38,409 nt of DNA from a virus. The stretch's first letter is position 1. Every line of letters starts with the position of its first letter. The notes under the pieces were generated by a model. That model did no database searches, was not told where the DNA came from, and saw only the letters and a list, made by a program, of their open reading frames with translations. This document shows positions 1 to 38,409 of this stretch, piece after piece. The position numbers and the translations under genes are program-made. The stretch is taken from IMG/VR virus record IMGVR_UViG_3300023174_000347, positions 1 to 38,409 of that record. One strand, given 5' to 3'.

Positions 1-127
1 CCAGCTAACTGAACTTTGAGGTATGTTCCAGCCTTTGCATCTACATTCTGCAAGGGGAGGAGTTGCGAACCGATCAAACCGATGTCGGCTTGAGGAGCTT
101 CGATCAACGCTTGGCTGATGTCTGCCC
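1..127. repeat. Terminal direct repeat, left copy (circular junction)
   Basis: These 127 bases are identical to the last 127 of the window. Because the capsid reading frame continues through the repeat, the two copies are most simply the same locus sequenced once, with the contig closed on itself by an assembler overlap. 127 is a commonly used k-mer length, which favours this over a true physical terminal repeat. The ends of the packaged DNA cannot be read from this. Confidence 0.9.
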
Positions 128-158
128 TAATAGTTGTGCCGCCGTTTACATATGCCAT
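1..158 (-). CDS. Major capsid protein, N-terminal part (continues at 38282)
   Basis: This is the first 52 codons of the major capsid gene. The ATG is at 158-156 and begins MAYVNGGTTIRADISQAL. The frame leaves the window at position 1 and continues at 38282 through the circular junction to the stop at 37475. Joined, the protein is 321 residues, a normal size for an HK97-fold capsid protein. The region upstream of the start is A-rich (a GAAAGAC-like weak ribosome site). The decoration protein gene lies immediately upstream, which is the usual head-module order. Confidence 0.85.
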   Translation of the reverse strand, partial: MAYVNGGTTIRADISQALIEAPQADIGLIGSQLLPLQNVDAKAGTYLKVQLA

Positions 159-187
159 ATATTTTAGTCTTTCTTTTTTAGGTTAAA

Positions 188-547
188 TTACTGGGTTAAG
201 GGAACTGCGACTTCGATGACCGCATCAGCCGCACCCGCTTCGAGGGCAACTCCGACGATGCCAGTATTGGCGGCCGCCGTTGTTACAAGGCCAGAACCAG
301 TCGTGGCTACCAAGCCTCCGATGGCAATCGCCGTCTCGCAATTTGCGAAAAAGGTTGGGTAGAACAGCTTGACCGCTCCGTTGTCGCCAGCCGCTACATC
401 GCTAATGGTAGAACCAATGCAACGAGCAGAACCGGAGACAGCCGCACGAGCCGTGCCGTCCGTGTGAATCTCTGCGAATCGGTAAGCCGAGATCGCCGAG
501 GCAAAGTTAAAGGTGCGAACTGCACCACCGTCAATATTTGTAGCCAT
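188..547 (-). CDS. Capsid decoration / cement protein (DUF2190-like)
   Basis: This 119-residue protein is rich in Ala, Gly, Val and Thr. It has a beta-strand pattern and a C-terminal stretch with repeated small residues (IAIGGLVATTGSGLVTTAAA), which is typical of the phage capsid cement family DUF2190 and lambda gpD-like trimers. It lies between the protease/scaffold gene and the major capsid gene, the same place as lambda D. An AAGGAT ribosome site lies about 10 bases before the ATG. It probably binds the outside of the expanded capsid and stabilises it. The family call is by composition and position rather than by a catalytic motif. Confidence 0.7.
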   Translation of the reverse strand: MATNIDGGAVRTFNFASAISAYRFAEIHTDGTARAAVSGSARCIGSTISDVAAGDNGAVKLFYPTFFANCETAIAIGGLVATTGSGLVTTAAANTGIVGVALEAGAADAVIEVAVPLTQ

Positions 548-564
548 TTTAGTATTATCCTTCT

Positions 565-990
565 TTAGAGTTTCGTAATACCACGAGACAATGCCTCGGT
601 GTATTCGGTTGGGTTAGATAGCATCACGGCTTTCATTGCCTTGAGCTTGCTTGTTCCGTAGTCGCTATGGGCGGCCACGAGAGCTTCAAAAGTTTTGGGT
701 TCTTCCTTTTTCTGGGAAGGCACTTCGATTGAGGGTGAGGCGGGGATGGGCTTGATGCCAAACTCGGTCAGAACTTTCTTCACCACTTCGCTCATCTCCT
801 CTTGCTTTTCCTCATCAACAGATTCGCCTTCGGCTTTTGCACCTTCGGCAACTGCCTTATCTTCTTTGGCAACAGCTTGCTCGTCTACAGGGGCTTCGGC
901 CATCTTTTCGTCTTTGGGTTTCATCGAATCTTCAATGGCCGCTAGGCGAACCTTGATATCCTCGATATCTTTCATATAATTGTTTTCCAT
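565..990 (-). CDS. Scaffold protein from internal in-frame start (Nu3-like)
   Basis: Inside the protease gene, the in-frame ATG at 990 (residue 224, start MENNYMKDIEDIK) is preceded by AAGGAC at 1000-1005 with 9 bases between. That is a better ribosome site than the one at the full-length start. The product would be 141 residues, acidic and helical, with a C-terminal block that could bind capsid protein. This matches lambda, where Nu3 scaffold is made from an internal start within protease gene C. The ribosome site and frame are seen in the sequence; expression is inferred. Confidence 0.6.
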   Translation of the reverse strand: MENNYMKDIEDIKVRLAAIEDSMKPKDEKMAEAPVDEQAVAKEDKAVAEGAKAEGESVDEEKQEEMSEVVKKVLTEFGIKPIPASPSIEVPSQKKEEPKTFEALVAAHSDYGTSKLKAMKAVMLSNPTEYTEALSRGITKL

Positions 991-1659
991 ATTTGTTTTG
1001 TCCTTTTTGTCAAGTGGAGCTTCCTCCACGGCTTCTTTGGCTACGGCTGGGATGGTCTTGCCTCCCTGCACATAACCGAGTTTTTCCATAAACTTCACCA
1101 TCTCCTCGAATAATCCATTCGTGGCGGCTGGGCTGGAAACTAAATCAGCAGAGGCGATGCTCTGGGGGCGAATGTAATCCTTGCCGTTGATGGTCTCGGA
1201 CTCATTCACAAAGGCTAGGGAAACGCCGAACTGGTCTGGGGCTTCGGAGGCCATCTCTTTGATTAGGCCGTAGTGGGGAGAGTTACGGAGCAAGCGGAGG
1301 TCGGCCACCAGCTTATCTCCATCGATGCGGGGGTTGCGTGCAAAGCCGACAACTGCGTCCAATCCGCTTCCGTGGTTCATCTTAACCTTCACACCATTCT
1401 TGGCGTTGCTCATAAGTTTGAGGGCGGTTTCTAGGCTGGTCTTATCCACGAAAAGGTCGTGTCCTTTCGCCTCTCCCACCTCCAAAATGCTAACTCCCCC
1501 TAGCTCCATTTCCTCCATCTCCTCATCCCGATAGGTCGAATAGGCAACCGCTGCCCTTTGTTGTTCGTCTGGAAACTTGGATATTGCTTCTTCGTCACCC
1601 ATAAACCGGGATACAAAGTCTTGCTCTGATTCGTCTGCGGAGGGTAGGGGCAGGGGCAT
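565..1659 (-). CDS. Prohead maturation protease fused to scaffold
   Basis: This 364-residue protein has two halves. Residues about 60-190 look like a phage head-maturation serine protease of the S78-like group: a histidine in MNHGSG (His96), a serine in FGVSLAF (Ser147), and the downstream DLVSSPAATN stretch with Asp172. The second half, from about residue 205, is Glu/Lys/Ala-rich, charged and probably coiled-coil, as expected for a scaffold that fills the procapsid and is then digested. The N-terminal MPLPLPSADE segment, followed by a conserved block with FPDEQQRAAVAYS, also occurs at the start of other phage head proteins. It sits between the portal and decoration genes, as lambda C does. 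An in-frame internal start makes a separate scaffold (see 565-990). Confidence 0.75.
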   Translation of the reverse strand: MPLPLPSADESEQDFVSRFMGDEEAISKFPDEQQRAAVAYSTYRDEEMEEMELGGVSILEVGEAKGHDLFVDKTSLETALKLMSNAKNGVKVKMNHGSGLDAVVGFARNPRIDGDKLVADLRLLRNSPHYGLIKEMASEAPDQFGVSLAFVNESETINGKDYIRPQSIASADLVSSPAATNGLFEEMVKFMEKLGYVQGGKTIPAVAKEAVEEAPLDKKDKTNMENNYMKDIEDIKVRLAAIEDSMKPKDEKMAEAPVDEQAVAKEDKAVAEGAKAEGESVDEEKQEEMSEVVKKVLTEFGIKPIPASPSIEVPSQKKEEPKTFEALVAAHSDYGTSKLKAMKAVMLSNPTEYTEALSRGITKL

Positions 1660-1676
1660 AAAGCATCGAGGTTATG

Positions 1677-4460
1677 TCAAAGAAGATCGCCGTCTGCCTT
1701 GCGGTAAGAGTCTTTGACCTCACCCCCACCCGCCATCTTGAGAAACTTGTTCACCCTTGCCATCGCCCAAGCGTTCCTTGAGTTGGGCTTTCCTCCGGTA
1801 ATCGTTGGCCTAAAGCTAGTCGAGAACGCACCCGCCCCCCTTCTAAACACTTTCTTCAATGCCCCAAGGCTAGGAGCGTTTTTCTTGGGATGATCTTTCT
1901 TGAACTCGGCAATCTTGTTCTTGAGTGCCTCCTCGTTCTCGGCTGAAATCTCTATGTCGCCAGCTTTGCTTCTTGTGGATGCCGTGCCTTCGGGGTTTTC
2001 TTTTGAGCCTTTGATTCTCTCTTTAGGAGGGGCGGGGGTTTGGCTTACTGGTCTAGCCAATTCTTGCTTCTTATCTGTAATCGGCCCACCAACAATCCAA
2101 GCGTCACAAGTCCTTTTAGCCGCACACTTAAAGTCAAAAATCTCGCAGTAACCTAGATCGCCACCAACTGCTACTTCATTCGCATCCTCACCAATCCCCT
2201 TCTTAATGCACCCTAGAATCTTGCTCCTCTGATCGAAGGCCGCACAATTACCGCAAAGCATCTTCTTTACCGTGACTACATCGCCTTGGAACTCGTCTGC
2301 CTTTGCTTTCCAGTAGTCCTCGTTTGGTTCGTTTGGATTAGCTGGGCCGTAGTTCGCATCGTCTACCGCTGTCTGCCTATTGGCTAGATTTGTTTTGATG
2401 TCTTGGGTTGCGATTGGGCAAGAGGCTGGTTCGGCCAGTTCCTTTTTGTCCCTTGCTTCCATTTGCCCAACGACTTTCCTTGCCCAAGAGAAGCCAGCAT
2501 CCCCGCCCCATCCGTGCCACGCTTGCCAACCCTTTCCTTGCTCATCCCAAGTTGCGCCCCTCTTGTCGACTTCGTGGCGAGTTAGAAAGTTCAGCATTCG
2601 CCTTACTGTGTCGGGCGATAGCTTCACGCCATTTTGCAAGTCCCTAGCTCTGGCGATGCCTACTGGGGTCATTCCCCTTTGGCTGGGTGGTTTTGTCTCT
2701 CTAACATCCAAGGCTCTTTTAGCGGCCTCCCTAACTCCTTCTGGTGGGGTAAAATCAATCCCATCGTATTTTGCTAACTCAATCCCTCCCATCATCCCCT
2801 CAATCAGCATCTTGATGGATGCTGGGTCGAGTTTTGCTAGTGCCTCTTCAGTATCTTTTTTTTTAACTTCTAATTCTTCGGAGGATGGTTCGATGGGGTC
2901 TTCTGGAATTGGCTTCTGGTCGCCTCCCTCATCCTCGCCCTCCTCTGGTTTATCCTCTATGGGTGCTACTGGTTTAGGTGCGGGGGCGGGAGGTAGTTGG
3001 GGTTGCGGGGGTGTAGGCGTAACAATATCGGAAATCGTCTCTGGGGCTACGCCATACTTCTGTGCTAAATCCTTAATCAGCTTCGCCTCAATAGCCCTTT
3101 GTCGCATAGCACTTTCAAAATCTTGCCCTCGCTCGGCGTAGATGTCGGCGGCGGTTCGGAGTCCTGTCTTGAACTCGGAGATGGCGGAAGCGGATTCTCT
3201 GCCCAAATCAATAGAGACATTTGCCCCAAAGTTAAAGATGCCCTTGGTCGTTCTGCTTCCAACATTGTTATCAATCAATCCCCTTGCTACTGCATCGGCG
3301 ATTACGATGTTCTTAATCGGTCGAAGAACTTTATCATCTAGGAGCTTCTGGTATCTGCGGAAGGTGCGTCCAGCTTGTTGCATCTCAAGGCGTGCAGTCG
3401 GGCCAGACATAGCAGATGGGTCAACGGCGAAGCTGTAAGGGATGCCCACGCCCAAGCAAATGTTCCTTAAAAGAATCTTATGGAACTCTGCAAACGCACC
3501 GGAGGGACGGCTCGGGCCATCGGGGAACACGATATCCTCACCCGGTTCTAGGTAGGAGATTTTGCCCGACTCAATCGCTTCTAGCTTGATAGTATCACCA
3601 TTAACATTTTCATCGTTTGTGAGCGTGGAGAGATCGGAGGCATTGTTGTTATTCCTCTTCACGATTCCGGCTTGCGAACTTGCGTTCTTTGCGGCCATCT
3701 TCTCAAAGTTGATAATATCGTAAATATCTGTTGCATCATTAATTGCGGTATGGAAAGCGGATATTCCTCGGTACTGGTCGATGCGGAGTGGGTCGAATAA
3801 GTGGAAGGCTTGGCTTGCGGGAATGGTTGCTTGGTAGGTGTAAAAATCCCCGATGCTTCGGTTGTAAATATCGTAGGCACTCGGCGCACCAGTATCCCGA
3901 TCAATATGGATTCCACCGATCAAATCTAGGCTTGTATAAACCTTAAATGGGTCGCCCACTCTATCTGCCTCGATGCCTTGAATCTTTAAGTTGCCGTCCT
4001 TGTCTCGGACTAAAACAAAAAGAAAATCACCATCTCGGAGCATCGACATCATCGCCACTTGCATCAGAGTCGACCCGGTGTGCCTTGTCGAGATATCGCA
4101 CTTGTCCCACCACTCTGCCCAATATGCCTCAACCTCTGTATTGACCTCGGGGTTTTCTGTTCGGGCTTGGTAGGAGATGTTTGCGGCTGTATGGCTGGCG
4201 AACTTCATGAGGATGGAGCGAACAAGGCCGACATTCTCTGCCAAGTCCCTCGCCCTTTTCATCAGCTCTACTCGGTCATAGTTAGAGCGATAATCTTCCG
4301 CACCAGAAAGCGAACTCGGCCCTTTACGTTCCCTTGTATATTTGACCGCATCGTAAGAGAAGTTGACCAGCTTCTGCCGTGCAATCATCCGATTAACTGC
4401 ACCCTGCGGGTTTAGAAAGGCAACGGCTTTATCGATTAAGTTTAGTTGGGCTTTTTTCAC
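1677..4460 (-). CDS. Portal protein with long C-terminal extension
   Basis: The first roughly 480 residues look like the lambda-type portal family: a conserved tyrosine-rich start, segments such as RARDLAENVGLVRSIL and LRDGDFLFVLVRD, and PSAMSGPTARLEMQQAGR near residue 360. The protein forms the dodecameric ring at the DNA entry vertex. At 927 residues it is far longer than the roughly 530 of lambda gpB. The extra part holds a Pro/Glu-rich linker (about 485-540), a WHGWGGDAGFSWARK block, a cysteine-rich module around 735-795 (CGNCAAFD, GYCEIFDFKC, TCDAW) and a C-terminal basic block with RRGAGAFSTSFRP and NAWAMARVNKFLK. The start is GTG at 4460, overlapping the upstream stop as GTGA. Confidence 0.8.
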   Translation of the reverse strand: MKKAQLNLIDKAVAFLNPQGAVNRMIARQKLVNFSYDAVKYTRERKGPSSLSGAEDYRSNYDRVELMKRARDLAENVGLVRSILMKFASHTAANISYQARTENPEVNTEVEAYWAEWWDKCDISTRHTGSTLMQVAMMSMLRDGDFLFVLVRDKDGNLKIQGIEADRVGDPFKVYTSLDLIGGIHIDRDTGAPSAYDIYNRSIGDFYTYQATIPASQAFHLFDPLRIDQYRGISAFHTAINDATDIYDIINFEKMAAKNASSQAGIVKRNNNNASDLSTLTNDENVNGDTIKLEAIESGKISYLEPGEDIVFPDGPSRPSGAFAEFHKILLRNICLGVGIPYSFAVDPSAMSGPTARLEMQQAGRTFRRYQKLLDDKVLRPIKNIVIADAVARGLIDNNVGSRTTKGIFNFGANVSIDLGRESASAISEFKTGLRTAADIYAERGQDFESAMRQRAIEAKLIKDLAQKYGVAPETISDIVTPTPPQPQLPPAPAPKPVAPIEDKPEEGEDEGGDQKPIPEDPIEPSSEELEVKKKDTEEALAKLDPASIKMLIEGMMGGIELAKYDGIDFTPPEGVREAAKRALDVRETKPPSQRGMTPVGIARARDLQNGVKLSPDTVRRMLNFLTRHEVDKRGATWDEQGKGWQAWHGWGGDAGFSWARKVVGQMEARDKKELAEPASCPIATQDIKTNLANRQTAVDDANYGPANPNEPNEDYWKAKADEFQGDVVTVKKMLCGNCAAFDQRSKILGCIKKGIGEDANEVAVGGDLGYCEIFDFKCAAKRTCDAWIVGGPITDKKQELARPVSQTPAPPKERIKGSKENPEGTASTRSKAGDIEISAENEEALKNKIAEFKKDHPKKNAPSLGALKKVFRRGAGAFSTSFRPTITGGKPNSRNAWAMARVNKFLKMAGGGEVKDSYRKADGDLL

Positions 4461-4690
4461 GAGAAGTTAGCGTAGGTCGTGCGGATACGAGTGCCGTTGA
4501 CAGACTGGATGGCAAGGGTTAGCTCTGCGATAGTATCACGAACTTCCCCAAGATTCGCCCTAGAAAAAGAGCGTCCCGCTATCGAATAGCTAGACCCAGC
4601 CACCGCAATCGCCTCAAGACAAGTCACATACTTATCGCGCAGAGAAGTTAGGGTGGCTAAGGGTAGCCCAATAAAATCACCCTTCGCCAT
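4457..4690 (-). CDS. gpW-like head-tail joining protein
   Basis: This small 77-residue protein lies between the large terminase and the portal, exactly where lambda W sits. It has two predicted helices around a short hairpin containing SYSIAGRSFSRANLGEVRD, which resembles the gpW layout. The start is the ATG at 4690: a perfect AGGAGG lies at 4697-4702, six bases upstream. An in-frame TTG two codons earlier can therefore be discounted. The gene overlaps the terminase end by 14 bases and couples to the portal through GTGA at 4457-4460. It probably binds under the portal after packaging. Confidence 0.6.
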   Translation of the reverse strand: MAKGDFIGLPLATLTSLRDKYVTCLEAIAVAGSSYSIAGRSFSRANLGEVRDTIAELTLAIQSVNGTRIRTTYANFS

Positions 4691-6464
4691 TCTCAACCTC
4701 CTGTGTCAAACTTGCGGGTGAAACCTTGAGCCGTCCGTGGAGTGCCGCACCCACAATGTTCATACATTCACAGTCCATTAAATGATTATGCTTTCCGACT
4801 TGCTTCCACACAAGTCTTTCCCTGCCAGTCATAGGGTTCTTCACCCTTACCTTTACCTCTGCTTCGAGATGCACCTTCCAAACATCGGGCGTATCTAGGG
4901 CGATAAAGCCCTCCTCTTTGAGAAGTTGGGAAAGGATGTCTTTGATGGATGGGTTCGACCATCTCCAAATCGGGCAGAGCTTCCACTTCCACCCTACCTT
5001 GGATTGAACTGCCTTACCGCTGAATGGGTCGCCATTTGCGATTCGAGCGTATGGCCTTTGCACCTTCTGCTCGTTCACGATCTCGGAGAAGCTGGTCTTG
5101 TCCGAACCGACCAACGCTACCCAGCCGTTCTTGCAACAATTCAAATATACATCTCTGGTTTGATCGCCCGAGTCAATTAGCACGCACTTATCCTCAACGC
5201 CAAATTCATCTTGCTTTGCCTTTATGTCGCCCCAAGTTTCTAGCCTGCCTGCCCACACGAGCCTTGGTTTTCCCTCTAAATCCCAAGCCCTAACTACACA
5301 CCAAGCGTGGAAGCCCCCCGCCTCTTGGATGTCGCAACTCATAATTAGCTTATCGCCCATCCGAACCTCCCCCATCTTGTAAGCACCGGGAACGATCTGC
5401 ATCTTTTCTGATTCGTGTTCCATCCACGGCTCGGCTAGGACTCGGTTCACAAAATCTTGTAGGCCGATAATCCCGCTGTGTTTATCTTGCAGGAACTTGA
5501 CCGCCAAGCTACCGAATGTTACCCACGGAGCATATAGGCCGTTGAGATGATACGAGCGTCTGGCTGGTTCGCCCTTGGGATTCGTTGCCCTCCACTCCCC
5601 CTCTCGTAGCATCTTGGTTTTCTGGCCGTCTTGAATCTTGCCCTTGCACCCCTCGCATTCGTAGTAGGTGGAGCTTTTAACTAGGGCGTAATCATAAACG
5701 CCATCTTCTATCTTGGCCGATTCATCCCACTTGACTTGTCCCCATATTAGTTTTTGTTTTAATCCACAATGGGGGCAAGGCACAAAATAGAAGCGCATAT
5801 CCCCCTTCTGCCACTCAGCCCAAATTATTGAGTCGGCAGTTGTCGGGGTGCTGGTTGCTATGATTAAATGATTGGGGTAGGTGCTGACTCGTGCCTCTGC
5901 TAACTGCACCGGATTGGCTTCCCTTCCCGAGCCTGCTTGCTCTGGGAACTTATCGACCTCATCCATGCAGAGCAAGGCAATCGAACGACTAGAAAGAGCC
6001 GAGGCACTTGTTCCCGCCCACCACACCGAGCATCGCTTAAAATGTTGCTCGAGGATTTTGATCTTGTCGGTGTTGTCGGGCTTTTCTTTGGCTAGGGCTG
6101 GGCAGTCGTCCACCATCGGAAGCCAGCGGGTTTCTGTAAATGATCGAGCTAGATGTTCCGAGGGCATCACCCACAAGACCGGACAAGGGCGTTCTGCGAT
6201 TCGATAGGCTAGGCCAGCGAGAATCGTTGTCGTCTTTGAGGTCTGTGCCCCCCAGACTAACACCACCCTCCGAATCGAGTCATCACCAAAAGCCTCTAGG
6301 GGTTCTCGGACATAGGGCGTGAGGTTGGTTGAATACGCACCGGGTATGTTTGTTACCCTTGCCGATAGAGTCAGATTTTTTTCTGCCCACTCTGGAATCG
6401 AAAGATGTTCCCTCGGCTTGAATAGTTCCCTAGTGAATCCGTTGATTTCCGAAAGCGTGCTCAT
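4677..6464 (-). CDS. terL: Terminase large subunit (GpA family)
   Basis: This 595-residue protein is the DNA packaging motor and endonuclease. A Walker A-type loop, WGAQTSKT, is at residues 71-78 and a Walker B strand, LLCMDE, at 164-169. A motif III-like segment IIATSTPT follows near 201-208. Two CxxC pairs (Cys230/233 and Cys270/273) form a probable zinc ribbon, as in other GpA-type terminases. The C-terminal RNase H-like nuclease has acidic positions in MSCDIQE (Asp377), LIDSGDQ (Asp430) and NHLMDCE (Asp563). The length is normal for the family. The ATG overlaps the HNH gene stop as ATGA (6461-6464), so the packaging proteins are translated in a chain. Confidence 0.93.
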   Translation of the reverse strand: MSTLSEINGFTRELFKPREHLSIPEWAEKNLTLSARVTNIPGAYSTNLTPYVREPLEAFGDDSIRRVVLVWGAQTSKTTTILAGLAYRIAERPCPVLWVMPSEHLARSFTETRWLPMVDDCPALAKEKPDNTDKIKILEQHFKRCSVWWAGTSASALSSRSIALLCMDEVDKFPEQAGSGREANPVQLAEARVSTYPNHLIIATSTPTTADSIIWAEWQKGDMRFYFVPCPHCGLKQKLIWGQVKWDESAKIEDGVYDYALVKSSTYYECEGCKGKIQDGQKTKMLREGEWRATNPKGEPARRSYHLNGLYAPWVTFGSLAVKFLQDKHSGIIGLQDFVNRVLAEPWMEHESEKMQIVPGAYKMGEVRMGDKLIMSCDIQEAGGFHAWCVVRAWDLEGKPRLVWAGRLETWGDIKAKQDEFGVEDKCVLIDSGDQTRDVYLNCCKNGWVALVGSDKTSFSEIVNEQKVQRPYARIANGDPFSGKAVQSKVGWKWKLCPIWRWSNPSIKDILSQLLKEEGFIALDTPDVWKVHLEAEVKVRVKNPMTGRERLVWKQVGKHNHLMDCECMNIVGAALHGRLKVSPASLTQEVENGEG

Positions 6465-6766
6465 CTCTTAACCAAATAATCTTTTGCATACGCCCACGCT
6501 GGATTCATGTGAATCTTATGATGGCAATCAAAACACACCGCCAAGAAAAACTCCACCTCGTTGAGCCTATCCCCGAATCTCCCTCTCCTATGGTGAACTT
6601 GGCTCGCCATCTTGTTCTGGCAAACTTGGCAGACTGGTGTGTTGCCCAGAAACTTCTCTCGCACATCAGAATAGACCTTGTTCTGCTCTCGTCTCTTGGC
6701 AGATACTCGGCGTAGTTTCCCGCCTCGCTTGAGTGGGGTTTTGCGTTTGAGGGGAGAGCGTTTCAT
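6461..6766 (-). CDS. HNH endonuclease-like protein next to terminase
   Basis: This 101-residue protein has a very basic N-terminus and an HNH fold. It contains Cys46-x2-Cys49, a VHHRRGR core (His58/His59), a conserved Asn69 region, and Cys78-x2-Cys81 with His82 and His86, consistent with a structural zinc and one catalytic metal. HNH proteins encoded beside the terminase are known parts of the packaging machinery in cos-type phages. It overlaps genes at both ends by ATGA, so it belongs to the packaging operon. The role in cos cleavage is inferred from position. Confidence 0.8.
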   Translation of the reverse strand: MKRSPLKRKTPLKRGGKLRRVSAKRREQNKVYSDVREKFLGNTPVCQVCQNKMASQVHHRRGRFGDRLNEVEFFLAVCFDCHHKIHMNPAWAYAKDYLVKR

Positions 6767-6837
6767 TCGTCAAAGAACGGCAGAATCAATCCCAGCAAGC
6801 CGAGGGCGGCTATGATGACAAGGAAGCATTCGTTCAC
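6763..6837 (-). CDS. 24-residue membrane microprotein
   Basis: GTG at 6837 opens a frame of 24 codons, MNECFLVIIAALGLLGLILP followed by FFDE. It is almost entirely one hydrophobic segment with an acidic C-terminus. The start overlaps the preceding stop as GTGA and its stop overlaps the HNH ATG as ATGA, so it fills the gap between neighbours exactly. This coupling is the main reason to call it a gene. No family is recognised; possible roles include a lysis accessory or membrane effector. Confidence 0.5.
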   Translation of the reverse strand: MNECFLVIIAALGLLGLILPFFDE

Positions 6838-6968
6838 TTTTTTATCCACTTACCCATGCACTCAAATAAGGTAGCGAGTAGATAGGCGAGAATAACACAA
6901 GCCCAGAATGCCACATTAAGAAGCACGATTCCGAGCACTATTCCCACACCTATTTTTAGCCCTAGCAT
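6834..6968 (-). CDS. 44-residue membrane microprotein
   Basis: The ATG at 6968 shares a base with the stop of the small terminase gene. The 44-residue product begins MLGLKIGVGIVLGIVLLNVA and has a hydrophobic stretch of about 35 residues, long enough for one kinked or two short membrane spans, ending in a basic tail (MGKWIKK). It overlaps the next microprotein by GTGA. Two consecutive membrane microproteins between the terminase subunits are unusual. A holin or antiholin role is possible but not shown. Confidence 0.6.
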   Translation of the reverse strand: MLGLKIGVGIVLGIVLLNVAFWACVILAYLLATLFECMGKWIKK

Positions 6969-7564
6969 CACTTAAATGCCCCCTCTGCTTTTTGTATGGT
7001 CATATAGATTTGGTCTACCCCTTCTTGAATCGCTACCTTTGCACACTCTGGGTCGGAGGGGTTGGCTCGGGCTGAAAGGGAGGAGGGCATTGCATCCATT
7101 AGGTTGCGGATTGCTCCGAACCAAGTTGTAATAAATTCTCTCGCCTCGCTTATGGAGATTGTTTGCCGGAGATAAGCCCGTTCTTGTTGATAGTCGATCT
7201 CGGCTTGCCTAACAACTTTCTGTGCTTTCTCATAGGTTTGAATGGAGGCTCTTGTTGCAATAGGGTTTTCTTGTCTTCCCGCTTTTACCATTTCTCGAAA
7301 GGATGCAATTTCCATTCGTTCGGCTCGAAGTTTCCTGCCAAGAGTATTTAGGGCAGAAAAATCTCCATTATTTTGCGCTTCACCTTGTTCTGGTGCGCTG
7401 ACTGGTTTGAGGGGTGGGCTTGTGCGCCCGATTGCTTTTTGGTTTGCAACCCTCCAACTCATCGCCTCGGCTTCGGAGGTTAGTGGCATCCCCCTTGACG
7501 CCATCTTCGAGATTTGTCCCTTTGAGTATCCCCACTTTTTTACGAGTTCCGCTTGGCTTATCAT
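6968..7564 (-). CDS. terS: Terminase small subunit (Nu1-like)
   Basis: This 198-residue protein starts at the ATG at 7564, which overlaps the upstream stop as ATGA. The N-terminus, MISQAELVKKWGYSKGQISK followed by MASRGMP, is a winged helix-turn-helix of the Nu1 type that recognises packaging DNA. The middle is charged and helical (LRAERMEIASFREM, KVVRQAEIDYQQER), as expected for oligomerisation and large-subunit contact. Its position a few hundred bases upstream of the large subunit supports the call. A longer frame is open upstream but would run into the ParB-like gene. Confidence 0.75.
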   Translation of the reverse strand: MISQAELVKKWGYSKGQISKMASRGMPLTSEAEAMSWRVANQKAIGRTSPPLKPVSAPEQGEAQNNGDFSALNTLGRKLRAERMEIASFREMVKAGRQENPIATRASIQTYEKAQKVVRQAEIDYQQERAYLRQTISISEAREFITTWFGAIRNLMDAMPSSLSARANPSDPECAKVAIQEGVDQIYMTIQKAEGAFK

Positions 7565-8037
7565 CCATAAATGGGTTGCCCACAGGTCTGGCACTTTTCC
7601 CCACCCCCTAGTTCTTCTTTTTCTTTTTCTGGTGGAGCTTGCTCCATTAGTTCGGCCATCTCATCGATTCCGAATCCGGTAATATCAATATCAATTTCCC
7701 CTGCATCTAATTCTTCGAGAATGTCTTTTAGTTGGGGCATATCAAATTCACCACTCAACTTGTTTAACGCAAGGTTCGCCGCCTTCTCTTGTATCTCATC
7801 CAGCCACACCGCCCACACATCGACCTCCTCTTTGCCAAGTGCCTCATAGCATTTAAGTCTCTGGTGTCCTCCGATGATATTCCCGCTTTTAGCATTCCAA
7901 GTGATCGGCTGAAGGTTGCCCAATTCACTTAAGCTTTTGGTTAGCCTGCCCAAAGAATCGGAAGATATTTTCCTTGGGTTATATTTTGCGGGCACAAGCT
8001 CGTTTATTTTTTTTCTGATGAGTTTTGGGTATTGCAT
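7561..8037 (-). CDS. ParB/Srx-like domain protein A
   Basis: This 158-residue protein has a ParB N-terminal-type domain. The start IRKKINELVPAKYNPRKIS leads to a conserved SGNIIGGHQRLKCYEALG block (GGHQR at 56-60), the nucleotide-binding and nuclease box of the ParB/sulfiredoxin fold. It lacks the ParB DNA-binding and dimerisation domains, so it is not a partition protein. A CQTCGQ pair near the C-terminus may bind zinc. The ATG at 8037 follows GGGGAT and shares a base with the glycosyltransferase stop. Phage stand-alone ParB domains have been linked to CTP or ATP binding and nicking; the target here is unknown. Confidence 0.75.
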   Translation of the reverse strand: MQYPKLIRKKINELVPAKYNPRKISSDSLGRLTKSLSELGNLQPITWNAKSGNIIGGHQRLKCYEALGKEEVDVWAVWLDEIQEKAANLALNKLSGEFDMPQLKDILEELDAGEIDIDITGFGIDEMAELMEQAPPEKEKEELGGGEKCQTCGQPIYG

Positions 8038-8771
8038 TATATCCCCGCCCAAGGTGATTTGATGATTGGATTGAAATCAAAGCTTCTGCGGCTTTGGTAA
8101 TCTCTTTGTACAATATCTTTGCCCCATTTTTTCTGTAAAGACTCAAACTGCTCTCTCTCCCTGTCTAGGTTTCTATATGTTGCACAGCCTCCGGTTTGTT
8201 CTGCCTGTTTTACATCATAGTTGCAGAAATTAAATCTTAGGCATCCCCCATTAAACACTATGTGTTGCAGGGTTATATCATAGTCCTCTTTTAGTGGCAG
8301 GCTTTCGTCATAAAGGGTTTTATTGTTGAGGTGTGCATGGAATGGTCCGCCTATGAATTTTTGGGTGCTGAACGGAGTGTGTTCCCTATAAGCTCCCTTA
8401 TCGGTTACACAATTTAGCCCCCAAAAAGAAAACCCCCACTCCATACAAAGGTTTGTGCTGGATTCGCAGAACTCAATTAGCTCTTCGCTTTTGAATTTTA
8501 CTTTTTTCTGGTTCTCCCAGCGGTAAACCCCCTTGCAATCATCATCCATAAGCACGACACAATCTGCATCAAACAAGGTTTTCAAAATATAGTTTTTGAC
8601 CCTGCATACATTCCCTTGAACTTCGTCGGGTACTGTTAAGATGTCGTTGCCATTTTTCTTGTATTCTTCTGCCTCGCTTTCTCGCACCACAAGCTTTACG
8701 AACGGGTAGTTCTTTTGTGTGTCGCTTTTGCTCGGCCTTTTGTATGACGGGGCAAAGAATTTAACCTTCAT
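8037..8771 (-). CDS. TET-associated-type glycosyltransferase (TAGT/GREB1-like)
   Basis: This 244-residue protein starts MKVKFFAPSYKRPS and carries VVLMDDDCKGVYRWE with a DDD motif at residues 76-78, the metal and sugar-nucleotide site of a GT-A fold. The APSYKRP start, the VRESEAEEY segment and the DDD site resemble the TET/JBP-associated glycosyltransferases reported in phages and proposed to glycosylate modified DNA bases. It is sandwiched between two ParB-domain genes and overlaps the upstream one by 11 bases. No TET/JBP oxygenase or hydroxymethylase is seen in this genome, so the acceptor is open. Confidence 0.7.
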   Translation of the reverse strand: MKVKFFAPSYKRPSKSDTQKNYPFVKLVVRESEAEEYKKNGNDILTVPDEVQGNVCRVKNYILKTLFDADCVVLMDDDCKGVYRWENQKKVKFKSEELIEFCESSTNLCMEWGFSFWGLNCVTDKGAYREHTPFSTQKFIGGPFHAHLNNKTLYDESLPLKEDYDITLQHIVFNGGCLRFNFCNYDVKQAEQTGGCATYRNLDREREQFESLQKKWGKDIVQRDYQSRRSFDFNPIIKSPWAGI

Positions 8772-9402
8772 TTATGCTTTCTTTGATTTTCTTGATTGCC
8801 TTCAATCCGTCAATTACACGCCCCACCCCCTTGCTCCACGGCTTACCATTTGCCCTTTTTGAAAAGGTAGATTCAAGCCCGAAAATAGTTTCCGCTTGAA
8901 TCCAATCAATGTCCTTGGTGAATTTTAATACTATGTAGTTGCTTTCTCGGTCGAGTTCGGTTGAGAATTTCGTTTCCTCATTGCCCTCGTTTTCTTTTTC
9001 CAGCTCCTTAACTTCATCCAGTTCTTTTTGGGTAAATCCGATTTTCTCAATATCGAATCCCTCCTCTTTCAATGCATCTAGTTCGCTTATTAGAAGCTCA
9101 TCATCCCATCCTGCATTAAGCCCCAATTTATTATCCGCTATTACGTATGCTCGCACTTGTGCCTCTGTCAGATGTTCTAGGCTAATTGTCGGCACTTCCT
9201 CAATCCCCAGCTTCCTAGCGGCAAGAACTCTTCCGTGTCCTGCTATTATTGTATTGTTTTTGTCTACCAAGACTGGGTTTGTCCATCCGAACTCTCTAAT
9301 GCTTGCGGCGATCTGCAACACTTGTTCGTCCGAGTGTGTCCTGCTGTTTCGGGCATACGGAATTAGCTTGTTTATATGCTGTTGCCTTATGTTTTGGTTC
9401 AT
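8761..9402 (-). CDS. ParB/Srx-like domain protein B with extra C-terminal domain
   Basis: This 213-residue protein has a ParB-type N-terminal domain (INKLIPYARNSRTHS, then TIIAGHGRVLAARKLG with GHGR at 55-58, then ADNKLGLNAGWDDE) like those fused to phage DNA methylases. After an acidic linker around residues 125-150 there is a separate C-terminal domain with NYIVLKFTKDIDW and SKGVGRVIDGLKAIKK. It is clearly a different subfamily from protein A. An AAGGAAACCAGAAAGAAC leader lies upstream of the ATG at 9402. With the downstream glycosyltransferase and protein A it forms a three-gene cassette. Confidence 0.75.
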   Translation of the reverse strand: MNQNIRQQHINKLIPYARNSRTHSDEQVLQIAASIREFGWTNPVLVDKNNTIIAGHGRVLAARKLGIEEVPTISLEHLTEAQVRAYVIADNKLGLNAGWDDELLISELDALKEEGFDIEKIGFTQKELDEVKELEKENEGNEETKFSTELDRESNYIVLKFTKDIDWIQAETIFGLESTFSKRANGKPWSKGVGRVIDGLKAIKKIKESINEG

Positions 9403-9426
9403 CTTGTTTGTTCTTTCTGGTTTCCT

Positions 9427-9537
9427 TTAGTTTCTGGGGGGAAACTCGCACAAAATAACCCCACCTCGGAACCTGTTAGGGGAGATTTTTGTGTTTGGAA
9501 GCCTCCTAGTTTTTGCGACCTCTCGTTCCCCTCTCAT
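9427..9537 (-). CDS. 36-residue basic small protein
   Basis: An ATG at 9537 overlaps the preceding stop as ATGA and opens a 36-codon frame, MRGEREVAKTRRLPNTKISP and onward, with stop at 9427. A run of G and a GGAG lie just before the start. It fills most of the gap before the ParB protein B gene. The product is basic and Pro-containing, without a recognised family. Coupling and placement are the only support. Confidence 0.4.
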   Translation of the reverse strand: MRGEREVAKTRRLPNTKISPNRFRGGVILCEFPPRN

Positions 9538-10007
9538 AGCTCCCCCCCCGCCTCTTTGAACGCCTCGACTATTGGCCTTGCCTCCTCAACGAACTGGGTG
9601 CGTTGGGCTGGTGTCCATTGGTTTATGCTCTTGCGTGCTAGCCATTGGCGAGCCTTGATGATGTAGCTATGCCATGCCTGTTCGGCCTTGGGGTTGCTGA
9701 TCTCGATGGGGTCTGGCAGTAGCCCAGTCCATAGGGCTAACTGCTTGAGGCCACCGGGGGTAGGGGCTTGGAGGGATGGCCTTGCCTTGGCCACACGCTC
9801 GTAACGCCTTGCCTGCTCACCGTTTATTTGTCCTATTTCTTGGATGGCTTCGAGGTCTAGCCCCTCTGTCCGTGCTGATAGCAGGATGTCGCCTGCATCT
9901 GCGGCTAATCCGATGGCCTGCCCCATCTGTTCGATGGCTGTTTCCTTGGCTTTTTCTAGTGCCTTGACCGTGCGTTGTAGCTCCATTCCTATTTGCTTTT
10001 CGCTCAT
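9534..10007 (-). CDS. Helical phage protein, DUF3102-like in part
   Basis: This 157-residue, mostly helical protein carries LAADAGDILLSARTEG and IGQINGEQARRYERVAKA, which look like the DUF3102 pattern (an alpha-helical head followed by an HTH-like segment that ends in RYxRxA). The second half has WLARKSINQWTPAQRTQF. It probably binds DNA or other proteins, but no activity can be named. An AAGGAC ribosome site precedes the ATG. Confidence 0.55.
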   Translation of the reverse strand: MSEKQIGMELQRTVKALEKAKETAIEQMGQAIGLAADAGDILLSARTEGLDLEAIQEIGQINGEQARRYERVAKARPSLQAPTPGGLKQLALWTGLLPDPIEISNPKAEQAWHSYIIKARQWLARKSINQWTPAQRTQFVEEARPIVEAFKEAGGEL

Positions 10008-10027
10008 TTTGGGATGTCCTTTTTGGG

Positions 10028-10318
10028 TTATGCGTAAGCCTCGGCCAACTCCTCGGCCTCGACTTCTGCGGGTGGTTCAATCTCTCTGAATCTGTCGGAG
10101 TGAAAGCCTCGTTCTGGATGGGGTGGGGTGGTCGAGCAGGGGTTCTTTAATCCCTCAAGGTAGACAACGACCTCGCCCTCCTGTCCGTTCAGCCCTACCC
10201 CAACCCCTAGTCCCCTTACCACATACACCTTGTCTTTGATTGGGAGGTGGTTGTAGAAAAGGATGATCTCGGTGGGGAATCGATCGTCCACACATATCAC
10301 TTTCGAGCCTGTCCTCAC
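10028..10318 (-). CDS. Small conserved phage protein, beta-rich
   Basis: This 96-residue protein begins KVICVDDRFPTE, follows with KDKVYVVRGLGVGV and VVYLEGLKNP, and has HSDRFREIEPP near the end. The combination of an ICVDD start, a VYxVRG strand and a DRFREI end occurs in a small family I know from other phages, probably an SH3-like barrel. No function is established. The start is GTG at 10318, overlapping the upstream stop as GTGA. Confidence 0.55.
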   Translation of the reverse strand: MRTGSKVICVDDRFPTEIILFYNHLPIKDKVYVVRGLGVGVGLNGQEGEVVVYLEGLKNPCSTTPPHPERGFHSDRFREIEPPAEVEAEELAEAYA

Positions 10319-10848
10319 CGTTTTTTTCCTCGCCTTTTAATGCCTTTTTCCCACGCTTCCGAGTTCCATTTGGGGCATTCTTCCCGCCTCTTTTTGTGTA
10401 CCCGCAAGGCTCGTTCCTTGTAGATTTGGCGCACTCGTTCGCTCCGTTGGATGCGTAAAACTAGGCCGGTGCGCTGGCTCAACTCCGTAAGCCGTGCCGA
10501 GATGGCCGCTCTGGTATAGGGCTTGCCGGTGCTTGGGTTGATATAACGCTTTGCGATTGAGGTCAGCGAGTCGGGGCTTCGGTTCGTGGCTAGGGCTAGC
10601 AAGGATTCGTCCAAGGTGTCGTCCCGCCTGTGCCTCAACATTTGGGAGTCGCCCTCGTGCTTTATGGTCTGCTCCACCACCTCTGCCGTGAGCTTGGCTA
10701 GCTGGTCTAGGTCGATGCTTGGGTTCATCGCCTGCATTTTAGAGAGCCTTTCCTTGACCCTATCTTGGAGCGTGTCGATATGCTCTGCCATATCTGGCGT
10801 GTAACTAGCCAAGATGCTATCCGCTGGGTCTTGGCCTAGGTGGTTCAT
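10315..10848 (-). CDS. Helical, probably DNA-binding protein
   Basis: This 177-residue protein has an acidic helical N-terminal half (DRVKERLSKMQAMNPSIDL). The C-terminal half is strongly basic, with a likely HTH around KPYTRAAISARLTELSQRTG and an Arg/Lys-rich tail (RVHKKRREE, GIKRRGKKR). The ALATNRSPDSLTSIAKRYIN segment resembles a sigma region 4 or transposase-type HTH lead-in. It may regulate transcription or bind packaging or replication sites. The start is an ATG directly after the upstream stop. Confidence 0.5.
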   Translation of the reverse strand: MNHLGQDPADSILASYTPDMAEHIDTLQDRVKERLSKMQAMNPSIDLDQLAKLTAEVVEQTIKHEGDSQMLRHRRDDTLDESLLALATNRSPDSLTSIAKRYINPSTGKPYTRAAISARLTELSQRTGLVLRIQRSERVRQIYKERALRVHKKRREECPKWNSEAWEKGIKRRGKKR

Positions 10849-11409
10849 TTACTGGATTTCCACAACTGCCGTCCGTCCCACCCTCGCCAACTCCCGCCTT
10901 GCCTGCCGTTCTGATGCGTAGAAAAGATCAACGACTGGCAACCTAGATTTGCCCGATGCCTTTCGGGATATGACTGCCGTACCTGTGTCGTGGGCGTGGT
11001 AGGTCTTGCCTTCGATAACTAGCTTTGTGCCGTAGGGGATAAGTCTGGGGTCTACCGCACAAGACTTGCCGGATACCAACCGTTTTCCTGTGGAGCTTTT
11101 ATAGCCAAACTCGTCCTCGCCCAACCAGTAGGCCGTGATTCTGGCCTTGATGGTTTTCTTCGGTGGCGGTCTTGGCGGCTCGATCATTATGTTTGCCCCC
11201 TGCACCGAACCAAGGAGGGCGATGGCTAGGATGAGGATGGCTTTTTTCATCGTTAAGAAGTGGAGTTGCTCGCACAAGTGGCGGTAGCGTCTCGATGGGG
11301 ATTCGTCTCCCTTGGTTCTTTTGCCTTCTGCGTTGTCAATCGTGTCCTTGAGCTTGTCGATCTGTGCCTCGATTGCCTTAGAATCCATCTTATTGATTTT
11401 TTTTTTCAC
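10849..11409 (-). CDS. 3D-domain cell-wall lytic protein with membrane anchor
   Basis: The C-terminal about 95 residues form a 3D domain, the double-psi barrel of MltA-like lytic transglycosylases. Its three signature aspartates are in AVDPRLIPYGT (Asp120), HAHDTGTA (Asp141) and VVDLFYAS (Asp161). Before it is a hydrophobic segment (KKAILILAIALLGSVQGA, residues 55-72), then a proline hinge. The first roughly 53 residues form a charged helical region. The GTG at 11409 couples to the upstream stop by GTGA; ATGs at 11388 and 11250 are alternatives, the last giving a classic signal peptide but without a ribosome site. It probably cleaves peptidoglycan, for lysis or entry. Confidence 0.75.
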   Translation of the reverse strand: MKKKINKMDSKAIEAQIDKLKDTIDNAEGKRTKGDESPSRRYRHLCEQLHFLTMKKAILILAIALLGSVQGANIMIEPPRPPPKKTIKARITAYWLGEDEFGYKSSTGKRLVSGKSCAVDPRLIPYGTKLVIEGKTYHAHDTGTAVISRKASGKSRLPVVDLFYASERQARRELARVGRTAVVEIQ

Positions 11410-11699
11410 GCTTCAACGGCCTCCCGCCAATGACATCGCTTGTTCCGTCTCTTGAGTTTGCCATTCCCCTCAAGACATCGGAGGTGATACTGGATTGCTC
11501 CGTGGGTTTTGCGTAGAACTTGAGCGATTGTGCAAGTGGGAATCTCGTTAGTAATCAAAGTGAACACGGCATCTCTTAACATATCGATGGTCGCTTGGTT
11601 GCGGTTCTCTGCGTAAAGCTTTGCCATCTCCTTGCCGGGGTAGCGGTCAGAAAGAATGCCCTTGGCCTTTGCCTCTGAGGATGTGAAGGGTTCGTTCAT
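11406..11699 (-). CDS. Small winged-helix-like protein
   Basis: This 97-residue protein contains ISNEIPTC-type and TIAQVLRKTHGAIQYHLRCL segments that read as a winged HTH (dissociation of two helices followed by a basic wing, KLKRRNKRCHW). It probably binds DNA as a small regulator. The ATG is at 11699; the 55 bases upstream to the next gene hold nothing recognisable. The stop overlaps the next start as GTGA. Confidence 0.5.
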   Translation of the reverse strand: MNEPFTSSEAKAKGILSDRYPGKEMAKLYAENRNQATIDMLRDAVFTLITNEIPTCTIAQVLRKTHGAIQYHLRCLEGNGKLKRRNKRCHWREAVEA

Positions 11700-11754
11700 C
11701 GAATGTGCAAGCTACTTTGAGTTTGGTTTGAGGCAAGGGATGATTTTAAGTTAT

Positions 11755-12027
11755 TCATTTCTGCAAATAGTACTCAGCAACCCTCTTGCCGCTGTTTGTT
11801 TGCACCGTTCGCTTTTCAATCTGATGCCCCGCCTTTTTCAAGTCGCAAATCCGACTCGCCAACCGGAAGCACTTGAACCATTCTAGGGCTTCCAGAGCCG
11901 TGAGTGTTCTTCCATTTTGTAGGTGGGCTAGTATTCGGGCGTTCTGGTCGTGGCCTTCCGTCTTGACTGGGTGCGTGGTTCGCATAAAGGGCAACTCGAA
12001 CTGCTCTGCTTCGAGTATCGCGATCAT
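11755..12027 (-). CDS. Helix-turn-helix protein (HTH_39-like)
   Basis: This 90-residue protein has the compact pattern DQNARILAHLQNGRTLTALE, then FKCFRLASRICDLKKAGHQI and a final basic beta wing with GKRVAEYYL. This is the common phage HTH_39-type winged helix, often encoded near replication genes. It starts at the ATG at 12027, overlapping the DnaA-like gene as ATGA. It probably regulates transcription or helps at the origin. Confidence 0.7.
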   Translation of the reverse strand: MIAILEAEQFELPFMRTTHPVKTEGHDQNARILAHLQNGRTLTALEALEWFKCFRLASRICDLKKAGHQIEKRTVQTNSGKRVAEYYLQK

Positions 12028-12542
12028 TTTTCGGTCTTTCTGTTTTTATTTTTATATGGAGACCAGCCACTTTCCCTTGCATAGCATATTGAGCCGTGGT
12101 CGCAGTCCCACGCTTTAGCAATTACGCTAAGTGGTATACCGGCCTCGCTTTGAATCTTCCAAATAGCCCATCTACGCTGAACAATATCGGCAGATCGATT
12201 TCTTTTCTTTCCCCTTTTGCCCGCAAATAGCCTCAAATCTTTAGGCACTTCGACTGTCGGGCAATTTGCCTGTTCTATGGGCAGGGTCGGTTTATTGGGC
12301 ATTTGAGACTCAATTTGGGCTATCCTATCGCATATTGGAATTAGTTTCCTTGCTAATATCGACTCAAATACTGGTGGGAGCTTTTGATTAGGGTCTTTGA
12401 ACAGGGCTTTTTTAATCTCATATTCCTCATCTGTTACTTCTCCCTGCCCACAGTTTGTTCCACGCTTTTTCTCGAGTTGTGCAATCCTTTTTGATAAAGC
12501 AATCATCGCACCCTCTAACATATTGGAATCTAGGTAGTTCAC
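12024..12542 (-). CDS. DnaA domain IV-like DNA-binding protein
   Basis: This 172-residue protein has a helical N-terminal half (SKRIAQLEKKRG) and, at residues about 115-157, a segment like the DnaA box-binding domain IV: NRSADIVQRRWAIWKI, then GIPLSVIAKAWDCDHGSICY, with the DH pair at 148-149 where DnaA has GRDHTTV. There is no AAA+ domain. The GTG at 12542 overlaps the stop of the replication initiator gene as GTGA and is preceded by a G-rich stretch. It may bind the phage origin or host DnaA boxes. Confidence 0.6.
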   Translation of the reverse strand: MNYLDSNMLEGAMIALSKRIAQLEKKRGTNCGQGEVTDEEYEIKKALFKDPNQKLPPVFESILARKLIPICDRIAQIESQMPNKPTLPIEQANCPTVEVPKDLRLFAGKRGKKRNRSADIVQRRWAIWKIQSEAGIPLSVIAKAWDCDHGSICYARESGWSPYKNKNRKTEK

Positions 12543-13279
12543 GGACACCCCGCCTTTTCCCACGCTTCAAGCGTCTGGAAGCCCATAATTTTGTAAGTTG
12601 GTGGGGATTCGCACCCCGATTTGATCGGTTTCTTCATTGGTTGGTTTCCTTTGGTTGGTTGTTGGTTGCTCCTCCTCTGACAATTTCTGGCACACGCTCG
12701 CCAGTCTTTAACCGATGCCCTGCCCCCGACCTTCCATCCGTTGCTCTGGTAGTAATCAAAAGCCGACTCCGCATCCGTCAATCTCCATCCGATCTCATTT
12801 GCAAAGGCAATCCATTCAGCGTGCGTGGGGCGTAAGCCCTCTCTCTCTTTCTTATTGTTATTGTTATTGTTATTGTGTCCCATCTTTTGCTCATCTATGG
12901 ACGATAGATGGTGCATAGATGGCTCATCTTTGGGGCATCTATGGGTTATTCTTGACGCATAACCAGCCGATCTTTTATTCATATCTGCTAGGGTTGCCGC
13001 CGTGCCGCCGTGGTAGATTGCCCCATCTTTAATCTCATAAACCCCTGCAACCTCAAGCTCTTTAATGAGTGGGCTGGCGTCTTGACCAACCATTCTGCTT
13101 ATCTGTTCCGGGGTGGGTGGATTGCCGTTGATGACCAATCTCCCGCTGGCGTTGGCCTTATAGATGAGGCACACTAGGTGAATCCATAGCCCCTTGGCCT
13201 CGAGACTCACCAGCGATAGCTTCTCATTGGATAGCCAGCGGTTCGGCTCAAATGGAAACCAGAAGGAATCTCGCTTCAC
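12539..13279 (-). CDS. Replication initiator / replisome organizer-like protein
   Basis: This 246-residue protein begins FWFPFEPNRWLSNEKLSLVS and contains SLEAKGLWIHLVCLIYKA and TPEQISRMVGQD, the start of phage replication proteins related to DnaT-like and DUF1376-type initiators (winged helix). After an Asn-rich linker the C-terminal block has DAESAFDYYQSNGWKVGG and KDWRACARNCQRR, seen in the same families. The start is GTG at 13279, in a GTGA overlap. It probably loads helicase at the phage origin. Confidence 0.7.
   Translation of the reverse strand: MKRDSFWFPFEPNRWLSNEKLSLVSLEAKGLWIHLVCLIYKANASGRLVINGNPPTPEQISRMVGQDASPLIKELEVAGVYEIKDGAIYHGGTAATLADMNKRSAGYASRITHRCPKDEPSMHHLSSIDEQKMGHNNNNNNNKKEREGLRPTHAEWIAFANEIGWRLTDAESAFDYYQSNGWKVGGRASVKDWRACARNCQRRSNQQPTKGNQPMKKPIKSGCESPPTYKIMGFQTLEAWEKAGCP
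12852..12875. repeat. Hexanucleotide microsatellite, four units of TTATTG
   Basis: Four perfect copies of TTATTG on the plus strand (CAATAA on the coding strand) encode a run of seven asparagines in the linker of the replication initiator. Gain or loss of a unit would add or remove two residues without shifting the frame. Confidence 0.9.
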
Positions 13280-13485
13280 TTCTTAGCCTTCTCCACATCC
13301 CGCTTCTGGTATTTCTTCGCCCTCTCCAATAGCTCTTTGGTTATGCGATGCGAGTAGTCGAGGTGGTTGATGATGTCTTTATAGTTTTCACGCTTGGCGT
13401 GGTCGAAGTCTTTGAACAATTCTTTAAGCCGCCGACTCACCGAAGCGTGGAACTCGTCCACAAGTTTTAATCTTTTGACGCTCAT
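13276..13485 (-). CDS. Small helical basic protein
   Basis: This 69-residue protein is Lys/Arg/Glu-rich and almost wholly helical (RRLKELFKDFDHAKRENYKD, TKELLERAKKYQKRD). No family is recognised. It has a clear AAGGAG ribosome site upstream of the ATG at 13485 and overlaps its neighbours by ATGA and GTGA, so it is part of the replication operon. Confidence 0.6.
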   Translation of the reverse strand: MSVKRLKLVDEFHASVSRRLKELFKDFDHAKRENYKDIINHLDYSHRITKELLERAKKYQKRDVEKAKK

Positions 13486-13631
13486 TTTTTAATTCTCCTT
13501 AATATATCTTTTACTAAATCCCAGCACAGGTCGCTCAGAAATAGAATGGTGAGAAAAATACTCAAGCATCCTATACCTACCACGAACAATTCCCACAAAA
13601 CTTTCCCGATGGATGAAAGGAAAGTTACCAT
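13482..13631 (-). CDS. 49-residue single-span membrane protein
   Basis: The ATG at 13631 overlaps the DUF551-like gene stop, and the TGA at 13482 overlaps the next ATG as ATGA. The product begins MVTFLSSIGKVLWELFVVGI, has one or two hydrophobic spans (VVGIGCLSIFLTILFL), then an amphipathic basic tail (KDILRRIKK). A longer frame in the same stretch (13489-13764) has no coupling and is rejected. The function is unknown; a membrane effector or holin-like protein is possible. Confidence 0.6.
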   Translation of the reverse strand: MVTFLSSIGKVLWELFVVGIGCLSIFLTILFLSDLCWDLVKDILRRIKK

Positions 13632-13846
13632 TTGGGTGCTTTCGGCCAGCTTGCCCAAAGCCGAACATCATTTTCAGAATGCCCCCAGCTTCGAGAGACA
13701 AACGAGCCATCAATGAAACGACCGACAACAACCTCACCGCCGATATCCATAAGAACTCTTTCATCGTTATATGGTTTCTCCTTTATGTTTTTCCAAACAA
13801 GCATCGACCATTTGGTTTTTGGAACTCGAACATCAACGGCCGACAT
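13625..13846 (-). CDS. DUF551-like small protein
   Basis: This 73-residue protein has WKNIKEKPYNDERVLMDI, then a GRFIDGSFVS strand and the ending VRLWASWPKAPKW. The W-x2-I-x2-KP-x-ND-ERVLM start and the W-x-PKAP end are the marks of the DUF551 family common in phages. A strong GGAGGCTAGGAG ribosome site precedes the ATG at 13846. The biochemical role of the family is not known. Confidence 0.7.
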   Translation of the reverse strand: MSAVDVRVPKTKWSMLVWKNIKEKPYNDERVLMDIGGEVVVGRFIDGSFVSRSWGHSENDVRLWASWPKAPKW

Positions 13847-14021
13847 CTCCTAGCCTCCTAATAGCAAGCACAACCTCATTTAAGATTCCGGTGATGACTG
13901 CATCTTCTGTTCCGTCTGCCAGTTGTTGAACCAGATCGGCGCATCGTTCTCTTTCGAGATCGGCGGCCTTGCTCCTTGCATCGTTAAGGATGTCTTGGAT
14001 AAGTTCAGAATGGGATTTCAT
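13833..14021 (-). CDS. Small helical protein
   Basis: This 62-residue protein is acidic and helical (SHSELIQDILNDARSKAADL, then ERERCADLVQQLADG), like the short helical proteins found in many phage early regions. It starts at the ATG at 14021, inside the end of the upstream gene, and overlaps the DUF551-like gene by 14 bases. No family is named. Confidence 0.55.
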   Translation of the reverse strand: MKSHSELIQDILNDARSKAADLERERCADLVQQLADGTEDAVITGILNEVVLAIRRLGDVGR

Positions 14022-14802
14022 CGGGTGTTCCTTTTCTTAACGACTCGGCCTCGAGGAGAATCTCTGCGATTATCTCGTTGCGGATAATATCGTTCTTGTA
14101 TGGCTTGCCGTCTGCTCCGGGCTTCAGGTCTTGCCTAGATAGCCACTCTAGGTAATCTAATCCCTTATCTCCAAGCATAGCAATCTGCCGAAGCGTTGAA
14201 CCCTTGTGCTTGCCAAACTTCAGCTCCATATCCCTTGGTTCACCAATACGAACGCCATTTAGCTTGGCTGTGATGTCTGCCAAATCTGCTTTGCTTATCT
14301 TGGCGGGTTCGGCCTTGGGTGCTTCCTCAAACTTCTCCGTGTTGATATCTTGGAAGCCCCCATAAGGAACTTCCTCGGCTGGTGTTGTCGATAGGCTCTT
14401 GTCGATTAGGACTACTATATGAGCAAAGGCAGAGCGACAAGCCCTACTGATTGCCCTAGTCTGGCACATCGCCCTCTTTGCATAGTTCGGACGCTTCTCC
14501 CACATCGGTTCGTCATCACCCAAGAACCCCTCGGCTTGAGATATCACTTGTCCGTTGTCCATCCTCTTAACCTCACCGATGCACCGATAGCCATCTTCGA
14601 GACGCTCAACATCTCTTGCACTTGCTACGCATCCGTGAGCCACTGCGATTGCTTGCCAGCCCTCAACTCGCACATAGTCCTTTTGGCCTATGCGTTGGCA
14701 GGTTTCTTTTACGATGGCACGACAAGCCCCCGCCACATCCGTTGCTTGTCGGATATGGTTGGAGACTCCGTTGCCGTTGTGTACTGCTAGTTCATTATTC
14801 AT
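14005..14802 (-). CDS. Possible ssDNA-binding/annealing protein with GKHKG domain and SSB-like tip
   Basis: This 265-residue protein has a conserved phage N-terminal domain (YVRVEGWQAIAVAHG, then KRAMCQTRAISRACRSAFAH), a type often found among recombination genes. A short domain with ELKFGKHKGSTLRQI (GKHKG at 197-201) and DYLEWLSRQ resembles DUF3820 and the exonuclease X C-terminal domain. The protein ends in DEIPF, very close to the DDDIPF tip by which bacterial SSB recruits replication proteins. It has a GGAAAGAAC ribosome site. No other SSB gene is seen, so this may fill the role. The annealing function is inferred. Confidence 0.5.
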   Translation of the reverse strand: MNNELAVHNGNGVSNHIRQATDVAGACRAIVKETCQRIGQKDYVRVEGWQAIAVAHGCVASARDVERLEDGYRCIGEVKRMDNGQVISQAEGFLGDDEPMWEKRPNYAKRAMCQTRAISRACRSAFAHIVVLIDKSLSTTPAEEVPYGGFQDINTEKFEEAPKAEPAKISKADLADITAKLNGVRIGEPRDMELKFGKHKGSTLRQIAMLGDKGLDYLEWLSRQDLKPGADGKPYKNDIIRNEIIAEILLEAESLRKGTPDEIPF

Positions 14803-14822
14803 TTGTTGGTTCTTTCCTTTGT

Positions 14823-15038
14823 TTATTGTTTGTTCTGTCCGTCATCGAATACGCCAAAGCCTTCGGCGTTTTCTTTTTGTGTCTTGGGTAAATTCAAAAA
14901 TCTAAAGTCATTCCGGCTGTCGAACTCTGTATCGGGGAACGCTCCAAACACTCTTACCACCCATTCATCCGTAGTTTCATTTGGTAATTTTTTCTTGGCT
15001 GGTTCTTGATGCCAGAATGTAGGCATTTCTTCACTCAT
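14823..15038 (-). CDS. Small phage protein of unknown function
   Basis: This 71-residue protein starts MSEEMPTFWHQEPAKKKLPN at 15038, preceded by AAAGGAC, and overlaps the nuclease stop as ATGA. It contains DEWVVRVFGAFPDTEFD and ends in an acidic, polar tail. A longer open frame upstream overlaps the nuclease and lacks a ribosome site. No family is recognised. Confidence 0.5.
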   Translation of the reverse strand: MSEEMPTFWHQEPAKKKLPNETTDEWVVRVFGAFPDTEFDSRNDFRFLNLPKTQKENAEGFGVFDDGQNKQ

Positions 15039-15355
15039 TTTTTTGTCCTTTCGTTTATGGTTTTGATTATTGGGGAAAGCCACTTGGTGCTTATGTCGTG
15101 CGAGGGTATGCGGAAAACTAGGATGCCCATTGAGGCGGCGAGGTTGTATTTTTCCATATCGTTGAGGAATCCGGAGGGTCTGGTATGCCTGCCCCTCGTC
15201 CACACCCCACCCTCTAACTCGATGGCTACGCCGTTGAGGTGGTAGTAATCAAACCGAAAGCGTCTGCCATCTACAAACTTGTATTCCTTAACCAGCCCCC
15301 AACCACCAAGGCTTCTCCATAGAAGTTCAAACTTGGCTGATGGGGTGAGCTTCAT
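15035..15355 (-). CDS. PD-(D/E)xK nuclease-like protein (DUF559/VSR-like)
   Basis: This 106-residue protein carries the core of a small PD-(D/E)xK nuclease: RRFRFDYYHL (Asp36), then GVAIELEGGVW with Glu46 and Glu48, an RGRHTRPSGF block, and NDMEKYNLAASMGILVFRI with Lys69. It matches the phage family related to DUF559 and very-short-patch-repair folds. It probably cuts or resolves DNA during replication and recombination. The ATG at 15355 lies just after the upstream stop; an in-frame extension upstream would overlap that gene. Confidence 0.75.
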   Translation of the reverse strand: MKLTPSAKFELLWRSLGGWGLVKEYKFVDGRRFRFDYYHLNGVAIELEGGVWTRGRHTRPSGFLNDMEKYNLAASMGILVFRIPSHDISTKWLSPIIKTINERTKK

Positions 15356-15356
15356 T

Positions 15357-15605
15357 TTAGTTACGCCCCACCCAGTTCTTTGTGGGCAACAATAGCTCTG
15401 GTTCTTTTGGTTCTTTAGGCTGGTTGCCCTCGGCAACGATCTTGTCCATCTTGTCCAACTCAGCGGCAACATAAAGATAGAACTGCCTTCGATCATAGTT
15501 CTGCTGGTCGATATGCTTTGCGAATATCCTTACGCCTTGCAAAATCAAAAGACCAAAGAAAGCGACAAGGAAAATAATCACCAGCGAATCCTCTGTTTCT
15601 TCCAA
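15357..15605 (-). CDS. Single-pass membrane protein
   Basis: This 82-residue protein has an acidic N-terminus, a membrane span at about residues 9-28 (LVIIFLVAFFGLLILQGVRI), then a charged cytoplasmic or periplasmic region (DQQNYDRRQFYLYVAAELDK) and a Pro/Glu-rich end. It overlaps the ligase-like gene by 28 bases. No family is recognised; it could anchor replication proteins or be a lysis accessory. Confidence 0.55.
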   Translation of the reverse strand: MEETEDSLVIIFLVAFFGLLILQGVRIFAKHIDQQNYDRRQFYLYVAAELDKMDKIVAEGNQPKEPKEPELLLPTKNWVGRN

Positions 15606-16147
15606 GCGGGGGAACAGTAAGAGGGGTTGGTGATGTAGGGATACTTGCCGTCATCAAGGGATTTCATCACGAAGCCTTCCCAGATTACTTCGCCCGCCTT
15701 GTTGTTTTGGAAGTTCATCTCCTCCCATATTGAATTGATCTTGTGGTGGGCAAGTCGAACAAATCGGAGGAGTTTGTTGTTTGGGATATCAAAGGTGACG
15801 GCTTCTAGATGTTCGATATCCTTCATCCTCTCGGCGTAGGGCTTGGGGCTGGCGGGGTCGAAGGCATCCATCACTACGATTGTTCCTTTGCCACTCTTTG
15901 TCCTTTGTCCCATAATCTCACAATCGACAAAGCGAGATTTGATTCCAGCACCAAGAATCCTCTCGGCCATCAGATTATGATTTGAGGCGAACTTGCCGTG
16001 TCGATTGTATCCTTGCTTGGTTTCTTGATCGAACAAGCCCCGCCAGCCATTCGCCTTACCCTCAATGGCTGTATCTTTCTTGAACTCAATGTGCCATGCC
16101 GGAACTGCGGAGGCTTGCGGTTTGGCTGGGAGGGGGAGGGATGTCAT
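15578..16147 (-). CDS. Short DNA/RNA ligase-like nucleotidyltransferase
   Basis: This 189-residue protein shows motifs of the covalent nucleotidyltransferase (ligase/capping) fold: EGKANGWRGLFD with the candidate adenylated lysine Lys31 (motif I, here KANG instead of KxDG), RFVDCEIMG with Asp75 and Glu77 (motif III-like), EAVTFDIP, and VIWEGFVMKS (157-162, motif IV). It is about the size of a bare adenylation domain with no OB-fold. It may seal nicks or act on RNA. The ATG at 16147 is chosen; an in-frame TTG at 16204 overlaps the upstream small gene. Confidence 0.65.
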   Translation of the reverse strand: MTSLPLPAKPQASAVPAWHIEFKKDTAIEGKANGWRGLFDQETKQGYNRHGKFASNHNLMAERILGAGIKSRFVDCEIMGQRTKSGKGTIVVMDAFDPASPKPYAERMKDIEHLEAVTFDIPNNKLLRFVRLAHHKINSIWEEMNFQNNKAGEVIWEGFVMKSLDDGKYPYITNPSYCSPAWKKQRIRW

Positions 16148-16184
16148 AGGCTTGTTGTAGGATTTCGATTTAAGTTGTAAAGGA

Positions 16185-16271
16185 TTATTTGAGCAAATGT
16201 TCAACTATTAATAGCACCGAGCCAGCCCCGATCACGAGTCCAGCAATGTAGGATATGAGGATTTTATTCAT
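16185..16271 (-). CDS. 28-residue membrane microprotein
   Basis: The ATG at 16271 opens a 28-codon frame, MNKILISYIAGLVIGAGSVL and onward, a single hydrophobic span with a short end (EHLLK). It fills the space between two other genes and ends 37 bases before the ligase start. The leader CTAAACAAATG is A-rich like its neighbours. No family is recognised. Confidence 0.45.
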   Translation of the reverse strand: MNKILISYIAGLVIGAGSVLLIVEHLLK

Positions 16272-16275
16272 TTGT

Positions 16276-16464
16276 TTAGATATCTTTGCCCCTTCCGGCA
16301 TCGGCAAACATCCACACCCCGCCCATCTTCGCTATGTCTTTGGTGAATGCAATCGCCCCCCGCTTTGTAGCGAATCCAAAAACTTCATTCTTCTTGCATG
16401 GATTTTTTGCCCTTACTGCCACGAGCCATCTTAGGTTTTTGTTTGTATGTTTCTTGTGTTTCAT
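16276..16464 (-). CDS. Small basic phage protein
   Basis: This 62-residue protein starts MKHKKHTNKNLRWLVAVRAK at 16464 with an AAAGGAC ribosome site. It has GFATKRGAIAFTKDIAK and ends in WMFADAGRGKDI. It may be a small ferredoxin-like or beta-hairpin protein. No family is recognised. A longer in-frame start upstream lacks a ribosome site. Confidence 0.5.
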   Translation of the reverse strand: MKHKKHTNKNLRWLVAVRAKNPCKKNEVFGFATKRGAIAFTKDIAKMGGVWMFADAGRGKDI

Positions 16465-16484
16465 TGTGTTTGGTTGTCCTTTCT

Positions 16485-16763
16485 TTATATGATCTCTAGG
16501 TGTTTGCTCATCCACTCCCTAGAGATTCCCTTCGTCGCCAGTTTGTCTTTAATCGCCTTTTTGAAACCTTTGGGGAGGTTGCTTTCGTGCGATGTCTTTT
16601 TCTCTATGACTTCAAAAGACCAAGGCTCGTCGGTGCGGGTTGTCTTGCCATACTTCACCCGAAAGTTTCGGCCATCTTTATCTGTCCAAGTTTCGCCGTA
16701 GTAATACTTCCCAACATTCTCACGAAGTCCTGCGAGGTAGGTCGCTTTAATTTTCTGTTTCAT
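16485..16763 (-). CDS. Small phage protein of unknown function
   Basis: This 92-residue basic protein starts MKQKIKATYLAGLRENVGKY at 16763, after an AAAGAAAG leader. It contains TWTDKDGRNFRVKYGKT and a helical end with KAIKDKLATKGISREW. No family is recognised. It sits in the early cluster of short genes. Confidence 0.5.
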   Translation of the reverse strand: MKQKIKATYLAGLRENVGKYYYGETWTDKDGRNFRVKYGKTTRTDEPWSFEVIEKKTSHESNLPKGFKKAIKDKLATKGISREWMSKHLEII

Positions 16764-16791
16764 TTAATTTCTTCTTTCTTTTGTTGATTGT

Positions 16792-17184
16792 TTATAGGGG
16801 TTCTGGTGCGCCCCACTTTTTGCCACCGGTCATAAGGTGAATGATGTGCGACCTCAAGTGGTTGCAGTAATTCTTGGCCTTGCTCTGCTCCCATTCCGGA
16901 TGCTCGCAAGATTGATACTCATAGCAAGCAATCGAATTGAGCATCTGTAAGGGGTCATAATTATATCTTCTCCCCATAGACGCAAAGGCGGGGGACTCCT
17001 CGCTGTCTTTATACCGATAGTTTACGCTCCTCTGGTTTTCATCATATAACATCTGACCGAGGGCATCAATGTCTTCTCCTTCCTCTATCCACTTAGAGGC
17101 ATAGGCTCTTAAGTTATTTCTTCCGATATCAATTCCGCTTGCTAGGTATTCGATGTGGTTTTGATCTACTAGGTATGCACTCAT
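16792..17184 (-). CDS. Conserved phage protein (MSAYLVDQNHIEYL family)
   Basis: This 130-residue protein starts MSAYLVDQNHIEYLASG and has ALGQMLYDENQRSVNYRY and LNSIACYEYQSCEHPEWEQS. This three-block pattern is common in phages and some bacteria, usually near replication genes, but has no known activity. It has an AAACAAAGAAAGAACC leader and ATG at 17184. Confidence 0.65.
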   Translation of the reverse strand: MSAYLVDQNHIEYLASGIDIGRNNLRAYASKWIEEGEDIDALGQMLYDENQRSVNYRYKDSEESPAFASMGRRYNYDPLQMLNSIACYEYQSCEHPEWEQSKAKNYCNHLRSHIIHLMTGGKKWGAPEPL

Positions 17185-17214
17185 TGGTTTTGGTTCTTTC
17201 TTTGTTTATTTGGA

Positions 17215-17526
17215 TTATTTCTTGACCGCCAAGATTCCCCTTCCGCAACAGTTTGAAACCTCAATGCCGACAAAGGACTCATCTTCAAAATGACGGAAGC
17301 GGTCTCTGGAGCTTCCCACTAAGTATACTCCTTGAAGTCCTATTGCTTTCTCTGGGCTAACCCTACCAAAGAAGTCCTCGACCTGCTCAATGGAGTCAGT
17401 CATTCCATCAAATCTTGAGCGAGTCTTGCAGAAAAGTGAATCTGCGTTCTTGCGGATAAAGCTCTTTAGTGTCGCAAGGGTGATTTTCTTTTTGGTTTCC
17501 GTCAGTGTTTCTGTGGTTGTTTGCAT
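17215..17526 (-). CDS. First early gene, unknown function
   Basis: This 103-residue protein starts at the ATG at 17526 (MQTTTETLTETKKKITLATL). It has a helical middle with KSFIRKNADSLFCKTRSRFD and a beta-like end (GLQGVYLVGSSRDRFRHFED). It is the first gene after a strong promoter-like sequence, only six bases from the -10 element, so it may be translated without a leader. An in-frame GTG two codons upstream is possible. No family is recognised. Confidence 0.55.
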   Translation of the reverse strand: MQTTTETLTETKKKITLATLKSFIRKNADSLFCKTRSRFDGMTDSIEQVEDFFGRVSPEKAIGLQGVYLVGSSRDRFRHFEDESFVGIEVSNCCGRGILAVKK

Positions 17527-17532
17527 ATCCAC

Positions 17533-17560
17533 ACCCTAACACACCCCCAAAACTTGTCAA
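17533..17560 (-). promoter_or_regulatory. Sigma-70-like promoter of the early operon
   Basis: A perfect TTGACA lies at 17555-17560 and TAGGGT at 17533-17538, with a 16-base spacer, on the minus strand. The predicted transcript start falls at about the ATG at 17526, so the first message may be leaderless. It faces the replication region, and no other gap in the early region holds as good a match. Confidence 0.5.
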
Positions 17561-17581
17561 TGGTTTATTTATCTTATCTTG

Positions 17582-17600
17582 ACGATTGTTCGCAAATCGT
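17582..17600. promoter_or_regulatory. Inverted repeat, possible operator
   Basis: ACGATT and AATCGT form a 6-base inverted repeat with a 7-base centre, about 22 bases upstream of the -35 element. It lies in the only intergenic gap of the early region and next to a small HTH gene, so it could be the binding site of that regulator. No binding evidence exists. Confidence 0.35.
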
Positions 17601-17614
17601 TATAAACACGCTAC

Positions 17615-17875
17615 TTACGAGGGGAGTATTTTGTAGGCTTTTATCCATCTAAAGAATGTATGCCCCCTTTTATTTGGAAGCACGATTTTAATTTTCCTAA
17701 CTTCCAGCTTCTTTTTTTCTAGTAATTCACGGAGGAGGCGATCGATGGAGCTTGTTTTTTTCCCAGTTAATTTCATTATCTCTGCTCGACTTTTGAATCC
17801 CTCTGGAACAGGGGGACACTCTTTGTTTAAGATGTGTTCTTGTAAAAGTTTCTGCCAAGGATTTCGTGCATTCAT
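17615..17875 (-). CDS. Small HTH protein, possible regulator
   Basis: This 86-residue protein contains SRAEIMKLTGKKTSSIDRLL, a likely helix-turn-helix, followed by RELLEKKKLEVRKIKIVLPN, a basic wing. It lies immediately upstream of the early promoter and its inverted repeat, a usual place for a small regulator. It follows the metallophosphoesterase gene by one base. Confidence 0.5.
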   Translation of the reverse strand: MNARNPWQKLLQEHILNKECPPVPEGFKSRAEIMKLTGKKTSSIDRLLRELLEKKKLEVRKIKIVLPNKRGHTFFRWIKAYKILPS

Positions 17876-17876
17876 A

Positions 17877-18617
17877 TTAAAATGCCTTTATGCCGGTAGG
17901 CAGATAAAACTTGTTGCCTCTTTGCCGTGCTTGAAAAACCTCGTGCGTTTTATCCGGATAAATTGCTCCGAACGCCCAGCCGTGTTGCCAGCGGAGTCTG
18001 CGGAGTTGGCCTCGATTATATTCTGGGGTCTTGTTGCATAAGCACCCGATATTGTGGCCAGTCCGAGGGTCGATGGAGACGCTTCTAAAATAATCAATGG
18101 CGTGGGTATGGCCGAAAATAACATCCCCATAAGCATCGGCGTGTTGCTTGCCGGAGTGCATTGCGTGGCCGTAGCCGTGGACGAATGAGAGCGAGCCACA
18201 CTTATATATCCCGCCGACTGAATCGTAGGGGAACATCCTTGCCTTCGTCTCCCTCATTATCGCTTCGATGTTTGCTATCCCATCGTTTGCATAGTCCCTT
18301 GCCAGACCGCTTCGGCTGTTCCTAGCCATATCGAAAATCCGTTCATCGTGATTGCCCCGCAGGAACACCCTCTCACTTCCGTGGGAAAAAAACTCCCGAA
18401 TGAACTCCTCCCCGCAGTCCCAATCCTTTTGCAGACTCGATGCTTGTTCCTCATCTCCTGCCCCCTTTCTGATTGCACGGAAGTCCCAGAGGTCGCCGAT
18501 GCAAACCACGAGATCGGGTTTGTATTCCTTGGTAAAAGCAAGCAGGGCTTTAACCGAGGGAGCGTCTTGTTCATCGCCGTGGATATCGCCACAAGCGACA
18601 AACTTTATTGGCTTCAT
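17877..18617 (-). CDS. Calcineurin-like metallophosphoesterase
   Basis: This 246-residue protein has all five metallophosphoesterase blocks: GDIHGD (Asp11, His13), GDLWD (Asp42), GNHDE (Asn89, His90), a VHGYGH block (His147) and GHTH (His170, His172). Two metal ions would be bound. The substrate cannot be read; phage members act on DNA, nucleotides or phosphoproteins. The ATG overlaps the MazG-like gene stop as ATGA. Confidence 0.85.
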   Translation of the reverse strand: MKPIKFVACGDIHGDEQDAPSVKALLAFTKEYKPDLVVCIGDLWDFRAIRKGAGDEEQASSLQKDWDCGEEFIREFFSHGSERVFLRGNHDERIFDMARNSRSGLARDYANDGIANIEAIMRETKARMFPYDSVGGIYKCGSLSFVHGYGHAMHSGKQHADAYGDVIFGHTHAIDYFRSVSIDPRTGHNIGCLCNKTPEYNRGQLRRLRWQHGWAFGAIYPDKTHEVFQARQRGNKFYLPTGIKAF

Positions 18618-18976
18618 AAATGGGGTTTAGATTGTCCAGTTAGAGTTGTGTAAATTAGATTGCAACACTCTCTTGCTCGAGGATTTGTCAATGTTTCGTC
18701 CGTGCATCCATCCCTTGCTAATTCCATCACAATGTGCATTTGCTGGCGAAGGGTGAGGAGATAGGTCAGTTGGTCGGTCGCCTCCTCGATTGCGTTCTCT
18801 ACGAGTCGTGCCGTGGGCATCTCCCACAATTTTGTCCCGCCGTGTTCTACCACTCCCTTTTTATATTTTCTCTCCATCGACTCGACCGCCGCCATCTGCA
18901 AAGTAGTGAGATGGAGATCGTGCTTTTTTGTAAAAACTTCCTCGGTTGTTTTCTCCACTCCCTGCTCTGATGTCAT
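18614..18976 (-). CDS. MazG-like nucleotide pyrophosphohydrolase (tentative)
   Basis: This 120-residue helical protein has ESMERKYKKGVVEHGG, then ARLVENAIEEATDQLTYLLT with acidic positions Glu60, Glu64, Glu65 and Asp68. This resembles the all-alpha NTP pyrophosphatase fold (MazG/dUTPase-like), where a KYxxG and an ExxEE-x2-D pattern bind magnesium. It could clean up nucleotides or alter (p)ppGpp during infection. The match is partial, so this is a moderate call. Confidence 0.5.
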   Translation of the reverse strand: MTSEQGVEKTTEEVFTKKHDLHLTTLQMAAVESMERKYKKGVVEHGGTKLWEMPTARLVENAIEEATDQLTYLLTLRQQMHIVMELARDGCTDETLTNPRARECCNLIYTTLTGQSKPHL

Positions 18977-18979
18977 CCA

Positions 18980-19486
18980 TTAACGACTAGACCACGGACG
19001 CTTATTGACTAGGGAAATCTTTTGCTTGTTCACTTCTTGTTTTTGCGGGCTAACTAATTCACGCCATCCAGAGATATTCGCATCCTCAAGATGGGGTTGT
19101 TCCCAATCCAATCCACGAAGGCCGTGCTTCTCTGCAATCTTGCGGGTGATTGAATATCCTTGGTCATCGTCCCAAGAGGCCAGTAGATCACCGCTAGGAG
19201 TGCGAGCAAGGGGAACATAGTCGATTGCGTGAGAGCCTTTACCTTGGTCAATGTGGAGCGATTGTGGGGGTATTCCACGAGCGTTTGTGACTTTCCTCCC
19301 AGCCTTTGTCCGTCCTCGGGCGTATAGCTCCTCTTGCTCTTGGGGCGTTCTAGTCGAACAATAGATCAGAACTGGAATCTTTTTAGACATTAACTCCGAG
19401 TACCAAGCCCCCACCCTCTTGCCGAAACTAGGCTCGCACTTTTCTATGTGGCCTCTTGACCTTTCCACCGCCTCCCGAATCGTCAT
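18980..19486 (-). CDS. Endolysin, M15-type peptidase (L-alanyl-D-glutamate / VanY-like)
   Basis: This 168-residue protein has YCSTRTPQEQEELYARGR, then SLHIDQGKGSHAIDYVPL and LRGLDWEQPHLED, the three blocks of M15 peptidases. Candidate zinc ligands are His78 (or His86), Asp89 and His132. The H-to-D spacing is longer than the usual SxHxxGxAxD, an insertion of several residues. No signal peptide is seen, so it would need a holin. It follows a holin-like protein and a spanin-like pair, and overlaps the lipoprotein stop as ATGA. Confidence 0.8.
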   Translation of the reverse strand: MTIREAVERSRGHIEKCEPSFGKRVGAWYSELMSKKIPVLIYCSTRTPQEQEELYARGRTKAGRKVTNARGIPPQSLHIDQGKGSHAIDYVPLARTPSGDLLASWDDDQGYSITRKIAEKHGLRGLDWEQPHLEDANISGWRELVSPQKQEVNKQKISLVNKRPWSSR

Positions 19487-19728
19487 TGATCGAGTCTCTT
19501 TCGGAGTCGTTCATTCTCCTCCACAAGTCGAGAAATCGTTTTGAGCGATTGCCCAAAAAGCTGTCTGTATTCTTCTGGGGTTGCTTTGGTTCGGTCGAGC
19601 TTGTCCCACCGCATAATGAAGTCGGTAATTGAATCTTGGTTCGGGACTTGCCCAATGTCGTAAGGGCGGGTTGTTACGCACCCACAAAGAAAGCTAGCGA
19701 CGATGAATCCAGCTATCCACTTCCGCAT
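19483..19728 (-). CDS. Outer-membrane lipoprotein, o-spanin-like
   Basis: This 81-residue protein starts MRKWIAGFIVASFLCGCVTT: a basic N-region, a hydrophobic core and a lipobox with Cys15 or Cys17. The mature part is polar and ends in a helix with LKTISRLVEENERLRKRLDQ. Its start lies inside the 19694-19855 gene in another frame, as Rz1 does inside Rz. Together they would fuse inner and outer membranes at lysis. Alternative ATG at 19761 adds 11 residues before the signal. Confidence 0.6.
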   Translation of the reverse strand: MRKWIAGFIVASFLCGCVTTRPYDIGQVPNQDSITDFIMRWDKLDRTKATPEEYRQLFGQSLKTISRLVEENERLRKRLDQ

Positions 19729-19855
19729 CTCGCAGACGGCGATTGTAAGCAATTTCTTCATCGTCTCGTTCTTTTCTTGTCTTGGCTCGATTTTTAAGCC
19801 ACCAGAAAACAATCCCAACAACTCCTGCAAGCGAGGCGATGGCGGCCTCAAACAT
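19694..19855 (-). CDS. Small membrane protein, i-spanin-like
   Basis: This 53-residue protein starts MFEAAIASLAGVVGIVFWWL, one N-terminal membrane span, then a highly charged helix (RAKTRKERDDEEIAYNRRLR). It is short for an Rz-type i-spanin, yet the topology and the overlap with the lipoprotein gene fit. The ATG at 19855 is preceded by AAGTAGG and lies 3 bases after the holin-like gene. Confidence 0.55.
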   Translation of the reverse strand: MFEAAIASLAGVVGIVFWWLKNRAKTRKERDDEEIAYNRRLRDAEVDSWIHRR

Positions 19856-19858
19856 AAC

Positions 19859-20029
19859 CTACTTCTTCGAGAACTTACTGAGAAACGAAACGATCTTGGT
19901 TAGCGTGGCCTCCGGCTCGTCACCGGGTATCAAAGAGGCAACGGCAATCACGGCAGAGAGAAGGGCGGTCAATGCTCCAAGCCAAGCAAACAAGTCTTGT
20001 GTTTGAACGAAGGATAGGAGTTGGTTCAT
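19859..20029 (-). CDS. Holin-like small membrane protein
   Basis: This 56-residue protein starts MNQLLSFVQTQDLFAWLGAL and has a hydrophobic stretch (LTALLSAVIAVASLI) followed by PGDEPEATLTKIVSFLSKFS and a basic end. The span plus PGDEPE loop plus amphipathic basic tail is a common layout next to endolysins. It is the first gene of the lysis cassette and probably permeabilises the inner membrane. Confidence 0.6.
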   Translation of the reverse strand: MNQLLSFVQTQDLFAWLGALTALLSAVIAVASLIPGDEPEATLTKIVSFLSKFSKK

Positions 20030-20052
20030 ACTGATGGCGGGGTGTCAAGGGG

Positions 20053-20670
20053 CTATGCGTACGGCCAATAGGTTGCTGGGTCTAAGTCAAAAGACTGGCT
20101 ACCTGTTACTGACCAGTCGTCGTATTGAGTCCAAGCCGGAAACCAATATATATATGTTGGAATTAAAATTCCATCAATTGTGAATGTAGAAACAGGGTCA
20201 AGTTGAGCCTGCACCTTTTCGTCCCCCGCATCTTTGCTGTCGTACCAACCTGAAACCCGCATTTGGGGGTAGACAGTTGAGCCGTCAATATAAGCATTAG
20301 AATAAAAATAAACGAACCAATTGTTTGTGCTAGAATTACTTGCATTAAATCCTATATTAAGGATATTCCTGTCCCCTCGGCAAACAAGATTTTCTTCAGA
20401 TGAAATTCCGCCAGTCCAATCTGTATCTTGATTTAGGCTTGTCGTAGTCCAATTATTAATTAAGGGCTCTGCTTCCGGTGGTGTTGCTGTTTCGTTACAA
20501 GCAGAACTTCCGGTTAGTGTCCAAGTTTTTACCTGCCACCACCAAGACATATATTGCTCAAGGGGTAGAGAAATTGGGTAATCAGTACCCCTACCAGTTG
20601 AGGGCGGTGTTCCATTTGTAAGACAGAACGGAAAATACCCACTCTTACTAGCATGAAGAACTTTACCCAT
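20053..20670 (-). CDS. Tail-associated or receptor-binding protein
   Basis: This 205-residue protein starts MGKVLHASKSGYFPFCLTNG at 20670 and is rich in Trp, Tyr, Ser, Thr and Asp. It has beta-strand blocks such as WWWQVKTWTLTGS, NWFVYFYSNAYIDG and TYIYWFPAWTQYDD. It is the last gene of the tail module and follows the NHL propeller, so it could be a fibre tip or adhesin. The frame is open to 20748 but that stretch overlaps the NHL gene. Confidence 0.5.
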   Translation of the reverse strand: MGKVLHASKSGYFPFCLTNGTPPSTGRGTDYPISLPLEQYMSWWWQVKTWTLTGSSACNETATPPEAEPLINNWTTTSLNQDTDWTGGISSEENLVCRGDRNILNIGFNASNSSTNNWFVYFYSNAYIDGSTVYPQMRVSGWYDSKDAGDEKVQAQLDPVSTFTIDGILIPTYIYWFPAWTQYDDWSVTGSQSFDLDPATYWPYA

Positions 20671-20680
20671 AAGGATTTTG

Positions 20681-21715
20681 TTAGGGCAAAATAGAACTTC
20701 GGATAGTAAAATTGAAGGTATCTCCGACAAAGATATTTCCTGTGGCATCTACGGCAATGCCTCTGGGCCCTTGAAATGTAGCCATATCTCCATTGGTACT
20801 TCCGGAAACACCCGGAGTTCCAGCAAGTGTTGTTACCACCCCTGCACTTGTTACTTTGCGGATTGTGTTATTATCGGTATCTGCCACCAAAACATTGCCC
20901 TCCGTATCAACGGCAACGCCATAAGGTTGATTAAACCTTGCGGCTGAGCCGGTGCCGTTGGCACTGCCATCAAACCCTGCGAGGCCAGCTAGGGTGGTCA
21001 CTACCCCTGCGCTAGTTACTTTTCGGATTGTGTGGTTGTTTCTATCTGCGACAAAGACATTTCCTGCAGAATCTACGGTAACACCATAAGGATAAGCAAA
21101 CTGAGCGGCTGAGCCGGTGCCGTCGGTACTGCCATTAGAACCCCCAGCTAGGGTAGTTACTACCCCCGAGCTAGTTACTTTGCGGATTGAGTTATTAAAT
21201 GTATCTGCGACAAAGATATTTCCTGCAGAATCTATGGCAACGCCATGAGGAAAACCAAACCGAGCGACTGTGCCGGTGCCGTCGGTATTTCCATCAAACC
21301 CTGCAAGGCCAGCAAGTGTTGTTACTACCCCCGCACTTGTTACTTTTCGGATTGTGTAATCCGGCCCATCTCCGACAAAAATATTGCCTGCGGAATCTAC
21401 GGCAACTCCAGAGGGTGAATAAAATCTAGCGTCTGAGCCGGTGCCGTCGACGTGGCCGGCAAAACCCTCACGACCAGCTAGGGTAGTTACTATTCCCGCA
21501 CTTGTTACTTTGCGGATTGAGTTATTATCTGCGACAAAGACATTGCCCGCAGAATCTACGCAAACTCCGGTTGGAAAATTGAACCGAGCGACTGTGCTGG
21601 TGCCGTTAAAGCTACCAGAAGAACCAGCACGGCCAGCTAATACGCCAAAATATAAGCCTATGAATGATTCTGTAATGCTAATGCCAGATAGCGAAACATT
21701 ACAAAATCTGCTCAT
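20681..21715 (-). CDS. Six-bladed NHL-repeat beta-propeller protein, tail tip candidate
   Basis: This 344-residue protein is almost entirely six repeats of about 55 residues with the pattern GVVTTLAG, then GTGSxARF, then GVAVDSAGNVFVADxxNNTI, then RKVTSAG. This is the NHL repeat, which folds as a six-bladed propeller. In bacteria such proteins bind sugars or proteins. Here it lies between a long fibre-like gene and another tail protein, and overlaps the fibre gene as ATGA, so it probably sits on the tail tip and binds a host surface glycan. The N-terminal 23 residues may attach it. Confidence 0.75.
   Translation of the reverse strand: MSRFCNVSLSGISITESFIGLYFGVLAGRAGSSGSFNGTSTVARFNFPTGVCVDSAGNVFVADNNSIRKVTSAGIVTTLAGREGFAGHVDGTGSDARFYSPSGVAVDSAGNIFVGDGPDYTIRKVTSAGVVTTLAGLAGFDGNTDGTGTVARFGFPHGVAIDSAGNIFVADTFNNSIRKVTSSGVVTTLAGGSNGSTDGTGSAAQFAYPYGVTVDSAGNVFVADRNNHTIRKVTSAGVVTTLAGLAGFDGSANGTGSAARFNQPYGVAVDTEGNVLVADTDNNTIRKVTSAGVVTTLAGTPGVSGSTNGDMATFQGPRGIAVDATGNIFVGDTFNFTIRSSILP
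20693..21646. repeat. Six direct repeats of about 165 bases encoding propeller blades
   Basis: The NHL gene consists of six imperfect tandem units. Units 3 to 5 are close enough to share long identical stretches, such as GCGGATTG and CTTGTTACTTTGCGG near each blade junction. These could recombine to change the number of blades, or be misassembled from short reads. Confidence 0.75.
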
Positions 21716-23454
21716 TGGTAGTTCAATACGGTAATTCGGTAGGTTGCTGTGTTTATGTTGATAGTGCCATTATCGGAATTACTGCAAGAGAGGCACACGG
21801 TGTTTGCCTTGTATGCCACGCCTTGAATGACTGCCCCTGCTGAAACCGCTGATGGTAGGCCAATCAAAACAATGTCGTTTGTTGTTACACCAGTCACCAC
21901 GACATCACGATAATGTTGATCGTTTGCCGCTACCGCCCCAAAGGTAACAGATGCCAAGGTTGAGAGAGTTCTAAAAGCACCATTTCCGGTTCCCATAGCA
22001 ATATAATAACTACCAGAGATTGCTACATTATTTGAGGCTATGGTTACAACGGTTGAGCCAGAACCAAAAACCCTAGTATCCCAATTTACGGCAGTTATCC
22101 CAGAGGAGTCTTTAAGGACTCGATTGCCCCAGTCGACCGAAGTTACAGCAGACGAGTCAGCCAAAAATCTTGTAGTTGCAGATACATTCCCAGCCCAATC
22201 GGTTACCGCAGTTCCTAAACCGCTACTGCCAACCGTAACTGTGTTAGCTATTAGTCCCAAATTCACTAAGGCACTCACTACATTTGTGTTTGCTGGCTTT
22301 GATATTGCCGTAGTCCCATAAAATCCAACATTGTTCTGACTACTAACAAAACCAGCGGCAATATCAGCGGCGGTAAGGTAGCTCGCTTGGGTGGCGGGAA
22401 CGGCAGAACCGGCACTAATAAGATCACGCCTAATAGTTACATCAGATTGAAGGACAGTTTTAGGCGTTCCACTCTGTGTTAGCTCGATCTCTATCTTCGG
22501 CGTGATTGTATCTAAACCAGATTCGGCAAAAAGCTCATCCAATTCAGCGGTTGCGAGGGTGCAAGTTGTCTGCAAGAATTTACCAAATATCGCACCGCTA
22601 GCATCCAAAACGAGGGCGGTCGTTATATTGGTAAGACCAAGACCACCCACAAACGAAATCGAATAGTTACCGGAATTGTTGCCCAGATCAACGCTCACAT
22701 TTCCGTCACCTATTACCGGGATTGATGCGAGGGCTTCAGCAAAGCTGGCGGCCGACGCCCCGATGGCGATAGCTGTTGTGGAGTTTGTGCCATAGTTAAG
22801 GGCAATCGAGCCTCCCTCTGCGTCTGAACCAATGGCCAGATTATAGGTTTCGTTCTGCGTGGCAGAGCCGTCTTGAATTTTGGTCAGAGAGATAACTCCA
22901 GCGGTAGTAGAGGCAACGAATGTATCGGAATAAACAGCCGGATTGCGAACCAAGCGAATGACTTGTTGGGCGGCAACCGATACTGCCGGGAATCTGCGTG
23001 TGCTTATAAGAACAGAGCTTGTCGGGAAAAGCGTAAAGGCAGAGCCCCCGAACGACATTGCGGTGTTTGCCGTTGCAGAAGTGATGAGGTAGGCGAACAA
23101 CTCTTGGCCATAAGTTGTGACTCCAACGCCAGCACCAGCGATTCCAGAAATAGCGTTATAAAATTGAGTGGTTGTTGCGTTAAAAGATATTGCCGTTGAT
23201 GTTACGCTATTGAGAACCAGCTTAAATTGTCCATCTGTTGGGTCTCCATCAACACTACCGATGCCCAACTTAATTGAAGAACCAGTCAAATCTAAATCTC
23301 GGAGGAATCCACTTCGATCTCTTTCTTGCAAACGAACTCGTAGGTTATAGGAGTCGTTTCGGGTAAGGGTGGGCAGCGTTCCAGCCCTAGCTGACCCTGC
23401 GGCCACTAGGACTCCATTAGTTATGTCAATGTAGATGTCTAGTGATTGAGCCAT
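21712..23454 (-). CDS. Tail fibre or baseplate-like protein
   Basis: This 580-residue protein is rich in Ala, Ser, Thr, Val and Gly with few charged residues, as in phage fibres. The N-terminal part has TRNDSYNLRVRLQERDRSGF, similar to baseplate upper or fibre attachment domains. The middle has repeated beta segments, for example SSAVTSVDWGNRVLKDSSG and TAVNWDTRVF, which may be a short trimeric shaft. It is followed by the NHL protein. Likely a host-recognition component. Confidence 0.6.
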   Translation of the reverse strand: MAQSLDIYIDITNGVLVAAGSARAGTLPTLTRNDSYNLRVRLQERDRSGFLRDLDLTGSSIKLGIGSVDGDPTDGQFKLVLNSVTSTAISFNATTTQFYNAISGIAGAGVGVTTYGQELFAYLITSATANTAMSFGGSAFTLFPTSSVLISTRRFPAVSVAAQQVIRLVRNPAVYSDTFVASTTAGVISLTKIQDGSATQNETYNLAIGSDAEGGSIALNYGTNSTTAIAIGASAASFAEALASIPVIGDGNVSVDLGNNSGNYSISFVGGLGLTNITTALVLDASGAIFGKFLQTTCTLATAELDELFAESGLDTITPKIEIELTQSGTPKTVLQSDVTIRRDLISAGSAVPATQASYLTAADIAAGFVSSQNNVGFYGTTAISKPANTNVVSALVNLGLIANTVTVGSSGLGTAVTDWAGNVSATTRFLADSSAVTSVDWGNRVLKDSSGITAVNWDTRVFGSGSTVVTIASNNVAISGSYYIAMGTGNGAFRTLSTLASVTFGAVAANDQHYRDVVVTGVTTNDIVLIGLPSAVSAGAVIQGVAYKANTVCLSCSNSDNGTININTATYRITVLNYQ

Positions 23455-23471
23455 TTTATACTCCTATTGTG

Positions 23472-23840
23472 TCAATTTTGGTTGGGAATAAGGACTTGGA
23501 ATGGAGCAGTAACCGAGCTTCTAAGCATTGTTACAGCACTTAAATTTGAATTTGTTGTTGAAAGCACATATATGGTATCTGGAGTTCCATTACTACACAC
23601 ATTAAGGGTAATAACATTACATAGTGTTACGACATTAAATGTAATTGAATTATATGTTGTGGATGTGCCGCCTCCACCTCCTCCTCCGCCAGAAATTTTG
23701 AAGCCATTTTCTTCCTCTGATATTGTAATTCCGGAGCCAGCCAAGGGCTTAGTGCATTCAATCCTTCTTATCAATTTATTAAAAAATGACTTCGTTAAAA
23801 TGGATGTCCCTTGAAGTTCGTTAATTTGATTTTCTTTCAT
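23472..23840 (-). CDS. Gly-rich-linker virion protein
   Basis: This 122-residue protein starts MKENQINELQGTSILTKSFF, has ISEEENGFKIS, then an 8-glycine linker, then a Thr/Ser/Asn-rich beta domain with NVVTLCNVITLNVC. Glycine hinges of this kind separate domains in tail fibres and tip proteins. It lies between the distal tail and the fibre. No family is recognised. Confidence 0.5.
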   Translation of the reverse strand: MKENQINELQGTSILTKSFFNKLIRRIECTKPLAGSGITISEEENGFKISGGGGGGGGTSTTYNSITFNVVTLCNVITLNVCSNGTPDTIYVLSTTNSNLSAVTMLRSSVTAPFQVLIPNQN

Positions 23841-23846
23841 AAGACA

Positions 23847-24494
23847 TTACGAAACAGTAAAGAAGCCAGACTTCTCTGTGTATGTGGTTCGTGCAATAAG
23901 AAACAATCCCCTGCGCTCACAGCTAAATGATTCCACACAATAACCAAAATAATCTCCAAAAAAGAAAGGGTTTTGAACCTTGCCCGGAGGTCTGGGATTT
24001 AATGGCATTTGTGTTCCGTTAATAAATGGGGGCATTTGATTGACCGTTCCAAACGCAACATTTCCAAGTGTGATCTGTGCTGTTGCATTGATATTTCCTT
24101 GAATAAACATTGTTTCGGTAACATCGGTCACAAACTCTGCCTCAATAGTTAGCGGGGGGCCATAAATCCCAGCACCTACTGTTGGGATAAGCCTTACAAT
24201 AGCTGGGGGCAATCCAGTTAATGTTGTTAGCCCCACATATGTAACAAGCATTTGAGTAATGCCACCATCTTGTTCCTCTGTGGTTACAGACTCAACAACC
24301 ATTCGAGAATATTTATTTGCAGATGATGAAAAAGCAGAATGAACGGTGTCTTTCTCTGGAACAACCGTGTCTCTGTTTGCTGTTTTGATGGCATAAGCCT
24401 CAATAATTGTTCCCAATCCATTTGGTTCTTTATTAAAGTTTTGCCTTTGCAATACCTTTGAGCCGATTGCCGAGCCGATGACTAGACTTGCCAT
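23847..24494 (-). CDS. Distal tail protein candidate
   Basis: This 215-residue protein is beta-rich with SAFSSSANKYSRMVVESVTT, LVTYVGLTTLTGLPPAIVRL and a C-terminal FSCERRGLFLIARTTYT. It is immediately downstream of the tape measure, where the distal tail protein lies in siphoviruses. The identity is by position and composition only. Confidence 0.45.
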   Translation of the reverse strand: MASLVIGSAIGSKVLQRQNFNKEPNGLGTIIEAYAIKTANRDTVVPEKDTVHSAFSSSANKYSRMVVESVTTEEQDGGITQMLVTYVGLTTLTGLPPAIVRLIPTVGAGIYGPPLTIEAEFVTDVTETMFIQGNINATAQITLGNVAFGTVNQMPPFINGTQMPLNPRPPGKVQNPFFFGDYFGYCVESFSCERRGLFLIARTTYTEKSGFFTVS

Positions 24495-24495
24495 A

Positions 24496-25923
24496 TTATT
24501 TAACCACCGTTCCAGATTTCATCAAATCCACTAGAGCCTTGAGTGCTGTCAGAGTTTCTGCTGATAGTGAGCTTTGTTCCTCGCCTAGTTTGCCCTGTGT
24601 TCCAGTCATCTTTGCTGGGCCAAAAGCCCTGTCCTTCTCAAACTTGCTTGCCGCCGCTTCCCTAGCAAGTTGAGATGGGTCAACACCGGTCACACCCCCT
24701 CGAATCTTCTCCGCTAATGACGGCATTTCCCCTGCGGCTTGTTGTGCGGCCAGCTTTTCTCTGTCTCTCTGGGTTGGTGCAATCTTTTCTGCGGTCTTGA
24801 AGTTTTCTTTTTTAAGTTGTTGTTCTCTTTGTTTCCTAGCCACATCAAGGGCTTGAGTACCAGCCCTGCTTGCACCAAGAACTCCACCAGCCGTGCCAGA
24901 GGCAGTTTCAGAAGTTCTTTTCTGCTGTTCCCTAGCCTTATTAGCATCACGGATTAGACGCTGAAACTTTCTATCATCAGCATCGCTTTCTATCTTAATC
25001 TTTTCATCTATGTTGTAGCGTTCCTCACGATAGATTCGGTTGTTGTTGTCTATCTTTCTCTGCACTCGTTCTTGCTCTGTTTGTTTCTCTCTTGCCTCTG
25101 ATTGGTTTTCCAGCTTTTGTTCCGCATCAAAAACCATCTTGTCGAACTTAATTTGTGATTCTGTCCTGTCCTTGGCTTGCTTATCCAGAACTGCGTTGCG
25201 TTTTCTTACCATTATCTCGCCAGCATCCTTCTTGAAAGAGGCAGAGGCTTGGGGGTCTGTTATGGATTGGGCTTGTTTCTGCTTCTTCCGATATTCGTTG
25301 TCGATTTCACGCAGTTTATTTTCCTCTGCGTCTAGCCCAGACATAATTTCATCGTTAGCATTTTCGCTTGCCAATCCCTCGGCAAGTTTTATATCCCTCA
25401 ATCTTTGGTTGGTTTTAACCAACGCCTCAAGTTCCGATCTAGCCCCAGTTGCCCCAGCTATAAAGTTTTGAAATGGGCTTCTATTAAGCTCTGATAGCTT
25501 GTTATTGATAGAGGTAATGTTCGCATCAATGGCAGAGGTTTGGGCAATGGCTTCTGATAGGCTCATCGCTTGCCCAGCTTTTTCTATATCATCAAAAGAC
25601 TTCTGGGCGTTTGTTGCCGTCTCCTTCAGCATCTCACCCATACGATTGACTTGGTCGGTGAATATCTTGACCGCACCAATCGCTACCGCTCCCATCAAAG
25701 ACTTGCCAACAATGTGAGCAAGGCTTTCAGCCGCTGAAGAGGCTACATCGCTCGCATTTCTTGCCTCTGCCAAATTACGGCTGAAATTCTTAAACGCTCC
25801 ACCAGCCTTTTCGCCACTAACTGCAAGTCTTTTTACTGCGCGCTCTGTCCCCGCAACTGCCTTATCTACTCCGCTATTGTCTCCTCGGACTCGGAGCATT
25901 AGTTCTTGGGTTGCGTCTGCCAT
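24496..25923 (-). CDS. Tape measure protein
   Basis: This 475-residue protein starts MADATQELMLRVRGDNSGVD, which is the usual tape measure start, has a hydrophobic patch (LAHIVGKSLMGAVAIGAVKI at about residues 68-87) and long coiled-coil segments (KLREIDNEYRKKQKQ, EREKQTEQERVQRKIDNNN-like). Tail length scales with it; 475 residues suggests a short tail, roughly 70 nm. It follows the chaperone genes by one intervening gene. It is short for a siphovirus tape measure but the signature is clear. Confidence 0.7.
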   Translation of the reverse strand: MADATQELMLRVRGDNSGVDKAVAGTERAVKRLAVSGEKAGGAFKNFSRNLAEARNASDVASSAAESLAHIVGKSLMGAVAIGAVKIFTDQVNRMGEMLKETATNAQKSFDDIEKAGQAMSLSEAIAQTSAIDANITSINNKLSELNRSPFQNFIAGATGARSELEALVKTNQRLRDIKLAEGLASENANDEIMSGLDAEENKLREIDNEYRKKQKQAQSITDPQASASFKKDAGEIMVRKRNAVLDKQAKDRTESQIKFDKMVFDAEQKLENQSEAREKQTEQERVQRKIDNNNRIYREERYNIDEKIKIESDADDRKFQRLIRDANKAREQQKRTSETASGTAGGVLGASRAGTQALDVARKQREQQLKKENFKTAEKIAPTQRDREKLAAQQAAGEMPSLAEKIRGGVTGVDPSQLAREAAASKFEKDRAFGPAKMTGTQGKLGEEQSSLSAETLTALKALVDLMKSGTVVK

Positions 25924-25924
25924 A

Positions 25925-26716
25925 CTATAACTTCAGTTTGTCACTCGCCTCTTTATTCTTGCGGGCAAGATAAACATTCATGTCTTTCATTACTTTATCA
26001 ATAGCCATTTTAAGACCCGGCATACCGACCTTAACCGCACCAGATACAGCCCTTTTCCTTACTGGATAGTACCTTGTGTCAAGATCGCCAGCCCGATTGA
26101 AAATAATCCCCTCCATTTGCGCTTTTTTGCTGTCCGCTTTTGAACCCCCGCCTAATCTTTTTATTGCTTCTGGGCTATAATCCCCCCTTGTAAGGCCTGC
26201 CCTCTTACCAAAGACCGCCGCCGCCGCCGCCCATCCGTTCCTAATATAATTTACAGATCGCTTTCTACCAGCTACCAATCTCCTCGCCAATGCCCCAATC
26301 GTTCCGGGCTTTCCTCCCCCCATTCCAAGTCCACCTACGCCCACTTTAGTCTTTCCGAGTGTAGCAAGTCCCCTGTTTTTAAGTAGCCAATTCACCAGCT
26401 TATATGTTCCCGCATAGCTGGCTGATTTGGCTTTATATTTAACGGCATATTCCCCGATCTTACGCTTCTTAACCTTACCAGACTTTGTGAGGCCAAATGG
26501 CTTAAACACTTTCTTGGTCACAACTTGTCCCTCAACTCGTTGAAGCTCGGAGGCAATTTGTGAGGCATTTGTTCGGTAGGTAGTTCCTATGGCGGTAACG
26601 GCAACATCTCCGAGCTTTTGGTTTATGACATCGGCCATATTCTTTTTAGATGCCTTCTGGTATTGTTCAAGCTTGTGCATAAACTTGGCTTGATTTAATA
26701 GCTCCACAGTAATCAT
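25925..26716 (-). CDS. Basic virion or assembly protein between tail chaperone and tape measure
   Basis: This 263-residue protein is Lys/Arg/Gly-rich: an N-terminal helical part (LLNQAKFMHKLEQYQKASKK), then KAKSASYAGTYKLVNWLLKN, a Gly-rich stretch (GVGGLGMGGGKPGTIGALAR), and a helical end. A gene between the chaperones and the tape measure is unusual in siphoviruses. Possibly a minor virion or adapter protein. No family is recognised. Confidence 0.5.
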   Translation of the reverse strand: MITVELLNQAKFMHKLEQYQKASKKNMADVINQKLGDVAVTAIGTTYRTNASQIASELQRVEGQVVTKKVFKPFGLTKSGKVKKRKIGEYAVKYKAKSASYAGTYKLVNWLLKNRGLATLGKTKVGVGGLGMGGGKPGTIGALARRLVAGRKRSVNYIRNGWAAAAAVFGKRAGLTRGDYSPEAIKRLGGGSKADSKKAQMEGIIFNRAGDLDTRYYPVRKRAVSGAVKVGMPGLKMAIDKVMKDMNVYLARKNKEASDKLKL

Positions 26717-26726
26717 ATTTTTTGCC

Positions 26727-27313
26727 CTATGTTAACCCCAGCAGTTTTTCTAGGCTCACTAATTCTTCCCCTGCTACGCCCCCAACTCTGCGACACTTCA
26801 CCCCATTCATCCATAGATAGGCGTGGCTCGCTTGTGTCATAAGGGCGAGAGGCAACTCCCATAAGACATACTCCACACTCCATCCTGTTCTTTCTGCCAA
26901 CGAGAACACAAAGCTCGCTGTTCCCGCTGGCGTTAGGCGTTTCCCAGTTCGGCTTGATGGGGTGCTGGGATGGCCTCCACCTTGCCCTTCTGGGCTTCGT
27001 CCAAGATGTTAGAGACGATTTGAGTGGCCGCATCTCGGTCTGCTTCTGTCTTCCCCTCAATAAAGTCCATAATCTTCTCACGAAACAAGTCCCGATTCCA
27101 AGCCAGTTTGATCGCCTCTTTCCTACCCTTGGCAATCTGGATGTGCATATATATGAACGACCAAATAAAATAGATCGAGGAGTCGTTGTCATCCCTTACT
27201 TGCAAAAGGAGCAAGCGAGAGCCTTCCGTGTAGGGTGCTAGTTTTTCCCCCATATATTCTTTGTCTGGGGATATAAAGGCCGAGTTTAGTTCTTCTTCTA
27301 GGGATATGCTCAT
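26727..27313 (-). CDS. Tail assembly chaperone GT (product of -1 frameshift)
   Basis: This is a 195-residue fusion. The first 125 codons are shared with the G protein, then ribosomes slip -1 on GGGAAAC (26939-26945) and read 70 further codons to the TAG at 26727. The added part has TASFVFSLAERTGWSVEYVL and LPLALMTQASHAYLWMNGVK, a T-domain pattern. This is the G/GT arrangement of lambda. Slippage frequency is not readable from sequence. Confidence 0.7.
26933..27313 (-). CDS. Tail assembly chaperone G
   Basis: This 126-residue protein is mostly helical, with SISLEEELNSAFISPDKEY and an AATQIVSNILDEAQKGKVEA-type end. It is the main product of the chaperone gene, between the tail tube region and the tape measure, which it probably coats during assembly. 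It ends 4 bases after the slippery heptamer, at the TAA at 26933. The ATG overlaps the upstream stop as ATGA (27310-27313). Confidence 0.65.
   Translation of the reverse strand: MSISLEEELNSAFISPDKEYMGEKLAPYTEGSRLLLLQVRDDNDSSIYFIWSFIYMHIQIAKGRKEAIKLAWNRDLFREKIMDFIEGKTEADRDAATQIVSNILDEAQKGKVEAIPAPHQAELGNA
26939..26945 (-). promoter_or_regulatory. Programmed -1 ribosomal frameshift site GGGAAAC
   Basis: The heptamer fits the X-XXY-YYZ rule in the zero frame (G-GGA-AAC), just before the G stop codon. The -1 frame is open for 70 codons with a T-like domain. Lambda uses GGGAAAG at the same place. No stem-loop stimulator was worked out downstream. Confidence 0.75.
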
Positions 27314-27684
27314 AGATGCTTTAGGATTGCCCTTCTTTGCTCCGAGGTTGCGTTTTCTGAGATGAGTAAAGTCTGCCCGCCCCTTTGTATCACCCGCACC
27401 GGAACCGCCCTTTTAAGAAGCCCCAAGAAGGTTTCTCGGTTCTCGAGTGCCGCACGGACATATCGGATAGGGCTTTCTGGGTCGCTTTTCATTTCTGACC
27501 AAGGGCGTTCCATTTCTGCCTTTGCCTCTGCCCCCGCCCCAGCCTCAAACCAGAATGTCGCTTGGGTGCTTCCATCCTCTTTGATTGTCCTCGTTACTGG
27601 GTCGAGTTGTCTTGGCTTTGCCCCAAAGGAAGCAACGGCACTCGCCACTTTTATGTTAGTCGTTCCCCAGTAGGCTTCGGTCAT
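27310..27684 (-). CDS. Tail assembly or minor tail protein
   Basis: This 124-residue protein lies between the tail-tube candidate and the chaperone. It contains GSTQATFWFEAGAGAEAKAE and ends QRGGQTLLISENATSEQRRA. No family is recognised. Position suggests a tail completion or tube-related role. Confidence 0.45.
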   Translation of the reverse strand: MTEAYWGTTNIKVASAVASFGAKPRQLDPVTRTIKEDGSTQATFWFEAGAGAEAKAEMERPWSEMKSDPESPIRYVRAALENRETFLGLLKRAVPVRVIQRGGQTLLISENATSEQRRAILKHL

Positions 27685-27719
27685 AAGTTTAGGATTTCAT
27701 TAAGAGGTGTAGAACCTCT

Positions 27720-28067
27720 TTAACTTACATTCGGATAGCCGGTCGCCGAGATATCAAGGGTCACGAACGCATCGTTAGACTTGTTAAGCGTGATGGAATC
27801 AATGCGAGTTGTGCCGAGGGTGGTTGCATTTGCCAAGGCCGCAAGTGCCGCCCCTGCGGTCACATTGTACGAGCCAGTAATAGCAACCGATAGGGAGTAA
27901 GAGGTCGTGGCGTTGAAGTATCCGATGGCAACTATATCGCCCGAATTATTCCGCACCTCATTTTTCTCGACATTACGAGCCTCTGAAAAGCTCTGAACCA
28001 GTCCAATACCAGCTTCCGCAACCAAGCCGAAAGACAAGCCCTGCGTGCCAATAGTAACGGCGGCCAT
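27720..28067 (-). CDS. Tail tube protein candidate
   Basis: This 115-residue protein is beta-rich and of low charge: VQSFSEARNVEKNEVRNNSG, then DIVAIGYFNATTSYSLSVAI and ITLNKSNDAFVTLDISATGY. It looks like short siphovirus tail tube proteins, in which an Nx[EK]xxVRNxxGDxVA segment is common, and lies upstream of the tail chaperones. Translation may couple to a mini-ORF that ends in its ATG (TAATG). Confidence 0.5.
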   Translation of the reverse strand: MAAVTIGTQGLSFGLVAEAGIGLVQSFSEARNVEKNEVRNNSGDIVAIGYFNATTSYSLSVAITGSYNVTAGAALAALANATTLGTTRIDSITLNKSNDAFVTLDISATGYPNVS

Positions 28068-28102
28068 TAGATTGAAACCTCGTTAGAAAGTGTGTTTTTC
28101 AT
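28067..28102 (-). CDS. 11-codon leader ORF coupled to the tail tube gene
   Basis: AAGGAG stands just before an ATG at 28102, opening MKNTLSNEVSI and ending in TAATG shared with the tail tube start. The tail gene has no ribosome site of its own nearby, so its translation may depend on this leader. It is too short to judge by composition. Confidence 0.35.
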   Translation of the reverse strand: MKNTLSNEVSI

Positions 28103-28124
28103 AATCTCCTTTGCTTGTGTCAAA

Positions 28125-28379
28125 TTATCGTTGAAACACTCGCACCTTTATGAGTTCCCAAATCGTAGAAAAGACCGCCCCCGACACTAGCGCAACCAAC
28201 CAGAGCTTCGTTTTGATGGTGTGCGATTCCCTCTCTAGGGTGTCCACCTTGCTGTTAATCTTGCTTGTCCATTGAGCCAACTCGCTAGTGTGGCGTTCTA
28301 GGATAGATATGATATTGGTCTGCCGTTCCTCAATTCGGGCAAGCCTCTCCCTCAAATCTGCTACTTGGTCTGCACTCAC
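28125..28379 (-). CDS. XhlA-like coiled-coil membrane protein, holin-like
   Basis: This 84-residue protein has a helical coiled coil (DLRERLARIEERQTNIISIL, then KINSKVDTLERESHTIKTKL) followed by one C-terminal membrane span (WLVALVSGAVFSTIWELI) and a basic end. This is the layout of the hemolysin XhlA family found near phage lysis genes. It starts at GTG 28379 in a GTGA overlap. It lies in the tail module, away from the main lysis cassette. Confidence 0.6.
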   Translation of the reverse strand: MSADQVADLRERLARIEERQTNIISILERHTSELAQWTSKINSKVDTLERESHTIKTKLWLVALVSGAVFSTIWELIKVRVFQR

Positions 28380-28516
28380 ACTTCACAATCCTCTGCCCCT
28401 TCGCACACACGAACGCATAGATCGCCGTTGTTATCGTAGAACTTCTCTATGTAGCCCTCGGCCTCAAGCCATTTGAGCGAGGACATAAAATCCTCGTAGG
28501 TGTATTGGTGCGTCAT
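28376..28516 (-). CDS. 46-residue acidic small protein
   Basis: The ATG at 28516 opens a 46-codon frame, MTHQYTYEDFMSSLKWLEAE and onward, with a Cys-containing acidic C-terminus (GDLCVRVCEGAEDCEV). It overlaps the XhlA-like gene as GTGA and follows the lipoprotein gene by 6 bases. The EDFMSSLKWLEAEGYIEKF segment resembles a winged-helix end. No family is recognised. Confidence 0.5.
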   Translation of the reverse strand: MTHQYTYEDFMSSLKWLEAEGYIEKFYDNNGDLCVRVCEGAEDCEV

Positions 28517-28522
28517 ACTAGA

Positions 28523-28648
28523 CTACTTACTTGGCGTTTGCCCTGCCTCAGAGGCCGCTGACATATCAGAATATCTTGGAAGCCCTGTGTTATCTGCTGG
28601 CTTGGGGGAGCAAGAGCAGAGCAAGAGGGCGAGGAGGAGGAGGGGCAT
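28523..28648 (-). CDS. 41-residue lipoprotein
   Basis: The ATG at 28648 shares bases with the upstream stop. The product begins MPLLLLALLLCSCSPKPADN: a hydrophobic signal and a lipobox LLLC/LCSC, then a short polar tail. A predicted outer-membrane or inner-membrane lipoprotein. It could be a superinfection exclusion protein or a second o-spanin-like protein. Confidence 0.55.
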   Translation of the reverse strand: MPLLLLALLLCSCSPKPADNTGLPRYSDMSAASEAGQTPSK

Positions 28649-29130
28649 TAGGCTATTTTAGAAAAGTTAATGTAACTACGATTCATTAGAGTGGCCGGAT
28701 TGCTTGCATCTGTTGCAGTTCTTTGAGCAATCTTAAATCCAAAGGTTGTGTCTGATGTTACTTTTAGAACGCCAGCCAATCTTCCATATATAAATTTTGT
28801 AGACGCATTAGCATCTAAATTGAGAGACACAAAAAGCTGACTATTGGTATCGATTCTTGTAAAAGAATTATTAAATGTGTTCCCAAAATAACTTGTTCCT
28901 TGGTACAGCGTATGATTGGAATTAACTGAAAATCCACTAGCCATTGTTGAATCAACGCTTACCCCGCCAGTTGAAGATACGGTTGAGCCACCAGTTAGTC
29001 CCTCATATATATATGTTCCGATTGGAAGGGTAATTTGCGTTGCAGAATTAACAAATGTAGTAGATGCCGCTTGCGTCTGCGTTTCATCAAACAAGGTGAA
29101 GAAACGCCTTGATGGGATAAACAAAGGCAT
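28648..29130 (-). CDS. Minor virion protein of unknown role
   Basis: This 160-residue protein is rich in Ser, Thr, Asn and Gly with beta pattern (TQITLPIGTYIYEGLTGGST, SQLFVSLNLDANASTKFIYG). It lies between the connector/terminator region and the tail tube, so it probably is on the virion. No family is recognised. Confidence 0.5.
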   Translation of the reverse strand: MPLFIPSRRFFTLFDETQTQAASTTFVNSATQITLPIGTYIYEGLTGGSTVSSTGGVSVDSTMASGFSVNSNHTLYQGTSYFGNTFNNSFTRIDTNSQLFVSLNLDANASTKFIYGRLAGVLKVTSDTTFGFKIAQRTATDASNPATLMNRSYINFSKIA

Positions 29131-29139
29131 CGCCTACTC

Positions 29140-29886
29140 CTAACTAACTTGCGTCACACGTGCCGTGCCAGCCGTTGCAAATACAGCCGAGTGGGTGATG
29201 GTCGTTTGATGATTTGGCACTTCGTAGTAGTCACCCGCTGATAGGCGAACTTGGTAGGCAATCGTCGTGCAAGTTGCCCCTGCACAAATATGAAGGTTGC
29301 CCGCCCCCTCGTTAAAAATCGTCAGCACTTCCCTCGTCGCATTGTAAGAGGCCAGCACGGTAGAGGCGGTGGTGCTGGTAAAGTTAGAGGTGGTGACTGC
29401 CGTGCCTTGCAAGGCAAAGGTGTTGGCGGTGACCGTCCCACTAATCGCAGGGAGGGAGCCGATTGTGACGGAGTTTCCAACTGTCACCGATGAGATGGAG
29501 ACAGGAACCGTCCCGCTGATGGATGCGGTGACTGAACCAATCTGTGCCGTGCCTGCGACCAATGCTGGTAGCGTAGTTAGTGAAACTGGTTGAGTGGCTT
29601 GAAAGAACGAGCCATTCACAGTTACGCTAGAATTTGCAATCGTCACTCCGTGAGTCACGCAAGAGCCGATTGTGATGGAGTTGCCTATCGTTACTGAACC
29701 AGCAATCGTCTGAGAGGATGGGAAATTAGAGATTGAAACAACACTTCCACTCACAGCACTACGCATATCTGTAATCGCTTGAGTGCCAAGGCTAACAACT
29801 GTATGGGCTGTGATGTGTTGCCCACTAGAAAGGATGGTTGAGAGCGTAGTTGCTGACTGGTTGCCGTCTAAAATTGAAAGTGCCAT
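29140..29886 (-). CDS. Beta-repeat virion protein
   Basis: This 248-residue protein has many repeats of a V-x-(I/V)-GNSVTIGS type (SVTIGNSITIGSCVTHGVTI, SVTVGNSVTIGSLPAISGTV), suggesting a beta-solenoid or stacked beta shaft. The C-terminal part (REVLTIFNEGAGNLHICAGA) is like a small jelly-roll head. It is likely a fibre or decoration on the virion. Confidence 0.5.
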   Translation of the reverse strand: MALSILDGNQSATTLSTILSSGQHITAHTVVSLGTQAITDMRSAVSGSVVSISNFPSSQTIAGSVTIGNSITIGSCVTHGVTIANSSVTVNGSFFQATQPVSLTTLPALVAGTAQIGSVTASISGTVPVSISSVTVGNSVTIGSLPAISGTVTANTFALQGTAVTTSNFTSTTASTVLASYNATREVLTIFNEGAGNLHICAGATCTTIAYQVRLSAGDYYEVPNHQTTITHSAVFATAGTARVTQVS

Positions 29887-29902
29887 ATAGCCTTATCCCT
29901 TG

Positions 29903-30394
29903 TTAAATGACTGCCACATACATAGAATTTCGCTTTTCGTGGAAGTCAAGATATCTCAAGCCATCGTCCAGTTCTGATGGGGTGCAAATAAGGCTCATTT
30001 TCAATCCCCTCTGCCAAGCCCTTTTAGCGGTCTTTATAGTTGGGGTTTGTCCAGTAATCCTAGCAGTATAAACCTTTGTATCTAAAATGTTATTTTGAAT
30101 CTTGGTAAAGAGAGGGATGGTTTCAGAATAGAAAGCTTCAAAGATTGAGCAGTATTCAGCGTCAAAATCAGTTTGGCTAATTTTGGCCGCCGTGTCGGAG
30201 TAGTCGATTGTGACGGATACTTCATAAACTCCGGTATAGTTCCCAAGAAGCTGACCCCCTACCGATGCGGAGATTGTGGCCGATGGGAATAGCTTTGCCC
30301 CTACTCTATTAGTCTTATAAACATTCAGATTTGGAATGTTGGCTAGGAGATTTTCTAAAGCATCCTCCACATTAATTTGAACGCTATTATTCAT
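29903..30394 (-). CDS. Tail terminator-like protein, short paralogue
   Basis: This 163-residue protein aligns by eye along its whole length with residues 1-138 of the next gene: shared blocks are a GVYEVSVTIDYSDTAAKIS pattern, TDFDAEYCSIFEAFY, and VYTARITGQTP, then RAWQRGLKMSL. The position (between connector and tube) and size resemble tail terminators such as lambda gpU. It starts in a TAATG overlap. Confidence 0.55.
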   Translation of the reverse strand: MNNSVQINVEDALENLLANIPNLNVYKTNRVGAKLFPSATISASVGGQLLGNYTGVYEVSVTIDYSDTAAKISQTDFDAEYCSIFEAFYSETIPLFTKIQNNILDTKVYTARITGQTPTIKTAKRAWQRGLKMSLICTPSELDDGLRYLDFHEKRNSMYVAVI

Positions 30395-32211
30395 TAATAG
30401 ATTGCGTATTTAGAGTTCAGATATGCCTCTACTTGCTGGCGTTCTGGGGTTGTGAGAACTCGGTCGTAGACAATCATTTCTGCTATGCTTGATGCCCCGC
30501 CAATACTTGTGTTATATGTGCCAGTATTTGAATTAACGGAACCAGTGCCAACAGATGCTCCATTTAAGTATAGTGACGCAGAAGATCCGTTGAATGTTGT
30601 TCCAATTACATAATTTGTATTGTTATTTGCGTCTGAACTTGAAACTATGGTGTCGGAGGGGTCGTTTTCCGATGTTTGTATGTAGGGTGCATTAGTGCTG
30701 GCATATCCCCTGCCAAATTCAAAAAGACCAAATTCAGACTCTTGGCTCAAAAGAATTCCATCATCTGAAGAAGCAAAATGAGCCACAGTAATGATTGTTC
30801 CAACAAATTGAACGTTATCCCATATTGTAGGCACACTCATATTTATATATGAACCAAAAATAACAAATGACTTTCCACCAACCAGACTATAGGTGGGGAC
30901 CGTCTCGGATTGTTGAGCTGCATTCCTCCCATTCCCACTCTGATCTGCCCAGCCAGTTACATTATCTGTATTTACTGTTGAATTTGTAACGCTTCCGCTA
31001 ATCGAGCCAGTTGGTTTTGATGAAGCTGTGCTTGTTGGCGTACCTACTGATCTTGCAGATGTTCCTACTGACGCACTTGGGGCTGGGGAATCACCATTCT
31101 CTATTATCCAATCTCTCAAATCATTTGAGAAATACTCTGTTCCTCCAGTAAACCACCCGGAATCATAATATATTATTCTTCCACCAGATGCAGAAAAGGA
31201 GTTTAACCCATCTAAAGAATCTGATCTTGTGTAAATTCCATTTACAGATGTTGTGCCAGCATTAGTAAGAGTTACAGAGCTTTCATAGGAGGTTGGCGTC
31301 CACGAACCAGAGTAGCCGACTGGGGCTGTCGCTATTAGAATTTCAGATGCAGTATCTTTAAGTTGATCTGCGTCAATATAAAATCCTCCTCCAACTCTTG
31401 TAAAATAATTGCCATTACCGTTATATGTTCCGTTTGCACCAGAATATACTCCAGTAAATCCAGTAATTACAATTTGAGCAATATACGAAGAGGCAGTCCA
31501 ATTTACTCCATTTGAAGAGGCAAATGAATAATCTGGCTCGCCAGTTGAGGAAAGTAAAAATTCTTCAGTATCCCAATAAATTGATTTTCCAGTTGGCCCA
31601 GTAAGGCTATATGTATTTACTCTTTCATTCACATAATCCCAAGTTGGTACGCTATCCGCTGTGTATGTTCCAGCAAAACTTGGATTGCTTGTGCCAGATA
31701 TTACAATCGTAGAGGCGTAGTTGTAGGAGAACTTACTTACGCCAGCATCAGCCTTGAGCCATAATGATAATCCGGATATATTTAATGGAGAAAATATCTT
31801 TGTCGCTGTTGCCGTGATGTCTAAAGTCATAGCCCTTGACCAAGTTCTGTTTTGGCTGATTACCGCTGGACTATCCCCAGTCACCTTTGCTACATAAAAA
31901 GTCATATTGGAATGACTGGTTAGGTAGCTAGCAAGGTCTGGGTCACGATAAAGTTGCTCTAGGATGTCGTAAAACTTCGCATCAAAGTCGGCTCTTGCGG
32001 TTGTATCTGCCCTAGCAACATAAGTAATTGTGGTTGGTGTTTTGAATACACCAGAAAAAGGCACAAGCTCCTCTGACCCAATCTGTGCTTGAACCGTGAC
32101 ACTTGGCATCGTCCTAGCTGTGCCTCTTTCGCTCGTAAAGAAGTTCACTCCAGTAACACCAGAAACAACATTAAGGAGGGCGTTCTCAACCTCCCTCTCT
32201 ATTGAGGCCAT
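30394..32211 (-). CDS. Tail terminator-like protein fused to LamG-like lectin
   Basis: This 605-residue protein has a terminator-like N-terminal domain (residues 1-138; paralogue of 29903-30394), then a LamG/concanavalin-type domain split in two: the first strand NISGLSLWLKADAGV at 144-158 and the rest from WADQSGNGRNAAQ at 421 to SSIAEMIVYDRVLTTPERQQ near the end. About 260 residues sit between, with three diverged repeats (each ends in a GGxxIYWD-like strand; see 172-215, 250-282, 315-350). The lectin probably binds glycans at the neck of the virion. Such a fusion is unusual. Confidence 0.65.
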   Translation of the reverse strand: MASIEREVENALLNVVSGVTGVNFFTSERGTARTMPSVTVQAQIGSEELVPFSGVFKTPTTITYVARADTTARADFDAKFYDILEQLYRDPDLASYLTSHSNMTFYVAKVTGDSPAVISQNRTWSRAMTLDITATATKIFSPLNISGLSLWLKADAGVSKFSYNYASTIVISGTSNPSFAGTYTADSVPTWDYVNERVNTYSLTGPTGKSIYWDTEEFLLSSTGEPDYSFASSNGVNWTASSYIAQIVITGFTGVYSGANGTYNGNGNYFTRVGGGFYIDADQLKDTASEILIATAPVGYSGSWTPTSYESSVTLTNAGTTSVNGIYTRSDSLDGLNSFSASGGRIIYYDSGWFTGGTEYFSNDLRDWIIENGDSPAPSASVGTSARSVGTPTSTASSKPTGSISGSVTNSTVNTDNVTGWADQSGNGRNAAQQSETVPTYSLVGGKSFVIFGSYINMSVPTIWDNVQFVGTIITVAHFASSDDGILLSQESEFGLFEFGRGYASTNAPYIQTSENDPSDTIVSSSDANNNTNYVIGTTFNGSSASLYLNGASVGTGSVNSNTGTYNTSIGGASSIAEMIVYDRVLTTPERQQVEAYLNSKYAIY

Positions 32212-32528
32212 TAGGTTGTAATTTCCGCAAGTTCGATGGTGTAGGAAAGGCCATCTGTGCTTTGCGAAAATCCTCCGATCATACGCTCCACCCCGCTAAC
32301 TGTGCAAAGAGAGCCGATAACTGGGGCAGAGATTCCAGAGGCCAAAACAACAAGGCTTTGGGTGACTCTAAAAACCTCCCCGCCTATTTCAAGTTCACTA
32401 GCGGTTGTTAGGTCTGTGACTGATGCGGAAACTGCGGAAGAGGCAAGCCCGGTGACTGTTTGAAACATATCCGCAATCATAAATTGCAGATCAGTTGAGA
32501 AGTAAGAGGTTTGGATTGTCCCCGCCAT
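32211..32528 (-). CDS. Head-tail connector or stopper candidate
   Basis: This 105-residue protein starts MAGTIQTSYFSTDLQFMIAD at 32528. It has a beta-rich C-terminus (EIGGEVFRVTQSLVVLASGI, then LCTVSGVERMIGGFSQS) that fits the short beta-barrel head closure proteins. It lies just before the tail terminator-like genes. A TTG start at 32576 would add 16 residues and overlap the previous gene; neither start has a clear ribosome site. Confidence 0.5.
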   Translation of the reverse strand: MAGTIQTSYFSTDLQFMIADMFQTVTGLASSAVSASVTDLTTASELEIGGEVFRVTQSLVVLASGISAPVIGSLCTVSGVERMIGGFSQSTDGLSYTIELAEITT

Positions 32529-32544
32529 AAACTCATTGCTTGTG

Positions 32545-33162
32545 TCAATCCCAAATAGGTCTAATAGATTCGTCAAACTTGACCATTGTTTTTGCTCCTA
32601 CGCCTCCGTGTGGGTAGGTAGGCAGATATTCGTATCTCGTGACGCAACTCGGCCACTCAATTCTTCCTTTCCCTCTATCTGCTTTTGTCGTATCGACCGA
32701 TCTGTTGTTATCCTCAATGATGAATTGGCAGGGTAAACTTGAGCCACTAACATAGTTGACCGCTTCGTAAAAATGTCCTTCGTCCTCTGCTCCATCCCCA
32801 AGAAAGCACCAGACTTTAGCCTTGCTCTGTTCTTCCTTTAGGCGATAGGCCACCCCTGCGGCGATTGCACAAGTGCCAGCCAGAACGCTAGAGGTGTAGA
32901 AGTTCAAACCCCTATCAAAGACAAACATCGAGCGTCCCTCTCGAATCATCTGCTCTAGCTTTTGGGGGCTACCCCCGGCGAGGAGATAATGATAGTGAGA
33001 ACGATGCCCAGAGAATATCCAATCGCCTTTCTTTATGCCTTTGAATATCTCAATAAGCTGATCTTCATTCCCTCCGCATAGATGAATCAGATAGGGAAGT
33101 TTGCCTTGCTCAAAAACTGCCTTTATTCGTAGCTCAAAATCAATTAGCTCTTGTTTGTTCAT
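32545..33162 (-). CDS. TPP-enzyme PP half (E1-alpha / transketolase-N-like)
   Basis: This 205-residue protein has the thiamine-diphosphate motif CFLGDGAEDEGHFYEAVNYV with GDG at 122-124 and EDNN at 150-153 as the magnesium site, plus SGHRSHYHYLLAGGS (53-59), the histidine loop of E1-alpha. It resembles the E1-alpha subunit of 2-oxoacid dehydrogenases, but is shorter (usual about 330 or more). It overlaps the radical SAM gene by ATGA. It probably pairs with the 34247-34774 protein to make one active site. Confidence 0.8.
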   Translation of the reverse strand: MNKQELIDFELRIKAVFEQGKLPYLIHLCGGNEDQLIEIFKGIKKGDWIFSGHRSHYHYLLAGGSPQKLEQMIREGRSMFVFDRGLNFYTSSVLAGTCAIAAGVAYRLKEEQSKAKVWCFLGDGAEDEGHFYEAVNYVSGSSLPCQFIIEDNNRSVDTTKADRGKGRIEWPSCVTRYEYLPTYPHGGVGAKTMVKFDESIRPIWD

Positions 33163-34250
33163 ACAAAAGAATCGTAGCTGTCGGTGGTCAGCTTTTCGTA
33201 TAGCTCCACCTTGTTATGGTTTGCACACTCGTGATTACAGACTTTGCTTGGGTTAAATTCCTTATGCCATTTCCTTGCCTCTTCCGAGAACCAAGCATCG
33301 GAGAACTTTCTGTTCTGCATCCCTGCAACCAATCCATGTTCAGAATATGCGGTATTGTGGCAAGCGTAAATGTTTAGATCAGCCCCTACCACGCACACGG
33401 CTTGAGCGTATAGGCAACGATGAAAGGGGCGAACTGGTGATTTGCTAGGGCTGGTCAGATCGTAGGTTGTGTTAATGCTGAATGAATCGTCGCAGAAGTC
33501 TTGGCACTCGGCTAGTTGTTCTCTCACCCTTTGGGCAATAGGCTCGTGGTAGTTCTTGAATCCCTCGATATAAACTGGGCTAAATCGAATGTTGCCAACG
33601 CCAGAATCCTTTAGCCTTTTAGCAAATGGAACAATGCCCTCGTGGTTTTCCCTAGTGATAATGAAATTGATTCCCAAGTCACAAGTGCTTTCTTTGGTTG
33701 TGCTAAAGGTAGTTATGTTTTTGAGGATATTATCAAAAGATGCCTCGGGTACATTTCGGCTTTCACTCATCTGCTTTGCGCTCGTGTAATCCATTGAAAT
33801 CCTCACCCATTTTGCCTTGCCTAAAGCCACCGCCCTCTCGCCAGACAAGAGTTGGCCGTTGGTAATAATTGAGAGATCAAGGCCGCACTCGATTGTTCTA
33901 AACATTATTTGAGCGATGTCCTTGTGAAGTAGGGGCTCGCCGCCGCCTGAGAAAGTTACTGCCTTTGTTCCTATAAGGCCAAGGTCGGTCACAAGCTCAA
34001 GGGCTTTTCCCGTTGGCATAACATCCTTCTCGACCATCGTTTTATGCATCCCCGCCTGTAAATGTTTTTCCACCCTATCCTTCGGCCTAAGTGTTCCATC
34101 TGAATACACGCACCAGTAGCAAGCGTGATTACATTTGTTAATTGGTTTGATACGGACATAAATTGGCGGGGTAAGCACATCATCCTTGAAAGACAATATC
34201 TTTTCTGGATACGAGAAAATCTTATAGTCGCTATATTTGTTCTGTTTCAC
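33159..34250 (-). CDS. Radical SAM protein with SPASM-like C-terminus
   Basis: This 363-residue protein has CNHACYWC (Cys40, Cys44, Cys47), the CxxxCxxC cluster loop, followed by TFSGGGEPLLH (101-106), a GGEP loop that binds SAM. The C-terminal region has further cysteines (279, 286, 297, 338, 342) that can hold auxiliary Fe-S clusters, as in SPASM proteins. Substrate unknown; SPASM proteins modify peptides, sugars or alcohols. Encoded between the two TPP-enzyme halves. Confidence 0.85.
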   Translation of the reverse strand: MKQNKYSDYKIFSYPEKILSFKDDVLTPPIYVRIKPINKCNHACYWCVYSDGTLRPKDRVEKHLQAGMHKTMVEKDVMPTGKALELVTDLGLIGTKAVTFSGGGEPLLHKDIAQIMFRTIECGLDLSIITNGQLLSGERAVALGKAKWVRISMDYTSAKQMSESRNVPEASFDNILKNITTFSTTKESTCDLGINFIITRENHEGIVPFAKRLKDSGVGNIRFSPVYIEGFKNYHEPIAQRVREQLAECQDFCDDSFSINTTYDLTSPSKSPVRPFHRCLYAQAVCVVGADLNIYACHNTAYSEHGLVAGMQNRKFSDAWFSEEARKWHKEFNPSKVCNHECANHNKVELYEKLTTDSYDSFV

Positions 34251-34774
34251 ATTAAGTCCTTGTATTCAACAACCATAGTGCTTTCGCCTCGATCTAAACA
34301 AGCCTTGGCGTGGTCGTAGATAGGGGCGAACTCTGTTTCCCTAGTCACTTGCCGAACTGGAAATCCAACCATTCTCGCTATGGATTGAGAGAAGTCTTGG
34401 GTGTGGGTCGGGCCAGTAAAAAGGGGCTTGGCTCGGTTTCCTACTACAACTCGCAATATCATCGCAGGGGAAAATTCGCCCCGGCTAATTGCCTTTGCTT
34501 GTGAAAGATGATTCACAATGGCATCGAGGGCATTGAGAATAAAATCCATTCGCTCGATAAACACAACTGGTTTTAGACCAGCCAAAGATATTCCAATAGC
34601 CATCCCTACCATTAGATTCTCAGCTACCGGAGTTTCAATAAGTTGTTCCTCTTTGATTTCTTTTAGTGTGCCGAGTGCTTGTCCCCCTATCTTTACGCCA
34701 TAACCAACAAACCGAATCTTTGGGTCGTAAGCGAGCGACTGCATTGCGCTAGTGATTGCGTACTTGTAGCTCAT
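34247..34774 (-). CDS. TPP-enzyme Pyr half (E1-beta / transketolase-Pyr-like)
   Basis: This 175-residue protein is the pyrimidine-binding domain of a transketolase/E1-beta type enzyme: ETPVAENLMVGMAIGISLAG with the conserved Glu52 that activates thiamine, then ERMDFILNALDAIVNHLSQA and TGPTHTQDFS, like E1-beta. It ends after the Pyr domain, without the C-terminal transketolase domain. It overlaps both neighbours by ATGA. Confidence 0.8.
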   Translation of the reverse strand: MSYKYAITSAMQSLAYDPKIRFVGYGVKIGGQALGTLKEIKEEQLIETPVAENLMVGMAIGISLAGLKPVVFIERMDFILNALDAIVNHLSQAKAISRGEFSPAMILRVVVGNRAKPLFTGPTHTQDFSQSIARMVGFPVRQVTRETEFAPIYDHAKACLDRGESTMVVEYKDLM

Positions 34775-35502
34775 ACCAGTAGTTTAATAGCCTCCCCAAT
34801 ACTCCGAACCGTCTTTCCTCGTTTTGTCAGAATAACTTCCTCGGAATCTAGGCAAAGGATATGCAGGGCTTCTTGATTGTGGATGTTCAGACAAGGCCAG
34901 CTTACGCCAGTTGAGTTGCCAACGATTATCTTTGTCTTGGTAGATACTGCCCCAATCCAAGAAACATCTTTGCCTCTTGAATCATCACAGAGGCCAGTTG
35001 GCTTTGTAGAAAGAACAGAATTCCCCTTGCTTTGTAGCCATTTGATTAGTTCCACATACATCATTTCGTTGTGGCCACTAAATTGACCAGACAAACCCGG
35101 TGAGTTAATGACAACCACATCATAGGTAGGGGTGGGTTGGAGTAGGGCGGGGTAATCAAAAAGCAAATCTTCCCTTGATCTGATAGGCGAAAGAAAGCCC
35201 ATCTTGTGACTGAGCGACTTGAACCAATCGAGGTGAAACTTGGCAAAATCTAGTTTGTCTTGATGCCCATACCACTCTTGCCCTCTCCACGAATCAAGGC
35301 TATCGGCTGGTTGTCCTTCGGCCTCAATAAAAAGCCTATCCTCCAATCCTTCTCGAAGGGCAATAATCTCTTCGCCCTTGCAGAGTTGCGGGTTGAAGTA
35401 GTGGGTGATCTTGGCATTGGGATTCTCCGCTAACAATCTCCTTAGAAAGTTAAGCTGAACCAAATTATCCCCAAGGCGAAGATGGTTGTGGGTGTGAATC
35501 AT
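34771..35502 (-). CDS. Glycosyltransferase-like protein (GT-B, heptosyltransferase-like)
   Basis: This 243-residue protein begins MIHTHNHLRLGDNLVQLNFL, a start like ADP-heptose transferases (GT9). It has YDVVVINSPGLSGQFSGHNE and a C-terminal WIGAVSTKTKIIVGNSTGVS, VSWPCLNIH, the donor-binding end of GT-B enzymes. Probably transfers a sugar. The ATG overlaps the previous gene as ATGA. Confidence 0.6.
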   Translation of the reverse strand: MIHTHNHLRLGDNLVQLNFLRRLLAENPNAKITHYFNPQLCKGEEIIALREGLEDRLFIEAEGQPADSLDSWRGQEWYGHQDKLDFAKFHLDWFKSLSHKMGFLSPIRSREDLLFDYPALLQPTPTYDVVVINSPGLSGQFSGHNEMMYVELIKWLQSKGNSVLSTKPTGLCDDSRGKDVSWIGAVSTKTKIIVGNSTGVSWPCLNIHNQEALHILCLDSEEVILTKRGKTVRSIGEAIKLLV

Positions 35503-35750
35503 TTCTTCGAAACTAATTCTTTGAGGGCTTTTACGATCACATATTGAATAACTGCTTCCTTGTCGTGCTTTAACGCAATCATCCCGCACTCATACAAATC
35601 TTTCTCTGCTTTTTCGTCATAGGTAATATCAACCTTCACATACTTGGTGGGGTCGGGGCGAGACTTCCCGAATTTAATCATACCAAGCCCCTTGGTATCT
35701 TCCCCCTTTTTTGCTTTCCTACATCCAATGATTTGCTTTGCGTTTTTCAT
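35499..35750 (-). CDS. Small basic protein in the glycan island
   Basis: This 83-residue protein starts MKNAKQIIGCRKAKKGEDTK at 35750, with AAGG upstream. It contains GMIKFGKSRPDPTKYVKVDI and ends helical (AVIQYVIVKALKELVSKK). It overlaps the double-glycosyltransferase gene by 32 bases. No family is recognised. Confidence 0.55.
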   Translation of the reverse strand: MKNAKQIIGCRKAKKGEDTKGLGMIKFGKSRPDPTKYVKVDITYDEKAEKDLYECGMIALKHDKEAVIQYVIVKALKELVSKK

Positions 35751-37371
35751 AGATTGCCTTCCCCTTTTGGTAGTGTTCGGGTTTGTTGTGGTTTTTAAGT
35801 AGGTCATCGGGGTTGCCTCCGGTAAACATCGGATTCTCGTGTTTGAATTGGATATGTCTAGCCTCAACTATCACCCCATCCTCATAAGCTCGATCAGTCA
35901 CCTCGTTGTCTGAATATATGCCATCGCTAACTTGATACTCTGGGCAGAACATCTCCCCCTGTTTCTTGAGCCTAGATTGCGTCATAATAGCCATACAGAG
36001 GAGTTTGTCTGTGCGTAGGCCATCTGACACTGCCAATACTTTCTCCTCCGCTGTATCCCCCATAGCGGTCGAAATTAGGGCATCCCAATGGCGGGGTGGT
36101 GTCCAGTCATCGCTCATTTGAATGATGATATCCCCTTTGGCTAACTTTGCCCCTGCATTCCAAGCGTTGACGATGCCTCCGGGATTCACTCGGATTGCTT
36201 GGTGGGGGGTGTAGTCAACGGCCTCATCGTGATCTACCATAAACAACCATTCAACCTCTAGTGGCTTTTGGGCTAGGCAAAGCCATTGCCAGCGTCTTTG
36301 CCAAGCGATCTGTGGCCTCCCCTTGGTTGCGTGGATAATGCTGATCTTGGGGGCGGGTCGCATCTTCCTAATCTTTTCAGCTTCGCCAGTCTCGCCTACG
36401 CACACCGAGGCAGTCTCGTATAAATCCATCGCTTGCCAGTTGTAAATAGCTTCTACCAAATTCCAGTAGTGGGCTTTGGGACGATGCAAAGCCATACAAG
36501 CTCGAACCGCACCATAAGCCTTTATCCAATTCCCCTTACCCGACCAATGATTAGCGATATAGAAATAAGCCTCTCGGCGGTCTGGTTGCAGAGATATGGC
36601 TTGCCCAAGGTAAGAAAGCCTCTCATTTTCTGGAACAATCCTCCCCAAGTTGCAAAGTACATCATATCGAAGCGTGTCCTCTAGGTCTGGAAAAGACAAC
36701 GCCCGCATACTGGAATCAATGCAGTTTTCATTCTGACCAGATAGGAAATACTCTTGGGCTTGGTAGTAGAGTGAGTTGGCGGCTGGGGCAAGAGTGTCGG
36801 CCAAGATGTTAAAGTTCCTCTCTGCACTTTTGGACTTATAGCCGTGAGGTTTATGGATTCTGAAAATCTTATCTAGGCCAATCGTCTTGTTTGGCTCTTT
36901 GCAAACCAGCATTTCGTGAACTCGGTTCTTCCAACCACAAGTGCCTTTCTTTGAGATTTCTTCTCGAAGGGGAATAAGTCCGGCGTTGTCCACATTGTAT
37001 TTTAACGCCACAAGGTGAGCGTCTTTCTCAACGGCAAGGTCAATAGCCTCCTCGACAACCTTCGCCCCATCCTCGGACATCACATCGTCAGCATCGACCC
37101 ATAAACACCATTCATTTGAACACGCACCAAGAGCCGTGTTCCTTGCAGTTGCAAAATCGTCTATATGAGGCCAATCAGTTCTTTGATTCTGGTAGTGAAC
37201 GATTTTCGCACCCAGACCTTTGGCAATTTCTTCTGTTTTGTCTGGGACAAGATTCCCCCTAGCGATGCAGACAACAAGCTCCGCTGAAATGGGTTTGAAA
37301 CTTTCCAAACATCGGCCAATGTATTCTTCCTCATTGCCTGCAATTAAATAGGTGGAGATAGGATATTTCAA
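35719..37371 (-). CDS. Double GT2 glycosyltransferase with TPR-like middle
   Basis: This 550-residue protein has an N-terminal GT2 domain (STYLIAGNEEEYIGRCLESF, with the DxD site WVDADD at 91-96), a TPR-like helical middle (about 190-320), and a second GT2 domain (KISIIHATKGRPQIAW, then WLFMVDHDEAVDY with DHD at 380-382 and QMSDDWTPP at 418-426). Two GT2 domains in one protein are typical of enzymes that build repeating or branched glycans. It starts with TTG at 37371 without a visible ribosome site and is the first gene after the capsid terminator. Confidence 0.75.
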   Translation of the reverse strand: MKYPISTYLIAGNEEEYIGRCLESFKPISAELVVCIARGNLVPDKTEEIAKGLGAKIVHYQNQRTDWPHIDDFATARNTALGACSNEWCLWVDADDVMSEDGAKVVEEAIDLAVEKDAHLVALKYNVDNAGLIPLREEISKKGTCGWKNRVHEMLVCKEPNKTIGLDKIFRIHKPHGYKSKSAERNFNILADTLAPAANSLYYQAQEYFLSGQNENCIDSSMRALSFPDLEDTLRYDVLCNLGRIVPENERLSYLGQAISLQPDRREAYFYIANHWSGKGNWIKAYGAVRACMALHRPKAHYWNLVEAIYNWQAMDLYETASVCVGETGEAEKIRKMRPAPKISIIHATKGRPQIAWQRRWQWLCLAQKPLEVEWLFMVDHDEAVDYTPHQAIRVNPGGIVNAWNAGAKLAKGDIIIQMSDDWTPPRHWDALISTAMGDTAEEKVLAVSDGLRTDKLLCMAIMTQSRLKKQGEMFCPEYQVSDGIYSDNEVTDRAYEDGVIVEARHIQFKHENPMFTGGNPDDLLKNHNKPEHYQKGKAIYEKRKANHWM

Positions 37372-37410
37372 GGGGATTTCGGGGGTTAGGATTTTAGTTC
37401 ATAAGGATGT

Positions 37411-37448
37411 CAAAAAAGAAAAGGGGGGAGAGCTTTCGCCCTCCCCCC
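37411..37448 (-). terminator. Rho-independent terminator after the capsid gene
   Basis: The stem GGGGGGAGRGC (arms 37423-37433 and 37438-37448), with one mismatch and a GAAA loop when read on the minus strand, is followed by TTTTCTTTTTT. It should stop most transcription leaving the capsid gene, so the glycan island may need its own promoter or read-through. Confidence 0.85.
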
Positions 37449-37474
37449 ATTCCTATGAAACAACCAACAATTCT

Positions 37475-38409
37475 TTAGGCGAAGTTGGTGGTGATACGAA
37501 CGGCCGCATTCGGGTCAATAACGACCTCATCGGTGTTCATACGCACCCGCAATACTTGGCTACGGCGAGCTTCGTCACGATAGCTTTCAGAGACGAAACC
37601 ACCAGCCGAGTCACCCGACCAGACCAAGGTGCGTCCGATTCCACCGGCGGTGAACTCACCACCAGAAATCTGACCTACGATGATCTTGGTGTCTGGAACA
37701 ACGAACGAACCAGAATAGGTTTTGTTCTTGCCAGCGGTGTTGTAAGCCGCACGGCCTACGAGCAAGTTCTGGATTCCTAGAGCCGCCGCAATTTCAGCTT
37801 CGCTCAACAACCTAGCACCAGTATTCGAGATAACTCCGAAGAACTGATTCTGGAGGAGGGTCGAGCGTCTGATCAGCTCAAACACATTGGCAGACATCGC
37901 AACGCAATTAGCTTCGTAACCATATTGGGCAAGAGCCAGCTTGGCGGTCGCCACATCACGAGCTACATCGACTGTTGCCACTAACGCTTGGGTGTAGGCA
38001 ACCGCACGAGTTTGATCGGCGATGGTGAAGGGAGTCGTTGCATTCCAGAGAAGATCGGATACCCGCTTCTCGTGGGAGAGCTTCAACTGACGGAGCAAAA
38101 ACTTTGCAGTTTCGGCCTCGTAGGCGAAGAAACGATTTAAGTCCTTGGCCGCATCGTCCGGAATTAGCTCTTCCAGTCCTACCTCGTTCGTTGCGTAGTT
38201 TGCCGAGCTAAAGGAACGAATGCCACGAGAATAGCTCGAGCCGCTTTCACGAGCCAGAGCATTGTTGGTCAAGAGTTCCCCGCCAGCTAACTGAACTTTG
38301 AGGTATGTTCCAGCCTTTGCATCTACATTCTGCAAGGGGAGGAGTTGCGAACCGATCAAACCGATGTCGGCTTGAGGAGCTTCGATCAACGCTTGGCTGA
38401 TGTCTGCCC
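37475..38409 (-). CDS. Major capsid protein (HK97 fold), continues at 158
   Basis: This is the main body of the 321-residue capsid protein; its first codons lie at 158 down to 1, with bases 1-127 repeated here. It has an N-terminal part with IEAPQADIGLIGSQLLPLQN, a central LIPDDAAKDLNRFFAYEAET and helix KFLLRQLKLSHEKRVSDLLW, and a C-terminal part with VWSGDSAGGFVSESYRDEAR. The size and the alternation of a long helix with beta strands fit an HK97-fold capsid protein without a delta domain, as scaffold is made separately. Confidence 0.85.
   Translation of the reverse strand, partial: ADISQALIEAPQADIGLIGSQLLPLQNVDAKAGTYLKVQLAGGELLTNNALARESGSSYSRGIRSFSSANYATNEVGLEELIPDDAAKDLNRFFAYEAETAKFLLRQLKLSHEKRVSDLLWNATTPFTIADQTRAVAYTQALVATVDVARDVATAKLALAQYGYEANCVAMSANVFELIRRSTLLQNQFFGVISNTGARLLSEAEIAAALGIQNLLVGRAAYNTAGKNKTYSGSFVVPDTKIIVGQISGGEFTAGGIGRTLVWSGDSAGGFVSESYRDEARRSQVLRVRMNTDEVVIDPNAAVRITTNFA
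38283..38409. repeat. Terminal direct repeat, right copy
   Basis: This is the same 127 bases as positions 1-127, inside the major capsid gene. It marks the closing overlap of a circular assembly. Confidence 0.9.

Follow-up and report, generated by a model that had tools for sequence, protein, structure and literature searches.

Results

A six-gene run between the capsid terminator and the tail genes

The window, i.e., the whole 38,409-nucleotide stretch of viral DNA analyzed here (IMG/VR record IMGVR_UViG_3300023174_000347), carries a run of six open reading frames on its minus strand between 32545 and 37371, bordered by the capsid terminator on one side and by neck and tail genes on the other. 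All features below lie on this strand. In gene order, the run encodes a double GT2 glycosyltransferase, a small protein, a GT9-like GT-B glycosyltransferase (GTB), one half (Pyr) of a TPP enzyme, a radical SAM enzyme of the twitch type (rSAM), and the other, TPP-diphosphate-binding half (PP). All six reading frames were found where a preliminary description of the sequence had placed them. The four 4-base overlaps that chain the last five genes likewise lie where described, but only those at 35499-35502, 34771-34774, and 33159-33162 read ATGA as had been claimed for all four, while the one at 34247-34250 is GTGA and contains a GTG start.

On the upstream side, the major capsid protein gene (37475-38407; phrog_1005, E 3.5e-26) is followed at its 3′ end by a real-looking intrinsic terminator-like hairpin (37423-37448) with an 11-bp stem, nine G-C pairs, and a T-rich tail. 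The first and last 127 bp of the window are identical, and the 5′ end of the capsid gene wraps over this terminal repeat to an ATG at window position 158, with the N-terminus read at 1-158. A comparison with 50,697 phage records gave no match to the capsid protein. On the opposite side, a neck/head-tail-like gene (32211-32576) belongs to the backbone and forms the far border, which is conserved in capsid lineage A.

Core glycosyltransferase and small backbone gene

The first gene (35719-37371; PF00535, Glycos_transf_2, 9e-14) encodes an N-terminal GT-A domain of the GT2 type, helical repeats, and a second GT-A-like domain. The DADD metal/sugar-nucleotide motif of the first domain (37084-37095) is invariant at D93, D95, and D96 in 16 homologues, as is the SDD motif of the second (S420, D421, D422; 36106-36114). 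While GmaR is the nearest PDB entry by sequence, the model (pLDDT 86) is closest in Foldseek to the peptide glycosyltransferases SunS and ThuS (E 4e-16). Whichever of the two capsid lineages they belong to, relatives with room at the locus carry the gene directly behind the 3′ end of the capsid gene; it belongs to the core and not to the cassette described below. A glycosyltransferase gene tied to structural genes, a feature of phage virion glycosylation loci, is found here in two capsid lineages.

The small gene (35499-35750) encodes 84 residues without a significant Pfam family. Its start is most likely the ATG at 35750, which is preceded by a purine-rich stretch. The gene (cluster C7) is kept in lineage-A relatives holding other cassettes and was not found in lineage-B phages that carry the TPP cassette, and is thus part of the capsid-lineage backbone rather than of the cassette.

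An exchangeable four-gene cassette

The third gene (34771-35502) is the first of the cassette. Its start is placed at the ATG at 35502, within the overlap with the small gene, because homology begins there. The 243-residue product has no significant Pfam family and was assigned from its structure model (pLDDT 82) as a GT9/heptosyltransferase-like GT-B protein. The top PDB matches in Foldseek, WaaF (3.7e-4), TibC (6.5e-4), and WaaC, range from E 4e-4 to 4e-3 at a TM of about 0.5, which suggests at most a remote relative of the GT9 family.

Recurrence of the gene order had been set beforehand as the test of the proposed island. The order GT2-GTB-Pyr-rSAM-PP, together with the same overlaps, indeed recurs in about 50 IMG/VR contigs, with overlaps of four bases between GT2 and GTB at 52 loci, GTB and Pyr at 54, Pyr and rSAM at 50, and rSAM and PP at 52. 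Moreover, dN/dS between the window and the related locus L002 indicates purifying selection on rSAM (0.022), PP (0.029), Pyr (0.105), and GTB (0.123). The genes are chained as proposed, but a fixed six-gene unit was rejected: the small gene and GT2 are backbone, and only GTB-Pyr-rSAM-PP travels, as an exchangeable cassette next to the core GT2 gene.

This cassette sits in a slot that extends as far as the neck gene, and the content of the slot is swappable between phages whose capsid proteins are up to 99% identical. In close relatives it is filled by cassettes of Methyltransf_21/23/24 and GT-like genes, and at least five alternative tailoring cassettes occur under nearly identical capsids. 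In a third phage lineage (lineage C, L324-L338), the order PP-Pyr-rSAM-GT follows RecE/RecT genes and not a capsid gene; consequently, linkage to virion genes is not obligatory.

The split TPP enzyme

The Pyr half (cassette gene 2, 34247-34774, 175 residues) matches Transket_pyr (PF02779, 7e-8) and the PP half (cassette gene 4, 32545-33162, 205 residues) matches E1_dh (PF00676, 4e-17). Both align with one fused family, phrog_34187, the PP half with residues 13-196 (4e-68) and the Pyr half with residues 237-403 (2e-44), and fused PP-Pyr proteins exist in L053, L060, L062, and the cyanophages S-SM2 and P-TIM68. As the preliminary description had proposed, the two halves thus belong together as parts of one enzyme.

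The features of PDH-E1/transketolase-like enzymes are present, namely a PP domain with a GDG-(x)n-N motif and a Pyr domain with a catalytic glutamate. In the PP half, GDG (32791-32799) and EDN (32707-32715) of the TPP-binding motif are invariant or nearly so in the alignment, while in the Pyr half the catalytic residue, Glu52 (TPxxEN, 34619-34621), is invariant in nine homologues. The enzyme is minimal: the Pyr protein ends at 175 residues, Pfam gives nothing beyond Transket_pyr, and a TK_C domain is absent, as it is at the end of the fused homologues. Neither an E2/lipoyl acceptor nor an E3 is encoded alongside. In a scan of 395 genomes from the phylum of locus L082, L082 itself was the sole close member, and the others gave ordinary E1-alpha-like matches.

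The radical SAM enzyme

Cassette gene 3 (33159-34250, 363 residues; PF04055, 6e-15) combines a radical SAM domain and its CxxxCxxC cluster motif (34110-34133; C40, C44, and C47 invariant) with a C-terminal twitch-type domain. Conservation of these cysteines across relatives, together with that of GDG, EDN, and E52, bears out the claim of intact catalytic residues. The Pfam assignments also agree with the earlier family calls for GT2, Pyr, PP, and radical SAM. The cysteines, however, do not bear out a SPASM C-terminus. The SPASM motif, CX9-15GX4C-gap-CX2CX5CX3C-gap-C, comprises seven cysteines and two auxiliary clusters (PMC6231123), whereas the C-terminal part of rSAM has only four invariant cysteines, C279-x17-C297 and C338-x3-C342 (33225-33416). 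Full SPASM membership was therefore rejected. The four cysteines, the number that defines a twitch domain, are predicted, by comparison with published enzymes (PMC9012708, PMC6231123), to fully ligate a single auxiliary Fe-S cluster in a BtrN-like manner.

Sequence matches in the PDB (10 at 1e-3) are weak and include MoaA, BlsE, and DesII; BtrN is not among the 10. Weak matches in NCBIfam include peptide maturases. In this radical SAM subfamily, sequence is a poor guide to function (PMC6231123).

Coupling of rSAM to TPP enzymes

When loci were fetched by rSAM alone, a TPP gene lay nearby in 80 of 80, in at least six gene orders. These 80 are the top-ranking loci out of 175 with rSAM and share at least 49% identity, so that the count does not extend to more distant relatives. 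Among the distinct loci examined that had room, all 71 carried a TPP gene (66 E1-like, 5 transketolase-type). Three separate TPP enzymes have been recruited beside rSAM: split E1-like, fused E1-like, and transketolase-type. Thus, L232, L237, L243, and L249 share the same GTB and an rSAM 93-95% identical, but encode Transketolase_N and Transket_pyr instead of the split halves, and this arrangement also occurs beside the rSAM of the divergent L321. Further, L291 and L309 join an rSAM of 75% identity to a fused TPP enzyme that is nested in an alcohol-dehydrogenase-linked clade.

Viewed from the TPP side, E1-like loci carry rSAM only (56), a zinc alcohol dehydrogenase (Zn-ADH) only (12), neither (3), or both (0); where this rSAM is missing, Zn-ADH mostly stands in its stead, and at three cellular TPP loci another radical SAM/SPASM protein does. 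The fused relatives neighbor Zn-ADH, SDR, PfkB, epimerase, and nucleotidyltransferase genes, i.e., nucleotide-sugar clusters. In the window, no NDP-sugar synthesis gene was recognized. Taken together, the coupling of rSAM to TPP enzymes is well supported.

Discussion

A model for capsid-side glycan tailoring

That three TPP enzymes joined the same rSAM family and that Zn-ADH replaces rSAM elsewhere leads us to predict conversion of a hydroxyl to a ketone followed by carbon branching. The core double-domain GT2 enzyme would attach the first sugar to a protein, in all likelihood one of the virion, and the exchangeable cassette would supply the outer sugar chemistry. Via its predicted BtrN-like auxiliary cluster, rSAM may oxidize a hydroxyl of a sugar to a ketone by removing two electrons. 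A TPP carbanion would then add a two-carbon (ketol or acetyl) unit to the carbonyl, so that the sugar becomes carbon-branched, a reaction also proposed for AviB1/AviB2. The GT9-like enzyme would then place the branched sugar, or a sugar that is branched after attachment. Two-carbon transfer to a ketosugar by PP/Pyr is suggested by genomic context; ketone formation, two-carbon addition, the order of steps, and the virion target are all what we infer from the genes. We give an even chance to the locus being a glycan-decoration slot behind the major capsid gene, with oxidation by rSAM, two-carbon addition by the TPP enzyme, and attachment by glycosyltransferases, likely to the virion.

Of the earlier proposal of an island that makes and attaches an unusual sugar, the glycan context stands as by far the best reading, given GT2, the GT9-like fold, the methyltransferase and GT slot-mates, and the nucleotide-sugar clusters. 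A virion target is favored because, in two capsid lineages, GT2 immediately follows the capsid gene and shares the late structural block with the slot. The same kind of sugar might instead be placed on a host surface polysaccharide, excluding other phages or altering the surface. Fused cyanophage relatives in clusters read as outer-polysaccharide or O-antigen clusters, jumbo-phage copies away from recognized capsid genes, and the lineage-C genes behind RecE/RecT speak for this alternative, which we nevertheless hold to be unlikely, since, apart from the structural-block position, the cassette proteins of the window lack a convincing transmembrane segment (19-residue hydropathy peaks at 1.9, in Pyr) and neither a flippase nor a polymerase was recognized as a partner.

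Other rivals dispense with this sugar chemistry or move it elsewhere. Many twitch/SPASM enzymes act on peptides, and rSAM could accordingly be a peptide or protein maturase acting on a virion side chain, with the TPP enzyme serving that chemistry; the weak NCBIfam matches and the resemblance of GT2 to the peptide-acting SunS are consistent with this. However, the weak PDB matches include the sugar/nucleoside enzymes BlsE and DesII besides MoaA, the remaining neighbors encode GTs or methyltransferases or belong to sugar clusters, and Zn-ADH takes the place of rSAM beside the TPP enzyme at 12 related loci, which makes a maturase improbable. DNA hypermodification, in which a glycosylated modified base would be elaborated by rSAM and the TPP enzyme, appears slightly more improbable still. 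Radical SAM enzymes participate in some DNA hypermodifications, and the window encodes a TET-associated glycosyltransferase (TAGT)-like protein (8037-8771; PF20691, 4e-8) beside a ParB_N protein. Yet TAGT occurs in 0 of 20 other phage records, including eleven of lineage B and three of lineage C with rSAM/TPP genes, a thymidylate-synthase-type base hydroxymethylase (PF00303) occurs in 0 of 21 records, and a C5 DNA methylase (PF00145) was not found in the window; Tet_JBP gave no match, but its control matched nowhere either. Finally, the cyanophage annotation "transketolase central region" might suggest that these are auxiliary metabolic genes serving the carbon metabolism of the host, with pyruvate dehydrogenase or transketolase activity. 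This role was rejected on gene context and retains hardly any likelihood: TK_C, E2, and E3 are lacking, the genes are chained to GT, rSAM, or ADH genes, and methyltransferase and GT cassettes fill the slot in close relatives.

Beyond the locus itself, a fixed two-step rSAM-dehydrogenase/TPP pair, a partnership new to the literature, may make branched sugars and be swapped with methyltransferase cassettes under an unchanged capsid, so that phages vary the outer sugar of their virions. This would amount to chemical serotype switching, a reading in which we place somewhat less than even confidence. Should the predicted pathway hold, branched sugars could be made by a route that is new, and the slot would offer a natural experiment in what virion glycans do. 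To our knowledge, few systems of phage virion glycosylation are known, with simple or O-methylated sugars. One cassette of the exchangeable capsid-side slot pairs radical SAM with TPP chemistry, and in the literature searched we found no description of radical SAM and transketolase/TPP chemistry paired in phage glycosylation.

Comparison with known systems

The cyanophage "transketolase central region-containing protein" of S-SM2 and P-TIM68 belongs to the same PP-Pyr family (phrog_34187) and also sits in a sugar cluster, but it is fused, lies beside a zinc alcohol dehydrogenase without rSAM, and is part of large nucleotide-sugar clusters. The outer-polysaccharide clusters of cyanophages and jumbo phages (PMC7824862) similarly contain GT and sugar-modifying genes that are polymorphic between related phages, while radical SAM/TPP enzymes are unmentioned in that paper and the clusters do not occupy a capsid-side slot. 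Mycobacteriophage genes for three GTs and an O-methyltransferase modify capsid and tail tube, as summarized in PMC11600133 citing Freeman et al. 2023. Several GTs and a sugar-tailoring enzyme are common to both sets, and the slot-mate cassettes here likewise combine a methyltransferase with GT-like genes; in contrast, the tailoring part is exchangeable here, TPP and radical SAM enzymes replace methylation in this phage, and the virion glycan is a predicted one.

BtrN is a twitch radical SAM dehydrogenase of 2-deoxy-scyllo-inosamine, a sugar-like alcohol (PMC9012708); the phage rSAM shares CxxxCxxC and four C-terminal cysteines for one predicted auxiliary cluster, but its PDB sequence search gave no significant match to BtrN, and its partner is a TPP enzyme. 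AviB1/AviB2 of avilamycin and Pau11/Pau12 of paulomycin are split PDH-E1-like pairs with a proposed role in two-carbon branching of ketosugars, possibly after attachment (PMC4425429, PMC4753412). Compared by description, they resemble the phage enzyme as split E1-alpha/E1-beta-like pairs within a sugar-tailoring gene set, whereas the pair described here is phage-encoded, minimal (175 and 205 residues, no TK_C), chained to rSAM, and fused in relatives.

A probable tailoring cassette between the capsid and neck genes

The first 127 of the 38,409 bases recur exactly at the other end (1-127 and 38283-38409). The sequence therefore most likely represents an entire genome of ~38.3 kb, circularly permuted and cut within the capsid gene. 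All named genes lie on the minus strand, among them those for the terminase large subunit (4677-6464), the portal protein (1677-4460), and the major capsid protein (phrog_1005; 37475-38407, with its ATG at 158 across the terminal repeat). On its 3' side, the capsid gene is followed by a strong terminator-like hairpin (37448-37423), the double glycosyltransferase GT2, a small gene, the genes GTB-Pyr-rSAM-PP, and a neck-like gene beyond PP (32211-32576). The four-base overlaps of the preliminary description are all in place, but one reads GTGA rather than ATGA. The small gene (35499-35750) encodes a protein of the window's capsid lineage (lineage A) that co-occurs with several cassette types and for which no family match was found.

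Judged by sequence, PP and Pyr are parts of one enzyme without a TK_C domain, since both halves match a single family, phrog_34187 (405 residues; PP at 13-196, Pyr at 237-403), and a fused homologue has as its PDB relatives the E1-alpha and E1-beta subunits of pyruvate and branched-chain dehydrogenases. Individually, PP matches E1_dh (4e-17) and Pyr matches Transket_pyr (7e-8) in Pfam. The radical SAM enzyme (Radical_SAM, 6e-15) contains C40, C44, and C47, and four further cysteines are invariant in the C-terminal part of the alignment (C279-x17-C297 and C338-x3-C342). This pattern is consistent with a twitch domain that holds a single four-Cys cluster, the arrangement of BtrN (PMC9012708, PMC6231123). 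The seven-cysteine SPASM motif (PMC6231123) is ruled out by the cysteine pattern. Sequence relatives of rSAM in the PDB include MoaA, BlsE, and DesII; BtrN is absent from them. In a 199-kb phage contig (L054:7145-9268), an in-frame intein (Hint_2, 1.7e-7; Intein_splicing, 1.4e-5) interrupts the radical SAM gene and separates the second cysteine of the CxxxCxxC motif from the third, and the cluster is therefore presumably bound only after the intein is spliced out.

GT2 matches Glycos_transf_2 (9e-14) and is closest in sequence to the flagellin glycosyltransferase GmaR, while its predicted model (mean pLDDT 86) is nearest to the peptide S-glycosyltransferases SunS and ThuS. No sequence family was found for the GT-B protein, whose predicted model (mean pLDDT 82) is nearest to the heptosyltransferases WaaF, WaaC, and TibC.

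The radical SAM enzyme is constantly paired with a TPP enzyme in the loci examined

Scanning IMG/VR with the PP half yielded 74 loci (a few contigs are listed twice), most of which display the order GT2-GTB-Pyr-rSAM-PP, with four-base overlaps at GT2/GTB in 52, GTB/Pyr in 54, Pyr/rSAM in 50, and rSAM/PP in 52. The homologues are thus adjacent in most loci; scattered genes that never adjoin each other, which would have refuted the preliminary description, are not what the scan shows. In L055 and L066, 281 bp and 159 bp of extra sequence, respectively, separate the otherwise overlapping rSAM and PP genes. Between the window and L002, its nearest module relative, dN/dS is 0.022 for rSAM, 0.029 for PP, 0.105 for Pyr, and 0.123 for GTB.

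A scan by the rSAM alignment alone found a TPP gene nearby in 80/80 of the best 80 of 175 loci. The genes are arranged in six or more ways (Pyr-rSAM-PP, PP-Pyr-rSAM, PP-GTB-Pyr-rSAM, rSAM-fused, GTB-rSAM-fused, and GTB-TKN-TKC-(MT)-rSAM). All 71 distinct viral rSAM loci with room carry one, E1-like in 66 and transketolase-type in 5. In L232, L237, L243, and L249, a transketolase-type pair (Transketolase_N, 4e-12; Transket_pyr, 2e-22) occupies the same slot beside the same GTB and an rSAM of 93-95% identity, and has been exchanged for the E1-like pair. Such a pair stands beside rSAM again in the divergent L321 (rSAM 60%, TKN 50%). L291 and L309 combine an rSAM of 75% identity with a fused TPP enzyme that falls, with strong support, within a fused, alcohol dehydrogenase-linked clade of the tree, whose well-supported branches require at least two changes of rSAM label. 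Consequently, a single rSAM family has acquired TPP partners on three separate occasions, a different enzyme each time. Genes that stay adjacent while their order and the partner vary are stronger evidence for joint function than a single inherited operon, and rSAM and the TPP enzyme very probably serve one shared pathway. In the viral contigs L232, L237, L243, and L249, the transketolase-type enzyme is a minimal split one of 213 + 151 aa (L237:13700-14341 and 14338-14793).

Fused TPP relatives without rSAM are located in nucleotide-sugar clusters of phage and cellular origin, with a zinc alcohol dehydrogenase upstream and an SDR or PfkB kinase downstream. Across 74 distinct loci with room, counts that are weighted by the mode of retrieval and include related, non-independent loci, the partner is rSAM in 56, the zinc alcohol dehydrogenase in 12, another radical SAM/SPASM protein in 3, neither in 3, and both in 0. 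This zero is informative despite weighting and kinship, and as the two never occur together, they are suggested to serve the same kind of step, alcohol oxidation. The three other radical SAM/SPASM partners are cellular, in L081, in L082 (Desulfobacterales), and in L084 (Nanoarchaeota). The partnership has a counterpart in cells at L082:6626-10935 and L084:8696-10880, where radical SAM/SPASM genes, two or three in number, adjoin the PP/Pyr genes.

An exchangeable slot behind the capsid gene

Slot relatives were collected by capsid protein alone, for lineage A and for lineage B (L018-type, phrog_283), whose capsid protein is not matched by that of the window in tblastn. On contigs with enough room, GT2 directly follows the capsid gene in both lineages, and a variable cassette fills the interval to the neck gene. 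The 49 full slots of lineage B hold GTB-Pyr-rSAM-PP (25), a methyltransferase set C11-C0 (9) or C10-C0 (8), GTB-transketolase pair-methyltransferase-rSAM (4), or C16-C8-C0 (3; C-numbers denote slot protein clusters). Lineage A slots mostly carry methyltransferase/GT-like sets; among those seen, only the window and L002 have the TPP cassette. L113, whose capsid protein is 99% identical, carries C1-C2-C0. Capsid proteins of lineage B are up to 99% identical across different cassettes and hardly more divergent between cassette types (mean identity 0.924) than within them (0.932). Pfam names among the slot-mates are Methyltransf_24/TylF-like, FkbM (Methyltransf_21), and Methyltransf_23; no Pfam match was found for C0, C1, and C2. 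The slot is quite likely to have a glycan function. The larger finding is twofold: the capsid gene is followed by a slot in which tailoring cassettes are exchanged, and rSAM and TPP enzymes form a constant partnership that has arisen more than once.

Probable target and proposed chemistry

A virion protein is, on balance, the probable substrate, because in two lineages the locus comes after the capsid gene, GT2 resembles peptide glycosyltransferases, and there is a precedent in mycobacteriophages, whose capsids and tail tubes are glycosylated with glycosyltransferase and O-methyltransferase genes (PMC11600133). In ~36-kb phages of lineage C (L324-L338, e.g., L330), PP-Pyr-rSAM precedes a 265-aa Anp1-like glycosyltransferase after the RecE/RecT recombination genes, and in large phages the set is found at other genome places; the target may thus differ or not be the virion. 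The module could alternatively act in DNA modification, as the window encodes a TET-associated glycosyltransferase (TAGT)-like protein (PF20691; 8037-8771), whose gene adjoins a ParB_N-domain gene (8761-9402). Against this alternative, TAGT was not found in 20 related phage records, nor were thymidylate synthase-type hydroxymethylases in other module phages, nor C5-methylases in most of these or in the window. The search for TET (Tet_JBP) gave no match in the window, its positive control being silent as well.

By analogy with BtrN, AviB1/AviB2, and Pau11/Pau12, rSAM would form a ketone, the TPP enzyme would then add a two-carbon unit, and the GT9-like and GT2 enzymes would attach sugars. The earlier proposal of TPP-dependent ketol transfer and a radical step in making an unusual sugar is reasonable; ketone formation followed by a two-carbon branch stays tentative, with an even chance or somewhat less. 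No description of a radical SAM-TPP pairing was found in the literature searched, while phage glycan decoration itself is already known. BtrN, a twitch radical SAM enzyme, forms a ketone by oxidising a hydroxyl group of a cyclitol (PMC9012708). For AviB1/AviB2 and Pau11/Pau12, which like PP/Pyr are split E1-like pairs, the proposed reaction is addition of a two-carbon unit to an already attached 4-ketosugar (PMC4425429; PMC4753412).
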